Under the pieces are notes generated by a model. It was given only the letters and a program-made list of their open reading frames with translations, made no database searches and was not told the DNA's origin. A DNA stretch of 64,000 nucleotides from Pseudomonas sp. MM223 (GTDB lineage: Bacteria > Pseudomonadota > Gammaproteobacteria > Pseudomonadales > Pseudomonadaceae), in contig OX352322.1 in the NCBI GenBank assembly GCA_947090765.1, positions 477,501 to 541,500 on the forward strand. The letters run 5' to 3'. Within the stretch, counting starts at the first letter, position 1. Each line of letters starts with the position of its first letter. Shown piece by piece: positions 1 through 64,000 of this stretch. A program made the translations under genes and the position numbers.

Positions 1-538
1 GAAAGGCCTGCGCAACAGCGATGCCCAGGCGCTGATCGACGAAAGCACGATCAAGTTGCCGTACGAGCAGGTCAACCCGTTTGCCTTCGAGCCAGCGATT
101 GCCCCGCATGTGGCGGCGCGCGAGGCGGGGGTGACGCTTTCCGTGGCAGAGCTATTGGCCGCGATGCGCAATGTGCTGCAACAAAACGCCGATTTCACTT
201 TGGTTGAAGGGGCTGGTGGCTGGCGTGTGCCGCTGTCGGGCCTGGAAAACCTGTCTGACCTTGCCGTTGCTTTGCAACTGCCGGTGATTCTGGTGGTGGG
301 GGTGCGGTTGGGTTGCATCAGCCATGCTTTGCTCAGTGCCGAGGCGATCGAGAGGGATGGGCTTCAACTGGCCGGGTGGGTGGCCAATATCATCGAGCCC
401 CGTACTTCGCGGCTTGAAGAGAATCTGGCCAGCCTGGCAGAGCGCCTGCCGGCGCCGTGCCTGGGGCGGGTACCCAAGCTGAAGCAGGCCAGTGCCGACA
501 TGGTGGCTGAGCACCTGCAACTGGATCTGCTGGATTAG
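1..538 (+). CDS. bioD: Dethiobiotin synthetase, 3' part
   Basis: ATP-dependent dethiobiotin synthetase closes the ureido ring of 7,8-diaminopelargonate with CO2, the penultimate step of biotin synthesis in the cytoplasm. The gene runs in from the left edge; the reading frame is open from base 2 and the visible part is about 178 residues of a protein normally near 225. The family motif VEGAGGW is visible, followed by a hydrophobic strand (LPVILVVGVRLGCISH) and the NII-P region that contacts nucleotide. The start codon and the P-loop lie outside the window. Upstream bio genes would be expected just to the left. Confidence 0.93.
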   Translation, partial: KGLRNSDAQALIDESTIKLPYEQVNPFAFEPAIAPHVAAREAGVTLSVAELLAAMRNVLQQNADFTLVEGAGGWRVPLSGLENLSDLAVALQLPVILVVGVRLGCISHALLSAEAIERDGLQLAGWVANIIEPRTSRLEENLASLAERLPAPCLGRVPKLKQASADMVAEHLQLDLLD

Positions 539-550
539 CCGTTTTCAGGC

Positions 551-648
551 CCGGCCCTATCGCCGGCAAGCCAGCTCCCACAGGTTCTCTACATGCCTTG
601 AGGCTTGTGTAGTGCATGTGGGCGCTGGCTTGCCGGCGATAGGGCCGG
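551..648. repeat. Inverted REP pair
   Basis: Two REP-type palindromic units face each other: ccggccctatcgccggcaag at the left and its reverse complement near 630-648, with a ctcccacagg box inside each. This is the typical Pseudomonas putida bipartite REP layout, here after the bioD stop codon. Confidence 0.85.
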
Positions 649-768
649 TGCAGGCATACCCAAGGCCTATCAAATGGCACCGAGCCATTAGGGATTTAAA
701 CGGGCCTTTTCGCGCCCGGCCTGCTTTAATTGGGGCTGTTCGTTATCCAGCGTCAATGGAGTCCTGAC

Positions 769-1065
769 ATGGAAATCACCGGTAGCTCCGCTTATTACGC
801 GGGCCTGAGCGCAATTCAAACCGGCCAGAACCGCGTCGATCAGGCCGCCGGCCAGATCGCCAACACCACCGCCGAACGCACCGCCACCAGCCAGTCCAGC
901 GATTTCCAGGCTGAACGCTTGCGTGCGGTCGACCGCAGCCAGCAAATGGACCTTGCCACCAGCACCGTGCAAATGGCCGTGGGCAAAACCGAAGTCGAGC
1001 TTGGCGCAAAGGTGGTCAAGGCATCCGACGAAATGCTCGGTCGGATCATCGACACCTACGCCTGA
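769..1065 (+). CDS. Small conserved protein, flagellar-rod-like N-terminus
   Basis: A 98-residue protein read from the ATG at 769, which has a GGAG ribosome site 7 bases upstream; the longer open frame upstream has no such site. Function unknown. The N-terminal part (GLSAIQTGQNRVDQAAGQIANTT) resembles the conserved N-terminal helix of flagellar rod/hook proteins, where a similar 'QNRLD..SNNIANANT' pattern occurs, and the C-terminal part (ATSTVQMAVGKTEVELGAKVVKASDEMLG) resembles their C-terminal helix. It lacks any central domain and any signal peptide. A stand-alone rod-like helix pair is an inference from pattern only; no flagellar genes are nearby. Confidence 0.7.
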   Translation: MEITGSSAYYAGLSAIQTGQNRVDQAAGQIANTTAERTATSQSSDFQAERLRAVDRSQQMDLATSTVQMAVGKTEVELGAKVVKASDEMLGRIIDTYA

Positions 1066-1096
1066 TTGACGGCGTCCCTCTTAAATCTACCGCTAT

Positions 1097-1189
1097 CCCT
1101 GTGGGAGCGGGTTTACCCGCGAATGCGTCCTTCCAGACAACATTATTTTCTGGGCGGGCCTATTCGCGGGTAAACCCGCTCCCACAGGG
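1097..1189. repeat. Inverted REP pair
   Basis: Convergent copies of ccctgtgggagcgggtttac and its reverse complement flank a short loop between the small protein gene and the acyl-CoA dehydrogenase promoter region. Confidence 0.85.
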
Positions 1190-1353
1190 GTTGCATCATG
1201 CATTGGCAGATTCGCCATTTTTCGTGGCGTAAATGGCACCATAGTCCCTCCTTGACAGAACGCGGAGCTAAACGTAAGTTTCAAACAACTGTTTGATAAG
1301 ACGGCCGCCAAGAGCTGGTCACCCCCACAGAACTGACCCAGAGGTTCATCGCA

Positions 1354-3159
1354 ATGCCTGATTACAAAGCCCCCTTGCGTGATATCCGCTTCGTTCGCGA
1401 CGAACTGCTTGGCTATGAGGCGCACTATCAGAGCCTGCCGGGCTGCCAGGACGCCACGCCCGACATGGTCGACGCGATCCTCGAAGAAGGTGCGAAGTTC
1501 TGTGAGCAGGTGCTGTCGCCACTGAACCGTGTGGGTGATCAGGAAGGCTGCACCTGGAGCGAATCGGGCGTTAAAACCCCGACTGGCTTCAAGGCGGCCT
1601 ACGAGCAGTTCGTCGAAGGCGGCTGGCCGAGCCTGGCCCATGACGTCGCCCATGGCGGTCAAGGCCTGCCGGAATCGCTGGGCCTGGCCCTGAGCGAAAT
1701 GGTCGGCGGTTCGAACTGGTCGTGGGGCATGTACCCGGGCCTGTCGCATGGCGCGATGAACACCATTTCTGCGCACGGCACTGAAGAGCAGCAGCACACC
1801 TACCTGACCAAGCTGGTGTCCGGCGAGTGGACCGGCACCATGTGCCTGACCGAGCCGCACTGCGGTACCGACCTGGGCATGCTGCGCACCAAGGCCGAAC
1901 CACAGGCCGACGGCAGCTACAAAGTGTCGGGCACCAAGATTTTCATTTCGGCCGGTGAGCACGACATGGCCGATAACATCGTCCATATCGTCCTGGCCCG
2001 CCTGCCGGACGCACCGGCCGGCACCAAAGGCATTTCGCTGTTCATCGTGCCGAAGTTCCTGCCCAACGCCGAAGGCGGCGTGGGTGAGCGCAACGGCGTG
2101 AGCTGCGGCTCTATCGAGCACAAGATGGGCATCCACGGTAACGCTACCTGCGTGATGAACTTCGATGCTGCCACTGGCTACCTGATCGGCCCGGCCAACA
2201 AGGGCCTGAACTGCATGTTCACCTTCATGAACACTGCTCGCCTGGGTACTGCGCTGCAAGGCCTGGCCCACGCCGAGGTGGCCTTCCAGGGTGGCCTGAA
2301 GTACGCCCGCGAGCGCCTGCAGATGCGCTCCCTGACCGGCCCGAAAGCACCGGACAAGGCTGCCGACCCGATCATCGTTCACCCGGACGTGCGTCGCATG
2401 CTGCTGACCATGAAGGCCTTCGCCGAAGGTAACCGTGCGATGGTGTACTTCACGGCCAAGCAAGTGGACATCGTCAAGTACAGCCAGGATGAAGAAGAGC
2501 GCAAGAAGGCTGATGCCCTGTTGGCGTTCCTGACCCCGATTGCCAAGGCATTCATGACCGAAGTCGGTTTCGAGGCCGCCAACCACGGCGTACAGATCTA
2601 CGGCGGCCACGGCTTCATCGCCGAGTGGGGCATGGAGCAGAACGTGCGCGACAGCCGTATCTCCATGCTGTACGAAGGCACCACTGGCATCCAGGCCCTC
2701 GACCTGCTCGGCCGTAAAGTGCTGATGACCCAGGGCGAAGCACTGAAGGGCTTCACCAAAATCGTGCACAAGTTCTGCCAGGCGCAGGAAGGTAACGAAG
2801 CGGTCAAAGAGTTCGTTGAACCGCTGGCGGCAATCAACAAGGAGTGGGGCGAGCTGACCATGAAAGTGGGCATGGCTGCCATGAAGGACCGCGAAGAAGT
2901 GGGGGCGGCCTCGGTGGATTACCTGATGTACTCCGGCTACGCCTGCCTGGCCTACTTCTGGGCCGACATCGCCCGCCTGGCGGCCGAGAAGCTGGCAGCC
3001 GGCACCAGCGAAGAGGCGTTCTACACCGCCAAGCTGCAAACTGCGCGCTTCTACTTCCAGCGCATTCTGCCGCGTACCCGTGCGCATGTGGCAACCATGC
3101 TGTCGGGTGCCGACAACCTGATGGCGATGGACGAAGAGCACTTCGGCCTGTCGTACTGA
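1354..3159 (+). CDS. Acyl-CoA dehydrogenase (first of two paralogues)
   Basis: A 601-residue FAD enzyme that would introduce the trans-2,3 double bond into acyl-CoA, the first step of a beta-oxidation turn. The N-terminal leader ([14 protein letters not shown]) is typical of the long bacterial subclass. In order it has an N-terminal helical domain, the FAD-binding middle domain with [12 protein letters not shown] and [10 protein letters not shown], and a C-terminal helical domain. The [12 protein letters not shown] segment near residue 448 carries the glutamate expected to act as catalytic base. About 110 extra C-terminal residues are normal for this subclass. It is closely related to the gene at 4835. 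Substrate chain length cannot be read from sequence. Confidence 0.93.
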
Positions 3160-3176
3160 TTCACCCGCTGTACCCA

Positions 3177-3210
3177 AAACCCGCCTGCCCTCACCGGCAG
3201 GCGGGTTTTT
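3177..3210 (+). terminator. Intrinsic terminator after acyl-CoA dehydrogenase
   Basis: A 13-bp stem (aacccgcctgcc / ggcaggcgggtt) with a four-base loop is followed by a T run, 17 bases after the stop codon of the preceding gene. Confidence 0.9.
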
Positions 3211-3238
3211 GCATTCTGCAGCCAGATGCCTATGCCTT

Positions 3239-3332
3239 GTAGGAGCAGCCTTGTGCTGCGAAGAGGCCATAACTGCCAAAGAAAGCCTTCTGTCATATCG
3301 GCCCTTTCGCAGCACAAGGCTGCTCCTACAGG
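3239..3332. repeat. Inverted REP pair
   Basis: gtaggagcagccttgtgctg at the left is mirrored by its reverse complement ending at 3332. It sits between the terminator and the diguanylate cyclase gene. Confidence 0.85.
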
Positions 3333-3426
3333 GGCCGCTGCTGAACTGATATTCAACTGTTCATGTGCGCTGCCGATGAAGTAAGGGCACAATGCCACCA
3401 TTGATCTGCCGGGTTGGAGATTACCC

Positions 3427-4710
3427 TTGTTTCGTCTTAATGCTGTTCGCGCAAGCCACTTCCTGCCTTCGCTGTTCCTGTTGCTGGCAGGGCTCGCCGC
3501 AGCCTATGTGAGAGACCTCAGTGTCTTTTTCACATCGCTGTTCAACGTCCTGCCCACTTTGGTCCTGCTGCTGGGCGGTGCCTACTGCGCCGTGTACCGC
3601 CGCCAGCGTGAGCTGTTCATGATGCTCACGGTGTACATCGCCTACTACCTGCTCGACACCCAGACCGACTTCTACCGTGACCATGGCCGCGTGCGCGAGG
3701 ACGCGGCAGTGATCTTCCACCTGGTGTGCCTGCTGCTGCCGACCCTGTTCGGGCTGTACGGCGCCTGGCAGGAACGCACCCACCTGTTGCAGGACATGGT
3801 CGCCCGCGGCGCAGTGCTGTTCGCCGTGGGCAGCGTGGCGGTAGCCCTCGAACAAAGCTATCCCGAAGCGTTGCTGACCTGGCTGGCGGAAATCCGCTGG
3901 CCAGCCTTGCATGGCCAGTGGATGAGTTTGATCCAGATGGTCTACCCCTTGTTCCTCGGTGTTTTCATCCTGCTGGTGGTGCAATACCTGCGCGCACCGC
4001 GGCCGCTGCACGCGGCGTTGATAACGGGCCTGCTGGGTATTTTCTGGATGCTGCCGCAAACCTTCATCCTGCCGTTCACCCTGAACATCATGTGCAGCCA
4101 GGTGATGTTGATGATCGCCGCAGCGGTTGCACACGAGGCCTACCAGATGGCCTTCCGTGATGAACTGACCGGCCTGCCGGGGCGCCGTGCGCTGAACGAG
4201 CGCATGCAGCGCCTGGGGCGCAACTACGTGATTGCCATGACTGATGTCGATCACTTCAAGAAATTCAACGATACCCACGGGCACGATGTGGGCGACCAGG
4301 TATTGCGGCTGGTGGCCAGCCGCTTGTCCAAGGTGACTGGCGGTGGCCGCGCGTACCGATATGGCGGCGAGGAGTTCGCCTTGGTGTTTGCCGGCAAGAC
4401 GGCCGAGGAGTGTGTGCCCCATGTCGAAGCCGTGCGCGAGGTGATCGCCAATTATGTGATGCACCTGCGCGACCAGAGCAGCCGCCCACAAGACGATACG
4501 AGCGGGCGCCAGCGCCGGGCGGGCAACAGTGGCGGAACGGTGTCGGTCACCATCAGCATCGGTGTGGCCGAACGCCAGGTTGACCACCGTAACCCCGAGG
4601 CGGTGCTGAAGTCCGCTGACCAGGCCCTTTACACCGCCAAAGGCGCGGGGCGCAATTGTGTCATGGTGCATGGGCAACAATCGCAGCGAGGGGCAGTGCG
4701 GATGGTGTGA
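3427..4710 (+). CDS. Membrane-anchored diguanylate cyclase (GGDEF)
   Basis: A 427-residue protein predicted to make cyclic di-GMP from two GTP. The N-terminal 230 residues hold about six hydrophobic segments (for example FLPSLFLLLAGLAAAY and LFLGVFILLVVQYL), so it is an inner-membrane protein. The C-terminal domain starts at RDELTGLPGRRALNERM and has the active-site variant GGEEF, which is catalytically competent in the family, plus the metal/GTP motif TDVDHFKKFNDTHGHDVGD. The start is a TTG with a GGAG site about 8 bases upstream; no ATG offers a better start before the first membrane segment. It lies alone between the two acyl-CoA dehydrogenase genes; the signal sensed is unknown. Confidence 0.9.
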   Translation: MFRLNAVRASHFLPSLFLLLAGLAAAYVRDLSVFFTSLFNVLPTLVLLLGGAYCAVYRRQRELFMMLTVYIAYYLLDTQTDFYRDHGRVREDAAVIFHLVCLLLPTLFGLYGAWQERTHLLQDMVARGAVLFAVGSVAVALEQSYPEALLTWLAEIRWPALHGQWMSLIQMVYPLFLGVFILLVVQYLRAPRPLHAALITGLLGIFWMLPQTFILPFTLNIMCSQVMLMIAAAVAHEAYQMAFRDELTGLPGRRALNERMQRLGRNYVIAMTDVDHFKKFNDTHGHDVGDQVLRLVASRLSKVTGGGRAYRYGGEEFALVFAGKTAEECVPHVEAVREVIANYVMHLRDQSSRPQDDTSGRQRRAGNSGGTVSVTISIGVAERQVDHRNPEAVLKSADQALYTAKGAGRNCVMVHGQQSQRGAVRMV

Positions 4711-4834
4711 CTGAACAAGACTATACGGTCAAGTGATGACCCTATGTCTCGTAAAAGTTGTTCGGTTACACTGCCAGTAACCCCAGTGTCGCGGTTCCCC
4801 GAGACCGCCCCGACCCGACTAGCGAGAGGTTGTC

Positions 4835-6613
4835 ATGGCTGACTATAAAGCGCCCCTGCGCGACATGCGCTTCGTACTGAATGAAGTCTTCAATGTGGCC
4901 GAGCAGTGGGCGCAGTTGCCCGGGCTGGCTGAGGTAGTCGATGCCGACACGGCCATGGCCGTGCTGGAAGAAGCCGGCAAGGTCACCGCCAAGACCATCG
5001 CGCCACTCAGCCGCGCCGCTGATGAAGAGGGCTGCCACTGGGACAACGGTGCGGTACGCACACCGGCCGGTTTCATCGAGGCCTACAACACCTACGCCGA
5101 AGGCGGCTGGGTAGGCGTGGGCGGAGACCCGCTGTTCGGCGGCATGGGCATGCCCAAGGCCATCTCGGCCCAGGTCGAGGAAATGGTCAATGCCTCCAGC
5201 CTGGCGTTTGGCCTGTACCCGATGCTGACCGCTGGCGCCTGCCTGTCGATCAACGCCCACGCCAGTGAAGCACTGAAGGAAAAATACCTGCCGAACATGT
5301 ACGCCGGGGTGTGGGCCGGCTCCATGTGCCTGACCGAGCCGCATGCGGGCACCGACCTGGGCATCATCCGCACCAAGGCCGAGCCCCAGGCCGACGGCAG
5401 CTACAAGGTCAGCGGTACCAAGATTTTCATCACCGGTGGCGAGCACGACCTGACCGAAAACATTATCCACCTGGTGCTGGCCAAGCTGCCGGATGCACCG
5501 GCGGGGCCGAAGGGCATTTCGCTGTTTTTGGTGCCGAAGTTCCTGGTGAACGAAGACGGTAGCCTGGGCGCGCGCAACCCGGCGAATTGCGGCTCGATCG
5601 AGCACAAGATGGGTATCCAGGCCTCGGCTACCTGTGTGATGAACTTCGACGAGGCGGTCGGCTACATTGTCGGTGAACCGAACAAGGGCCTGGCGGCCAT
5701 GTTCACCATGATGAACTACGAGCGCCTGGGCGTTGGCATCCAGGGCCTGGCCTCGGCCGAACGCTCCTACCAGAACGCCGTGGAATACGCCCGCGACCGC
5801 CTGCAGAGCCGCGCCCCGACCGGCCCACAAGCCAAGGATAAGGCAGCCGACCCGATCATCGTCCACCCCGACGTGCGCCGCATGCTGCTGACCATGAAGG
5901 CGCAGATCGAGGGTGGCCGCGCCTTCTCCACCTATGTAGCCATGCAGCTGGACAGCGCCAAGTACAGCGAAGACGCTGCCGTGCGCAAGCGCAGCGAAGA
6001 GCTGGTGGCGCTGCTGACACCGGTGGCCAAGGCCTTCCTCACCGACCTGGGGCTGGAGAGCACGGTGCACGGCCAGCAGGTATTCGGTGGGCATGGTTAT
6101 ATCCGGGAGTGGGGGCAGGAGCAGCTGGTGCGCGATGTGCGTATTACGCAGATCTACGAAGGCACCAACGGCATCCAGGCCCTTGACCTGATGGGGCGCA
6201 AGGTAGTGGCCAGCGGTGGGGCGTACTACCGGTTGTTCTCCGACGAGATTCGTCAGTTCGTTGCCAGCGCGGGTAACGAGCTGGAGGAGTTTGCCAAGCC
6301 GTTGGCGGCCAGCCTCGACCAACTCGATGGGTTGACGGAGTGGGTGCTGGATAAAGCCAAGGGCAACCCGAATGAGATTGGCGCGGCTTCGGTCGAGTAC
6401 CTGCATGCCTTTGGTTACGTGGCCTATGCATACATGTGGGCACTGATGGCGCGGGCGGCCAAGGCGGGTGAGGGGGATGAGGCATTCTACTCGGGCAAGC
6501 TGGGTACGGCGCGGTTCTACTTTGCGCGGTTGCTGCCACGGGTAGACTCGCTGGTGGCGTCGGTGAAGGCCGGGAGCGAGTCGCTTTACCTGCTGGATGC
6601 TGAGCAGTTCTGA
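4835..6613 (+). CDS. Acyl-CoA dehydrogenase (second paralogue)
   Basis: A 592-residue enzyme with the same architecture as the gene at 1354 and the same leader ([15 protein letters not shown]). FAD-site motifs CLTEPHAGTDLG and KIFITGGEHD and the catalytic-base segment IYEGTNGIQALDL are present. The two paralogues have the same order of domains and long stretches of identical residues (for example [20 protein letters not shown]), which points to an old duplication, but they are separated by the cyclase gene and each has its own leader region. GAGAGG two to eight bases before the ATG serves as ribosome site. Confidence 0.93.
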   Translation: MADYKAPLRDMRFVLNEVFNVAEQWAQLPGLAEVVDADTAMAVLEEAGKVTAKTIAPLSRAADEEGCHWDNGAVRTPAGFIEAYNTYAEGGWVGVGGDPLFGGMGMPKAISAQVEEMVNASSLAFGLYPMLTAGACLSINAHASEALKEKYLPNMYAGVWAGSMCLTEPHAGTDLGIIRTKAEPQADGSYKVSGTKIFITGGEHDLTENIIHLVLAKLPDAPAGPKGISLFLVPKFLVNEDGSLGARNPANCGSIEHKMGIQASATCVMNFDEAVGYIVGEPNKGLAAMFTMMNYERLGVGIQGLASAERSYQNAVEYARDRLQSRAPTGPQAKDKAADPIIVHPDVRRMLLTMKAQIEGGRAFSTYVAMQLDSAKYSEDAAVRKRSEELVALLTPVAKAFLTDLGLESTVHGQQVFGGHGYIREWGQEQLVRDVRITQIYEGTNGIQALDLMGRKVVASGGAYYRLFSDEIRQFVASAGNELEEFAKPLAASLDQLDGLTEWVLDKAKGNPNEIGAASVEYLHAFGYVAYAYMWALMARAAKAGEGDEAFYSGKLGTARFYFARLLPRVDSLVASVKAGSESLYLLDAEQF

Positions 6614-6628
6614 CAGATCTTGGGGCCG

Positions 6629-6722
6629 CTTTGCGGCCATCGCGACACAAGGCCGCTCCTACAGGTACAGCGCATGCCGCAAGGTTTGTGCGGTCCCTGT
6701 AGGAGCGGCCTTGTGTCGCGAT
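6629..6722. repeat. Inverted REP pair
   Basis: ggccgctttgcggccatcgc..ggccgctcctacagg is mirrored by cctgtaggagcggccttgtg further right. It separates the acyl-CoA dehydrogenase from the rsmY promoter. Confidence 0.82.
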
Positions 6723-6772
6723 GGGCTGTGCAGCAGCCCCAATTCCCGGTGTGCTTGGGAATAGATCCTCTC

Positions 6773-6790
6773 TGTAAGCATTTTCCTACA
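6773..6790 (+). promoter_or_regulatory. GacA upstream activating box of rsmY
   Basis: TGTAAGCATTTTCCTACA matches the known GacA box TGTAAG-N6-CTTACA in 11 of 12 fixed positions. It lies about 60 bp before a TTAATC -10 element and the start of rsmY, the spacing known for rsmY/rsmZ promoters. Confidence 0.88.
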
Positions 6791-6847
6791 CGACGTGGTG
6801 ACTTTTCACCACTGTTCTCAGATTGGATCCACGGTTAATCTTTACCA

Positions 6848-6980
6848 CATGGACGTTGCGCAGGAAGCGCAAAGGACAGATCAAGGAAGACGACGAAGGA
6901 CCACCTGCCAGGACGGCGGGGCGATACGGATGTCACAGGGAAACAGTCTGGAAAACCCCGCTTCGGCGGGGTTTTCTTTG
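6848..6980 (+). ncRNA. rsmY: RsmY regulatory small RNA
   Basis: A small RNA that titrates RsmA/CsrA-type translational repressors in the Gac/Rsm cascade. No protein is encoded here; instead there is a run of at least seven GGA motifs (GCGCAGGAAGCGC, AAAGGACAG, AAGGAAG, GAAGGACC, CCAGGACGG, ACGGATG, CTGGAAA), several in hairpin loops. The first stem-loop GTTGCGCAGGAAGCGC is characteristic of rsmY in fluorescent pseudomonads. It has the GacA box upstream and a strong intrinsic terminator at the end. The 5' end is estimated from the -10 element, so it may be off by a few bases. Confidence 0.9.
6952..6976 (+). terminator. rsmY terminator
   Basis: AAAACCCCGC-TTC-GGCGGGGTTTT is a perfect hairpin followed by TCTTTG; it ends rsmY and lies just before the convergent LysR gene, whose transcripts it may also end. 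Confidence 0.92.
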
Positions 6981-6996
6981 TGCGCGTGTTTTTTTT

Positions 6997-7920
6997 TCAG
7001 GCCAGCACATCCAGCGGCGACGCCCCCAACAGGCGGGTGTCCGTCTCTTCCTCCAGCAGGGTGCGCAGCAGCTCCACAGAGGCCTGCTGGCGCTGTGCAT
7101 CGCGGAACACCAGGCCAACCTTCAGCGGTACCCGCGGCTCGCTCAACGGCTTCCACAGCAGGCCCTGGTCATCCTCGGCGGCCTCCTTGGCCCGGCCCGG
7201 CAGAATGGTCGCCAGTGCCGTGTGCGCCAGGCTGTCGAGAATCCCCGCCATGTTGTTCATCTCTGCCTGCACGTGTGGCCGTCGGCCCTGGCTGGCCAAC
7301 TGCGCCTGCCAGATCTGGCGGATCTGGAACTCCTCGCCCAGCATCAGCATGGGCAACTCGGCAGCCTGGCGGATGGACACCTTCTTGAAATCCTTCAGCG
7401 GGTGGGTATCGGGGATTACCAACTGCAACTCGTCTTCATACAGCAGCAGGCCATGCAGCCCAGGTTGGCGCGGTGGCAGGTAACTGATGCCGATGTCCAG
7501 GCTGCCATTCAGCAGGCGCCGTTCGATCTCCAGCCCCGACAACTCGTAGATTTGCACCACAAGGTGCGGCTGTGCCTTGCGCAGCCGTTCGAGCAGTTGC
7601 GGCACCAGGCTCGGCCGCACGGTCTGCAATACGCCGATAGCCAATGTGCGCAGCGACTGGCCCTTGAAGTTGCGCATGGCCTCGTGGGCGCGCTGCAGGC
7701 CGTCTAGCAAGGGCAAGGCATGGTTATACAAGGTATGGGCCGCCAGGGTAGGCAGCAGGCGCTTGTTGCTGCGCTCGAACAGGCTCAGGTCGAGGCTGTG
7801 CTCCAGCTGGCGGATTTGCTGGGAGAGCGCCGGCTGGGACAGCGACAGGCGCTCGGCGGCTCGGCCTACGTGGCCTTCTTCGTACACCGCGACGAAATAA
7901 CGCAGTTGGCGGAAATCCAT
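6997..7920 (-). CDS. LysR-family transcriptional regulator
   Basis: A 307-residue LTTR. The N-terminal winged helix-turn-helix is clear (MDFRQLRYFVAVYEEGHVGRAAERLSLSQPALSQQIRQLE, residues 1-60 region) and is followed by the effector-binding domain with two alternating subdomains. It is transcribed away from the aminotransferase gene at 8131, leaving a 210-bp shared upstream region, the usual arrangement for a LysR protein that controls its divergent neighbour. The effector is unknown. Confidence 0.92.
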   Translation of the reverse strand: MDFRQLRYFVAVYEEGHVGRAAERLSLSQPALSQQIRQLEHSLDLSLFERSNKRLLPTLAAHTLYNHALPLLDGLQRAHEAMRNFKGQSLRTLAIGVLQTVRPSLVPQLLERLRKAQPHLVVQIYELSGLEIERRLLNGSLDIGISYLPPRQPGLHGLLLYEDELQLVIPDTHPLKDFKKVSIRQAAELPMLMLGEEFQIRQIWQAQLASQGRRPHVQAEMNNMAGILDSLAHTALATILPGRAKEAAEDDQGLLWKPLSEPRVPLKVGLVFRDAQRQQASVELLRTLLEEETDTRLLGASPLDVLA

Positions 7921-8130
7921 AAGTAATGCTTATCGAAAATGCTGGAAAAACGAAATGGTCGAAAACCCTCGCGAAGCCTAGTCTATCGCCGTATTCCAGC
8001 AGGTTACAGCGATCATTGGGTCGATTGTTACCCCGGCTGAAAAACACTTTTGATAGGCAAGGCAAAATATCGAGTGCCGGCACCAAGACCGCACCGTAGC
8101 CGCCCTTTACCGTGATTGGTTGGAGCCCTG

Positions 8131-9411
8131 ATGAACCTGTTCAACCTGCGCCGCTCGGCCCCTGCCGCTGTCGCCGAGCCCAAGCGTGCGCCGGTGATCG
8201 TGCCGCACGCTGATGAGTTGTCGCGTGATCGCCTGATGCCCAGCGCCGAACGGGCAGCGCAGGTGTTCGTGCGTGGTCAGGGTTCCTGGTTGTGGGACAA
8301 CGAAGGGCACGCCTACCTGGACTTCACCCAGGGCGGTGCGGTCAACAGCCTGGGCCACAGCCCCAGCGTACTGGTGAAAGCGCTGGGCAACCAGGCCCAG
8401 GCGCTGATCAACCCGGGCTCGGGCTTCCATAGCCGTGGCCTGCTGGGGTTGGTCAACCGCCTGTGCCAGAGTACCGGCAGCGAACAGGCCTACCTGCTGA
8501 ACAGCGGTGCAGAAGCCTGCGAAGGTGCGATCAAGCTGGCGCGCAAGTGGGGCCAGCTGCACCGCAACGGCGCCTATCACATCATCACTGCCAGCCAGGC
8601 CTGCCACGGCCGCAGCCTGGGCGCGCTGTCAGCGTCCGACCCGCTGCCGTGCAACCGCTGCGAGCCCGGCCTGCCGGGCTTCAGCAAGGTGCCGTTCAAC
8701 GACCTGGCCGCCCTGCATGCCGCCGTGGATTCACGCACAGTGGCCATCATGCTTGAGCCTATCCAGGGCGAGGCGGGTGTTATCCCCGCCACGCAGGAAT
8801 ACCTCAAGGGCGTGGAAACACTGTGCCGTGAACTGGGCATCCTGCTGATCCTCGATGAGGTACAGACCGGTATTGGCCGCTGTGGCGCACTGCTGGCCGA
8901 GGAGCTGTATGGCGTGCGTGCCGACATCATCACCTTGGGCAAGGGCCTGGGCGGCGGTGTGCCACTGGCGGCCTTGCTCGCCCGGGGCACGGCATGCTGC
9001 GCCGAACCTGGCGAACTGGAAGGTAGCCACCATGGCAATGCGCTGATGTGCGCCGCGGGCCTGGCGGTGCTGGACACCGTGCTTGAGCCTGGTTTCTTCG
9101 CCCATGTGCAGGATAACGGCCGCCACCTGCGTGAAGGCCTGAGCCGCCTGGCTGGGCGCTATGGCCAGGGTGAGGTGCGTGGGCAAGGCCTGTTGTGGGC
9201 ACTGCAACTGAAAGAAAACCTGGCCAAAGAGCTGGTGGCAGCGGCACTGCACGAAGGCTTGCTGCTCAATGCACCGCAAGCGGATGTGGTGCGCTTTTCG
9301 CCAGCGCTGACCGTGAGCAAGGGCAACATCGATGAAATGTTGCTGCGGCTGGCCCGCGCCTTTGCTCGCCTGCATGCCCAGCAACAGGCCCGCCGCGAAG
9401 TGCCGGCGTAA
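8131..9411 (+). CDS. Class III PLP-dependent aminotransferase (acetylornithine-type)
   Basis: A 426-residue aminotransferase of the ArgD/GABA-transaminase group. Seen: NSGAEACEGAIKLARKWG near residue 120, the DEVQTG PLP-binding aspartate motif, and TLGKGLGGGVPLAA with the lysine that forms the Schiff base. The start is the ATG at 8131, which has GGAG 6 bases upstream; an in-frame start 15 bases earlier has none. The N-terminus carries a variable basic tail. The divergent LysR gene is the likely regulator. The amine substrate cannot be assigned; a biosynthetic argD would normally lie elsewhere. Confidence 0.9.
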   Translation: MNLFNLRRSAPAAVAEPKRAPVIVPHADELSRDRLMPSAERAAQVFVRGQGSWLWDNEGHAYLDFTQGGAVNSLGHSPSVLVKALGNQAQALINPGSGFHSRGLLGLVNRLCQSTGSEQAYLLNSGAEACEGAIKLARKWGQLHRNGAYHIITASQACHGRSLGALSASDPLPCNRCEPGLPGFSKVPFNDLAALHAAVDSRTVAIMLEPIQGEAGVIPATQEYLKGVETLCRELGILLILDEVQTGIGRCGALLAEELYGVRADIITLGKGLGGGVPLAALLARGTACCAEPGELEGSHHGNALMCAAGLAVLDTVLEPGFFAHVQDNGRHLREGLSRLAGRYGQGEVRGQGLLWALQLKENLAKELVAAALHEGLLLNAPQADVVRFSPALTVSKGNIDEMLLRLARAFARLHAQQQARREVPA

Positions 9412-9461
9412 CTGTGTAGCAAGACCGAGAATTCTACGAACCGTCTGGCGTTCCTGCGCAT

Positions 9462-9501
9462 CGCCCCTGGCCTGTTTCATTCGGCCCGGGGCGTTTTTTT
9501 T
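9462..9501 (+). terminator. Intrinsic terminator after aminotransferase
   Basis: cgcccctggcc pairs with ggcccggggcg around a short loop and is followed by eight T residues, 50 bases after the aminotransferase stop. Confidence 0.88.
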
Positions 9502-9562
9502 GCCTGTGGAACCTCTGTGACGGGCGGCTAGTCTCTGATGTAACCCTTCAGGAGAGACTCGC

Positions 9563-9721
9563 ATGGACTTTATCCGCATCATCATCGCCATTCTTCTGCC
9601 ACCACTGGGTGTGTTTCTGCAGGTCGGGTTTGGCGGCGCGTTCTGGCTGAATATTCTGTTGACCTTGCTGGGGTACATTCCGGGGATCGTGCACGCGGTG
9701 TATATCATCGCCAAACGCTAG
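9563..9721 (+). CDS. YqaE/Pmp3-family small membrane protein
   Basis: A 52-residue protein, too short for most gene finders. It starts at an ATG with AGGAGAG 7 bases upstream. Two hydrophobic helices are joined by a short loop: FIRIIIAILLPPLGVFLQVG, then FWLNILLTLLGYIPGIVHAVYII, ending in AKR. The LLPPLGVFLQ..G and LTLLGYIPGIVHA patterns define the family (UPF0057), whose eukaryotic member Pmp3 affects membrane potential under salt stress. It has its own short transcription unit between a terminator and a REP pair. Confidence 0.93.
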   Translation: MDFIRIIIAILLPPLGVFLQVGFGGAFWLNILLTLLGYIPGIVHAVYIIAKR

Positions 9722-9728
9722 CCTGTCA

Positions 9729-9822
9729 GGGCCTCATCGCCGGCAAGCCGGGCTCCCACAGGATTGCGCAGCGCTCCAGGCCTGTGCAGTTCCTGTGGGA
9801 GCTCGGCTTGCCGGCGATTGGG
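9729..9822. repeat. Inverted REP pair
   Basis: gcctcatcgccggcaagccg and its mirror at 9805-9822 flank the gap between the convergent YqaE gene and pqqM. Confidence 0.84.
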
Positions 9823-9841
9823 CTGCAAAGCAGCCCCTGAT

Positions 9842-11665
9842 TCAGCCTTTCAACACCCGGCAATAGAATTTCCACTCTTCTTCCAGTGCATGCGCCAGGT
9901 TCTCCGCCTTGCGGAACCCATGCCGCTCCCCTGCATAGAAGTGCCCTTCAGCCTCGATCCCGTTAGCCTGCAATGCCGCCAGCATTGCGCGTGTCTGCTC
10001 CGGCACCACTACAGCATCCAGCTCACCCTGGAAGAAAATCACCGGCACCTTGATCTGTTCTGCATGCAGCAGCGGCGTACGCTGGCGATAGCGCTCGGCA
10101 TCCTGCTGCGGGTCGCCGATCAGCCAGTCCAGGTAGTCCCCTTCGAACTTGTGCGTGGCACGGCCCAGGGCAACCGGGTCGCTGACCCCGTACAGGCTGG
10201 CGCCGGCGCGGAACACGTCATGGAACGCCAAGGCGCACAGGGTGGTGTAGCCACCGGCGCTGCCGCCGCGGATAAACGCCTTGCGCTTGTCGACCAGGCC
10301 TTGAGCAGCCAGGTATTCAACCGCTGCGCAGGCATCCGCCACATCGCTTTCGCCCCAGCGCAGGTGCAGTGCCTGGCGGTATTCCCGGCCATAGCCGGTG
10401 CTGCCCCGGTAGTTCAGGTCGGCCACGGCAAAGCCGCGCTGGGTCCAGTACTGGATGCGTGGGTCAAGCACGGGGTAGCAGGCCGACGTCGGCCCACCGT
10501 GGATGAACACCACCAGTGGTGCGGCGCCTTTTGCCTGCGCTGGCGGGTAGAAGAAACCATGTGCCTGCTCGCCATCACTGCCATAGTGAATCGACTGCGG
10601 CAGGCTGATCTGCTCTGCCGGCAGTATCTCGGCACCACCGGCCACTACGCGTACCTCGTGGTTGATGCGGTCGATGGCAATCACTGCCGGCGGGCTGATG
10701 GGCGAGGCGGCAATGGCATACAGGTGCTCGCTGTCCATGGCCAGGCTGCGAAAGCGTGTGTAGGCACTGGCGAAACGCTCCATGCGGCCATCTTCATGAC
10801 GCAGCCCCAATTGCCCGAAGCCGTCTTTGAACCAGCTGGCCAGGTAGCCTTGCGGGCCCAGCGCCAACCAGGTGCAGGTGCCCAGTTGCCAAGGCGCGGC
10901 AGCATGGTCCGCTGGCCCGGCGGGCAGCGCCTGCCAGTGGCCATCCACTTCCCCCCAGGGCTGCCAGAAGCCATTGCGGTCGGACAGGCAGTAAAGCCGG
11001 CCTTCGGCATCGAAGCGTGGCTGTTGCAGCGATTCATCATCGCTGGCCACGCACTGCGCGGGCCCCCAATGGCCACTGCTGTCGCGTACGCGACACATCA
11101 AGCGGGTAATGGTCCAAGGCTGTGCCGGGCGGTCCCATTCTATCCATGCCAGGCGTTTGCCATCAGTACTTACAGTGGGTGAGGCATAGAAGTCGGCACC
11201 CTCGGCGAGCACCTCGCGGCTGCTTTCAGCCAAAGCGACCAGGCGATGCTCCACGTGCTCGCCATGGCGCTCCTCGACAGCCAGCACCTGGCCACCGTGC
11301 CACTGCACATCGCCGTAGCGGCAGCTGGCATCCTGGGTCAGCGCGCGCGGTTGCAAATCGTCCAGCGACTGGGTGTAGACCTGCTGGTCCTTTTCGTTGA
11401 CGAACACCAGCCCGTCGCCACCCAGGCAGAAGCTGCCCCCGCCATACTCGTAGACCCGGCTGCGCACGCTAAAACCATCCGGGGTCAGGCAGCGGGCCTG
11501 GTGGTACAGCCAGTGCCAGACACGGCAGGCACCGTCGGCCGGGCGAAATTCGACCCAGAATAGCCCGTCGGCACTGACCTTGAGTTCGGCAAAGTCGGTA
11601 CCGGCGGCAACCGCCTGGGCCGCGCTGAATTCAGCCGCGGGCGATGACACGGGAGTTTCGATCAT
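9842..11665 (-). CDS. pqqM: S9-family prolyl-oligopeptidase-like peptidase of the pqq operon
   Basis: A 607-residue serine peptidase: an N-terminal beta-propeller and a C-terminal alpha/beta-hydrolase domain. The nucleophile elbow GGSAGGY and the final catalytic histidine in ERHGF are visible, with the FIHGGPTS oxyanion region before them. It overlaps the 3' end of pqqE by 35 bases, so it is translated from the same message. A gene of this kind follows pqqE in several pseudomonads and is named pqqM; its role in PQQ formation is not settled. It could act on the PqqA-derived peptide or be a general peptidase. Confidence 0.9.
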
Positions 11666-12761
11666 TGCGGAAGGTCATCTGTTCAATGGCGAGCTGGGCG
11701 GTTTCCGCCTCCTCGCGGGCCTTGAGGATGATGCCGTGGTCGGCCGACTTGGCGCACACCGGGTCGGCGTTGCTGGCATCGCCGGTCAGCATGAAGGCCT
11801 GGCAGCGACAGCCGCCAAAGTCCTTTTCTTTTTCGTCACAGGAGCGGCACGGTTCGCGCATCCACTCATAACCACGAAAGCGGTTGAAGCCAAACGACTC
11901 ATACCAGATATGGTGCAAGTCATGGTCGCGTACATTGGGGAACTGCACGGGCAGCTGGCGGGCGCCGTGGCAGGGCAGCGCGGTGCCGTCCGGGGTAATG
12001 GTGAGGAACAGGTTGCCCCAGCCATTCATGCAGGCTTTGGGGCGTTCTTCGTAATAGTCGGGCGTGACGAAGATCAGCTTGCACGGGTTGCCCTCGGCCT
12101 TGAGCTTTTCCCGGTACTCGTTGGTGATGCGCTCGGCCCGCTCCAGCTGGGCACGGGTCGGCAGCAGGCCCAGGCGGTTGAGGTGCGCCCAGCCGTAGAA
12201 CTGGCAGGTGGCAAGCTCGACGAAGTCGGCTTCCAGGGCAATGCACAGCTCGATGATGCGGTCGGTTTTGTCGATGTTGTGCCGATGGGTGACGAAGTTG
12301 AGCACCATCGGGTAGCCGTGGGCCTTTACCGCACGGGCCATCTCCAGCTTCTGCGCAAAGGCCTTCTTCGAGCCGGCCAGCAGGTTGTTGACCTGCTCGT
12401 CGCTGGCCTGGAAGCTGATCTGGATATGGTCCAGGCCGGCCTTCTTGAAGTCGGCGATGCGCGCTTCGGTCAGGCCGATGCCCGAGGTGATCAGGTTGGT
12501 GTAGTACCCCAGCCGGCGGGCTTCGCCGATCAGTTCGGCAAGGTCCTGGCGCACCAGCGGTTCACCGCCGGAAAAGCCGATTTGCGCGGCGCCCATTTCC
12601 CGCGCTTCGGCCATGACCTTGAACCACTGTTCGGTGCTCAGCTCCTGGCCCTGGGCGGCAAAGTCCAGCGGGTTGGAGCAGTATGGGCACTGCAGCGGGC
12701 AGCGGTAGGTCAGCTCGGCCAGCAGCCACAGCGGCAGGCCGACCTCGGGCGTAGGCGGCAA
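11631..12761 (-). CDS. pqqE: PqqA peptide cyclase (radical SAM)
   Basis: A radical-SAM enzyme that forms the carbon-carbon bond between the conserved Glu and Tyr of PqqA while PqqD presents the peptide. The SAM cluster motif CPLQCPYC lies near residue 20, and the C-terminal SPASM cysteines are present ([28 protein letters not shown]). I place the start at a TTG (LPPTPEVG) one base after the pqqD stop; upstream in-frame codons lie inside pqqD. This gives 376 residues, normal for the family. Translational coupling to pqqD is implied by the TGA-G-TTG junction. Confidence 0.93.
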
Positions 12762-12762
12762 C

Positions 12763-13038
12763 TCAGGCGAGGACGATCCAGTGTTCGGCACGGGCCACCT
12801 CCATGAACTGCTCGATGTCATCGGCTACTTCCGGAACATCGGGGAATTGCTGTTCGAGTTCGCTGATGATGGCTGCCACGTCGCGCTGGCCGTCGATCAG
12901 GCCACCTATCAGGCTGGCGCTTTCGTTCAGCTTGATCATGCCTTCGGGGTAAAGCAACACATGGCCCTTTTGCGCCGGCTCGTACTGGAAGCGGTAGCCA
13001 GGGCGCCAGTTCGGCACCTGATTGCGATCAAAACTCAT
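12763..13038 (-). CDS. pqqD: PqqA-binding chaperone
   Basis: A 91-residue RRE-type peptide chaperone that binds PqqA and presents it to PqqE. The family pattern is seen: [25 protein letters not shown], then an acidic C-terminal helix region ([11 protein letters not shown]). The ATG at 13038 overlaps the TGA of pqqC (ATGA), so it starts by coupled translation; a longer open frame upstream is the overlap with pqqC. Confidence 0.94.
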
Positions 13039-13790
13039 AGGGTGATCCCCTTGTGCCACACCCGGTCCTGGGTGACAGAGTGATAAGGCGGGCGGTTCAG
13101 CTCGTAGGCCATGCTCATGGCGTCGAGCATGCTCCAGAGGATATCCAGCTTGAACTGCAGGATCTCCAGCATACGCTCCTGGCCCGCGCGGGTGGTGTAG
13201 TGCTGCAGGGTAATCGCCAGGCCGTGCTCCACGTCACGCCGGGCCTGGCCCAGGCGAGTGCGGAAGTACGCGTAGCCGGCCGGGTCGATCCACGGATAGT
13301 GCTGCGGCCAGCTGTCCAGACGCGACTGGTGGATTTGCGGGGCAAACAGTTCGGTCAGCGAGCTGCTGGCCGCTTCCTGCCAGCTGGCGCGGCGTGCAAA
13401 GTTGACGTAGGCGTCCACGGCAAAGCGTACGCCGGGCAGTACCAGTTCCTGGGAGCGCAGCTGGTCCGGGTCGAGGCCAACGGCCTGGCCCAGGCGCAGC
13501 CAGGCTTCGATGCCACCGTCCTCGCCCGGTGCGCCGTCGTGGTCGAGCAGGCGCTGGATCCACTCGCGGCGTACTTCGCGGTCAGGGCAGTTGGCCAGGA
13601 TCGCGGCATCCTTCATCGGGATGTTGACCTGGTAGTAGAAGCGGTTGGCTACCCAACCCTGGATCTGCTCGCGGGTGGCGCGGCCTTGGTACATCGCCAC
13701 GTGGTACGGGTGATGGATATGGTAATAGGCGCCCTTGGCGCGCAGGGCCTGCTCGAATTCGGCAGGGGACATTGGCAGTGCGTCGCTCAT
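13035..13790 (-). CDS. pqqC: PQQ synthase
   Basis: A 251-residue cofactor-free oxidase that performs the last ring closure and eight-electron oxidation to PQQ. Family motifs are intact: [36 protein letters not shown], and [14 protein letters not shown]. The length matches the usual 250. AGGAG lies 9 bases before the ATG. It overlaps pqqD by four bases downstream, and an inverted REP pair separates it from pqqB upstream. Confidence 0.95.
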
Positions 13791-13826
13791 TCGGCTGGCT
13801 CCTGTAAAGCTGAGTCTCGGCTCGAT

Positions 13827-13903
13827 CCCTGTGGGAGCGGGTTTACCCGCGAATGCGTCGGTAGATCCACACTCGTATTCGCGGGTGAACCCGCTCCCAC
13901 AGG
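13827..13903. repeat. Inverted REP pair inside the pqq operon
   Basis: ccctgtgggagcgggtttac at the left and its mirror ending at 13903 lie between pqqB and pqqC, inside a co-transcribed cluster, where a strong hairpin could affect mRNA stability and the pqqB:pqqC ratio. Confidence 0.86.
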
Positions 13904-13932
13904 GGGGCTGTGTTGCTTGTGCGGTCTCGGTG

Positions 13933-14843
13933 TTACAACTCGATGCTCATGCCATCGAAGGCCACTTCCACACCGCGGCGCAGCACTTCGGCGCGCTCGG
14001 GCGAGTCTTCGTCGAGTATCGGGTTGGTGTTGTTGATGTGGATAAGTACCTTGCGCTGGCGCGGGAAGCCGTCGAGCACTTCCAGCATGCCGCCAGGGCC
14101 GTTCTGTGCCAGGTGGCCCATCTCGCGGCCGGTGCGGGTGCCCACACCACGGCGCTGCATTTCGTCGTCTTCCCACAGTGTGCCGTCGACCAGCAGGCAG
14201 TCGGCGCCGTGCATCATCGCCAGCAGCTTTTCGTCTACCTGGCCCAGGCCCGGGGCGTAGAACAGCTTGCCGCCGGTGCGGGTATCCTCGACCAGCAGGC
14301 CCAGGTTATCGCCCGGGTGCGGGTCGAAGCGGTGGGGTGAGTAGGGCGGCGCAGCGCTGCGCAGGGGGAACGGGGTAAAGCGCAGGTTCGGGCAGGCGTC
14401 GATCACGAAGCTGCCTGCCAGCGCGATGCGGTTCCACTGCAGGCCACCGTTCCAGTGGCTGAGCATGTTGAACAGCGGGAAACCGGTCGTCAGGTCCTGG
14501 TGGACCATGTCGGTGCACCACACCTGGTGCGGGCAGCCCTCACGCAGGCTGAGCAGGCCGGTGGTATGGTCGATCTGGCTGTCCAGCAGGACAATGGCGT
14601 TGATGCCGGTGTCGCGCAGGGCCCGTGCCGGCTGCATCGGCGCAAAGGCCTGGGCTGGGCGCGGATGTCGGGCGAGGCATTGCACAGTACCCAGTGCACG
14701 CCGTCGTCGGACAGGGCGATGGACGACTGGGTGCGCGCCTTGGCCCGCAGGGTGCCATCACGGTAGCCCTTGCAGTTGACGCAGTTGCAGTTCCACTGCG
14801 GGAACCCGCCACCGGCGGCGGAGCCGAGAACCTGAATGTACAT
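13933..14843 (-). CDS. pqqB: PqqB oxidoreductase, with a one-base frameshift
   Basis: Metallo-beta-lactamase-fold protein that hydroxylates the tyrosine ring of the cross-linked PqqA product. The first ~63 residues ([21 protein letters not shown] ... NASPDIRAQ) are read from the ATG at 14843; the rest ([15 protein letters not shown] to FDGMSIEL) is in a different frame. The break is at about 14650-14657, where one base appears to be missing in the run CAGCCCAGG (minus strand). With that base restored the protein has its usual ~303 residues. As written, the gene would give a dead product; several housekeeping genes here have the same defect, so an assembly error is likely. Confidence 0.9.
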
Positions 14844-14872
14844 GGCCACTCTCTATGCAAAAAACCGTGTCG

Positions 14873-14906
14873 TAAAAACGAAAACGCCCCGGCGGGCCGA
14901 GGCGTT
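14873..14906 (-). terminator. Attenuating hairpin between pqqA and pqqB
   Basis: Read on the minus strand, AACGCCTCGG-CCCG-CCGGGGCGTT is followed by TTCGTTTTT. Such a terminator after pqqA gives an excess of pqqA message over the enzyme genes. A shorter relative of it lies after the island pqqA. Confidence 0.85.
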
Positions 14907-14922
14907 GAAGCGCAAGCCTGGC

Positions 14923-14994
14923 TTAGCGGTTTGCGAAGTACATGGTGACTTCGAAGCCGATACGCAGGTCAGTGTAAGCAGGTTTGGTCCACAT
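14923..14994 (-). CDS. pqqA: PQQ precursor peptide PqqA
   Basis: A 23-residue ribosomal precursor of PQQ. The minus-strand frame reads [16 protein letters not shown] then TMYFANR; the Glu and Tyr of the E-V-T-M-Y motif are the two residues that become the cofactor. GGAAGGAG lies 7 bases before the ATG. It is the second gene of the pqqF-A-B-C-D-E-M cluster and has its own promoter region in the 172-bp gap after pqqF. Confidence 0.97.
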
Positions 14995-15085
14995 GGGATT
15001 ACTCCTTCCGGATGAGGGTTGGGTTGCTCAGCTACTACTTGGGTACCGCCAATGCGTCAGCAGTTCCCTGAAACTGGGATTGCGC

Positions 15086-15154
15086 TATCTTACAAGAAAA
15101 TTTTGTACCGAAAGGTTAATTATTCGAAAAGCGCCATTGCGGATGGCGTAACAA
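15086..15154 (-). promoter_or_regulatory. pqqA upstream region with two boxes shared with the island pqqA
   Basis: Two blocks, TATCTTACAAGAA (15086-15098, plus-strand spelling) and ATGGCGTAACAA (15143-15154), recur before the island pqqA at nearly the same spacing (57 versus 58 bases between starts). On the coding strand the first reads TTCTTGTAAGATA and holds a possible -10 (TAAGAT); the second lies about 45 bases upstream and may be an activator site. Seen: the conservation. Inferred: promoter function. Confidence 0.65.
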
Positions 15155-15166
15155 TCGGTAGGTTGT

Positions 15167-17455
15167 TCACTGCCATGAAGGGGCTGGCGCGGCAGCGTTG
15201 GCCAAGCAGAGCCAAGGGCAATTCTTGTCGAGCAAGGTGCTCAGCAGCTGGTCCAGATCCGTCTGCCGCGTCTTCAAGATAGCCCTGCGTAGCTCATCCA
15301 GCGTGCCGGGTTGTGTAGCCAGGTGTGTCTGCCATGCCCATTCGGCGACGTCGGCGTTGGCCATGGCGGGCTCGTCGAATTGCCCGGCCAAGGCCAGGCG
15401 AGCACCCGGATCCAGCGTGATGCCTTGCCTCAGCAGGGTAAGCAGGTGGTCGCGGATCTGCGCGTGGCGGGTATGTGGCGACTGCACCCCGAACAACAGG
15501 CCGCCGACACCCTCGACCTGACGAAAGGTACTGAATACCGCATAGCCGAGTTGCAACTCTACCCGCAGCCGTTGGTAAACCGGCCCTTGCAGCAGTTGTG
15601 CGAGCAGGCGGCCGCTGGCTTCGCTGGCCGCAGGTAGCGGGCAGAACATCAGCAGGGCGTGTTCACTGCCCGCTACTTCGGCGTGCTGCCAACGGTGAGT
15701 GGCCCATGTGGGCGGGGGGCCAGGCAACGCGCCTTGACCGGGGCATTGCTGCAACGCAGGGCCCAACGCGCATAGCGCGTCATCGTCGAAGCCCGTGGCA
15801 AGGCCATGCCAACGTGCGTGCTGCCACAGGCTGTCGATCTGCGGCTGTGTGGGCATGCCGACAGGCGCACTTGCGGGGTGGGCACCCAGCACCGCGTCGG
15901 GTAGTTGCTTGAGCAAGGCCCTGATGGGGATCTGCGGCGGTGGTGTTGCCGAACATGGCAGCCAGCAACTGGCTGCTGGCTTGAGCATCAGTCGCAGGGC
16001 CTGCTCCACCGCCCGGAGCACTGCTGCCGGTTGCCCGGCGCAGCGCAATTGCCAGTACTCGCCTACGGCACTGAACAGCAGTTGCACCGACGCGCGCTCG
16101 CAACGCTCCAGCAGTGGGGCGAGCGCCTGTTCCAGCACGGCCTGCAAGCGCTGGCGCCAGGGCGAGGGCACGTGCCAGCGCAGGTAAAGCGCGGCGTACT
16201 GACGAGTACCTGGAAGCAGGTCGCTGGTTTTCAGGGCCGCCGGTAGCGGTTGCGCTGGGGCATCGGGCAAATCTGCCATCAGCAAGGGGTCGACCGGGGG
16301 CAGTTGCCATTGCCCATGCGCGCGGCTCGGCAGGCCTTTGAGCAGTGCACGGAGTGCCTGCATACCTTGTGCGTCCAGCTTGGTGAGCGGCTGGCCCGTG
16401 CTGTCCCGGCGGGCCAGTTCAAGCGCGCCGGCGCTGCGTTCGCGGCTGCGTTGCAGCAGGCCGAATTCGTGGTTCGTCTGCTCAAGGTCGGCCTGGCGGA
16501 TGAAGCTGAACCAACCTTGCAGCAGGGCATTTACTACGTCCGGGTTGGCGTCTGCGCTCAGTTGCAGGTCAATGTGCCAAAGGACCTGCCCGGCGAAGGC
16601 GTACAAACTCTCGGCCTTGAAGCCTTGCAGCCAGCCACGTTGGCGAAGCGCATCCAGCCAGGTACCAGGACGGTTGTCGCCAAGGCAACTGATCAGTAAT
16701 TCCAGGGCCTGTTCGGCGCCTGCCGGAAGCTTTTCGTGGGTAAAGACCAGGCGCGCGTTTGTGGGCGACAGTGGCGGCGGCAGCGTTTGTGGTGCGTACG
16801 TGCCAGCCGCGAACAGGCCGGCATGCTGCCTGCCCAGCTGCTCCAGCTCATCCAGCGACTGTGGGCCACACAGGCTCAAGGTAAGCTGGCCGCCCTGGTA
16901 ATACCGTCGGTGAAAACCTTCGAGTGCGTGCTGGAAGGCAGGATCCTGCAAGGCCAGGGTGTGCCGGTTACCGGCGTGAAAAGCGCCTAGTGGATGGCCC
17001 GGCGAAACGGATTGCAGCAAGGCGAACTGCTGCTGAGCCTGCGGGTTGCGTGACCAGGCAATGAACTCGGCGTGGATCACTTCGCGTTCGCGGCGTTGGC
17101 GCTCGATGCCCAGGTCCGGTTCGGCCAGCATCTGGCACAGGCGCTCAAGGCCCCCGGCCAAGGCATTAGGCGCGACTTCGAAGAAGAAATCGGTGGTGCG
17201 TTCCCGGGTGCTGGCGTTGACTTGGCCACCAAGGGCCTGCACGTAGCGCATCAGGCCATCGTCCAGCGGGAACCGCGCGGTACCGAGGAAGAACAGGTGT
17301 TCGAGGAAGTGGGCCAGGCCCGGCCATTTGGCGGGAGCGTCGTGGCTGCCCGCATGCACCCGCAGCGCGGCCGCCGAGCGCTTCAGGCGCGGGGCGTGGC
17401 GCAGGGTTAGCTGCAAGCCGTTGGTGAGGGTGAGGTGGCGGGTGGCGTCAGGCAT
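15167..17455 (-). CDS. pqqF: PqqF zinc metalloprotease
   Basis: A 762-residue M16-family (insulinase-like) protease thought to process PqqA after cross-linking. The inverted zinc motif is seen in HFLEHLFFLGTARFP (HxxEH), with the second-ligand glutamate region ~75 residues on (TTDFFFEVAPNALAGGLERL). The ATG at 17455 precedes PDATRHLTLTNGLQL, the normal N-terminus; the open frame continues upstream into a REP but without start signals. It leads the pqq cluster and ends 172 bp before pqqA. Confidence 0.92.
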   Translation of the reverse strand: MPDATRHLTLTNGLQLTLRHAPRLKRSAAALRVHAGSHDAPAKWPGLAHFLEHLFFLGTARFPLDDGLMRYVQALGGQVNASTRERTTDFFFEVAPNALAGGLERLCQMLAEPDLGIERQRREREVIHAEFIAWSRNPQAQQQFALLQSVSPGHPLGAFHAGNRHTLALQDPAFQHALEGFHRRYYQGGQLTLSLCGPQSLDELEQLGRQHAGLFAAGTYAPQTLPPPLSPTNARLVFTHEKLPAGAEQALELLISCLGDNRPGTWLDALRQRGWLQGFKAESLYAFAGQVLWHIDLQLSADANPDVVNALLQGWFSFIRQADLEQTNHEFGLLQRSRERSAGALELARRDSTGQPLTKLDAQGMQALRALLKGLPSRAHGQWQLPPVDPLLMADLPDAPAQPLPAALKTSDLLPGTRQYAALYLRWHVPSPWRQRLQAVLEQALAPLLERCERASVQLLFSAVGEYWQLRCAGQPAAVLRAVEQALRLMLKPAASCWLPCSATPPPQIPIRALLKQLPDAVLGAHPASAPVGMPTQPQIDSLWQHARWHGLATGFDDDALCALGPALQQCPGQGALPGPPPTWATHRWQHAEVAGSEHALLMFCPLPAASEASGRLLAQLLQGPVYQRLRVELQLGYAVFSTFRQVEGVGGLLFGVQSPHTRHAQIRDHLLTLLRQGITLDPGARLALAGQFDEPAMANADVAEWAWQTHLATQPGTLDELRRAILKTRQTDLDQLLSTLLDKNCPWLCLANAAAPAPSWQ

Positions 17456-17500
17456 GGGGGCTCCAGTTGCTGCTATCCATGCTAACCCATTTGTTTGCAG

Positions 17501-17597
17501 GCCCGGCCCAATCGCCGGCAAGCCAGCTCCCACAGGGTCTCCACAGTTCTGAACATTGTGGGATACCTGTGGGAGCTGGCTTGCCGGCGATTGGGTC
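17501..17597. repeat. Inverted REP pair
   Basis: gcccggcccaatcgccggca is mirrored by tgccggcgattgggtcgc at the right; between pqqF and davA. Confidence 0.85.
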
Positions 17598-17612
17598 GCA
17601 CTGCGGCCCCTG

Positions 17613-18407
17613 TCAGCCTTTACGCAGATGCAGCTCCTGACGCAAATCAGTCAGGTAAGGAAATGCCTGCCGCCCCTGCACCACTTGCTTATGCTCCAGC
17701 TCCGCCATCAACAGGCATTCATCCCGCCCGCCCATGGCCAGCAGGCTGCCATCCGGCCCGATGATGCTGCTCTGCCCGCAATAGTGGATCTCTTCTTCCG
17801 AGCCGCAATAATTGGCATACACCAGGTAGCACTGGTTTTCCTGCGCCCGCGCCCTCACGGTCACCTGGCAGACAAAGTCGTACGGGGCCATGTTCGCCGT
17901 CGGCACCAGAATCAGTTCGGCACCGCCCAGCGCCAAGCGTCGGGCGTTCTCCGGGAACTCGATGTCGTAACAGATCAGCAGGCCGACTTTCCAACCGTCC
18001 AGATCCACCACCGGGAAGTGGTCGGCGCCGGCGCTGAACATCGCGCGGTCCAGCTCACCGAACAGGTGGGTCTTGCGGTAGTTGCTCAGGCTGCGGCCAT
18101 GCGCATCGATCAACTGCACACTGTTGTAGATCGCCCCATCATCGCCACGCTCGGGGTAGCCATAGACGATAGCGATCCGGTGTGCCTGGGCGATCTCCAC
18201 CACGTCCATCGCGGCCTGGCCATCGTTGGCTTCGGCCAGGCGCTCGACCTGGGCCAGGCCGATGTTGTAGCCGGTCAGGAACATTTCCGGGCACACCAGC
18301 AACTGTGCGCCGCGTTCGGCTGCCAACTGCGCCTGGTGACGCAGCCGTTGCAGGTTGCCGGGCACGTCCAGTGGCTTGGGGGCGCCCTGGAACAGAGCAA
18401 TGCGCAT
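17613..18407 (-). CDS. davA: 5-aminovaleramidase (nitrilase superfamily)
   Basis: A 264-residue C-N hydrolase that converts 5-aminovaleramide to 5-aminovalerate, the second step of the lysine aminovalerate pathway. The Glu-Lys-Cys triad is visible: the Glu in CPEMFLTGYN, the Lys in NYRKTHL, and the Cys in GLLICYDIEFPE. It lies 14 bases after davB on the same strand, which is why the davA assignment is preferred over a general nitrilase. Confidence 0.93.
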   Translation of the reverse strand: MRIALFQGAPKPLDVPGNLQRLRHQAQLAAERGAQLLVCPEMFLTGYNIGLAQVERLAEANDGQAAMDVVEIAQAHRIAIVYGYPERGDDGAIYNSVQLIDAHGRSLSNYRKTHLFGELDRAMFSAGADHFPVVDLDGWKVGLLICYDIEFPENARRLALGGAELILVPTANMAPYDFVCQVTVRARAQENQCYLVYANYCGSEEEIHYCGQSSIIGPDGSLLAMGGRDECLLMAELEHKQVVQGRQAFPYLTDLRQELHLRKG

Positions 18408-18421
18408 GGTGCCTCCTTGTG

Positions 18422-20104
18422 TCAGTCTGCCAGGGCGATCGGGCCGATTTCGTCAAACACATCGCCCGGGCCGGGGTTTTCCGGGTGGGTCTGGCCACCG
18501 AAGTGGTTCATGATACCCCACACCGCATTCAGCGATGTCTGCACGGCGCCTTCTACCCACGCCGGGGTCCACGACACGTCGTCACCGGCGATGAACATGC
18601 CGCGCTGCTCGGCTGGCATGTCCTGCTGCATGAAGTGTGCATACATGCGCTGGTTGTAGCGGTAGTGGCCCGGCAGCGCTCCTTTGAAGGCACCGAGGAA
18701 GTGCGGGTCGGCTTCCCAGGAAATGGTGATCGGGTCGCCGATGATGTGCCCGGCGATATCGGTCTTTGGGTAGATCTTCTTCAGCGCATCCAGGGCCAGT
18801 TGCACCCGCTTTTCTACCGGGTGCGGCAGCATTTTTAGCGCGTCGCTCATCCAGGCGTAGGACAGGCAGATCACCCCCGGCTTGTCGTCGCCGTTGTCGA
18901 ACAGGTAAGTACCACGGGTGAGGCGGTCGGTGAGGGTCATGCTCATCAGGTCGCGACCGGTTTGCGGGTCCTTGTCCTTCCAGAACGGCCGGTCGACCAT
19001 CACGAACGTCTTCGACGACTGCATGTAGCGGGTGCGATCCAGGGCCATCCACATCTTTTGCGAGAACAGCGACTCCTCGCAGTCGATCTGGGTAGTCAGC
19101 AGCCAGGTCTGGCAGGTGGCGAGCACGGCGCCGTAGTGCCGGGTATCGCCCCAGTTGTCGGTGACCGCCAGGCGGCCATCGGCGGCACGGGCAATGCGCT
19201 TGACCCCGGTGCGCGGCGCGCCGCCATGCAGGCCGCTCAGGCTGGTGCCCTCTGGCCAGTGGGCGCAGCGCTCCGGCACATGGCGCCAGATGCCTTGGGG
19301 CACCTGCTCCACGCCGCCAACTACCAGGTGCTGGTGGTCGTCGCAGTTGGTCATCACCACGCGGAAGATTTCCAGCATCGAGTTGGGGAAGTCCGAGTCC
19401 CAACCACCGGTGCCAAAGCCGACCTGGCCGAACACTTCGCGGTGCTGGAAGCTCAGTTTGGCGAACGAGCGCGAGGTGGCGACAAAGTCGTAGAAGGTGC
19501 GGTCGTCCCACAGCGGTACCAGCTTGTTCCACAGTTCCTTCAGGCGCGGCACGTCCCGATCGCGGATGGCTTGCTGGATGTCGGCGAACTGGGCGCCGCT
19601 TTCCAGCGCGTCGGCCCAGGCGTCGGCCACTTCATGGAACAGCTTGGGCAGGTCGGCGGTTTTTTCGGCGTAGTAGGTCTGGCCTTCCAGGTCGATCACC
19701 GTACTGCCCGACGCCGGGGTCAGCGGGTTGGGGAAGGGCTTGGTCTCCAGGCCGAGTTTATCCACATAGTGGTAGAAGGCAGTGGACGACACCGGGAAGC
19801 GCATGCCGCCCAGTTCGGCGATGATCCCGTCGGTGCCGTTGAAGGCTTGCGAACGCAGCCGGCCTCCCAGCTTGGACGCCTCGTACACCACCGGCTTCAG
19901 GCCCAGCTTCATCAGCTCGTAAGCCGCCACCAGGCCGGCGATACCGGCACCCACGATGGCCACTTCTTCACCCTGGCGCTCAGCCGGAATGCTGCCCAGG
20001 CCCGCAGGGTGCTCCAGCCAGTCGTCGAAGGCGAACGGGAAGTCCGGGCCGAAGATGGTGATGGGCTTTTTGCCGTCGGCGGGGTGGCGGTTTTTCTTGT
20101 TCAT
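18422..20104 (-). CDS. davB: L-lysine 2-monooxygenase
   Basis: A 560-residue FAD enzyme that oxidatively decarboxylates L-lysine to 5-aminovaleramide. The dinucleotide fold motif VAIVGAGIAGLVAAYEL lies near residue 50, followed by the GG-RL-S motif region (LGGRLRSQAF). The C-terminal flavin-amine-oxidase motif GMFIAGDDVSWTPAWVEGAVQTSLNAVWG is present. This family also contains tryptophan 2-monooxygenase; pairing with davA and an Lrp regulator supports lysine. A 188-bp gap upstream likely holds the promoter. Confidence 0.93.
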   Translation of the reverse strand: MNKKNRHPADGKKPITIFGPDFPFAFDDWLEHPAGLGSIPAERQGEEVAIVGAGIAGLVAAYELMKLGLKPVVYEASKLGGRLRSQAFNGTDGIIAELGGMRFPVSSTAFYHYVDKLGLETKPFPNPLTPASGSTVIDLEGQTYYAEKTADLPKLFHEVADAWADALESGAQFADIQQAIRDRDVPRLKELWNKLVPLWDDRTFYDFVATSRSFAKLSFQHREVFGQVGFGTGGWDSDFPNSMLEIFRVVMTNCDDHQHLVVGGVEQVPQGIWRHVPERCAHWPEGTSLSGLHGGAPRTGVKRIARAADGRLAVTDNWGDTRHYGAVLATCQTWLLTTQIDCEESLFSQKMWMALDRTRYMQSSKTFVMVDRPFWKDKDPQTGRDLMSMTLTDRLTRGTYLFDNGDDKPGVICLSYAWMSDALKMLPHPVEKRVQLALDALKKIYPKTDIAGHIIGDPITISWEADPHFLGAFKGALPGHYRYNQRMYAHFMQQDMPAEQRGMFIAGDDVSWTPAWVEGAVQTSLNAVWGIMNHFGGQTHPENPGPGDVFDEIGPIALAD

Positions 20105-20292
20105 GAAATGACCTTGCCAGAGGGGCTGCGCGGGGGGCGGAGCCTGAGTATAGGAGATGCCTGGGGGCCATTTTAGGGGGTGGGGCGTTCGTAAATAAGG
20201 CTAATAGTGGTGTCTTAATATATCCTCAGTCGTCAAATTTACTAAGAAATAATAAATTCTGACGAAATTTCCCGATTTCCCAAGTGTTTAAC

Positions 20293-20754
20293 TCAGAGCG
20301 GGTGCCCACGGTCCACCTTGCTGCTGAGGATGATTGATGTGGTGGTTTTTTCTACCCCGTCGACACTGCCAATCTGGTCGAGCAACTGGTCCAGTTGCTC
20401 GGGCGAGTCTGTACGCAGCCAAGCCACATAGTCGAATTCTCCGCTTACCGCGCACAACTGCTGCACCTGCCCCATGGCACTCAGACGGCGCACCACTTCC
20501 TTGCCGGAGCGCGGCTGCACCTTGATCCCCACATACGCTTGCAGCCCGCCGCCTATCACACCTTGGCCCAGGCGCACGCCATAGCCGGAGATAACCTTGT
20601 TCTTCTCCAACCGTTCCAGCCGCGAGTTCACGGTGGTGCGGGCGATGCCCAGCTGGCGGGCGAGGGTGGCGACGCTTTCGCGGGCGTTGATCTGTAGCAG
20701 GGCGATCAGCTGGCGATCGATTTCATCCAGCGTAATGGAGCGGGAATCCGACAT
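20293..20754 (-). CDS. Lrp/AsnC-family regulator
   Basis: A 153-residue regulator with an N-terminal helix-turn-helix (LDEIDRQLIALLQINARESVATLARQLGIARTTVNSRLERLEK) and a C-terminal RAM ligand-binding domain (YVGIKVQPRSGKEVVRRL, then VSGEFDYVAWLRTDS). It is on the same strand and just upstream of davBA, so it may control lysine catabolism; that is inference from position and from the amino-acid-responsive nature of the family. Confidence 0.92.
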   Translation of the reverse strand: MSDSRSITLDEIDRQLIALLQINARESVATLARQLGIARTTVNSRLERLEKNKVISGYGVRLGQGVIGGGLQAYVGIKVQPRSGKEVVRRLSAMGQVQQLCAVSGEFDYVAWLRTDSPEQLDQLLDQIGSVDGVEKTTTSIILSSKVDRGHPL

Positions 20755-20842
20755 GGCAAGTCTCTACGGTTGGCCCGCTAGCCTAGCCAGCGAGTGGCAA
20801 TCAGGGCAAGGCCGGGCGCAGGTGACCCATCTGACACGGTCC

Positions 20843-20960
20843 CCTGTAGGAGCGGCCTTGTGCCGCGAAAGGGCCGCAAAGCGGCCCCGGCAATGTCTGC
20901 CTTGACGCTGAAATCCTGGGGCTGCTTTGCAGCCCTTTCGCGGCACAAGGCCGCTCCTGC
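20843..20960. repeat. Inverted REP pair
   Basis: ctgtaggagcggccttgtgc at the left and gcacaaggccgctcctgc at the right flank a shorter internal palindrome (gggccgcaaagcggccc). Confidence 0.84.
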
Positions 20961-21028
20961 AATGACCGCGCTGGCCCGAAAGCTTTGCGTTCGGCATGAT
21001 GAAGTGATAGTCCAACGGGAACCTCAGT

Positions 21029-21583
21029 GTGAACCTCGACCTCCTGCTCGAATGCTGGCGACTGGAAGTCTCCAACAAGAAAAGGCCAAGACGCTGCATC
21101 AGCCTGCTGTTCAACGTGCTGCGCCGTGCACGCAAGGACAACAAGCTGCGCTTTCTTTTCGCCTTCCGCCTGGCCCAGTACCTCGACGCCCGCGGTGGCC
21201 TGGCCCGGCGTCACGCCCGGCGCATGCAGCAGCGGCTCAACCTCAAGTACGCGGTGGACATCGACATCGGCGCCCAGATCGCCCCCGGCCTGCGCATCGC
21301 GCACCTGCCGGGGGTGGTGATCACCCGGCACGTGAGCATCGGGCGCAATTTTTTCATCCGGCAAAACTGCTCGATCGGCATCAAGACCCTCGGGTTGGCG
21401 GAATACGCGTTGCGCATTGGCGACAATGTGAGCATGGGCGCCAACAGTTGCATCGTTTCTGACCGTATCGAGATTGGTGACGACGTGGTGATCGGCGCGA
21501 TGTCGCTGGTTACGCGGGATGTTCCGGCTGGAATGACCTTCTACAACCAGCGGCAGGTCGAGATGCAGCCGAGGGTGGGGTAG
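21029..21583 (+). CDS. Hexapeptide-repeat acetyltransferase (serine acetyltransferase-like)
   Basis: A 184-residue left-handed beta-helix protein. Hexapeptide repeats run from about residue 75 (VDIDIGAQIAPGLRIAHLPGVVI, HVSIGRNFFIRQNCSIGI) to DDVVIGAMSLVTRDVPAG, the usual C-terminal signature of the CysE/colanic-acid acetyltransferase group. The basic N-terminal helical part is short, unlike true CysE. Start is a GTG. Substrate unknown; an envelope sugar or an amino acid is possible. It is the last core gene before the island. Confidence 0.85.
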   Translation: MNLDLLLECWRLEVSNKKRPRRCISLLFNVLRRARKDNKLRFLFAFRLAQYLDARGGLARRHARRMQQRLNLKYAVDIDIGAQIAPGLRIAHLPGVVITRHVSIGRNFFIRQNCSIGIKTLGLAEYALRIGDNVSMGANSCIVSDRIEIGDDVVIGAMSLVTRDVPAGMTFYNQRQVEMQPRVG

Positions 21584-21642
21584 GGGCTGCTCACAGAATT
21601 TCACGACGAAGAAGCGAGCTTAACCACCTGATCGGCGGGCAT

Positions 21643-21672
21643 GAAAAAGCCGCGCTATTGCGCGGCTTTTTC
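21643..21672 (-). terminator. Displaced tRNA terminator at left island edge
   Basis: GAAAAAGCCGCGC-TATT-GCGCGGCTTTTTC is a perfect hairpin with A/T-rich arms, 6 bases outside the left 46-bp repeat. It is most simply the original terminator of the minus-strand tRNA, now 17.8 kb from it. Confidence 0.85.
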
Positions 21673-21677
21673 ATATC

Positions 21678-21723
21678 TGGTGGGCCCACACGGACTCGAA
21701 CCGTGGACCAAAGGATTATGAGT
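21678..21723. repeat. attL, 46-bp copy of the tRNA 3' half
   Basis: Identical to 39469-39514. It starts with tggtgggccc (CCA end of the minus-strand tRNA) and ends with ggattatgagt in the anticodon loop. The sequence diverges at once on both sides. It is the displaced original 3' end of the tRNA gene. Confidence 0.95.
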
Positions 21724-22350
21724 TGCTTGGCTAACCGACATGCCTAGCGAAACCACTCAAAGCTGAGCGTAGGTTAGCACAGCTGGAGGCCACGTAATAT
21801 GTGGTTTTGAGCGTAATCTTGAGAAGCTTGCCCAAGCTGGGCAGTGTACCTTGGCTGTACTGTCTCTGGCGGATGCTCGGTATAGGTATGCGTGCCTGGA
21901 GGCTCCACTGATCGCGGGCAGAGCCATTGTCTAGCATGCGAGCTGTATGATTTGCGTTAGCCGGCCGACGGATTGCAGATACGGCTGATAACAGTCGACC
22001 AGAGGCGGCCCGGTAAAGCGCTGACCAAATTAGGAGCGATCAAATCTTCCTGCGAATCTGAGAAAAAGCTGCCTATTGGAGAGCCCAGCTTCTGCTTGAG
22101 TGAGATAGCGACATTCACTGACCATGGAAGAGGTGGGCTACGTTTGTCGTCAAGGGTGAGTACTCCAAGGGCTCCCACGGTAGCTAATTTCGCAGATCAA
22201 TGCGGGCTACCTTCGAATGATCATCATAGGTAGCCACTAGTAAGCTTTCCCAGCGTGCTAACTGCTTTACCCCTCATCAGGTTGCCCTTTTCTAGTGGTC
22301 AGGCAGGGGTAGCCCCGTACCAGGGTCAGGTATTGCGCCCAGCTTTCTAG
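21724..22350. other. Left island arm with no convincing gene
   Basis: About 630 bases of lower G+C than the core. Short frames exist on both strands (for example a minus-strand stretch of 74 codons at 21957-22178), but none has a good ribosome site, recognisable motif or normal length. The last part is in frame with the nuclease-like fragment that follows after a stop at 22348. It looks like gene debris. Confidence 0.5.
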
Positions 22351-22374
22351 GCAGTAGAAGGCTTCACTTCCGAC

Positions 22375-22845
22375 GTGTTTGAGAATGTCGAGCGTGGAGC
22401 TAATTTATCAAATTTTGATTCAAGCGTGATTAATAAACAGCCAGATCTAGTGATACGTCTTGCCAATAGCCCGTTGGTAAATACTCGCCGTTACGTTGGT
22501 ATTTTTGCTGAAACTAAGGTGGTTTCGCAGAAAAAAGGGCTCACTAACTATACTAAGCAGGGGATTTCTAGGTTTGTACGCGGTGATTATGCATGGGCAA
22601 TGCAGGATGGGCTCATGATCGCATACCGGAAACAGCCACTCCGGAAGATTGATTCTCTGGAAGCGCCACTGAAGAGCGACTCAGCTTTGCTCGTAAGGCA
22701 GGAGAATGCGAAACATCTTGTTCAGTCGGGTCTACCCGTACCTGTCTGCGGTAAGAGCACTCATGATCGTCAGTGGGCCTACCAGGCTGGCGGAACACCT
22801 GGTGAGATCCGTCTATGGCATCTCTGGGCTTTTGACATACCTTAA
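22375..22845 (+). CDS. Hypothetical protein with PD-(D/E)XK-like pattern, probably a C-terminal fragment
   Basis: A 156-residue frame starting at a GTG; it is open a further 8 codons upstream to a stop, with no clear ribosome site, so the N-terminus is probably missing. Seen: PDLVIRL about residue 23, then GIFAETKVV about 20 residues on, which fits the spacing of a PD...ExK nuclease core, followed by YTKQGISRFVRGDYAWAMQDG and a C-terminal LWHLW. Function is not assigned by me with confidence; a restriction-like or repair-like nuclease fold is a guess from the motif. Base composition is lower in G+C than the core. Confidence 0.45.
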   Translation: MFENVERGANLSNFDSSVINKQPDLVIRLANSPLVNTRRYVGIFAETKVVSQKKGLTNYTKQGISRFVRGDYAWAMQDGLMIAYRKQPLRKIDSLEAPLKSDSALLVRQENAKHLVQSGLPVPVCGKSTHDRQWAYQAGGTPGEIRLWHLWAFDIP

Positions 22846-22919
22846 GTACTGGCTTAGGTTTCTTCTTCAGGCCCTGAATGACCGTCTGTTATTTCAGAAA
22901 TATTGTCGGAAAAGGAAGA

Positions 22920-22937
22920 GCCCCGGCAGGCCGAGGC
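22920..22937 (-). terminator. Hairpin after island pqqA
   Basis: On the minus strand GCCTCGG-CCTG-CCGGGGC is followed by TCTTCCTTTTCC. The stem is nearly the same as the one after chromosomal pqqA (GCCTCGG-CCCG-CCGGGGC), 20 bases past the stop codon. Confidence 0.7.
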
Positions 22938-22956
22938 GTGAAGTTTCAATAAATAT

Positions 22957-23028
22957 TTAGCGATTAGCGAAGTACATGGTGACTTCAAAGCCAATGCGCA
23001 GGTCAGTGAAGGCAGGTTTTGTCCACAT
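22957..23028 (-). CDS. pqqA2: Second PQQ precursor peptide PqqA (island copy)
   Basis: A 23-residue frame identical to chromosomal PqqA except Tyr7 to Phe: [16 protein letters not shown] then TMYFANR. The Glu and Tyr that become PQQ are kept. The DNA differs at several silent sites (for example aaa/acc, att/atc, ggc-ttt/ggc-ttc), so it is not a recent copy or an assembly artefact. AAGGAG lies 9 bases before the ATG. No pqqB-E follows; it would rely on the chromosomal enzymes 8 kb away. It is usually missed because of its size. Confidence 0.93.
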
Positions 23029-23100
23029 AACATGGCTCCTTTTGAAAAGTGGGACATCGTCTCACCCTATCAGTTGGGATGCATGTAGATAGGGTAGAAT

Positions 23101-23170
23101 TATCTTACAAGAAGACCGTTCGTCTAACCTTATCGTTTTTGGAGAAGGTCTTTTGCAAATGGCGTAACAA
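23101..23170 (-). promoter_or_regulatory. Upstream boxes of island pqqA
   Basis: TATCTTACAAGAA (23101-23113) and ATGGCGTAACAA (23159-23170) match the boxes before chromosomal pqqA in sequence, order and spacing. The IS5-family element begins 22 bases beyond the outer box, so the conserved region is just intact. Confidence 0.65.
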
Positions 23171-23192
23171 CTGTGGCTCGTTGGGAAGCTAG

Positions 23193-24360
23193 GGATGCTC
23201 CGATCAATTTGTCGTGCAGCCGCGGCAAGTTGCAATTTTCCAGGCACCTACAGCGTCATTGGACGAAAAGTGACCGAAAAATCATGTACGGAGAGCTTTT
23301 TCGACCGGTTCTCCGTGTTAAACGCGAACCTCACCCATACCCATGAGCTGTTTTCGAACCCTCCACAGGTTTGCCAGGGCGAACAGCGTGGTCAACTGAG
23401 CCGTGTTTTTCATCAGCCCACGAAAACGTACTTTCACGTAACCAAACTGCCGCTTGATCACGCGAAACGGATGCTCGACCTTGGCCCGTGTCTGAGCCTT
23501 GCAGAACTCGATCTTGCGCTTGGCTTTGTACAGTACGCTGCGCTGGTTCAGCTTGGAATAGGTGCTGCGACGCGCTGCAATCTGCCAGATCACCCCCCGA
23601 TTTTCATGCTCTTCGCGCCTTTCGACACCGGTGTAACCGGCATCTGCATACACGGCGTTTTCTTCGCCATGCAGCAGTTCAGCCACCTGCGTGACATCGG
23701 CCACATTGGCAGCGGTGCCATGGACGTGATGCACCAGGCCGGACTCGACATCGGCACCGATGTGCGCCTTCATCCCGAAGAAATACTGACCGCCTTTCTT
23801 GGTCTGGTGCATCTCGGGATCACGCTTGCCTTCTTTATTTTTGGTCGAGCTGGGGGCATGAATAATGGTGGCATCGACGATGGTGCCTTGGCGCAGCGGC
23901 AGGCCTTTTTCCTGCAGATAACCATTGATGACCGCAAGGATTGCCGGTGCGAGCTGATGCTTCTTCAGCAAGTGCCGGAAGTTCATGATCGTGGTGTCTT
24001 CGGGGATTGGCGCGCTCAGCGTCAGGCGTGCGAACTGGCGCATGGGCGTGATTTCGTAGAGCGCTACTTCCATGGCCGGGTCGCTCAGGGAGAACCAGTT
24101 CTGCAACAGATGGATGCGCAGCATGGTTTCCAGAGGATAGGGTTTTCTATCGCCGCCGGCCTTGGGGTAGAACGGTTCGATCAGCTCCAGCAGGCCTGCC
24201 CAGGGCACCACCTGATCCATTTCGGCGAGGAAGCGCTCTCGGCGGGTTTGCTTGCGCTTGCCGGCGTACTCAAAGTCGGAAAAGCTCATCTGGCTCATGG
24301 GCGGCTCGGATCAGGTGTTGAGGGGATTCTCGCATAACTGAAGGCTTGTTCGGAGACTCC
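23193..24360 (-). mobile_element. IS5-family insertion sequence, copy 1
   Basis: 1168 bp. Terminal inverted repeats GGATGCTCCGATCAA (left) and GGAGTCTCCGAACAA (right, reversed). It is flanked by a perfect 4-bp target duplication CTAG (23189-23192 and 24361-24364), matching the YTAR target preference of the IS5 group. It carries one transposase gene and is almost identical to copy 2 at 34117. Confidence 0.93.
23318..24298 (-). CDS. IS5-family transposase, copy 1
   Basis: A 326-residue DDE transposase of the IS5 group. Seen: the N-terminal [24 protein letters not shown], first catalytic Asp in [17 protein letters not shown], second Asp in YADAGYTG, and the Glu in the [14 protein letters not shown] (DDE/Y-R-E) region. 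Full length, so probably active. It differs from copy 2 in three residues (D/G in KAGGDRKPYP, K/E in HLLKKH, Q/R near the C-terminus). It is transcribed toward the island pqqA. Confidence 0.95.
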   Translation of the reverse strand: MSQMSFSDFEYAGKRKQTRRERFLAEMDQVVPWAGLLELIEPFYPKAGGDRKPYPLETMLRIHLLQNWFSLSDPAMEVALYEITPMRQFARLTLSAPIPEDTTIMNFRHLLKKHQLAPAILAVINGYLQEKGLPLRQGTIVDATIIHAPSSTKNKEGKRDPEMHQTKKGGQYFFGMKAHIGADVESGLVHHVHGTAANVADVTQVAELLHGEENAVYADAGYTGVERREEHENRGVIWQIAARRSTYSKLNQRSVLYKAKRKIEFCKAQTRAKVEHPFRVIKRQFGYVKVRFRGLMKNTAQLTTLFALANLWRVRKQLMGMGEVRV

Positions 24361-24364
24361 CTAG

Positions 24365-24751
24365 AGGTTGGCGTGCTGCGGGCATCGGTTTCATAGGGCA
24401 AGACTGATTGTTGCTGATTTGAAAAAAATCTTTTTCAATCGTCTGGATTTATTGGGGCGGCTGTTTTGGATTATTCTTCTAATGGCGTTAAACCATGGGT
24501 TATAGGTTTTAATGTAGGGCTTATACCGAGTTTATAGATTTTTCGTGTCAGCTGACTCACCTGATTTGTTCTGCGGCTAGTAGCGCTTAATCTGTATCGC
24601 TGACGCTTTACACGAAATCTATTGTTGGCGAAAACCTTCCAGAAGCTTCTGTTCGTACCCCCTGCCAAAACCAGCGGCCACCCTTTCCTTGGCTTGTTTG
24701 CTCGCACCCCTGAGGGAACAGCTATGTACTCACCAATTGAGCTTACACACT
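24365..24751. other. Gap between IS5 copy 1 and the quinoprotein gene
   Basis: About 390 bases, A/T-rich, without a credible gene. It presumably holds the dehydrogenase promoter; I see no clear -35/-10 pair or operator. No ribosome site stronger than ttgag precedes the ATG at 24752. Confidence 0.4.
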
Positions 24752-27186
24752 ATGACGGATGACAATTGCAGCAACGCTGGGAGGCGCTCATTAAGCGGTG
24801 CCGGGCGAATTCTTTTCTCGCTACTTGTAATGTGTGTAGCGCTGGCATTGATTTATGGCGGTGCCAAGCTTCTGGCCTTGGGCGGTTCAAGTTATTACTT
24901 GCTGGCAGGGCTGGCTTACGTCGTGCTGGCTGTACTCGCATTCTTGCGCAAGAAAGTCAGTATTGTACTTTCCATTCTGATATTTCTTGCCACTTGCGGC
25001 TGGGCTTTTTACGAAGTTGGCCAGTTCAGTTACTGGCAATTGCTGCCTCGCCTGGTTGTTCCAGCCATCATCCTGACCCTGAGCCTGTGGGTCGGGCTGC
25101 GCTACCCGATACCGCGTCGGGCACACGTCGAGCCGCCAATCGCGCCGGGTTTGCTGTGTTCCTGGCCTTGATCGCCACGTTCATCGCGGCCTTCTTCCCG
25201 CATGGCGTGATCTCCAAACCGATTGCAGCTGGTAGCCAGGCAATCCCGGATGCAACCGCTGAGGCCCCGGAGAACTGGGAGTTCTTCGGGCGCAACGCTT
25301 CGGGAACGCGCTTTGCCCCCTACACACAAATTACCCCGGAAAACGTTAAGGATCTGCAAGTTGCCTGGACCTACCGGACCGGTCGTAGAACTACCGGCCC
25401 AGGTGCCGGCGTCGACGAGAACACGCCGTTGCAGATTGGCAACGTGCTCTACTCGTGCACTCCGGAAAACCTGATCACCGCGCTGGATGGCGACAGCGGC
25501 AAACCGCTCTGGAAGTTCGATCCGCACGCTAAGAGCGCCGAGCACGTGACCTGTCGAGGTGTGGGCTATTACGACATCGACCGCGACGACAGCCTGAGCG
25601 CCGAGGCCAAGGCCTCGCATGCCAGCGAACAGCAATGTCGCCAGCGCATTCTGGTGTCGTCGGTGGATGCCCGCTTGTTTGCTCTGGACGCACACACTGG
25701 CAACCTGTGCCCTAACTTTGGCGAGCAAGGTTTCGTTGACCTCAAGAAAGGCATGGGACCAACGGAAAACAGCAAGCGCTACCACCCGACATCGCTGCCG
25801 GTCGTCATGGGCCACCTCACGGTGGTGGGTGGTTGGGTACGTGACATCGTGGCCGGCGAGCCTTCCGGTGCCGTACGTGCATTCGATGTGCTGACCGGTG
25901 CGCTGGTATGGGCGTGGGATGTCGGCGCGCCCGAGGGCACCGACACAGCGGCGGCTGACCATCAGTTCGCGCTGGAAACACCTAACGTATGGACCGTTCC
26001 TACCTACGATAAGGAATTGAACCTGGTCTACCTGCCAACCGGTAACGGCCCGCCTGACTATTGGGGTGGCGACCGGAATCAGGTGAAGGAGAAGTTCGGC
26101 ACAGCGATTGTCGCGGTCGACGCGTCGACGGGTAAGGCGAAGTGGGTTTACCAGACTGTCCATCATGATGTCTGGGACTACGACCTGCCGTCGCAACCCG
26201 TGCTCTACGAAATGAACAATGCGCAAGGGGTGAAGACCCCGGTGCTGATTCAGACCACCAAGACCGGCAATATCTTCGTACTGGACCGCCGTACTGGTCA
26301 GCCCGTCACAGAAGTCCAGGAACGCCCTGTTCCCACCTCACCGGCTGCAGAAGGCGAACACCTTTCGCCAACCCAACCGTTCTCGACCGGCATGCCGGTG
26401 ATTGGTGCGGACCCACTGACCGAGCAATCGATGTGGGGGGTATCCACCTTCGACCAACTCTACTGCCGCATCATGTTCAAGGACTCGGTATACGTCGGCC
26501 CGTTCACACCGCCCACCGAGAAGCCGTACATTGAATGGCCCGGGCTGCTGGGTGGCATGAACTGGGGTGGTATTTCTATCGATGAAAACACCGGCATGAT
26601 GTTCGTCAACGACATGCGCATGCCGTTGCGCATGTCGCTGGTAACCCAGGAAAACACCCGCAAGTACAAAGTCTCGACCGATGAAGTGCCTGGTTTCATG
26701 GGCACCATTCGCCCGCAGGTTGCAGGTATCTATGGCGGCGTGAAGATCGACATTCTCCAGTCGCCGCTGGGCGTGCCATGCAATACCCCACCGTTTGGCA
26801 GCATGAGCGCGATCGACCTGAATACCCAGAAGCTGGTATGGCAGGTGCCACTGGGCACGGTTCAGGATACTGGCCCCCTGGGGATCAAGACGCATATGCA
26901 GATCCCGCTGGGTATGCCGACGCTGGGTGGCCCGACCTCGACGGCATCCGGCCTGGTGTTCTTCGCTGGCACTCAGGACTACTACCTGCGTGCACTCGAC
27001 TCGAAAACCGGCAAGGAAGTCTGGAAGGCCCGCTTGCCAGTGGGCGCCGTGGCGGCCCCGCTGATCTACAAGTCGCCCGCCACCGGCAAACAGTACGTGG
27101 TGATCTCCGCTGGCGGTATGAGCCACTCGCCAGATGTGGGCGACTACATCATCGCGTACGCGCTGCCTGACAGCAGCAAGCTGTAA
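24752..27186 (+). pseudogene. Membrane PQQ-dependent dehydrogenase (glucose/quinate/shikimate family), frameshifted
   Basis: Quinoprotein that oxidises a polyol or sugar in the periplasm and passes electrons to ubiquinone. Residues 1 to ~125 (MTDDNCSNAGRRSLSG..., with four membrane helices such as ILFSLLVMCVALALIYGGAKLL) are in one frame; the fifth helix (AGFAVFLALIATFIAAFFP) and the whole beta-propeller are in another, the switch lying at about 25105-25135. Active-site patterns are kept: AEHVTCRGVGYYD, VHHDVWDYDLPSQP and TTKTGNIFVLDRRTG with the lysine that contacts PQQ. Repaired length is about 811 residues, normal. Followed by an OprB-type porin, as in quinate dehydrogenase loci; substrate is undecided. 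The shift may be real decay or an assembly error. Confidence 0.85.
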
Positions 27187-27206
27187 CGCTTCGTTGATGC
27201 GCTGAG

Positions 27207-27232
27207 ACAAATCCCCGTTCGCGGGGATTTGT
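27207..27232 (+). terminator. Hairpin between dehydrogenase and porin
   Basis: ACAAATCCCCG-TTC-GCGGGGATTTGT is a perfect 11-bp stem followed by CTTGTC, 20 bases past the dehydrogenase stop. The T run is weak, so it may be partial. Confidence 0.75.
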
Positions 27233-27300
27233 CTTGTCAGTCGGCCCGCTCGCAAGCCTGGGCTGTGCAACGATTTCTCATGCTAGGGGGCCTGCCCACC

Positions 27301-28593
27301 ATGTCATTACCACTCAGCACCGTGCTGGCCCGTAGCCTGTGCTGCGGCTTATCTCTGTGTTTATTGCCCCTGCCTTGCGCACTGGCAGGCACTGCCAGCC
27401 TGATGACGCAACCTACGCTCACTGGCAACTGGGGCGGCCAGCGCCAGAAGATGGAAGAGCAAGGCATAAAGCTGACGGGTGACTACACCTCGGAAACGCT
27501 TTCCAACCTGAATGGCGGCATCAAACGTGGCACCCGCTATGCACAACAGATACGTCTGGGCGCGCAGTTTGACTTGAGCAAACTGCTCGACATTCCAGAT
27601 GCAGGTCGCGTGCAGGTGCTGGTCAATGACCGTCGCGGCCACAGTGCCACCGAAGACCTGATTGGCAACCGCATGTCCGCGCAAGAAATCTATGGGGGCG
27701 AGTACACCCGGCTGACGGAGTTGAGTTACCAGCGCAATCTGTTCTCCCCGGATCTGTCCGCCAAGGTTGGCTACATGGTCATGGGTACCGAGTTTGGTGG
27801 CATGCCGATCCTGGCCAACTTTGTCAGCGCCGGCTTTTGTGCCCACCCGTTGACCATGTCCAGCGGCAGTGGCTGGGGTAACTATCCGACAGCCCATTGG
27901 GGGGGCGAGTTGCGTTATGACGTCAACCCGTCGCTGACGCTGCAAACGGCGCTGTTCCAAGTCAACCCGGAGTACAACGCGCGCGTATCCAAAGCCTTCG
28001 CCATGCCCAGCAATGGTACGACGGGGGCCATCATGCCGCTGGAGGCGATCATCAATAGCCGCGCTTTCCTGAACGGGCAGTACAAGGTGGGCTGGTACTA
28101 CGACACCTCCGATTACCCCAAGATTGGCGGTACCGGTATAAGCAGCAGTCGTACCGGCGCTTACTTGCTGGTAGACCAGGCGATCTGGCGCGATGAGCAA
28201 GACCCTGCCAGTGCCCTAAGGTTGTTCGGGCAAGCTGCCACCAGTAACGCTGCGACCTCACCAATGCGTCGCTGGTACTCAATGGGCCTAGTTAGGCAAA
28301 AGCCGTTTGATAGCCGCCCTCAAGACTCCATTTCCTTTGGCTATGGCCGCGCCGTGATCAACCCGCGTACCCGCGATGTGCAGGAAGCCGCTGCAGTCGG
28401 TGCAGAGCAATATGCCATGTTCAGTGGCCTGGATAGCGGCGAGCAAGTGCTGGAGCTGAACTACGGTGCGCAAGTGACCCCCTGGTTACTGCTGCGCCCT
28501 GACGTGCAGTACTACATCGAGCCTGGTGCATTCTTTGGAAAGCAAAGAGGAAACGCGCTGGCGGTTGGGTTGCAAGTAAAAATGATGCTTTAA
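27301..28593 (+). CDS. OprB-family carbohydrate-selective porin
   Basis: A 430-residue outer-membrane porin for uptake of neutral sugars or polyols. From the ATG at 27301 (AGGGGG 10 bases upstream) there is a signal peptide MSLPLSTVLARSLCCGLSLC...CALA, then LTGNWGGQRQKMEEQGIKL, the classic N-terminal OprB motif, many alternating beta-strands, and a C-terminal aromatic/hydrophobic strand ending VGLQVKMML. It follows the quinoprotein gene on the same strand, so the pair would bring in a substrate and oxidise it in the periplasm. The gene ends 8 bp before an IS3-family end. Confidence 0.92.
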   Translation: MSLPLSTVLARSLCCGLSLCLLPLPCALAGTASLMTQPTLTGNWGGQRQKMEEQGIKLTGDYTSETLSNLNGGIKRGTRYAQQIRLGAQFDLSKLLDIPDAGRVQVLVNDRRGHSATEDLIGNRMSAQEIYGGEYTRLTELSYQRNLFSPDLSAKVGYMVMGTEFGGMPILANFVSAGFCAHPLTMSSGSGWGNYPTAHWGGELRYDVNPSLTLQTALFQVNPEYNARVSKAFAMPSNGTTGAIMPLEAIINSRAFLNGQYKVGWYYDTSDYPKIGGTGISSSRTGAYLLVDQAIWRDEQDPASALRLFGQAATSNAATSPMRRWYSMGLVRQKPFDSRPQDSISFGYGRAVINPRTRDVQEAAAVGAEQYAMFSGLDSGEQVLELNYGAQVTPWLLLRPDVQYYIEPGAFFGKQRGNALAVGLQVKMML

Positions 28594-28619
28594 TGGCTTT
28601 CTGAATCGCCCCTGCTTTC

Positions 28620-29501
28620 CTAGACACTCTCCAAGCTCAGGAAATAGCGTTTCTCATACTCTACTGGAGACAGCTGCATAGCACTGCTGTGTCGACGCTT
28701 AGGGTTATAGAACATTTCGATGTAATCGAAAATATCACTTCGGGCTTCGTCACGCGTTGCGTAGATCTTTCGTCGGATTCGCTCCCGCTTCAAAAGCTGG
28801 AAAAAGCTCTCCGCTACGGCATTGTCGTGGCAGTTTCCCCGTCGGCTCATGCTGCTGATCACATTATTGGCCTTCAGGAAGCTTTGCCAATCTGAGCTAC
28901 TGAACTGACTGCCTTGGTCTGAGTGAATCATCACTTGCTGCTGTGGCTTGCGTCGCCACACGGCCATCAGCATGGCGTCGATGGCCAGGTCGCTGCTCAT
29001 TCTGGGCTTCATTGACCAACCAATGACTTGGCGGGAGAACAGATCCAGCACTACCGCCAGGTACAGCCACCCTTCATAGGTGCGGATGTAGGTGATATCG
29101 GTCACCCAGACTTTATTCGTCTCACTGACCTTGAACTGCCGGGCCAGATGGTTGGGGGATGCCACTGTTGGTTGTCCGCCATAAAACCCAGTACGACGGC
29201 GATAGCCCGTTTGCGAACGCAGCCCCTCTGCCTGCATCAAGCGACCGACTCGATTTTGCCCACAGATCTCTCCTAGCTCTCGCAGGTCATCGTGAATCTT
29301 GCGATAGCCATACACGCCGCCGCTTTCTAACCAGGCCTGCTTGATCAAGCCAAGCAGGCGCTGATCTTCTTTGGCTCGGGCAGATTGAGGTTCGGCCAAC
29401 CAAGCGTAGTAGCCGCTGGGATGCACCTTGAGGGTTTGGCAAAGGCGCCGCACCGGGTAATGCGTCGAGTGCTTTTTGATGAAGGCGTACTTCAGTTGCA
29501 C
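28620..29501 (-). CDS. IS3-family transposase OrfB
   Basis: A 293-residue rve-type integrase domain protein. The HTH_21 region (VYGYRKIHDDL) is followed by the DDE core: Asp in WVTDITYI, Asp in MIHSDQGSQFSS, and Glu in GNCHDNAVAESFFQLLKRE. It overlaps orfA by 10 bases in the -1 frame, so the active enzyme is the OrfAB fusion. Confidence 0.95.
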   Translation of the reverse strand: MQLKYAFIKKHSTHYPVRRLCQTLKVHPSGYYAWLAEPQSARAKEDQRLLGLIKQAWLESGGVYGYRKIHDDLRELGEICGQNRVGRLMQAEGLRSQTGYRRRTGFYGGQPTVASPNHLARQFKVSETNKVWVTDITYIRTYEGWLYLAVVLDLFSRQVIGWSMKPRMSSDLAIDAMLMAVWRRKPQQQVMIHSDQGSQFSSSDWQSFLKANNVISSMSRRGNCHDNAVAESFFQLLKRERIRRKIYATRDEARSDIFDYIEMFYNPKRRHSSAMQLSPVEYEKRYFLSLESV

Positions 29502-29770
29502 TCCTTGGCAAAGTACGCGGCGGCCTTTTTTAAGATGTCTCGCTCTTCAGTCACGCGCTTGAGTTCTGCGCGAAGCTTGCGCAGTTCGGCTTGCTGCTCA
29601 TCGTCTTGCTGACGCTGCTCTTGGGGTTTGCTGTAGAGCTTGATCCAGGCGTAGAGGCTGTGAACAGACATGCCCAGGCGCTGGGCAACATCGGCGACAG
29701 GATTGCCTTTCTCGGTCACTTGCTTGACCGCTTCGATCTTGAATTCTTCGGGGTAACGCTGACGACTCAT
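29492..29770 (-). CDS. IS3-family OrfA
   Basis: A 92-residue helix-turn-helix protein (RYPEEFKIEAVKQVTEKGNPVADVAQRLGMS) with a C-terminal leucine-zipper-like coil (LRKLRAELKRVTEERDILKKA). The run TTAAAAAAGG on the coding strand near the end is the usual A6G slippery site for -1 frameshifting into orfB. Confidence 0.93.
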   Translation of the reverse strand: MSRQRYPEEFKIEAVKQVTEKGNPVADVAQRLGMSVHSLYAWIKLYSKPQEQRQQDDEQQAELRKLRAELKRVTEERDILKKAAAYFAKECN

Positions 29771-29876
29771 GGCACCTCCTATTTGGGCCTCATTATGAGG
29801 CTTGGAGGTGTCTACGAAACCAGGGGCGATTCAGTGCTGGGATGGCTAGGTAGATGGTCAATGATCTTTTCATGGG

Positions 29877-30065
29877 TCACCATTTCCTATCGTCGCTTTG
29901 GGTGTTTTTATGCCCAAGGACGCAAGCGTCGTAGCTATTTGTTTGAGAAATAGCTGGTCCTGGCGTCGATGTATCGCACTCAATGGGGGTAGGATTTTCT
30001 GGCGCTTCACAGCCGTTGAGCAGCAGTGCGCTCAGAATCAGGAACCGTTTAAGTTGTGCGTGCAT
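29877..30065 (-). CDS. trbK: TrbK-like entry-exclusion lipoprotein
   Basis: A 62-residue protein with a lipoprotein signal (MHAQLKRFLILSALLLNGC, lipobox LLNGC) and a short polar C-terminal part containing two more cysteines. It starts 10 bases after the trbJ stop, exactly where trbK lies in IncP-type trb operons; in that family TrbK blocks entry of related elements. The trbK call rests on position, size and lipobox, since TrbK sequences vary greatly. The next gene, trbL, is missing; an IS3 element follows after 43 bp. Confidence 0.7.
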   Translation of the reverse strand: MHAQLKRFLILSALLLNGCEAPENPTPIECDTSTPGPAISQTNSYDACVLGHKNTQSDDRKW

Positions 30066-30075
30066 GCTTTTTTCC

Positions 30076-30244
30076 TCACCAGCCCTTATCAGCGCTTGGG
30101 CTGTTTCGGCTACTCAAGGCTCGTTTGTCAGCTGCGGTGTGTTGAGCGTCGCGATCAACACGGACTTGAGCGCTTGTAGCCTGGGCGTTTTGCTGAGCAA
30201 TCAGCAAGCTGCGAATTTGCAGCAACTGATTTGCCTGTGCGCTA
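30076..30244 (-). pseudogene. trbJ: trbJ, C-terminal piece
   Basis: The frame reads SAQANQLLQIRSLLIAQQNAQ then ATSAQVRVDRDAQHTAAD and ends SADKGW, the typical TrbJ C-terminus. It has no start codon. The N-terminal piece lies at 35285-35874 on the same strand. Joining GCTAG from that piece to the C following TAG here gives GCT AGC GCA (A-S-A) in frame, so the two were one gene. Confidence 0.88.
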
Positions 30245-30263
30245 ATTCGCCCAGTCTAGGGGG

Positions 30264-30533
30264 CTATAGATCGCCAGTCATCAGTAGCTCTCTCAGTATG
30301 CTGAGATTTTTCCTGATTTCAGCTTCTACCTTTCCAGAATAATCAAGTGCCTCAAGCGTATTCTTTGTTTGGTTCATTGCCTCTGCTATTATATCAATGG
30401 CAGTTTTTCTTGATGCTGCCATATTTTCTAGAGTCTGTTCCCCTGCATTTAGCATTGTTACGATATCTTGTTTGCTTAACTTATCATAATTCACGTTACG
30501 GAGTTGCTCTAGTATTAACTCTTGATCCGACAT
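30264..30533 (-). CDS. Small helical protein of unknown function
   Basis: An 89-residue acidic protein with GAGG 8 bases before its ATG, so it is likely translated. It is predicted to be almost all helical (ELILEQLRNVNYDKLSKQDIVTMLNAGEQ, then KTAIDIIAEAMNQTKNTLEAL), without signal peptide or membrane segment. No family recognised. It lies 250 bp downstream of the GGDEF-EAL gene in the inserted segment. Low G+C. Confidence 0.65.
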   Translation of the reverse strand: MSDQELILEQLRNVNYDKLSKQDIVTMLNAGEQTLENMAASRKTAIDIIAEAMNQTKNTLEALDYSGKVEAEIRKNLSILRELLMTGDL

Positions 30534-30783
30534 ATATGATCCTCTTTATTATTATCGATTTGTTGTTTATGATAATATTAATTATTTCATTGTTCCAGAA
30601 AAAAACAGCTGGGATAGTGTATCATAAAAAATATATTTCGAGCGAATGGGGAAAGTCGGTCGAGCCATGCGCATAACCAATCCATGGCATTGGACGCACA
30701 GTATATCGTTACCGGTGGATAAATGAATTAACCGCTCAATCCACTAGGTTGCGACGACGCAATCAGTTCGTGGACGGTGCGGT

Positions 30784-32475
30784 TTATCTATTACCCCCTC
30801 TAGATAAATGAGCAGGGACAAACTTCGCCACCCAAGATAGCACTTTTTCTACCGGCATGGGTTTCGCAATACCATAGCCTTGCGCTACATCACAACCTAG
30901 GTTCATCAGCAACACTTCGTGCTCAACCGTTTCCACCCCTTCAGCAATAACCTCGCGGTTAAACGATTTCGCTAGGCCGATGATCGCCTTAGTCAGCCCC
31001 AATCTGTCTTTATCGATGAGTATGTCGCGTATAAAAGATTTGTCTATCTTGATTGACTGCGTGGGCAGTTGTTTAAGGTAGCTCAGCGATGAATACCCGG
31101 TTCCAAAGTCGTCCAACGAAAATGTCACACCCAGATCCTGGCAAGCAATGAGGCACTGAGTGACATGTGGTAAGTGTTCTATCGCCACTGATTCGGTAAT
31201 CTCAATATCCAACATCTGCGGCAAAACATTAGGGTGGCTGTCCAGCAAAAACTTTAGGGACTTTACAAAGTTTTCTTTTTTCAAATGTAATGCTGCAATG
31301 TTTACACTCACAGACCACGAATGACCCAAGTCCGCCCATTGTTCTATTTGACTGAGCGCCTGATCTATGACCCACTCGCCGATCTCCACGATCAGATCGC
31401 TCTGCTCAATCAACGGTATAAAATACTGCGGTAATATAAGTCCATCTCGCGGATGCTGCCAACGCAATAGTGCTTCAAAACCAATCACTGCCCCACTGCT
31501 CAAACTTATTTTTGGTTGATAATGCAAGCATAACTCACCATCATGTAACGCTTGGCGAACCCGTATTACGGTATCAAAAGCTGATTTATCCATCTTATCT
31601 TTTGATACATCAAACAAATGGAAACAGTTACGGCCACTTTGTTTGGCCTTATACATAGCCTGATCGGCATGACGTAGCAGTGTATCGGCATTCTCATTAT
31701 CGTTTGGATAGAGCGTCACACCGATACTGGCGGAAATATTAATGCCTATGCCATCGATGATGTAGACCGCGGAAAGGGCAGCTAAAAGCCTCTGCAGGGC
31801 GCTTTCCAACACCTTGGGATCCCGCACACCCAAAATCAGCACGAACTCATCGCCTCCCAAACGGGCTACGGTATCTTCGATACGCATACTATGTTTCAGG
31901 CGATCAGCCACCGCCACTAACAGACGATCACCTATCTCGTGGCCATAGCGGTCGTTAATCTGCTTAAACCCATCGAGATCAAGCACGCCCACGGCAACCG
32001 TGCTGGGCTGGCTCTTTGCTTTGACAATAGCCTGATCAAGCGCTTTGGACAGCAAAAAACGATTTGGAAGACCCGTCAGCTCGTCGTGCTCAGCCTGCCA
32101 TTGCAAGGTTTCCAGAAACTTCCGCTTTTCGGTCACATCGAAACGAATGGAAACGTATTTCTGCACCCGCTGGCTGGCATCATCGTACATGGGTACAATG
32201 GTGCTCTCTACCCAATACAGGCTGCCATCCTTTTTACGGTTGCAAATTTCACCTTTCCATACCTGCCCACGTGAAACTTTTTTCCACATATCAATAAAGA
32301 ACTCAGGGGGATGCTGCCCTGAGTTTAGTATGCGGTGGTTTTGCCCAATCAACTCCTGTGCGCTATAGCCAGAAATATCACAGAACTGTTCATTGACATA
32401 GGTGATTATTCCGGATTTATCGGTTTCCGAGAAAATAGCTGCCGCATCCACCGCTGCACGGTATCTCGCACTCAT
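30784..32475 (-). CDS. PAS-GGDEF-EAL cyclic-di-GMP protein
   Basis: A 563-residue cytoplasmic protein. A PAS domain (about residues 10-120: GIITYVNEQFCDISGYSAQELIG, WKGEICNRKKDGSLYWVE) is followed by a GGDEF domain with intact GGDEF and an RxxD inhibitory site just before it (RIEDTVARLGGDEF), then an EAL domain with EALLRW, the DDFGTGYSSLSYL loop and IAEGVE. Both synthase and phosphodiesterase sites look complete, so it may be bifunctional. It starts 36 bases after the Aer-like gene and its PAS strongly resembles that protein's PAS; both may sense redox state through a flavin. Confidence 0.93.
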   Translation of the reverse strand: MSARYRAAVDAAAIFSETDKSGIITYVNEQFCDISGYSAQELIGQNHRILNSGQHPPEFFIDMWKKVSRGQVWKGEICNRKKDGSLYWVESTIVPMYDDASQRVQKYVSIRFDVTEKRKFLETLQWQAEHDELTGLPNRFLLSKALDQAIVKAKSQPSTVAVGVLDLDGFKQINDRYGHEIGDRLLVAVADRLKHSMRIEDTVARLGGDEFVLILGVRDPKVLESALQRLLAALSAVYIIDGIGINISASIGVTLYPNDNENADTLLRHADQAMYKAKQSGRNCFHLFDVSKDKMDKSAFDTVIRVRQALHDGELCLHYQPKISLSSGAVIGFEALLRWQHPRDGLILPQYFIPLIEQSDLIVEIGEWVIDQALSQIEQWADLGHSWSVSVNIAALHLKKENFVKSLKFLLDSHPNVLPQMLDIEITESVAIEHLPHVTQCLIACQDLGVTFSLDDFGTGYSSLSYLKQLPTQSIKIDKSFIRDILIDKDRLGLTKAIIGLAKSFNREVIAEGVETVEHEVLLMNLGCDVAQGYGIAKPMPVEKVLSWVAKFVPAHLSRGGNR

Positions 32476-32511
32476 ATATAAACCTAATTCACCAAAATAG
32501 TCATAAGGTCA

Positions 32512-34077
32512 CTACCTGTTGAACCGTTCAACCAACGAGTTTAAACCACGGGATGTACTTTCAAGTTCGCGGCCACGAATCACGGCGGAGTTAGCATTCT
32601 TCGCTGTTCTCTCAACCGTTCCCGCTACGTTATTAATCTGCCGAGCAATATCTTCAGCGACACTAGCCTGCTCTTCTGAAGCGGCTGCCATTTGCTGGCT
32701 CATACCACTGATCCGTTCAACAGCATCGCGAATGCCTTGGAGAGCACACTGCGCCTCTATAACTTGCTGTACACCGTGGTCGGCCTCGCGAATACCGAGT
32801 TTGGCAATGCTCACAGCCTCATCTGCGCCTTTTTTAAGGGTTTCAATGACGTTTTGAATTTGTTGAGTCGATACGCGGGTTTTAGCGGCCAAGGCCCGGA
32901 CTTCATCAGCTACTACCGCAAAACCACGACCCTGCTCACCAGCCCTAGCCGCTTCAATTGCAGCGTTGAGAGCGAGTAGGTTGGTTTGATCAGCAATGGC
33001 TTGAATCACCCCCGCAGCAGCCATAATTTGCTGGGTTTCATTGGCAAGGTAATCCACAGCAGTGCTGATATTCGTGACGGTACTGGCCAGCAACTGAATG
33101 GCCTCACGGGAAGTACCGGCGACTTTATCACCTTGTTCAGCCAGTTCATTTGCTGCTTGCGCTTCCATGGCGGTTTTTTGAACATGCCCTGCCACTTCGT
33201 TGATTGAGGCCGCCATCTCCGTCATGGCGGCTGCCGTCATGTCCGTTTCCGCTCGCTGCTCCAGCAAGGCATTTTCAGTTTGGTTCGAGATTAAGGAGGA
33301 ATGCGCAGCGGCTTCAGCCACTTGGCTGGCCAGATCGCTTAGCCGAGTCAGTGCGGTTTTAAGGCGTGCATCCTCACTAATCAATATCATTTCCAACTGC
33401 GCTGAAGGGCCATACGTATCGCTGTAAGTGATGGCGCTAATCGGATCTGAAAAAGCGTCAGGGGCGCATTTCATGATATGACTCAACTGATGTTCCAGCC
33501 GCGTATAGGACCACCATCCTGTAACGAGAAAGAGCACGGCAGTTACCGCTTGTGCTGCCAGGCTTGGCAGCACGCTAGCCGCACCTATTGCCAACGCAGC
33601 CGCAGTTGCAGGTAAGACCATCCTCCTCATGAATGCCGCATAATGACGATTTTGGGGAATGGAATTTTTACCTGCACGCAACCGGTCATACAGCTTTTGT
33701 GCGCGATCAATTTGCTCCCGAGTCGGCTTGACTCTAACGGACTCGTAGCCTGTTAAGCGGCCATCTTCGAGAATAGGTGTCACATACGCACTGACCCAAT
33801 AGAAGTCACCATTCTTGCAGCGATTCTTGATGATACCCATCCAGCTTTTGCCAGCCTTCAGATAGCCCCACATCAGCCCGAAAACAGCTGGAGGCATGTC
33901 GGGATGACGAACCAAATTGTGCGGACTGCCCAACAACTCTTCACGAGAATAGCCACTTATTCTCATAAACTCGTCATTCACATAGGAAATATTCCCATTC
34001 GTATCCGTAGCAGAGATCAATCGCTGCTGGACTGGAAATATTTGTTCAACGGTTGTGACAGGCAGGTTCGAGCGCAA
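32512..34077 (-). CDS. Aer-like PAS chemoreceptor (methyl-accepting protein)
   Basis: A 521-residue energy-taxis-type receptor. An N-terminal PAS domain ([52 protein letters not shown]) is followed by a paired hydrophobic segment near residues 155-195 ([22 protein letters not shown] ... [12 protein letters not shown]) and a long signalling coiled coil with the hairpin tip [23 protein letters not shown]. There is no periplasmic domain, as in Aer. Start is a TTG with GGAG upstream. It forms a probable operon with the GGDEF-EAL gene, linking taxis and c-di-GMP. Confidence 0.92.
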
Positions 34078-34116
34078 GATGAGTCTCCATGAGCAATAAT
34101 GTCATTATGCCATAAT

Positions 34117-35284
34117 GGATGCTCCGATCAACTTGTCGTGCAGCCGCGGCAAGTTGCAATTTTCCAGGCACCTACAGCGTCATTGGACGAAAAGTGACCG
34201 AAAAATCATGTACGGAGAGCTTTTTCGACCGGTTCTCCGTGTTAAACGCGAACCTCACCCATACCCATGAGCCGTTTTCGAACCCTCCACAGGTTTGCCA
34301 GGGCGAACAGCGTGGTCAACTGAGCCGTGTTTTTCATCAGCCCACGAAAACGTACTTTCACGTAACCAAACTGCCGCTTGATCACGCGAAACGGATGCTC
34401 GACCTTGGCCCGTGTCTGAGCCTTGCAGAACTCGATCTTGCGCTTGGCTTTGTACAGTACGCTGCGCTGGTTCAGCTTGGAATAGGTGCTGCGACGCGCT
34501 GCAATCTGCCAGATCACCCCCCGATTTTCATGCTCTTCGCGCCTTTCGACACCGGTGTAACCGGCATCTGCATACACGGCGTTTTCTTCGCCATGCAGCA
34601 GTTCAGCCACCTGCGTGACATCGGCCACATTGGCAGCGGTGCCATGGACGTGATGCACCAGGCCGGACTCGACATCGGCACCGATGTGCGCCTTCATCCC
34701 GAAGAAATACTGACCGCCTTTCTTGGTCTGGTGCATCTCGGGATCACGCTTGCCTTCTTTATTTTTGGTCGAGCTGGGGGCATGAATAATGGTGGCATCG
34801 ACGATGGTGCCTTGGCGCAGCGGCAGGCCTTTTTCCTGCAGATAACCATTGATGACCGCAAGGATTGCCGGTGCGAGCTGATGCTTCTCCAGCAAGTGCC
34901 GGAAGTTCATGATCGTGGTGTCTTCGGGGATTGGCGCGCTCAGCGTCAGGCGTGCGAACTGGCGCATGGGCGTGATTTCGTAGAGCGCTACTTCCATGGC
35001 CGGGTCGCTCAGGGAGAACCAGTTCTGCAACAGATGGATGCGCAGCATGGTTTCCAGAGGATAGGGTTTTCTACCGCCGCCGGCCTTGGGGTAGAACGGT
35101 TCGATCAGCTCCAGCAGGCCTGCCCAGGGCACCACCTGATCCATTTCGGCGAGGAAGCGCTCTCGGCGGGTTTGCTTGCGCTTGCCGGCGTACTCAAAGT
35201 CGGAAAAGCTCATCTGGCTCATGGGCGGCTCGGATCAGGTGTTGCGGGGATTCTCGCATAACTGAAGGCTTGTTCGGAGATTCC
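34117..35284 (-). mobile_element. IS5-family insertion sequence, copy 2
   Basis: 1168 bp, nearly identical to copy 1 with a handful of base differences. Left end GGATGCTCCGATCAA, right end GGAATCTCCGAACAA (reversed). Its right flank is CTAG but its left flank is TAAT, so the copy has lost the matched target duplication seen around copy 1. Confidence 0.92.
34242..35222 (-). CDS. IS5-family transposase, copy 2
   Basis: A 326-residue DDE transposase with the same catalytic residues as copy 1 ([24 protein letters not shown]). Three residue differences from copy 1 show the copies have been apart for some time or came separately. Intact, so probably able to act in trans on both copies. Confidence 0.95.
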
Positions 35285-35874
35285 CTAGCAAGCTGATTGG
35301 CGGCCTGGATGGCTTGCATCTGGCCTTCCGCGCTGGTGGCCTGTCGCTGAAGTCCAGCGAGTTCACCAGCGTCTTTGCGCAATGTTTCCTGTTGTTTTGA
35401 GACGCTGGTAAGCAGGGCATCATTCGCACGCTTCTTTGTGGAGCTGGCCTCTTTCTGGGCTTGTGCAATGGCTTGTTGATCCGATACACCGCACGCGTCC
35501 GAGCCTATGCAAGGTGCGCTTTCGTAGTGGGCTGTATCCTGGTAACGCTCAAGATATTTCTGCAGGCTGCCAGCTTGGGTCTTGTAGTAGCTGAGCGTGT
35601 CCTGAGCAGCGAGAAGCATAGAAATCGTCTCATCGGCCTGACTCCAGATGTAGTCTGCTGGAGCCGCTGAGTTTCGCAGCATGATCTGGTACTGCTGCAA
35701 TTGGGTTTTGTACTGCTCGATCTGCTTCGTCACCGCAGCGACATTTTGAATCGCGCTGACAGTCGTCTGGCTCAGATTCACTCCATCCACAACAGGGATT
35801 CCGGCGAATGCAAGGTGAAAGGGCAGGGCGCTGGCTACCGCGAAAATCCACTGCTGTTTCTTCGATTTTTTCAT
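35285..35874 (-). pseudogene. trbJ: trbJ, N-terminal piece
   Basis: TrbJ is a periplasmic VirB5-like component of IncP-type mating pair formation. GGAG stands 5 bases before the ATG; a signal peptide follows (MKKSKKQQWIFAVASALPFHLAFAG), then IPVVDGVNLSQTTVSAIQNV and long coils (VTKQIEQYKTQLQQYQIML), typical of the family. The true sequence stops at QAANQLA; after that the frame runs on into the IS5 element. The missing C-terminus is at 30076-30244. It lies 37 bases after traJ. Confidence 0.92.
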
Positions 35875-35902
35875 AGGGACTCCAGAGGTGAAGGCTCGAT
35901 TT

Positions 35903-35919
35903 TTTTAGCCGCTAAAATT
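35903..35919. repeat. 17-base motif shared with the palindrome downstream of int
   Basis: TTTTAGCCGCTAAAATT occurs here, overlapping the traJ stop codon, and again at 38187-38203 inside a longer perfect palindrome. The core TTTTAGC-C-GCTAAAA is itself palindromic. Confidence 0.8.
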
Positions 35920-36286
35920 TCAGTGCCTGGACCAGCCGAAGCATCTCGTCTTGATTGGCCTCAATGCGTTTCAGCAGCGCTCGTACCATGCCTGGTGTTA
36001 GGGGAGTACCGCAGGCCGTCAATTTGGCGTCATCGGTTAGCCATAGCTTCAGAAGTCCACCAAGGCGGCCTTGGTCAGCGTTGATCTTTACGATCTGCGC
36101 TACGTACTGGGAGTCGAGCGTGCTTGTAATCTCATAGCCGAGGCTCAGGCGCCGCAGGTACTCAGCGACCGTCAGGCTCGCCTTGGATGCGTTTTCTTTA
36201 ATGGTTAGCTCCTCACACGGTAATACCGGCACACGTAAATGCTTTCCGTGTTTACGGGTATCTCTCTCAGCTTCATTGCGGTTCAT
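35912..36286 (-). CDS. traJ: TraJ/MobC-like oriT-recognition protein
   Basis: A 124-residue relaxosome accessory protein. The N-terminal half is basic and of the ribbon-helix-helix type (HLRVPVLPCEELTIKENASKASLTVAEYLRRLSLG), the second half is helical (KINADQGRLGGLLKLWLTDD). In IncP systems TraJ binds the inverted repeat beside nic and recruits the relaxase. Its start lies about 95 bases from the oriT inverted repeat. GAGAGG precedes the ATG. A relaxase gene (traI) would normally follow; here trbJ does. Confidence 0.82.
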   Translation of the reverse strand: MNRNEAERDTRKHGKHLRVPVLPCEELTIKENASKASLTVAEYLRRLSLGYEITSTLDSQYVAQIVKINADQGRLGGLLKLWLTDDAKLTACGTPLTPGMVRALLKRIEANQDEMLRLVQALKF

Positions 36287-36330
36287 GGTCTGACCTCTCT
36301 TTGGTGTTCACAGAGTCGCGGCAGCGACTG

Positions 36331-36435
36331 CCTCGCAGAGCAAGACAGCATTGAGCGCCGAAGGCGCGAATACGCGAGAGTGAAATTAGATAGCCGACTT
36401 GTCGGTTAGCTAACTTCACCTGTCTTGCCCTGAAT
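36331..36435 (-). other. IncP/RP4-type origin of transfer (oriT)
   Basis: Compared from memory with RP4 oriT, the blocks CCTCGCAGAGCA, TTGAGC-CCG, GCGAATA, the AGTGAA start of the inverted repeat, and TTCACCTGTCTTGCCC after it occur in the same order and close spacing. Inverted-repeat arms are 36380-36398 and 36401-36419 (16 of 19 pairs). The expected nick, by analogy with TATCCTG/CCC in RP4, is between 36427 and 36428 (TGTCTTG/CCC). It lies in a 302-base gap between traK and traJ. Confidence 0.88.
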
Positions 36436-36588
36436 ATTCGTGTTGCTGGCATGAAAGTCAGCAGTGATCTCGAGTAAACAATAGCGTTGCTACAGCGTTC
36501 AGTTATGGCTGATCGCTGAAATAACGACAGTGATCGGATATTGAACGCTAGGGCAACGATTGTTCGGCACAGCAACGGTTCGGGATAT

Positions 36589-36831
36589 TTATTGGTCACC
36601 GCAGTGCACGGGTAGCAACCTCTTGGCGTAGCGACGAAACGCTTGATAGCCAAAGTCGATAGATCCCTCATCATGCAAAGTCGTCCATATCCCTAACAAA
36701 GACCAACCACCTTGAATCGCTTGCAGAATGTCCTCACGTAGCAGGATGAACTTGGCTAGGTTTTTAGCCGGGCTTGAGGGCGGATAGGTTGCAGCTACTC
36801 GTTCCGCGATCCGTACAGTAAGTGGCTTCAT
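36589..36831 (-). CDS. traK: TraK-family oriT-binding protein
   Basis: An 80-residue basic protein resembling the N-terminal core of TraK, which wraps DNA next to oriT. Seen: NLAKFILLREDILQAIQGGWSLLGIWTTLHDEGSIDFGYQAFRRYAKRL, the family pattern of a helix-turn-helix followed by 'IW..L...G.I.F.Y..F'. AGGAG lies 7 bases before the ATG, 17 bases after the previous gene. Unlike RP4, it points toward oriT rather than away from it. Confidence 0.8.
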   Translation of the reverse strand: MKPLTVRIAERVAATYPPSSPAKNLAKFILLREDILQAIQGGWSLLGIWTTLHDEGSIDFGYQAFRRYAKRLLPVHCGDQ

Positions 36832-36848
36832 TTCAATCTCCTGGACGA

Positions 36849-37743
36849 CTATGTCTCAGAGCTATGGTCTGGCCCTTCAATTGTCAAAATTCGAACTGGT
36901 GATAAGCCAGAGCTAGACCTGTTTATCTTCAACTTCTTTAAATATTCCTTTCCTACGGTAGACCGACTTTCGTTCTTGACAGTTGAGGGGCTTTCTTTCG
37001 GACTTGCTGTCGGGGTGCTGGGAGGCGCGTTATCGGCACTCGCTGGCTCCCATGCGGATGATTGGTCCTTGAAGTTGTAACTGCCATCTCGGTATCGCTT
37101 GATCACTCCGTGGAACCACCTGATCGCTGTTGTTTTGATCGATCCTGCTTTGATGGCAGCTGACGAGCTCGTTCAGCATCCGCTGCTGGTCAACGGGTGC
37201 AACCTGCTCCAGCGCCTTGAAAATCTGGCTCCTGGTCTCTGCGGAGACCAATGCCGACAACCGCAGCGGAGGATCCCCGGCCACTGGGGCTGAGTCGAGC
37301 GACGTAGTAGTTTTTTTATTTTTTGGTCTTATTGTTTGTTTAGTATTTATATGTACTTGTTTGTCCGGGTTCGGCTTGTCCGTCTTCGGCTTATCCATGT
37401 TTGGATTTTCACGATATGGTGCAGAGTCGGCCCTCTCAGACGGTTCGTCAGAGATATGCCACACCGTTTTTGCGAATCGACCTCGGGAGTCATGGGTGCG
37501 CTCAATGCTCAAATAGCCAGCGGTCTCAAGTTCATGCAGTCCGCTCCTGGTTGCGGCTGCACCAGTGCCATTTTTCTTGGATAGCGACTCCATTGTCAGA
37601 TATGGATAGCCTGGGGGTAGGGACAGCAATTTCACCAATAGTCCTAACGATTTCCAGCTCAGGTTTTGGTCGCTTATTACATCATTAGGGATAATTGTGA
37701 AATGGCTGGAAACCTTCCTTTTGACAATTAGGGATATAGACAT
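36849..37743 (-). pseudogene. Replication-type helix-turn-helix protein, frameshifted
   Basis: N-terminal part (FTIIPNDVISDQNLSWKSLGLLVKLLSLPPGYPYLTMESLSKKNG) is the HTH domain found in plasmid/ICE replication or DnaD-like proteins; a Pro/Lys-rich linker follows (NMDKPKTDKPNPDKQ). The conserved C-terminal part SAAIKAGSIKTTAIRWFHGVIKRYRDGSYNF is in another frame; the two join at about 37150-37165 by a one-base change. Repaired length is about 296 residues. It begins 5 bases after the AlpA-like gene and ends 17 bases before traK, so all belong to one operon. Role in element replication is inference. Confidence 0.78.
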
Positions 37744-37748
37744 CTTCG

Positions 37749-37967
37749 TCAGCCCTGCTCAAGTACCTTGGCTACATCTGCTGTCCGGAAATATACCCTC
37801 CGGCCGATCCGAACCTTGCAAGGAAGAAATTTTCTGGATACCTCGTTATCCCCGCTCAGGCTGATTCTCAAACCATCTTTGCTTCTGTGCAATACCTCGG
37901 CTAGCTGGTCAATGGAAAGCAGCGGAGCGCCGTTGTATTTCTCTAAAATGGCTTGCTCGGTGTTCAT
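37749..37967 (-). CDS. AlpA/excisionase-like small DNA-binding protein
   Basis: A 72-residue protein with a MerR-like winged helix: PLLSIDQLAEVLHRSKDGLRISLSG then KVRIGRRVYFRTADVAKVLEQG, the usual ending where the target of the second helix is met. GGAG lies 7 bases before the ATG. Small proteins of this type near an integrase act as excision factors or activators. It heads the operon with the replication-type protein and traK. Confidence 0.8.
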   Translation of the reverse strand: MNTEQAILEKYNGAPLLSIDQLAEVLHRSKDGLRISLSGDNEVSRKFLPCKVRIGRRVYFRTADVAKVLEQG

Positions 37968-38178
37968 GAGAATGCTCCAGGTTCAACGATCTAAAACAAT
38001 GTTAAAGAAGTTTCGTGGAGCTTAAAATGCTTTTGTGTAATTTGGCAAGGTTGAAATTAAATTTCCTTCGTTATCAATGCTGTATGGGCGGGAGTTTCGA
38101 TATATAGGTTATTTATTCTGTTTCTAGTTAGTTGCTTATTGTTCGGTTGTCTTGTTGCTGTTTTGGATTGGGGTGCGT

Positions 38179-38209
38179 GATGAGAATTTTAGCCGCTAAA
38201 ATTCTCATC
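38179..38209. terminator. 31-bp perfect palindrome between int and the AlpA-like gene
   Basis: GATGAGAATTTTAGC and its exact reverse complement surround a single C; TTTTT follows on the plus strand. It could be a two-way terminator after int or an operator in front of the AlpA-like gene. Its core is repeated at 35903-35919. Confidence 0.65.
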
Positions 38210-38265
38210 TTTTTGTTCGGTATACCGAAATCTCATGGCGCGCTTAAATAAGCTAGAGCTAGTGT

Positions 38266-39342
38266 TTAGCTAAACTCCTTAACGTTGCGCTTCTTGATTT
38301 TATCAATCTTTTTAACTAAATCTTCTGATCGGAGATGTGTATATCGTTTCAGCATCTGCATGGATCTGTGCCCGCTTATCGCTGAAACTTCTTGGTCAGA
38401 CAAGCCGCCTTCGACTAGCCGACTCACTGCTTCATGTCTTAAGTCGTGAAATCTAAAATCTGACAAGCCAAGCTCTTTAACCAGCAGCCCCCATATCTTG
38501 GTGAAAGCATAGGGCCGGCGTTTCCCGTCTTTGCCCGGCTCGCCAAAGAAAACCAGGTGGCAATCGTTTGGTCGTGCGGGGTTCGTCATGGCCGCCTTGA
38601 AAAGCTCTGTCGCATGTTTGCTCAGAGGTACCGTTCGCTGACTATCGTTTTTTGTATCCACGAGCTTCACTATGCGCCGTTCTAGGTCGACCATAGGCCT
38701 ACGAAGGGTACTGATTTCGGCAGAGCGCATTCCCGTCTCTAGGGCAATGCCGACGATCCAGCCAAGCATTGGGTTACTGTGTTTGTTCACTGCGGCCATC
38801 AGCCGTCTTTCCTCGTCGACAGATAGCCGACGATTTCGGCCTTCACCAGGACTCGGCTTGCGGATGTTCAGCACTGGGTTGAACGTCAGGCCCAAGCCCC
38901 ATTCCTGAATGGCTACAGTGAACAGGTGGCTCAGGAGGGCCAGCTCTAAGCGCACGGTATTATTGCTAGTGGTACCAGAGCGCCCTTTCTCGTTTAGGCG
39001 CTTGTCCCGGTAATTGGCGATAATTTCAGCAGAGAGAGCCGCAAGTGAATACTTACCTAAGTGCTCGGTGAGCTTCTTGGCTTTCGAGGTCTCGCCGCGT
39101 TGGGTGGTAGGCTTCTTGGTGGGGGTGATGTCTTTGAGGTAGCGCTTAAGCGCTGCTTCGAGCGTCATGCGCTCAGAGCCGCTGCGCTGTATATACACAC
39201 CGCGCACCATCTCGTCTTCGGTGCGTCGTGACCAATCCTCGGCGTCGCGTTTGGTGCGGAAGGTTTTGGCGTTGGTCGGCCATCCGGTCTTACGGATAAC
39301 GGCCTTCCAGGTGCCGGCAGGGGTTTTGACGATTGTAGCCAT
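38266..39342 (-). CDS. int: Tyrosine-recombinase integrase of the island
   Basis: A 358-residue site-specific recombinase. The ATG at 39342 has GGAG 8 bases upstream; the longer frame has none. An N-terminal arm-binding domain (TPAGTWKAVIRKTGWPTNAKTFRTKRDAEDW) is followed by a SAM-like core and the catalytic domain with Arg in ETGMRSAEI, Lys in DTKNDSQR, HDLRHE, SGHRS and the tyrosine in KRYTHLR. All catalytic residues are present. It lies 127 bp from the tRNA, the normal place for an integrase acting on a tRNA 3' end. Confidence 0.95.
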   Translation of the reverse strand: MATIVKTPAGTWKAVIRKTGWPTNAKTFRTKRDAEDWSRRTEDEMVRGVYIQRSGSERMTLEAALKRYLKDITPTKKPTTQRGETSKAKKLTEHLGKYSLAALSAEIIANYRDKRLNEKGRSGTTSNNTVRLELALLSHLFTVAIQEWGLGLTFNPVLNIRKPSPGEGRNRRLSVDEERRLMAAVNKHSNPMLGWIVGIALETGMRSAEISTLRRPMVDLERRIVKLVDTKNDSQRTVPLSKHATELFKAAMTNPARPNDCHLVFFGEPGKDGKRRPYAFTKIWGLLVKELGLSDFRFHDLRHEAVSRLVEGGLSDQEVSAISGHRSMQMLKRYTHLRSEDLVKKIDKIKKRNVKEFS

Positions 39343-39440
39343 CTGAAGGACTCCAAAGGCGTGCAAGCGAAGCCGCACTGTACCTAATTTGTACCTTTAG
39401 ACCATAGGACTGTAGCTCAGGTGGTTCCGCCAAAAACACG

Positions 39441-39463
39441 AAAGCCGCGCAATGCGCGGCTTT
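39441..39463 (-). terminator. Island-borne replacement tRNA terminator
   Basis: AAAGCCGCGC-AAT-GCGCGGCTTT, 5 bases past the CCA of the tRNA, is a hairpin closely like the one now at 21643-21672. It lies outside the 46-bp repeat, so the element brought it. Confidence 0.82.
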
Positions 39464-39468
39464 GAGAT

Positions 39469-39514
39469 TGGTGGGCCCACACGGACTCGAACCGTGGACC
39501 AAAGGATTATGAGT
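39469..39514. repeat. attR, 46-bp repeat within the intact tRNA
   Basis: Identical to attL at 21678-21723; it rebuilds the 3' half of the tRNA from anticodon loop to CCA. Confidence 0.95.
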
Positions 39515-39545
39515 CCTCTGCTCTAACCAACTGAGCTATAGGCCC
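39469..39545 (-). tRNA. tRNA with CAU anticodon, likely Ile2 (lysidine) type
   Basis: Minus strand: acceptor GGGCCTA pairs with TGGGCCC, CCA is encoded, D-arm AGCTCAGTTGGTTAGAGC, anticodon arm GAGGA-CTCATAA-TCCTT, T-arm with GGTTCGAGTCC. The anticodon is CAU. The stretch ACTCATAATC-CTTTGGTC is like the minor isoleucine tRNA (ileX) whose C34 becomes lysidine, more than elongator Met, though it is often labelled tRNA-Met. Serves as the island integration site. Confidence 0.9.
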
Positions 39546-39561
39546 TCAGTAAGTGGCCGGA

Positions 39562-42500
39562 TTATAACGAGGGTTTCGCACCTGTGCCATCTGAAAGATC
39601 CGATAGTGCTATGCGAAGAAACGCAGCCGCGAACTCCTCTGGCGGCAGCGGCAGGCTAACGATGTAGCCCTGGATCTGTTCGCAGCCCTCGGCCGCCAGG
39701 AAGCGCTGCTGGGCCTGGTTCTCCACGCCTTCGGCAATGATGCTCAGTTGCATGCTGCGGCCCAGGGCAATGATCGCGCGAGCGATGGCGGCGTCGTGCG
39801 GGTCGTCGGGCAGGCCGCGGATGAACGATTTGTCGATCTTCAGAATGTCCAGCGGCAGGCGCTTGAGATAGCTCAGCGATGAATAGCCGGTACCAAAGTC
39901 GTCGATGGCCAGTTGCACGCCCAGTTTTTTCAACTGGTACAACACGGCCAAGGCTTCTTCAGCCTGGCTCATGATGAAGTTTTCGGTGATCTCCAACTGC
40001 AGGTCACCCGCCTTGAGCTGGTAGTGCTTGAGCAGTTGTTCGATGCGCCGGGCCAGGTGCGGCTGGCGTAGCTGGGCGCCGGCGAGGTTGATCGACAGTG
40101 GGCCGAAGGGTTCGTAGTGCTGCTTCCAGACCTGCATCTGCCGGCAGGCCTGCTCCAGTACCCAGTCGCCAAGCTGGAGGATGGTGCCGTTCTCTTCAGC
40201 CAGGTGGATAAAGTGCTCCGGCGGTACTTCACCAAAGGTCGGGTGGCTCCAGCGGATCAGCGCCTCGGCGCCGACCAGGTTCTGGGTCTTGAGGCTGAGC
40301 TTGGGCTGGAAGCACAGGCTCATTTCGTTGCGTTCGACGGCACGGCGCAGCTCGTGCTCCAGGGCGATGCGCTCGCTGGCCTGGGCGGTGAGGTCGCGGG
40401 TGTAGGCTTCGACGCGGTTGCGGCCTTTGGCCTTGGAGCGGTACATGGCTGCGTCGGCGTTGCGGATCAGCGTGGCCACGTCGGTGCCGTCCTGTGGATA
40501 CAGGCTGATGCCGATGCTTGCACTGGTGAAGAACTCGTGCTCGCCGGCCTGGAACGGTGCGACGAAGCAGGCCAGCAGCTTGTTGGCGATGGTACTGGCG
40601 TCACTGGGCTTGTGCAGGCCGGGCAGCAGGATGATGAACTCGTCGCCGCCCAGGCGGGCCACGGTGTCGACGTCGCGCACTTGCTCCTTCAGGCGCTGGG
40701 CGATGCCCTTGAGCAGCAGGTCGCCGACAGGGTGGCCGAGGCTGTCGTTGATGTGCTTGAAGCGGTCGAGGTCGAGGAACAGCACCGCGCCCTGGCGGTT
40801 GGACACCTGCGCGCAGGTGAGTACGGCTTGCAGGCGGTTTTCGAACAAGGCGCGGTTGGGCAGGCCGGTCAGCGGGTCGTGGTGGGCCTGGTAGTCGAGC
40901 TTGGCCTGGGCGTGCTTGAGGCTGGAAATGTCGGCGAACACGGCAACGAAGTGGGTGATCTCGCGTTCGTTGTTGCGCACGGCGCTGATGGTCAGCCAGC
41001 CGGGGTACAGTTCGCCGTTCTTGCGCTTGTTGTAGATCTCGCCTTGCCAGTGGCCCTCGGCAGTAAGCTGGTGCCACATGGCGGCATAGAAAGCGCTGTC
41101 GTGCTGGCCTGAGGCAAGCAGGCGCGGGGTTTGGCCGAGGGCTTCAATCTCGCTGTAGCCGGTGATTTCGCTGAAGGCGCGGTTGACGGCACTGATGCGC
41201 TGGTCGATGTCGGTGATCAACACGCCTTCGGCGGTGTTCTCGAACACGGTGGCTGCCAGTTGCAGTTTTTCTTGCATCAGGTGGCGTTCGGTGATGTCGC
41301 GGGCGATGGTCAGCATACAGTCGACGCCGGCAATCGGCAGGGGCCTGGCAGACAGCTCGCACAGGCGGATCTGCCCGTCGCTGCGGCGGATGTGGCAGGT
41401 GAAGTCTCGCACGAAGCCGTCGCGGTTGAGCTGGTCGACCATGCGTTTACGTTCGTTGAGGTCGACCCAGATACCCAGGTCAAGCGAGGTCTGGTCGATG
41501 GTCGGGTTAAGGTCATAGCCGGTCAGGCGGCAGAAGCCTTCGTTAACCTCAAGTAGCAAACCGTCGCTCTGGCGCGACAACAGCAGGCCGTCGGGCGATG
41601 CGTGGAAGGCCTTGGCGAATTTCTCTTCCGAAGTTTGCAGTTGCCCTTGGGTTTCTTTGAGTTGGCTGATGTCGCGCACTGCCACCACCAGCGCCGGGAT
41701 GCCGTCGAGCTCAAAGGTTTCGGCCGAGGTCAGGCCGGTGAACAGTTGGCCGTTGCTGCGGCGGAAGCTCATTTCCAGGTTGCGGATGCCGCCCTGGTGC
41801 AGGCGCTCAAGTAGCGGGGGACCGGAGCCCTCGACACCCCAGAGGTGCAGATCGGTGGCGCTGCGGCCGAGTACCTGTCCCGCGGTCAGGCCGATCTGTT
41901 CTTCGAACGCTTCGTTCACCTCCAGCAGGCAGCCGTCGCTGTGGCGGGCAATCAGCAGAATGTCGGGGCACTGCTGGAACACCGAGGCAAACTTTTGCTC
42001 GGAGAGGCGCAGGGCGTCCTCGGTGCGTTTGGTTTCGCTGATGTCGATCATCAGCCCGCGCATCACCGGCTGGTGCCCGTGCTCGATCATGCTGACGATA
42101 TTGCGTACCCACAGTGGCTGGCCATCGGCCCGGATCACCCGGTAGTCCAGGCTGTGGTCGCGCCCGGCTGCGGTTTCGCTGTCGCAGTAGGCTTGGGCCC
42201 AGAGGGCGTCATCCGGGTGCAGGATGCTGCGCCAGAAGCCCGGCTTGAGCCAGTTGCTCAGCGGGTAGCCAAGCAAGTCTTCGGCATGCGGTGAGACATA
42301 GCTGTAGGTGAAATCGTTGGCATCGGCTTCCCAGGCGATGGCTGACAGGCTCTCGACCAGGCCGCGGTAGTGGTACTCGCTGCTGCGCAGTTCCTGCTCC
42401 AGGGCGATGCGCCGGGAAATCTCCGAACTGAGCCGGCGGTTGATACGGATGACCACGGCCAGAATGGCCATCAGCAACAGCACCGTTGGCAGGCCATACA

Positions 42501-43305
42501 CCAGCAGGTCGGACCAGAACATCCGTTGGTCGACCACATTGCCCACCCAGCGCTGCTGGATCTGGCTGACTTCGCCGCTGCTCATGTCGGCCATGACTTT
42601 GTCCAAAATGCCCACCAGCACTTTGTTGTCGCGTGGAGCAGCCATGGCCAGCTGGTAGCGGTAGGGGGTTTCACCACTGACGTAGAGGCCGTCGAGCTTG
42701 AGCTGGCGCAGGCTCCAGATGCTTGAGGCCAGGTCGCCGACCACCGCGTCCACTTGATCGGTGGCCAAGGCCTGCAGTGTGGAGCTTACGTTGGGCATCG
42801 CCACCAGGTTGAGGTCGGGATGATGGGTACGCAGCAGTTCGTGCGGGGCGTAGTTTTCGACCACGGCAATCTTCAGGCCGTACAGGTCCTCCAGTTTGCG
42901 TGGTTGTGCGCCGCCTTTGTGGGCGAGTATGACAATCGGGAAGTCGAGGTACGGGCGGGTGAAGGCCAGGTAGCCCTGGCGTTCGGGGGTGGACATGATG
43001 CCGGGCAGCAGGTCGATGCGGTTTTCCCGCGCCTGCGCCAATACCTCGGTCCAGCTGCTGGGCTCGACCGGTTTGAGCGTCACGCCCAAGCGTTGCTGGA
43101 TCGCGGCGATGTAATCGGCGGCCAATCCCTGGTACCGGCCCTCCTGGTCGCGAAACTCGAACGGTGGCCAAGAGGCGTCTACGCCCAGGCTCAGCTGCGG
43201 GTGGGCAGCCAACCAGGCTTTCTCCTCGTCTGTCAGGGTCAGGGCGCCGGCCGTCGTGTTCCACAAAATCAGGAGCAGCAGCAGAATGGCCGGCATGAGC
43301 GGCAT
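39562..43305 (-). CDS. Periplasmic-sensor, multi-PAS, GGDEF-EAL protein
   Basis: A 1247-residue inner-membrane c-di-GMP protein. From the ATG at 43305: a signal/anchor helix (MPAILLLLLILWNTTAGAL), a periplasmic solute-binding-protein-like domain (about 25-255; LSLGVDASWPPFEFRDQEG, DLLPGIMSTPERQGYLAFTRPY), a membrane helix (LLVYGLPTVLLLMAILAVVI), four PAS/PAC units, a GGDEF domain (RLGGDEFIILLPG) and an EAL domain (EALIRWSHP, DDFGTGYSSLSYLKRL). The second PAS to GGDEF linkers have the usual PAC signature. Both catalytic motifs are intact. The ligand may be an amino acid. It is the first core gene after the tRNA. Confidence 0.93.
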   Translation of the reverse strand: MPLMPAILLLLLILWNTTAGALTLTDEEKAWLAAHPQLSLGVDASWPPFEFRDQEGRYQGLAADYIAAIQQRLGVTLKPVEPSSWTEVLAQARENRIDLLPGIMSTPERQGYLAFTRPYLDFPIVILAHKGGAQPRKLEDLYGLKIAVVENYAPHELLRTHHPDLNLVAMPNVSSTLQALATDQVDAVVGDLASSIWSLRQLKLDGLYVSGETPYRYQLAMAAPRDNKVLVGILDKVMADMSSGEVSQIQQRWVGNVVDQRMFWSDLLVYGLPTVLLLMAILAVVIRINRRLSSEISRRIALEQELRSSEYHYRGLVESLSAIAWEADANDFTYSYVSPHAEDLLGYPLSNWLKPGFWRSILHPDDALWAQAYCDSETAAGRDHSLDYRVIRADGQPLWVRNIVSMIEHGHQPVMRGLMIDISETKRTEDALRLSEQKFASVFQQCPDILLIARHSDGCLLEVNEAFEEQIGLTAGQVLGRSATDLHLWGVEGSGPPLLERLHQGGIRNLEMSFRRSNGQLFTGLTSAETFELDGIPALVVAVRDISQLKETQGQLQTSEEKFAKAFHASPDGLLLSRQSDGLLLEVNEGFCRLTGYDLNPTIDQTSLDLGIWVDLNERKRMVDQLNRDGFVRDFTCHIRRSDGQIRLCELSARPLPIAGVDCMLTIARDITERHLMQEKLQLAATVFENTAEGVLITDIDQRISAVNRAFSEITGYSEIEALGQTPRLLASGQHDSAFYAAMWHQLTAEGHWQGEIYNKRKNGELYPGWLTISAVRNNEREITHFVAVFADISSLKHAQAKLDYQAHHDPLTGLPNRALFENRLQAVLTCAQVSNRQGAVLFLDLDRFKHINDSLGHPVGDLLLKGIAQRLKEQVRDVDTVARLGGDEFIILLPGLHKPSDASTIANKLLACFVAPFQAGEHEFFTSASIGISLYPQDGTDVATLIRNADAAMYRSKAKGRNRVEAYTRDLTAQASERIALEHELRRAVERNEMSLCFQPKLSLKTQNLVGAEALIRWSHPTFGEVPPEHFIHLAEENGTILQLGDWVLEQACRQMQVWKQHYEPFGPLSINLAGAQLRQPHLARRIEQLLKHYQLKAGDLQLEITENFIMSQAEEALAVLYQLKKLGVQLAIDDFGTGYSSLSYLKRLPLDILKIDKSFIRGLPDDPHDAAIARAIIALGRSMQLSIIAEGVENQAQQRFLAAEGCEQIQGYIVSLPLPPEEFAAAFLRIALSDLSDGTGAKPSL

Positions 43306-43380
43306 AGCGGCCTCGCATTTTTGGGGTCTGACGTCGAGTGTAGACGGGCATTGCGCAAGCGTGGGGTAAGCGAGATACGG

Positions 43381-43473
43381 GTAGGAGCAGCCTTGTGCTG
43401 CGAAAGGGCCGGTATGGGCGAAAGGTGTTCGGTATCCCGTATGGCCTCTTCGCAGCACAAGGCTGCTCCTACA
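43381..43473. repeat. Inverted REP pair
   Basis: gtaggagcagccttgtgctg at the left and its mirror at 43454-43473, between the rpoD terminator and the sensor gene. Confidence 0.85.
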
Positions 43474-43505
43474 GGGACCGCGAGCGTTTCAAAAAGCAGA
43501 AAAGA

Positions 43506-43532
43506 AAAACCCCGGCCTGGGCCGGGGTTTTG
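43506..43532 (-). terminator. rpoD terminator
   Basis: On the minus strand AAAACCCCGGCC-CA-GGCCGGGGTTTTT starts 3 bases after the rpoD stop; strong stem with T run. Confidence 0.92.
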
Positions 43533-43535
43533 TCA

Positions 43536-45386
<1,851 letters not shown>

Positions 45387-45453
45387 AACACCCTATCCAC
45401 TGAAGGTCTTGGCGGGCAAAAAACAAGCCGAGGATTATACCCGAGCATGGGCC

Positions 45454-47435
45454 TCACGCGCCAGATGAGGTCGGCGTTTGTGCGGGAACATTACGGCTCA
45501 GCAGGGCGAGAAGCTGGGTTTTTTCCTCGCTGGTCAATTCACTTTGACGTGATTTCCTGAGCAGTTGTTCCAGGCTGCGCTCGCGTTGGCGGGCGGACAA
45601 GCTAGTTATAGTGTCGAAAAACTGTTGTTCAAGGTTGTCGGCTACGATCAGCCATTCCTTTTCCGCCAGGGCCCGCAGCAGGCGGCCCTGTTCGGTACCA
45701 TGCCAACGTGCAATCAGCTGCATTGAGCTTAGCCCAGGATTTTTCTGTGCGGCTTCGATCAATGCCACCAACAGCTGGCTGTACAGGTGTTCTTCGTCGG
45801 CAAAGTGGCTGGCATCTTCTACCTTGCCGGCCAGCAATGGGTGGTGCAGCAACGTGCGCAGTGCCGCCAGGGTGGGGGGTTCGACCGGGGCTGGCACACG
45901 CGGTGGCGCTTCGTCACGTTGCTGCCAGGGCTTGCCGCCCTTGCGGTTCTTGTCCCAGGGTTTGTCGCTCCACTGCTTTTTGCCACCGCCCTTGTTCGGC
46001 TTCCACGCCTGTTCTTGCTGAACGGGGGCGAAGTCGTGCTGCGGCATGTCACCGTAGTCAGGGGTGTAGCTGGCCATGGCGTCGTAGTCGTAGCCAGGGT
46101 CGTAGTCCGGCACGTTACTGGCTGCCGGCGCTTGTTGCGCCAGCTGCTCGACCTGCTGCGGGTCCAGGCCGGTGATTTCCTTCAGGCGGTTGCGCATCAG
46201 TTGGCGCAGGTTGGCACCGGGGATTTTTTCGATCAACGGTGCGGCCAGGGTTGCCATGTGCGCCTTGCCTTCCAGCGAGCGCGGGTCGGCTTCTACGCCC
46301 AGTTGCTCGAAGAAGTAGTCGGCCAGCGGTTGGGCGTGCTGGTTGATGCGGGCCTTGAAGGCATCGGTGCCTTCGGCGCGTACCAGGCTGTCCGGGTCTT
46401 CGCCTTCAGGCAGGAACAGAAAGCGCGCGCGGCGGCCGTCCTGCAGGTTCGACAGGGTCGACTCCAGCGCACGCCAGGCGGCCTTGCGCCCGGCTTGGTC
46501 GCCGTCGAAGCAGAACAGCACGCTGGGCACTACCCGGAACAGGCGCTTGAGGTGCTCTTCGCTGGTGGCGGTGCCAAGGGTGGCCACGGCATTGCGCAGG
46601 CCCTGCTGAGCCAGGGCGATGACGTCCATGTAGCCCTCGACGACGATGATCTCGTCGAGGTTGCGGTTGTGTTTGCGCGCCTCGTACAGCCCGTACAGCT
46701 CCTGACCCTTGTGAAACACCGGGGTTTCAGGGGAGTTCAGGTACTTGGGCTTGTCGTCGCCCAGTACCCGGCCGCCGAAGGCGATGATGCGCCCACGGCT
46801 GTCGCGGATGGGGAACATCACCCGGTCGCGAAAACGGTCGTAGCGCTTGCCGCTTTCGGCGTTCTCGATCAGCAGGCCGGCATCGATCATGACCTTTTGC
46901 TGCAGGGTGTCGGCACCCAGGTGCTTGAGCAGGTTGTCCCAGCCGGGCGGGGCAAAGCCCAGGCAGAAATCGCGAGCGATCTCGCCGGACAGGCCGCGGC
47001 CCTTAAGGTAGTCCACCGCAGCCTTGCGGGTCGGGTGGCTACGCAGGGCCTGGCGGTAGAATTCCGAGGCGGCGTCCAGCAGCGGGTACAGTGGCGAGTC
47101 GGTTGGCTGGCGAGGCTTCTGGTCGCGACGGCCCTGCTCGCGGGGTACTTCCATGCCGCGGCGCGGGCCAGTTCTTCGACAGCCTGGGGGAAGTCCAGGT
47201 TGTCGTGGTCCATGACGAAGCCCAGGGCGTTGCCGCCAGCGCCGCAGCCGAAGCAGTAGTAGAACTGCTTGTCGGGGCTGACCGTGAAGGAAGGTGTTTT
47301 TTCCTTGTGGAACGGGCAGCAGGCCGAGTAGTTTTTGCCGGTTTTTTTCAGCTGGACGCGCGAACTCACCACGTCGACGATGTCGAGGCGGTTGATCAGG
47401 TCGTCAATGAAACTCTGGGGAATCAGCCCGGCCAT
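45454..47435 (-). CDS. dnaG: DNA primase, with a one-base frameshift
   Basis: Makes RNA primers at the replication fork. The first ~90 residues (MAGLIPQSFIDDLINRLDIVDVV, zinc motif CCPFHKEKTPSFTVSPDKQFYYCFGCG) are read from the ATG at 47435; the rest (MEVPREQGRRDQ to the DnaB-binding C-terminus), including the TOPRIM part (IVVEGYMDVIALAQ, LCFDGDQAG), is in another frame. The break is at about 47150-47156, where GCCGCGGCATGG should read GCCGCGGGCATGG: one G is missing. Because primase is essential, a sequencing or assembly indel is the best explanation. Repaired length is about 660 residues. Confidence 0.95.
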
Positions 47436-47738
47436 GGCAGTCTCGTCATCTGGCAACTGGCAAGTCTAATCGCTCACGCGCCGAATGGGGCGAGTGATGC
47501 TTGGGGAAGTGCGAGGGAATGTGTGCTCGTCGCCAGCCCCTAAGGGCCCGTCAGTCGGACGTGCACGTCTGGTCATACAGCAAGAAAGACCAGCTCTGAC
47601 GTTTCAGGCAGGTTGCCCCTGTGCAGTTCGCATGAAGCTTGTGCGGGGCCTTGAGCTAGCTGCTCAAGTTTGAAACGACCGCTGCCATCGCCCGGCGGTT
47701 AGCCGGGCAGGGCAGAAGCTTTGCGTAGAACGTCTGTA
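47436..47738. other. Gap between rpsU and dnaG
   Basis: About 300 bases without a gene. A hairpin GCCCGGC-...-GCCGGGC near 47690-47708 lies 30 bases after the rpsU stop and may separate rpsU from dnaG. In some pseudomonads a yqeY-like gene lies here; I find no such frame. Confidence 0.5.
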
Positions 47739-47954
47739 TTAGTACAGACGAACGGCGCGGCGCTGTTCGCGCTGTACTTTCTTGGCGTGACGCTTAACAG
47801 CAGCAGCTGCTTTGCGCTTACGCTCGGCGGTCGGCTTCTCGTAAAACTCGCGGCTACGAACTTCAGCCAGTACACCGGCTTTTTCGCAGGAGCGCTTGAA
47901 ACGACGCAGAGCTACGTCGAAGGGTTCGTTCTCTTTAACTTTGACGGCTGGCAT
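47739..47954 (-). CDS. rpsU: 30S ribosomal protein S21
   Basis: A 71-residue basic protein ([48 protein letters not shown]... ending VRLY) that fits S21 fully; it helps initiation by stabilising the 16S 3' end region. First gene of the rpsU-dnaG-rpoD cluster, divergent from tsaD. Confidence 0.98.
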
Positions 47955-48158
47955 CCAGGGCTACCTTAATTCATTACCGGGGTAGACGTGCTCCTGGCAA
48001 AACAAAGGTGTGCTGGAGAACGTCGGTTTTCAAGGGTTGCGGATGTTAACCCTTAGCAAGCCGGAATGCAAAGCCTCTGATCGAAAACCGCTGGTCGGCA
48101 TCCGACACGGGGACTATCATGCGCGCCTTCGAATTCAGCCCCCACAAGGGACGAACCC

Positions 48159-49184
48159 ATGCTAGTACTGGGATTGGAAACATCCTGCGACGAAACTGGC
48201 GTCGCATTATACGACAGCGAGCGCGGTTTGTTGGCCGACGCACTGTTCAGCCAGATTGACCTGCACCGCGTGTTTGGCGGTGTGGTGCCCGAGCTTGCCT
48301 CGCGTGACCACGTAAAGCGCATGTTGCCGCTCATCCGCCAGGTGCTGGAGGAGGCGGGTTGCGTCGCCACCGAGATCGACGCCATTGCCTACACCGCAGG
48401 CCCTGGCCTGATCGGCGCATTGCTGGTGGGCGCCTCCTGCGCCCAGGCGCTGGCCTTTGCCTGGGACATTCCGGCGATTGGTGTGCACCACATGGAAGGC
48501 CACCTGCTGGCACCGATGCTGGAAGAAAACCCACCGGAGTTTCCGTTCGTCGCTTTGTTGGTTTCAGGCGGGCACACCCAGTTGGTACGCGTCGATGGCA
48601 TCGGTCAGTACGAACTGCTGGGCGAGAGCCTGGACGATGCCGCCGGCGAAGCGTTCGACAAGACCGCCAAGCTGATCGGCCTCAACTACCCCGGTGGCCC
48701 GGAAATCGCGCGCCTGGCCGAGCAGGGTGTACCTGGGCGGTTCGTGTTCCCGCGGCCGATGACTGACCGCCCGGGGCTGGAATTCAGCTTCAGCGGCCTC
48801 AAGACCTTCGCCCTCAACACCTGGCAGCAATGCAAGAACGCTGGCGACGACAGCGAGCAAACCCGTTGCGACCTGTCCCTGGCATTCCAGCAGGCAGTGG
48901 TGGAAACTTTGACCATCAAGTGCAAGCGGGCGCTCAAGCAGACCGGCCTCAAGCGCCTGGTCATCGCGGGTGGCGTGAGTGCCAACAAGGCCTTGCGTGC
49001 GTCCCTTGAGGACATGCTCGCCAGCATCAAGGGCAATGTGTACTACGCGCGCCCGCAGTTCTGTACCGACAACGGCGCGATGATCGCTTACGCCGGTTGC
49101 CAGCGCCTTTTGGCCGGGCAGCAGCAGGACCTGGCGATCAGCGTGCAGGCACGCTGGCCGATGGAGCAGTTGCCACCGCTGTAA
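48159..49184 (+). CDS. tsaD: tRNA N6-threonylcarbamoyladenosine transferase
   Basis: A 341-residue Kae1/TsaD ATPase that transfers threonylcarbamoyl to A37 of ANN-decoding tRNAs, with TsaB, TsaE and TsaC. Seen: [19 protein letters not shown] at the start, the metal-binding histidines in [23 protein letters not shown], and [13 protein letters not shown]. Full length. It is divergent from rpsU with a 204-base gap. Confidence 0.97.
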
Positions 49185-49201
49185 CGATTGAAGCTGAACG
49201 T

Positions 49202-49771
49202 TCAGAAGTGCCGTTCGCGCCCCGCAAACAGGTCGCGCAGGTTGTTGCGGTGGCGCCATACGATCATCACGGTCAGCACGGTGATCGGCAACAGGGCCTC
49301 GGGCTCGCGCCAGGCCAGCAATGGCAGGGTCAGTGGCGTAGCAATCAGTGCCGCCAGGGAGCTGGTGCGGGTGAGGTAGAAGGTCAGCAGCCAGGCGCCG
49401 ATGGCCAGCAGCGCGGCCGGGAAGTACAGGCCCATGAGCATGCCGGCAGCCGTCGCCACGCCCTTGCCGCCCTGGAAGCGGAAGTACAGCGGGAACAGGT
49501 GGCCCAGCACCGCGCATACGCCCACCCAGGCTTGCGCGTGCAGGTCCAGCCCGGCAACGCGGGCGAGCAGTACCGGCAAAAGGCCCTTGCACAGGTCGCC
49601 AAGCAGGGTCAGGATCGCCAGTTTACGGCCTGCCAGGCGTAGCATGTTGGTGGCGCCGGCATTGCCCGAACCGCTGGAACGCGGGTCCGGGCTGCCCGAA
49701 AGGCGGCTGAGGACAATGGCGAAGGACAGTGAGCCGAGCAGGTAGGCGAGCAACGCCAGTAACCAAAACAT
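49202..49771 (-). CDS. plsY: Acyl-phosphate:glycerol-3-phosphate acyltransferase
   Basis: A 189-residue membrane enzyme for the first acylation of phospholipid synthesis. Seen: [24 protein letters not shown], the motif [11 protein letters not shown], and [12 protein letters not shown], with five to seven hydrophobic segments. Convergent with tsaD (17 bases apart). Confidence 0.96.
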
Positions 49772-49845
49772 GCTAACTATTCCGGGCGAGGACGCCCTGA
49801 TTCTAACGGCGCCAGTCGCCCTTGTCGTGCTGTGGAGAGAAGTGC

Positions 49846-50202
49846 TTGGACAGAGTGTTCATCGAAGGCCTGGAAGTCGATACCGTCATCGGTGCCTATG
49901 ACTGGGAGCGGGATATTCGCCAGTGCTTGCGCCTGGACCTGAGCTTTGCCTGGGACAACCGCCCGGCCGCAGCGGGTGACGATTTGAGCCTGGCGCTGGA
50001 CTATGCCAGCGTGTCGGCGCGCATCCAGGGGTTTGCCGAGCAGGCGCGTTTCGAGTTGGTCGAAACCTTCGCCGAGCGCCTGGTGGCAACCTTGATGGAA
50101 GAATTCCATATCCCCTGGGTGCGGTTGAAACTGACCAAGCCAGGTGCGGTACCGGCTGCCCGTGGTGGTGTTGGCGTGGAGATCGAGCGCGGATGTCTCT
50201 GA
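49846..50202 (+). CDS. folB: Dihydroneopterin aldolase
   Basis: A 118-residue folate-pathway enzyme that converts dihydroneopterin to 6-hydroxymethyl-dihydropterin. Seen: [25 protein letters not shown] and the C-terminal [21 protein letters not shown]. Start placed at a TTG with GGAGAG upstream, giving the usual length; no ATG is available nearby. Overlaps folK by 10 bases. Confidence 0.94.
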
Positions 50203-50702
50203 GCACGGTTTACCTGGGCCTGGGCAGCAACATCGACCGTGAGGCGCATTTGTGCGCCGGGCTCGATGCGTTGGCGGGCATCCTGAGCGACATGCGCTGT
50301 TCGCCGGCATTCGAAAGCCAGGCGGTGGGGATCAAGAGCGGGCCGTTCATCAACTTCGTGGTAACGGGGCAAACCGCGTTGCCGCTGATCGAGCTGGACC
50401 GCCGGTTGAAGTTCATCGAGGCCGACAATGGCCGTTATGCGCCGGACCGCAAAGGGCTGCCGCTGGATATCGATGTGCTGATGTATGACGATCTGCACGG
50501 CACCTTCGATGGGTTGGTATTGCCCCGGGCCGAGATCCTGAAGAACGCATTCGTGCTGTGGCCGCTGTCGTTGCTGGCGCCTGAGCTGGTGCATCCAGGG
50601 GCGGGCAAGAGCATGGCCCGGTTGTGGCAGCAAGCACAGATTGACCAGGTACTGGCCCCGGTCGCCTTTGAGTGGCGTGGGTTGCAGTTAACACCTGCCT
50701 GA
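50193..50702 (+). CDS. folK: HPPK, 6-hydroxymethyl-dihydropterin pyrophosphokinase
   Basis: A 169-residue kinase for the step after FolB. Seen: VYLGLGSNIDREAHLCAGLDAL, the DRKGLPLDIDVLMYDDL motif with two metal-binding Asp, and LPRAEILKNAFVLWPLSLLAPE. The motif HPR becomes LPR here, common in this variant. Translation is coupled to folB by the overlap. Confidence 0.93.
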   Translation: MSLSTVYLGLGSNIDREAHLCAGLDALAGILSDMRCSPAFESQAVGIKSGPFINFVVTGQTALPLIELDRRLKFIEADNGRYAPDRKGLPLDIDVLMYDDLHGTFDGLVLPRAEILKNAFVLWPLSLLAPELVHPGAGKSMARLWQQAQIDQVLAPVAFEWRGLQLTPA

Positions 50703-50718
50703 CTGTTAGGCGCGGTCA

Positions 50719-50769
50719 CTGTGGGAGCGGCCTTGCCGGTCCGGCGCCCCGGCAAGGCCGCTCCCACAG
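50719..50769. repeat. REP palindrome
   Basis: ctgtgggagcggccttgccg pairs with cggcaaggccgctcccacag in one long hairpin between convergent folK and cca; likely also ends transcription. Confidence 0.85.
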
Positions 50770-50781
50770 GTGCCGCGCTGC

Positions 50782-51889
50782 TCAACTGCGCTTGTAAGCC
50801 TCAAGCGCTTTCAGCCTCTCGCCTTTGAGTGCTTCGCCAAGTGCCTGGCCTGTCAGCCCAGCCTGTACCAACGGTTTCACATCCACCGCTCGCGCCGCTG
50901 CTGCTGCCCCTCGCAGGTAATCGGCCTGTGGATAACCAGGCTTACCATCGCCCAGCGACGCCATCTCGCAAGCGACCACAAAATCCTCAAACCGCTGCGG
51001 CCGTCGGTAAACATCAAACTTTTGCAAAAGATCCAGCAGTGCCGTGGCTGGCGAGCTCCAGTGCCTGATTGCTCAAGGCCAGGCACTCTCCGGTCAGTAA
51101 GGCCAGCTCCTGGCATTCCCTTGGTGCCTTGAGGCGCTGGTTGACGGCTTTGATCGATGCGGGTGCCAGCCCGTGCAGTAGGCAGGCCCAGCGTACGTGC
51201 AGGGGCTGTTCATGTGCTGCTGCCTGCTCCAGTGCCGCCAAGCCCGGGGAATCGTCAGCTAGCTCAGGCAGCAGCGCCTGCAGGGCATCGCAATCGCGCA
51301 ACACCTGGAAGAAAACCTGGGGTTGTGGCTCCATCAGCGCACGCTCGATCTCCTTCCAGCTGCGCTCGGCAGTCAACGCCTGTAGCTCGCCAGAGGCACT
51401 GATCTGGCGCATCAGTTCTAGCGTTTCTTCGGCAACCCGGAAACCCAGTGGTGCATAGCGGGCGGCAAACCGCGCAACGCGCAGCACGCGCAATGGATCT
51501 TCGGCGAATGCCGGGGATACATGGCGTAAAATTCGCTTTTCGAGGTCGTCTTTGCCGTGGTGGGGGTCGTACACCGTGCCTGCTTCGTCCTCGGCCATTG
51601 CGTTGATGGTCAGGTCACGGCGGATCAGGTCTTCTTCCAGGGTCACGTCAGGGCTGGCGTGAAAAGTGAACCCGCCATACCCACGCCCGCTCTTGCGCTC
51701 GGTACGCGCCAAGGCGTATTCCTCGCCGGTTTTCGGGTGCAGGAACACCGGAAAATCAGCGCCCACCGGCCGATAGCCCTTGGCGTGCATTTCTTCGACG
51801 GTGGCGCCCACCACGAGCCAGTCGATATCGCTGACAGGAAGGCCGAGCAGGCGGTCGCGCACGGCGCCGCCAACTTTGTAGATGTGCAT
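50782..51889 (-). CDS. cca: tRNA nucleotidyltransferase (CCA-adding), with a one-base frameshift
   Basis: Adds or repairs the CCA end of tRNA. The N-terminal domain is clear: [26 protein letters not shown] with the catalytic Dx[11 protein letters not shown], and [15 protein letters not shown]. At about 51045-51055 the frame changes: GAGCTCGCC should probably be GAGCTGCC (one base extra), after which [18 protein letters not shown] ... EAYKRS follows to 50782. Repaired length is about 368 residues, the short class without an HD domain. As an important gene with a single indel, an assembly error is likely. Confidence 0.93.
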
Positions 51890-51944
51890 GTGCAGCTCTC
51901 CATAACTGCCGACAGGATAACCCGTCGGCAGTCATGGCGTTGCA

Positions 51945-53513
51945 CTAGAGGTGGTGAATGACAGCCAGGTCCATGCGCCCGTAGTCGGCGCTTTCGCCGT
52001 GCTCGCCGCGTGGTGGCATGTGGTGGGTTTTCATCACTTGCTCGCCCTGTACGGTCTCCAGGTGGATATCGAAGCCCCACAAGCGATGCAGATGCTTGAG
52101 CACTTCATCGGTCGAGTCGCCCAGCGGTTTGCGGTTGTGCTGCTGGTGGCGCAGGGTCAGCGAGCGGTCGCCGCGACGGTCGACGCTCCAGATCTGCACG
52201 TTCGGTTCTCGGTTGCCCAGGTTGTACTGCGCGGCCAGCAGCTCACGAATCACCCGGTAACCGGCTTCGTCGTGAATGGCGGGTACCAGCAGGTCGTCGC
52301 GTTGGTCGTCATCGAGGATGCTGAACAGCTTGAGGTCACGCATCACCTTGGGCGACAGGTACTGCAGGATGAAGCTCTCGTCCTTGAAGCTGCTCATGGC
52401 AAACTTGATGGTAGAAAGCCAGTCACTGCCGGCAATGTCGGGGAACCAGTGGCGATCTTCCTCGGTCGGGTTTTCGCACATGCGGCGGATGTCGGTGTAC
52501 ATCGCAAAGCCCAGTGCGTAAGGGTTGATGCCGCTGTAGTAGGGGCTGTCGAAGCCGGGCTGGAACACCACGCTGGTGTGTGACTGCAAGAACTCCATCA
52601 TGAAGCCTTCGGTGATCAGCCCTTCGTCGTACAGGTCGTTCATCAGCGTGTAGTGCCAGAAAGTTGCCCAACCTTCGTTCATTACCTGGGTCTGGCGCTG
52701 TGGGTAGAAGTACTGGGCGATTTTGCGCACGATGCGCACCACTTCACGCTGCCAGGGCTCGAGCAGCGGTGCATTTTTCTCGATGAAATACAGGATGTTT
52801 TCCTGTGGTTCGGCGGGGAAGCGCGCATCATCGCGTTCGTTACCCCGTTCGGCGCTTTTCGGGATGGTGCGCCACAGGTCGTTGATCTGGCGCTGCAGGT
52901 GCTCTTCGCGTTCCTTCTGCCGGCGGCGTTCCTCTTCTGCAGAGATAGGGTAGGGGCGCTTGTAGCGGTCCACGCCGTAGTTCATCAGGGCATGGCAGGA
53001 GTCGATCAGGTCTTCCACGGCGTCGATGCCGTGGCGCTCCTCGCACTGGGCGATGTACTGCTTGGCAAACACCAGGTAATCGATGATCGAGCTGGCATCG
53101 GTCCAGGTGCGGAACAGGTAGTTGCCTTTGAAGAAGCTGTTGTGGCCATAACAGGCGTGGGCAATCACCAGCGCCTGCATACACATGGTGTTTTCTTCCA
53201 TGAGGTAGGCAATGCACGGGTCGGAGTTGATCACGATCTCATAGGCCAGGCCCATCTGGCCGCGGCTGTAGGACTTTTCTGTACTTAGGAACTGCTTGCC
53301 GTAGGACCAGTGGTGGTAACCCAGCGGCATGCCGACCGAGGCATAGGCGTCCATCATCTGCTCGGCAGTGATCACCTCGATCTGGTTGGGGTAAGTGTCC
53401 AGGGCGTAACGCTCGGCCAGGCGGCTGATTTCCCGGTCGTAGGTCTGGATCAGCTCGAACGTCCACTCGGACCCGGTGGAAATGGGTTGGCGTCTCTGTG
53501 CTCTGGCGGTCAT
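51945..53513 (-). CDS. SpoVR-family protein
   Basis: A 522-residue cytoplasmic protein of unknown biochemical role, named after a Bacillus spore-cortex gene; in proteobacteria it always travels with PrkA and the DUF444 protein. Seen: [27 protein letters not shown], and [20 protein letters not shown], the conserved family motifs. Its ATG overlaps the TGA of the DUF444 gene by four bases, so the three-gene operon prkA-DUF444-spoVR is coupled here. Often induced in stationary phase or nitrogen stress. Confidence 0.95.
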
Positions 53514-54784
53514 GTGGCTAACCTGCGCTGGAAGAGTTCACGGAAGACCGGGTAGATGTCACCGGCCGATACCAACTGCTGCTGCGCGAACGTGTCGGGG
53601 AAAGCTTCGCCGATGCGCTCGTATTCGTACCACAGCGCTTGGTGCTCACGGGGGGTGATCTCGACGTAAGTGTAGTACTGCACGTGCGGCATGATCTGCT
53701 TGGAGAGGATGTCGCGGCAGATTGGCGAGTCGTCGTTCCAGTTGTCGCCGTCAGAAGCCTGGGCGGCGTAGATGTTCCAGTCGCTGGCCGGGTAGCGTTC
53801 GGCCATGATCTCCTGCATCAGCTTGAGCGCGCTGGAGACGATGGTGCCGCCGGTTTCCCGCGAGTAGAAGAACTCTTCCTCATCGACTTCCCGGGCGCTG
53901 GTGTGGTGGCGGATGAATACCACTTCGATGCGGTCATAGTTACGCTTGAGGAACAGGTACAACAGGATGAAGAAGCGTTTGGCGATGTCCTTGGTGGCCT
54001 GGGTCATGGAGCCGGACACGTCCATCAGGCAGAACATCACCGCCTTGGAACTGGGGTTGGGCTGCTTGACCAGCAGGTTGTACTTGAGGTCGAACGTATC
54101 AAGGAAGGGCAGGCGGTTGATGCGTGCCTTCAGGCGTTCGATTTCCTGTTCGACTTCCTGGATGTCGGTGAAGTTGTCCGGCTCCTCGACCCGCAGGCGA
54201 TCGAGTTCCTTTTGTGCTTCACGCAGCAGTGCGCGGCTGCTGCCGGTCAGGGCGATCCGCCGGGCATGCGCCGAGCGCAGGGTACGCACAATGTTGATAC
54301 GTGACGGGTTGCCTTCGTTGGCGATACCCGCGCGCACAGTCTTGAAAGTGTCGGTCCCGGTCAGGTGGCGTTTCACCAGGTTGGGCAGTTCGAGGTCCTC
54401 GAACATGAATTCGAGGAATTCTTCCTGGGTGATCTGGAAGACGAAGTCATCCATGCCATCGCCGGAGTTGCCAGCCTTGCCGCGGCCCCCGCCGCCCCCG
54501 CCACCGCCTTGCGGCCTGGGGATATGTTCGCCGGCGGTGAATTCCTTGTTGCCTGGGTGCACGACGGTCTGTTTGCCGCCGCGACCGTGGTGCAGCACAG
54601 GCTCGTCGATGTCACGGCCCGGAATGCTGATTTGTTCGCCATGTTCCATGTCCATGATGGAACGGCGGCTTACCGCCTCCTCGACGGCTTTCTTGATGTG
54701 TTCGCGGTACCGCCGCAAAAAGCGCTGGCGGTTGACCGTGCTCTTGTTCTTGCCGTTCAGGCGTCGGTCTATAACGTAGCTCAT
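53510..54784 (-). CDS. DUF444 (YeaH-family) protein
   Basis: A 424-residue protein with a von Willebrand A-like domain: the MIDAS-type pattern [23 protein letters not shown] is seen in the middle. N-terminal [34 protein letters not shown] and a glycine-rich stretch ([13 protein letters not shown], about 95-110) are typical. Start placed at the ATG at 54784 just before a GGGACC; the longer frame lacks a start signal. Works with the PrkA kinase and SpoVR protein. Confidence 0.94.
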
Positions 54785-54806
54785 GGTCCCTCCGGTGACT
54801 GGATCC

Positions 54807-54922
54807 AGCTGCAAGCCACAAGCTTCAAGCTGCAAGAAAGAGCAGCCACCGCTGCTGCAGGCTGTGACGCGGGCGGAAAAGCCAACGCCAGGCAGCTTGC
54901 AGCTCGCGGCTAGTAGCTTGCC
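54807..54922. repeat. AAGCTGCAAGCTTCAAGC-type repeat cluster
   Basis: aagccacaagcttcaagctgcaag at the left, and gcagcttgcagctcgcggctagtagcttgccgctt at the right in the opposite sense, form an imperfect inverted pair in the 141-bp gap between prkA and the DUF444 gene. It differs from the ctcccacagg REP type elsewhere in the window. Confidence 0.65.
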
Positions 54923-54925
54923 GCT

Positions 54926-56848
54926 TTATTGCGATTTCCTGACCCGCAGGTACCATTCCGACAGCAGACGAACCTGTTTGTCGGTGTAGCCACGCTCCAC
55001 CATGCGCGTGACGAAGTCGTTGTGCTTCTGTTGGTCTTCCTTGCTGGCCTTGGCGTTGAAGCTGATGACCGGCAGCAGGTCTTCGGTGTTGGAGAACATT
55101 TTCTTCTCGATCACCACCCGCAGCTTTTCATAGCTCAGCCAGCTCGGGTTCTTGCCGTTGTTGTTGGCACGGGCGCGCAGCACGAAGTTGACGATTTCGT
55201 TGCGGAAATCTTTCGGGTTGCTGATGCCGGCCGGTTTTTCGATCTTCTCCAGCTCTTCGTTGAGGGCGATGCGGTTGAGAATTTCGCCGGTTTCCGGGTC
55301 GCGGTACTCCTGGTCCTGGATCCAGAAGTCGGCGTACAGCACGTAGCGGTCGAAAATGTTCTGGCCGTATTCGCTGTAGGACTCCAGGTAGGCGGTCTGG
55401 ATTTCCTTGCCGATGAACTCGATGTAGCGCGGTGCCAGGTACTCCTTCAGGTAGCGCAGGTAGCGTTCGCGCACTTCGGCAGGGAACTGTTCCTGTTCGA
55501 TCTGCTGTTCGAGCACATACAGCAGGTGAACCGGGTTGGCCGCAATCTCGTGTGGGTCGAAGTTGAATACCTTGGAAAGGATCTTGAAGGCGAAGCGGGT
55601 CGACAGGCCGTTCATGCCCTCGTCGACGCCTGCCGAGTCCCGGTATTCCTGGATCGACTTGGCCTTGGGATCGGTGTCTTTGAGGTTTTCGCCATCGTAC
55701 ACGCGCATCTTCGAGTAGATGTTGGAGTTCTCTGGCTCTTTGAGGCGCGAGAGGACAGTGAACTGCGCCAGCATCTTGAGGGTGTCTGGCGCGCAATGGG
55801 CCTTGGCCAGCGAACTGTTGATGAGCAACTTGTCGTAGATCTTGATCTCATCGCTGACGCGCAGGCAGTACGGCACCTTGACGATGTAGATCCGGTCGAT
55901 GAACGCTTCGTTGTTCTTGTTGTTACGGAAGGTGTGCCACTCCGATTCGTTGGAGTGGGCCAGCAGGATGCCGGTGTAGGGAATGGCGCCCAGCCCCTCG
56001 GTACTGTTGTAGTTGCCTTCCTGAGTGGCCGTAAGCAGTGGGTGCAGGACCTTGATCGGGGCCTTGAACATCTCGACGAATTCCATCAGGCCCTGGTTGG
56101 CCCGGCACAGCGCGCCCGAGTAGCTGTAGGCATCGGCGTCGTTCTGCGGGAATTCCTCGAGCTTGCGGATATCAACCTTGCCGACCAGGGCGGAAATGTC
56201 CTGGTTGTTCTCGTCGCCCGGTTCGGTCTTGGCGATGGCGATCTGGTTGAGGATCGACGGGTACAGCTTGACCACTTTGAACTTGCTGATGTCGCCACCG
56301 AACTCCTGCAGGCGCTTGGTGGCCCAGGGCGACATGATGGTGTTCAGGTAGCGCCGCGAGATGCCGTACTCTTCCTCGAGAATGGCCCCGTCTTCAGTGG
56401 CGTTGAACAGCCCCAAGGGCGACTCGAACACCGGCGAGCCCTTGATGGCGTAGAACGGGACCTTTTCCATCAGCTGCTTGAGCTTTTCGGCCAGCGACGA
56501 CTTACCGCCGCCCACCGGGCCCAGCAGGTAGAGGATTTGTTTCTTTTCTTCCAGGCCTTGGGCGGCGTGGCGGAAATAAGACACGATCTGGTCGATGCAC
56601 TCTTCCATGCCATGGAAGTCGGCAAAGGCCGGATAGCGGCGGATAACCTTGTTGGAAAAGATGCGCGACAGCCTGGAGTTGGTAGAGGTGTCGATCAGCT
56701 CTGGCTCACCGATGGCCAGCAACAGCCGTTCGGCCGCCGATGCGTAGGCACTGCGATCCCCTTTGCACAGCTCGAGGTACTCCTGCAGCGAGAGTTCTTC
56801 CTGGCGCGTGGACTCGAAACGTTGTTGGAAGTGGCTAAAAATACTCAT
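54926..56848 (-). CDS. prkA: PrkA-family serine protein kinase
   Basis: A 640-residue AAA-like kinase. The N-terminal PrkA AAA domain has the P-loop LLGPVGGGKSSLAEKLK near residue 108, and the C-terminal domain has the kinase-homology region ending SEWYLRVRKSQ. First gene of the prkA-DUF444-spoVR operon. Intact. A 280-bp gap upstream to glpE should contain its promoter. Confidence 0.96.
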   Translation of the reverse strand: MSIFSHFQQRFESTRQEELSLQEYLELCKGDRSAYASAAERLLLAIGEPELIDTSTNSRLSRIFSNKVIRRYPAFADFHGMEECIDQIVSYFRHAAQGLEEKKQILYLLGPVGGGKSSLAEKLKQLMEKVPFYAIKGSPVFESPLGLFNATEDGAILEEEYGISRRYLNTIMSPWATKRLQEFGGDISKFKVVKLYPSILNQIAIAKTEPGDENNQDISALVGKVDIRKLEEFPQNDADAYSYSGALCRANQGLMEFVEMFKAPIKVLHPLLTATQEGNYNSTEGLGAIPYTGILLAHSNESEWHTFRNNKNNEAFIDRIYIVKVPYCLRVSDEIKIYDKLLINSSLAKAHCAPDTLKMLAQFTVLSRLKEPENSNIYSKMRVYDGENLKDTDPKAKSIQEYRDSAGVDEGMNGLSTRFAFKILSKVFNFDPHEIAANPVHLLYVLEQQIEQEQFPAEVRERYLRYLKEYLAPRYIEFIGKEIQTAYLESYSEYGQNIFDRYVLYADFWIQDQEYRDPETGEILNRIALNEELEKIEKPAGISNPKDFRNEIVNFVLRARANNNGKNPSWLSYEKLRVVIEKKMFSNTEDLLPVISFNAKASKEDQQKHNDFVTRMVERGYTDKQVRLLSEWYLRVRKSQ

Positions 56849-57132
56849 GACGTCACCTCGCTCGATACGTGGAGACGACGCCGGATCAGTCAGCTGATGC
56901 TGGCATGCAACCGGTTTTGCCGGCTGCTGTATACCCCCCAGAACACCCTGTAACGCTACCGATGACCCGCACGCCGGTGTACCGGCTCTCCCCTTTTTCT
57001 GGATGGCCTGCGCTTAAGAATAGTTGGTTATCGGCAAGTTCAAGGGAGAGGGGCGGAGAAGTTGCGAACGACCGTTCGTCAGATAAGCCGCAAGCCCGCA
57101 CAGGGCGCGGGCTGCAGTAAAAATGAAAATAT

Positions 57133-57465
57133 TTATTCGGCGGTGCCTTGGGCGGTCTCGGCCGGGTAGGTGGCGCGCCACAGTTCAAAGCCGCCGTCCA
57201 CGCTGTACACGTCGGAAAAGCCCTGGCCTACCAGGTAGGCGGCAGCGCTCTGGCTGGAATTGCCGTGGTAGCAGACCACCAGGGTGGGGGCGTCGAGGTC
57301 GGCATTGCGGATGAACTCGGCAACCGACGTGTTATCCAGGTGCCGGGCGCCGGTAATGTGGCCGGCGGCGAAGGCTTGCGAGTCACGAATGTCGACGACG
57401 ACCGCACCTTCTTGCTTGCGAAGCTCCAAGGCCTGCTCGGGAGGGATGCGCTTGAATTCGCTCAT
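57133..57465 (-). CDS. glpE: Thiosulfate sulfurtransferase (rhodanese)
   Basis: A 110-residue single-domain rhodanese that moves sulfur from thiosulfate to cyanide or another acceptor. The catalytic Cys lies in [13 protein letters not shown], the six-residue active loop (CYHGNS) typical of Glp[19 protein letters not shown] is the CH2A motif. The ATG at 57465 precedes [10 protein letters not shown]; a longer frame upstream runs into apaH. 14 bases after apaH. Confidence 0.93.
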
Positions 57466-57479
57466 GGGTACTACTTCCT

Positions 57480-58346
57480 TCAGGTGTGGTCGTTGATTGT
57501 AGTGGGTTGTGCCGGGTGGCGCAGGGTGCCGTCGTCGGCACAGTCGCAGCGGTGGTATTCGCCGCTGTCGACGTTGTACAAGGTCATGGCGCCGCCCCAC
57601 ACGCAGCCGGTGTCCAGGGCGATGACGCCCGGCTCGTCGACGCGGCCTTCCAGGGCAGCCCAGTGGCCGAAGATGATCTTCACATGCCGCGAGCGGCGGT
57701 CCTTGTGTGCAAACCAGGGCTTGTAGCCTTTGGGCGCGGTGCCCAGGCCTTCCTTGCTCTTGAGGTCCAACTTGCCCTCGGCAGTGCAGAAGCGCATGCG
57801 TGTGAAGTAGTTGGTAATGACGCGCAGGCGTTCAATACCGGTGAGGTTCTTGCTCCACTTGTTCGGCTCGTTGCCATACATGCCGTCGAGGTACAGCTTC
57901 AGGCGGCCATCGTCGCGCAGTACTTCTTCCACCTCGGCCGCCAGGCCAAGGGCCTGGCCGAGCGTCCACTGTGGCGGGATGCCGGCGTGTGCCATGGCGA
58001 TGCCGCGTGGCTCGTCGTAATGCAGCAGTTTTTGCTGGCGCAGCCAGTGGAACAGCAGGTCGGCGTCTGGTGCTTCGATGATCTCGCGCAGCGTGTCGCT
58101 TTTTTTCAGGCGCTCGACGTTGTGCCAAGCGGCCAGCAGGTGCAGGTCATGGTTGCCGAGTACGCAGACCAGCGACTGGCGGATCGAATACAGGAAACGC
58201 AGGGTTTCCAATGATTCGGGGCCGCGGTTGACCAGGTCGCCGACCAGCCACAGGCGGTCGACAGCCGGGTTGAAACTGACACGTTCGAGCAGGCATTTGA
58301 GAGGTTGCAGGCAGCCCTGAAGGTCACCGACAGCGTAGGTTGCCAT
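57480..58346 (-). CDS. apaH: Diadenosine tetraphosphatase (symmetrical)
   Basis: A 288-residue metallophosphatase that cleaves Ap4A to two ADP. Metal-site motifs: [33 protein letters not shown], and [11 protein letters not shown]. Overlaps the apaG stop by one base (TGATG), so both are coupled. Confidence 0.97.
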
Positions 58347-58726
58347 CAGTGCAGCGCCCCGGGCACCGCGAGGCGGAAGGGGGCAATCTCGGCGTCGAAG
58401 CGCTTACCGTCTTCGGCAAACATCTGGTAACTGCCCTGCATGGTGCCCACGCGGGTGCTGATGACCGCGCCGCTGCTATAGGTGTGGCTCTGGCCCGGGT
58501 CGATGTTGGGCTGCTGGCCGACTACACCGGAGCCGCGCACTTCCTCCACCTCGCCGTCACCGTTGGTGATCAGCCAGTGGCGTGACAACAGCTTGGCCTT
58601 GAGCGAGCCGCTGTTCTGCACGGTGATGGTGTAGGCGAACGCGAAACGACTGTTTTCGGGGTCGGATTGTTCTTTCAGGTAGCGGGTCACGACGCTGACG
58701 TCGATTTGATAGCGGGGGTCGGACAT
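58346..58726 (-). CDS. apaG: ApaG protein (Co2+/Mg2+ efflux-linked)
   Basis: A 126-residue fibronectin-III-like protein. Seen: [40 protein letters not shown] and [21 protein letters not shown], the family signature. Start at the ATG at 58726 ([11 protein letters not shown]). Follows ksgA across a REP in this strand order. Confidence 0.96.
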
Positions 58727-58824
58727 GCAAGGGCCTTGGGCGAGCTGACGCAATAATGCAGTCTAGGCCATTGGGAGGGGGAGGGCCAGCGGTGTAAGGC
58801 TTGCGGGTTTGTGTTGTCAGTGCT

Positions 58825-58900
58825 GGCCCTATCGCCGGTAAGCCAGCTCCCACAGGTACAGCACAGTTCTTGAGGGCTGTGGAGTTCCTGTGGGAGCGGG
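58825..58900. repeat. Inverted REP pair
   Basis: ccctatcgccggtaagccagctcccacagg is mirrored by cctgtgggagc; between ksgA and apaG. The right unit is shortened. Confidence 0.75.
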
Positions 58901-58931
58901 CGGGGCCGCGAAGAGGCCAGTGCAGGCTGGA

Positions 58932-59735
58932 TCAGGCTTGTTGCTGATCGGCCAGCTGGTCAGCCAGGCGCACAAAGGCCGCCAGGTCCAGCTGTTCCGG
59001 GCGCAGGCTGCCATCCACCCCGGCTGCCTCGATGGCCGCGCTGTCGAGCAGGCCTTTCAGGGTATTGCGCAGTGTCTTGCGGCGCTGGTTGAAGGCTTCG
59101 CGAACGACGCGCTCCAGCAGCAGGTGGTCCTTGGCCGGGAACGGCAGCACTTCGTGCGGCACCAGGCGGACGATGGCCGAGTCCACCTTCGGCGGCGGGT
59201 TGAAGGCGCCAGGGCCAACGTTGAACAGGTGTTCGACGCGGCAATGGTACTGCACCATGATCGACAAACGCCCCCAGTCACCACCACCAGGGCCGGCGGC
59301 CATGCGCTCGACCACTTCTTTTTGCAGCATGAAGTGCATGTCGCGGATCAGACCGGCATGGCTGAGCAAGTGGAAGATCAGCGGGGTGGAAATGTTGTAG
59401 GGCAGGTTGCCCACCACCTTGAGGCTGCGCGGTGGCACACCCAGCTGGTTGAAGTCGAACTTCAGGGCGTCGCCCTGGTGCAGGCGGAAGTTGCTGCGGC
59501 CAGCGAACTTGTGCTGCAGGATCGGCACCAGGTCCTTGTCCAGCTCCACCACATCCAGTTGTGCGCCGCTGCCCAGCAGGCCTTCGGTCAGGGCGCCCTG
59601 GCCCGGGCCGATTTCCAGCAGGTGTTCACCGGCCTTGGCATTGATGGCACGCAGGATACGGTCGATGATGCCGGCGTCGTGCAGGAAGTTCTGGCCGAAG
59701 CGCTTGCGCGCCCGGTGTTGGTATTGCTCGTTCAT
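58932..59735 (-). CDS. ksgA: 16S rRNA dimethyladenosine transferase
   Basis: A 267-residue SAM methyltransferase that dimethylates A1518 and A1519 of 16S rRNA. Seen: [18 protein letters not shown], the SAM site [14 protein letters not shown], and catalytic [10 protein letters not shown]. The ATG at 59735 overlaps the pdxA TGA (ATGA). Intact. Confidence 0.97.
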
Positions 59736-60720
59736 GGTCGGTTCTCGGCCATCTGGTAGGCGGTTTCCAGCGCGACGCGCAGGCTGCCGGTGTCGACGTT
59801 GCCGGTGCCGGCGAGGTCCAGGGCGGTGCCGTGGTCGACCGACGTGCGGATGATCGGCAGGCCCAGGGTCACGTTGACTGCAGCGCCGAAGCCCTTGTAC
59901 TTGAGTACAGGCAGGCCTTGGTCGTGGTACATCGCCAGCACCGCGTCGCAGTGCTCCAGATATTTGGGGGTAAACAGGGTATCGGCCGGCAACGGCCCGC
60001 GCAGGTCCATGCCTTCGGTGCGTAGGCGGGCCAGGGTCGGCTCGATGATGTCGATTTCTTCGCGGCCAAGGTGGCCGCCCTCGCCCGCGTGCGGGTTGAG
60101 GCCACATACCAGTATGCGCGGGTTGGCAATGCCGAACTTGTCGCGCATGTCGGCATGCAGGATACGGGTTACACGTTCAATGCGCTCGGCAGTGATGGCG
60201 TCGGCGATATCACGCAACGGCAGGTGCGTGGTCACCAGGGCCACACGCAGGCCGCGGGTAGCCAGCATCATTACCACTTGCGCGGTGTGGGTCAGCTCGG
60301 CAAGAAACTCGGTATGCCCAGAGAAGGCGATACCGCTTTCGTTGATCACACCCTTGTGCACAGGGGCGGTGATCATCCCGGCAAAATGCCCAGCGAGGCA
60401 GCCTTGCCCGGCGCGGGTCAGGGTTTCCAGCACGAACGCCGCGTTGGCTTTGTCGAGCTGGCCTGCCACTACCGGGGCTGCAAGAGGGGTATCCCATACA
60501 TACAGGCTGCCGCGGGGGCCGGTTGGTCGGGCCATTGGCCCGGGGCAACCGGCAGCAGGCTGACGGCCAGCCCCAGCTGCGTGGCCCGCTCGGCGAGCAG
60601 GTCACGGCTGGTGATGGCGATCAGGGGGTGGGGCTGGGCGTCTGCGGCAAGCAGCAGGCACAGGTCGGGGCCTATGCCGGCCGGCTCGCCGGGGGTGACG
60701 GCGAAGCGCAGGGGCTTCAC
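59732..60720 (-). CDS. pdxA: 4-hydroxythreonine-4-phosphate dehydrogenase, with a one-base frameshift
   Basis: Pyridoxal phosphate synthesis enzyme. The N-terminal part [21 protein letters not shown] (GTG start overlapping the surA TGA) is in one frame up to WPDQPAPA; the rest ([23 protein letters not shown] ... YQMAENRP), with metal ligands in [20 protein letters not shown] and [11 protein letters not shown], is in another. The break at about 60505-60512 is a missing G in GCGGCAGC (expected GCGGGCAGC on the minus strand). Repaired length is about 329 residues, normal. Likely an assembly indel. Confidence 0.94.
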
Positions 60721-62035
60721 TGGGCGGCCTGGTCAGCGCCAGGCAGCTTGATTTCAACGTAGGCTTCGTCGCGAATCTGGCGCAGCCAGGTTTGCAGCTC
60801 TTCGTCGTACTTGCGGTTGCGCAGGACGCTTTGGGCCTGTTGCTCACGTGCCTGTTCGGTGCTGTCGGTGGCGCGGCGGCCCAGCACTTCCAGAACGTGC
60901 CAGCCGTACTGGGTCTTGAACGGTTTGGTCACGACGCCTTGTTGGGCGTTGGCCATCTGTTCGCGGAATTCCGGTACCAGGCTGTTCGGGTCTACCCAGT
61001 TGAGGTCGCCGCCGTTAAGCGCCGAACCTGGGTCTTCCGAGAAGCTCTTCGCCAACTCGCCGAAGTCTTCGCCGTTCTTGATACGGTCGTACAGGCGCTC
61101 GGCCAGTTGCTCGGTGGCCGCTTCGCTGCGGATTTCACTTGGCTTGATCAGGATGTGGCGTACATGCACTTCGTCACGCAGCACGTTCTCGCTGCCACCG
61201 CGCTTCTCCTCAAGCTTGAGGATGATGAAGCCGTTGGGGATGCGAATAGGCTGGGTAATTTCACCCACCGGCATGCTGCTGAGCATCTTGGCGAAGTCTG
61301 GTGGCAGCTGGCCGGCTTTACGCCAGCCCATCTCGCCGCCTTCCAGGGCATTCTCGCTGGCGGAACGGGCAATGGCCATCTGGCCGAAGTCCGCGCCTTG
61401 CTTGAGCTGCTGGTACACATCACCCACCTGGCGCGCAGCCTTCTGGATATCGTCCGGCTGGCTGCTTCCGGGGTAGGGATGAGGATGTTGGCCAAGCGGT
61501 ACTCTTCCGACATCTGCATCTTGCCCATGTCGGAGTTGAGGAAGTTCTTCACTTCCTGCTCCGACACCTGGATGCGTTCGGCTACGCGGCGCTGACGCAC
61601 GCGGCTGATGATCATCTCGCGCTTGACCTGCTCGCGAGCGTCGTCGAACGACAGGCCGTCGTGGGCCAGGGCGGCGCGGAACTGGTCCAGCGACATGCCA
61701 TTGCGCTGGGCAATGGTGCCGATGGCCTGGTTCAGCTCTTCGTCGGTAATGCGGATGCCGGAACGCTCGCCGATCTGCAGCTGCAGGTTCTCGACGATCA
61801 GGCGTTCCAGTACCTGCTGTTCCAGGGCACCGCTCGGCGGCACGCCGCCGCCGCGCTTGGCGATGGTTTGCTGCACCTCGTGGACGCGCTGGTCCAGCTG
61901 GCTTTGCATGACCACGTCGTTGTCGACGATGGCCACCACGCGGTCAAGAGGTTGTACCGCGGCATGCACCGCGCCACTCAGCAAAGCGGCGCCCAGCAAC
62001 ACTGGGCGCAGTCGATCAATAAGCTTGGTCTTCAC
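60717..62035 (-). CDS. surA: Periplasmic chaperone/PPIase SurA, with a one-base frameshift
   Basis: Folds outer-membrane proteins. Start at a GTG followed by [24 protein letters not shown] (signal peptide), then the chaperone core ([21 protein letters not shown]). At about 61460-61470 the frame changes: CAGCCAGCCGGACG lacks one base, after which [20 protein letters not shown] and two parvulin domains follow to LPGADQAAQ. Repaired length is about 439 residues, normal. It overlaps the 3' end of lptD by 20 bases; lptD-surA-pdxA-ksgA-apaG-apaH is the classical operon. Confidence 0.93.
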
Positions 62036-64000
62036 GTTCACGGTAACCTTGAATGCCTTGGTCGAGGAAAGATTCGACCTTGTTGCCAACTACGCCACCG
62101 AGGCCTTTCAGAACGATCTGAAGGAAGATACCGTGGTCGCCTTTTTCGTTCTGCGGAAGTGCCTGGCTGAAGTCGTCGTAATCGATCCAGTAGCGGTTGA
62201 TCAGGCGCAGCTTCCAGCAGCAGTTGTCGTACTCGAAACCGCCCATGGCTTCCAGGGTGCGGTTGCGGTTGTAGTCATGCTGCCAGCGAGCGATGACGCT
62301 CCACTGTGGGACGATCGGCCAGATGACCGAGAAGTCATGCTGCTGGATCTTGTAGTAGTCCTTCACATAGTTAGCGCTGCCTGGGGTGCCGTAGTCGCCG
62401 CCGCCCACTTTCCAGGTACCGGTCGTGGAGTCGTAGGCGATGGTGTCGTTGCGGTAGCGATAACCGAGGTTGACCACCTTGTTCGGGTTGTCTTCAGGCT
62501 GGTAGTGGAACATCGCGCTGCCCGAACGTGGGCTGCGGGTGTCCGGGTCCCAGTTGTAGGTGGAATTGAAGCGCCAGTCACGGTTGAAGTAGTAGTTGTA
62601 CAACAGCGCGTACGGCGATACGTCAGACTGCGAGTCGGCGCGGGTGCGGTAGTCGATACCCGGCAGCTGGACTTTGCGATCCTTGAAGTAATACGCCTGA
62701 CCGATGCTGAAATTCTGGCGTTCGAAGCCATTTTCTTCGATCCAGCGGGTTGTCACGCCCAGCGACAGCTTGTTCTCGTCTCCGATTCGGTCGGTACCGC
62801 TGAACCGGTTTTCACGGAACAGCGAGTCGTAGCTGAACAGTGTTTCGCCTGAATCGAACAGCGGAATATCCACTTGGTCTTTGTACGGAACGTTGAGATA
62901 GAACAGGCGCGGTTCGAGCGTCTGTTTATAGTTTGTGCCGAACAAGGATGTGTTGCGATCGAAGTACAGGCCGCTGTCGACGCTGAAGATCGGTACGTCG
63001 CGGTTCTGATTGCTCTTGAAGTCGCCATAAAGATCGATACGACCAGGGTTGTCGATCAGGTCTTGCTTGCCTTTGCTGTCCAGATCGAGGTCGTAATGGG
63101 TGTACATGTACTTCAGCTTTGGCGTAATGAAACCATAGCTGGCTTGCATTGGCAGGCTGATAGATGGTGCGACGTTCAGGCGTGTGCCGTTGGATCGGGC
63201 AACGCCAAAGATGTTCTGGTCAAGGCGGCGTCCGCCCAGCACTTCACCGGTTACGGGATCAACTACAACCCCGGCAGTCCTGTCCGGATTGCCATCCTCG
63301 TCAAACACCAAGTCGTTTTTGAGGTCTCGGTCGAAGCGAACAGCTTCAGTTTCGTAGCCTAGGTTCAAACCACCTGGTTCAAACGGCAACTTACCGTTGA
63401 ACGTGATTTGCGGAAGGCGATCATACGGGGTGATCCTCGAGATGGTCGCCATCTCGTAGGCATGCACGTTCAACCGCGCGGTGTAGCTGTCGCCACGGTA
63501 GGTCAGTGCACCTTTCTGGTTAAGCAAGTCACGGCTTTCAACGCCGATCTGGTCGGACTCCAGGTCCTGGAAGTAGAACGGGTCGCTGATGTCGGTGTAG
63601 TCCACCTCGGCCATCAGGCGCTCGTCCAGGCCGCCCTTGTGCTGCCAGTTGACCATCCAGCGCTGATCTTTGTAGTCAGTCTGGTCTTTGCGGTCGTCGT
63701 TCTTGTCGTTCAGGTAACCACCACCGAACTGACCTTCGCTCGAAGGTGTCAGGTAGCGGAACTCGCCTTCCATCAGCAGGCCGCGCTTGGCCATGAAGCG
63801 CGGGTACAACGTGGCGTCGTAGTTCGGTGCCAGGTTGAAGTAGTACGGCGTGACCAGCGTGAAGCCGCTGTCGCTGCTGGTGCTGAACGATGGCGGCAGG
63901 AAACCGGACTGGCGACGGTCGTCGATCGGGAAGTAGATGTACGGTGTGTAGAACACCGGGAAATCCTTGACCCGCAGCGTAACGTTGGTCGCGGTACCGA
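62016..64000 (-). CDS. lptD: LPS-assembly outer-membrane protein LptD, 3' part
   Basis: The beta-barrel that inserts lipopolysaccharide into the outer leaflet with LptE. The open frame runs to the right edge (…[33 protein letters not shown]); the N-terminal signal and most of the OstA-type domain are outside the window. About 660 residues are visible, with repeated aromatic beta-strands and conserved [12 protein letters not shown], which holds the adjacent C-terminal cysteines needed for the LptD disulphides. Ends [17 protein letters not shown]. Confidence 0.95.

Follow-up and report, generated by a model that had tools for sequence, protein, structure and literature searches.

The tRNA-Met element and its pqqA gene

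The window, that is, the whole 64-kb stretch of Pseudomonas sp. MM223 DNA that we analyzed, contains a 17.8-kb element at a tRNA-Met gene, which is bounded by 46-bp perfect direct repeats that duplicate the end of the tRNA gene on its 3′ side and encodes an integrase. The intact tRNA-Met gene occupies 39469–39545 on the minus strand (att repeat, 39469–39514), and the gene for the tyrosine integrase of the element lies beside it at 38266–39378, also on the minus strand (PF00589, 106 bits). A repeat search located the outer att repeat, in which the same 46 bp of the tRNA-Met gene recur, at 21678–21723 (minus strand). ARAGORN called a tRNA-Met at 21678–21754 that Rfam did not, and because the Rfam match is missing, this call probably represents no working gene. 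The two marks of a tRNA-borne integrative element, an integrase next to the tRNA gene and repeats of its 3′ end at both ends, were both found. Together with a GC content of 52.8%, compared with 62.1% elsewhere in the window, these features bear out the earlier note on this DNA, which had placed a pqqA gene in an island here. A NikA-like gene (35912–36286) and a traJ-II RNA (36329–36430), spanning 35912–36430 on the minus strand, look like mobilisation remnants; plasmids with matches to this region carry genes named trbJ and traJ. No match to pqqB, pqqC, pqqD, pqqE, pqqF, ercA or aldehyde dehydrogenase was detected anywhere in the element at an E-value of 1e-3.

We inspected the tRNA-Met site in nine chosen other genomes. 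Five carried the 46 bp once together with a complete tRNA-Met; one (L385) carried the tRNA-Met and lacked the exact 46 bp; two (L383 and L386) carried the 46 bp with no complete tRNA within the fetched stretch. In the ninth (L387; G081, 706–11254), the 46 bp occurred twice, 10.5 kb apart, at the same tRNA-Met, along with an integrase 90% identical to that of the window. Because the same repeats and so similar an integrase recur at the same tRNA, the element is real and of a site-specific kind. The 10.5-kb element of L387 contains neither a pqqA-like peptide nor the island dehydrogenase described below. A search of 38 relatives with the integration-site DNA matched only the window itself.

The island pqqA (22957–23028, minus strand), identified by PF08042, TIGR02107 and codon comparison, is a complete gene of 23 codons plus stop, at the coordinates that the earlier note had given; its sequence and its strand were confirmed. 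Its product scored 46.4 bits against PF08042 (cut-off, 21.1) and 49 bits against the NCBIfam profile TIGR02107 (cut-off, 20). A degenerate pqqA pattern matched the 64-kb window exactly twice, at 14968 and 23002, both on the minus strand, while 100 shuffles of the window gave a mean expectation of 0.00 matches; the shuffles and the profile scores rule out a pattern artefact or chance match. The other match is the host operon pqqA (14923–14994, minus strand), with pqqF upstream and pqqB to pqqE downstream; the distance of about 8 kb noted previously measured 8.0 kb. The two genes differ at eight of 72 bases, seven differences being silent and one causing the replacement Y7F, much as had been described. 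Since eight random changes in pqqA altered one amino acid or none in only 2 of 20,000 simulations, this excess of silent differences indicates that selection acted after the island and operon copies parted, and part of the excess may stem from an ancestor still inside an operon. The E-x-x-x-Y spacing is present in the island peptide (E15-V-T-M-Y19), and both E15 and Y19, from which PQQ is formed, are intact. A review likewise describes a conserved Glu and Tyr in PqqA (PMC12997753). The sequence of all 23 residues, F7 included, recurs at loci of 48 other genomes among the matches listed, as counted by eye; Y7F is common in the genus and nothing special.

Upstream of the gene, sequence reading identified a good ribosome-binding site, AAAAGGAG, at 23036–23043 (minus strand), 7 nt ahead of the ATG. 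Sequence comparison further identified two boxes on the same strand: CTTGTAAGATA at 23101–23111, which is common to the operon pqqA promoter and within which TAAGAT looks −10-like, and the distal box GTTGTTACGCCATTTGCAAAAGAC at 23148–23171, whose first part is common to the operon promoter. GTTACG lies at −140 at the island pqqA and at −158 at the operon pqqA, and TTGTAAGAT at −82 and −101, respectively, so the upstream boxes reported to resemble those of the chromosomal gene were both recovered. The claim of an identical downstream hairpin held only in part. The hairpin 3′ of the island pqqA (22920–22937, minus strand) keeps the core of the operon pqqA–pqqB spacer hairpin and is terminator-like in a simple scan, but it is a short version, with seven pairs and −12.9 kcal/mol vs 10 pairs and −21.1 kcal/mol. 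Matches between the island and operon pqqA copies stop near this hairpin.

On its upstream side, pqqA is followed by an IS5-family insertion (23193–24360, minus strand; transposase, 23318–24298, NF033581, 353.5 bits) with CTAG at both edges (23189–23192 and 24361–24364). Beyond it lie, on the plus strand, a gene for a membrane-bound PQQ-dependent dehydrogenase of the glucose/quinate/shikimate type (24752–27186; PF01011, 711 bits) and a gene for an OprB-type carbohydrate porin (27229–28593; PF04966, 299 bits). The dehydrogenase gene is interrupted in this assembly, and the frame scored against TIGR03074, which starts out of frame, reached 825.4 bits against a cut-off of 832.65. Intact relatives exist, and that in L011 (a record under the name P. 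luteola NBRC 103146), 95% identical at the DNA level, is a single open frame of 845 aa. L011 has no IS at the corresponding junction; its sequence runs across the CTAG into 45 bp like the pqqA side (34/45 identical, distal pqqA box included; score, 35, whereas 500 single-base shuffles reached 27 at most), but L011 has no pqqA. Because CTAG flanks the IS5 copy and the IS-free L011 continues across CTAG, the reconstruction places pqqA and the dehydrogenase gene about 0.55 kb apart and divergent before the insertion. Contrary to what had been thought, the pqqA gene is thus not alone in the island: once the IS5 copy is discounted, the dehydrogenase and OprB genes adjoin it. A second IS5-family copy, 99.5% identical, lies at 34117–35284; its edges are unlike (TAAT and CTAG), which suggests a rearrangement or deletion alongside.

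We surveyed 398 Pseudomonas genomes for this dehydrogenase, scoring up to three candidates per genome, so that more copies may exist than the 17 found at 88% identity or higher in 16 genomes; the next lower identity was 52%. None of the 16 other copies had an orphan pqqA within the at least 6.6 kb examined on each side, nor did any of the seven named loci L011–L017, a set that shares at least L012 and L016 with the 16. These overlapping sets do not support a fixed travelling pair of pqqA and dehydrogenase. In eight upstream regions of other dehydrogenase copies, including two from a single locus, nothing matched the pqqA side of the island better than shuffled sequence did. Two of the 16 copies (L246 and L247) adjoin the host pqq operon at the same tRNA-Met site. 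At that site (window positions 21583–39469), a dehydrogenase–OprB pair is found in three other genomes, L012 (the same locus as L246), L013 and L247, in either orientation and with no match to the integrase of the window; this site beside the pqq operon is a recurrent landing site.

Extra pqqA copies in the genome and in the genus

The MM223 genome encodes three pqqA genes, at C1:492426 (operon), C1:500460 (island) and C1:3879600, and the island copy is therefore not simply a second one, as it had been called. The third (C1:3879600–3879668; L003, L245) carries a AAGTAGCATTCG box and belongs to a ped/exa-type cluster: it lies between an ErcA-like gene and an ExaC-like aldehyde dehydrogenase gene (named from their top NCBIfam matches, which fell short of the cut-off in the scanned pieces), with a PQQ alcohol dehydrogenase match 2.0 kb away. 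The ErcA-like gene (L003, 433–505) is seemingly frame-broken.

In the host operon, pqqF, pqqC, pqqD and pqqE each scored above the NCBIfam cut-off, as did pqqB, scored as the larger piece of its broken frame. Comparison with L012 and L013, which covered some 22 kb, revealed broken frames in pqqB (at about 14.65 kb), in the island dehydrogenase gene (about 25.1 kb) and in a 660-residue gene (about 47.1 kb). Given several frame breaks within so short a stretch, they are perhaps assembly indels. The broken pqqB is the sole pqqB match in the genome, and a review states that PQQ is no longer synthesized when any pqq gene other than pqqG is disrupted (PMC12997753). A genuine break would thus be expected to leave the host without PQQ, and no copy of pqqA could then help. 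Elsewhere in the window, the RsmY small RNA lies at 6849–6975 (118 bits).

Across the genus, 360 of the 398 genomes had a pqqA match, and 152 had at least two by our reading of the match table by eye: 141 had two and 11, including MM223, had three or more. A Pseudomonas strain with two pqqA copies is already in print (PMC10467086). For closer study we fetched 115 pqqA regions from 80 genomes, a chosen and not a random sample. It was drawn from 26 genomes, of which 19 were fetched and most had been selected because they had at least three copies or F7, from the next 60 two-copy genomes in order of listing and from the third copy of MM223; copies plainly resembling an operon copy were often left out. 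Within this sample, 62 copies had pqqB, pqqC or pqqE within 2.5 kb, and the other 53 were orphans. A PQQ-dehydrogenase match lay no more than 6.6 kb from 44 of the 53 orphans, and ercA was near 47, such that all 53 were near one or the other; the nine orphans with no dehydrogenase match comprised four cut by a contig end and five that were not. By arithmetic (five genes in 6.7 Mb, seven matches having been merged), a random point would fall within 6.6 kb of a PQQ-dehydrogenase gene about 1% of the time.

Promoter sequence sets the island copy apart from these orphans. The AAGTAGCATTCG box occurred at 37 of the 53 other orphans and the operon box TTGTAAGAT at none. The latter is the mark of a single lineage among the operon promoters, because it was found at only seven of the 62 operon-type copies. 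We also searched for CTTGTAAGATA ahead of a pqqA, as the exact pattern CTTGTAAGATA, AGGAG, ATGTGGAC at fixed spacings, allowing no mismatch. Fifty of the 398 genomes had this pattern; 49 carried it once, and only MM223 carried it twice, at the operon and at the island. Since this genome alone has the operon promoter pattern twice, the island pqqA appears to be an operon-derived orphan, of which no other example was found among the 398 genomes. An extra pqqA is usual in the genus; the lineage and setting of this one are unusual.

Several sources were rejected. That the island gene recently arose by duplication from the pqqA of its host is contradicted by an identity of only 79% over 134 bp and by a better match elsewhere, the operon copy of L092 (83% over 126 bp; the best DNA match in other genomes). 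Descent from a ped/exa-type orphan is ruled out by the operon-type promoter boxes. No plasmid or phage source was found among the records examined: three plasmids had full pqqA to pqqE, six of seven phages encoded another peptide type, and one phage record looked bacterial.

Possible function of the island pqqA

We favor, at a probability of roughly 0.53, the explanation that the island gene is a functional accessory pqqA, derived from an operon, which uses the host PQQ enzymes and helps to charge the island dehydrogenase; the broken pqqB lowers our confidence in it slightly. The gene would descend from a P. putida-type pqq operon, promoter and attenuator hairpin included, and would now travel on the tRNA-Met integrative element beside the PQQ glucose-type dehydrogenase and OprB porin genes. 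Its peptide would be cross-linked by host PqqE with PqqD, trimmed by PqqF or PqqG, and finished by PqqB and PqqC, all of them host enzymes. Because the promoter is operon-type, transcription of the island pqqA would be switched on together with that of the host pqq operon, and the extra precursor would raise PQQ and charge extra apo-dehydrogenase in the periplasm, to the benefit of the element. The common boxes suggest the same control for both genes. A review describes the pqq operon as sharing its regulation with the ped cluster, AgmR being the likely regulator, and as induced by glucose and volatile organic compounds (PMC12997753); the available text of that review gives no AgmR binding motif, and binding of AgmR to the shared boxes is our guess.

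Counting for an accessory role are the predominance of silent differences (seven of eight), the operon boxes and hairpin core, the lack of pqqB to pqqF in the element with host pqqB (frame-broken) to pqqF next door, the integrase, att repeats and low GC of the element with its counterpart in L387, the spacing of about 0.55 kb to the dehydrogenase gene before the IS5 insertion, and the position of the sampled genus orphans by PQQ genes, 44 of 53 by a dehydrogenase and all 53 by that or ercA. On balance, the island pqqA is real and intact, and it is probably functional. The original proposal of a mobile element that supplies only the precursor and borrows PqqB to PqqF agrees with the missing pqqB to pqqF, the intact coding sequence and the operon-type promoter, but "only" has to be given up, as the element also brings a PQQ dehydrogenase and a porin. 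Counting against an accessory role are the 0 of 16 paired dehydrogenase copies and 0 of seven named loci, the lack of pqqA in L011 despite the 45 bp that it shares, the eight upstream regions without a match, the broken dehydrogenase and pqqB frames and the weaker hairpin.

These same observations give some room to another explanation, less probable in our judgment, that a fragment of a pqq operon recombined onto the element and has hitchhiked there as a relic, intact because it is short, with nothing selectable about it. Such a relic would fit the absence of the pairing at all 16 other dehydrogenase copies, the shortened hairpin near which the operon-copy matches stop, the IS insertions around pqqA, the broken dehydrogenase and pqqB frames, and the finding of an operon-type second copy in only one of 398 genomes. 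However, the gene retains its start and stop codons, its ribosome site and the two boxes, and at 11% divergence (8/72) a neutral copy should show more amino-acid changes than the single one seen, which so few of the simulations matched.

Alternatively, the gene could be a plain copy-number backup that adds to the precursor dose for all host quinoproteins, its place by the dehydrogenase being accidental. More than one pqqA is present in 152 of 398 genomes, the promoter is operon-type and not the island's own, and the pairing with the dehydrogenase does not recur. We nevertheless consider a backup unlikely, since the sampled orphans are not scattered, each of the 53 sitting by a PQQ-dehydrogenase match or ercA, and since the dehydrogenase gene stood about 0.55 kb from pqqA before the IS arrived. 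A peptide with some role other than PQQ precursor, for example in metal handling, as the involvement of PqqA in lanthanide uptake suggested for Methylorubrum (PMC11317620) might prompt one to consider, is very improbable for a product nearly identical to the operon precursor, with the Glu and Tyr from which PQQ is made still in place.

If the accessory role that we favor were true, a gene of 72 bases would let a mobile element alter the cofactor supply of its host, and with it the capacity for periplasmic sugar oxidation and the output of gluconic acid. This raises the question of whether PqqA is limiting in Pseudomonas and is exploited by mobile elements. More tentatively still, the island might be a plug-in of apo-enzyme, substrate porin and cofactor peptide that leaves maturation entirely to the host. 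Taken with the many viral contigs that have a lone pqqA, PqqA might then be carried again and again by mobile elements of unrelated kinds, the supply of precursor and not that of enzyme being what limits the cofactor.

Relation to known orphan, plasmid and viral pqqA genes

The nearest counterparts are the ped/exa orphans, in which ercA, pqqA, an exaC-type aldehyde dehydrogenase gene and a PQQ alcohol dehydrogenase gene lie together. Like the island copy, they are extra pqqA genes by PQQ-enzyme genes and away from pqqB to pqqE. They usually carry the AAGTAGCATTCG box, whereas the island copy has operon boxes, an integrative element around it and a glucose-type dehydrogenase gene beside it. With those boxes and with no ercA or aldehyde dehydrogenase match in the element, the gene falls outside the ped/exa class; with no pqqB, pqqC, pqqD, pqqE or pqqF there, it falls outside the pqq operon as well.

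Extra pqqA genes away from pqqB to pqqE also occur in methylotrophs, such as pqqA2 and pqqA3 of Methylorubrum extorquens, and Methylovorus MP688 and the producer strain FJNU-6 have five pqqA copies each; some extra methylotroph copies are transcribed and regulated (PMC11317620, PMC9851590). Unlike for the island copy, the available text of these papers mentions for them neither an integrative element nor a glucose dehydrogenase gene as neighbor. In Methylorubrum, expression of the orphans pqqA2 and pqqA3 changed (PMC11317620). As cited in the same paper, PqqA availability is rate-determining for PQQ in the five-copy Methylovorus, and M. extorquens AM1 was reported to make PQQ even without pqqA, in work that had not examined the orphan copies; PQQ output may therefore still depend on PqqA dose.

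On plasmids, pqqA has been found in fuller company. A pqqA match was present in 47 plasmid records, and the three examined, all Acinetobacter plasmids, carry full pqqA to pqqE, while the island has pqqA only. These three (L161, L162 and L163; 18 to 197 kb) have whole pqqABCDE followed by a dipeptidase gene. Many plasmid records name pqqA, so the statement that the gene is too short for standard gene callers does not apply in general.

Mobile entities bearing pqqA include the Lake Baikal virus VP_266, whose PqqA was linked with methanol dehydrogenase by its authors (PMC7678222). This PqqA differs from the island peptide in being viral and methanol-linked, and the viral peptides examined are of another type, mostly ending RFGFEVTMYVMNK or -VCNK. 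We found pqqA matches in 12 phage records, and six of the seven examined had such another type. The seventh, L167 (CAKLQF020000010.1, filed as Acinetobacter phage MD-2021a), looks like bacterial DNA over 12 kb, with genes from pqqB to a PqqE-like radical SAM protein, polyphosphate kinase and fur; the phage collection may thus hold host DNA. The Pseudomonas-type pattern IGFEVTMYF had no match in viral contigs. The main text of papers on such phages, so far as available, contains no mention of a phage pqq gene, and in a search that covered few subscription journals, no title or abstract start dealt with an integrative element that carries an orphan pqqA.

At least 120 stretches of IMG/VR viral contigs matched a lone pqqA. 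In 79 of the 80 examined (L262–L341), the match was a PqqA-like peptide of 23–25 residues with a Met-Trp or Met-X-Trp start and a ribosome-site-like motif ahead, the 80th having another start; none of the 80 stretches (0.70 Mb) had a match to pqqB to pqqF or a PQQ dehydrogenase at an E-value of 1e-6 with Pseudomonas references. Counts of pqqA that depend on annotation may be too low, for example where the gene is unmarked in phage records. In Venkman, P19250A, MEP301, MEP402, Melnitz-1 and ctXG6705 (L164, L165, L166, L168, L169 and L170), pqqA is present with no pqqA feature annotated.
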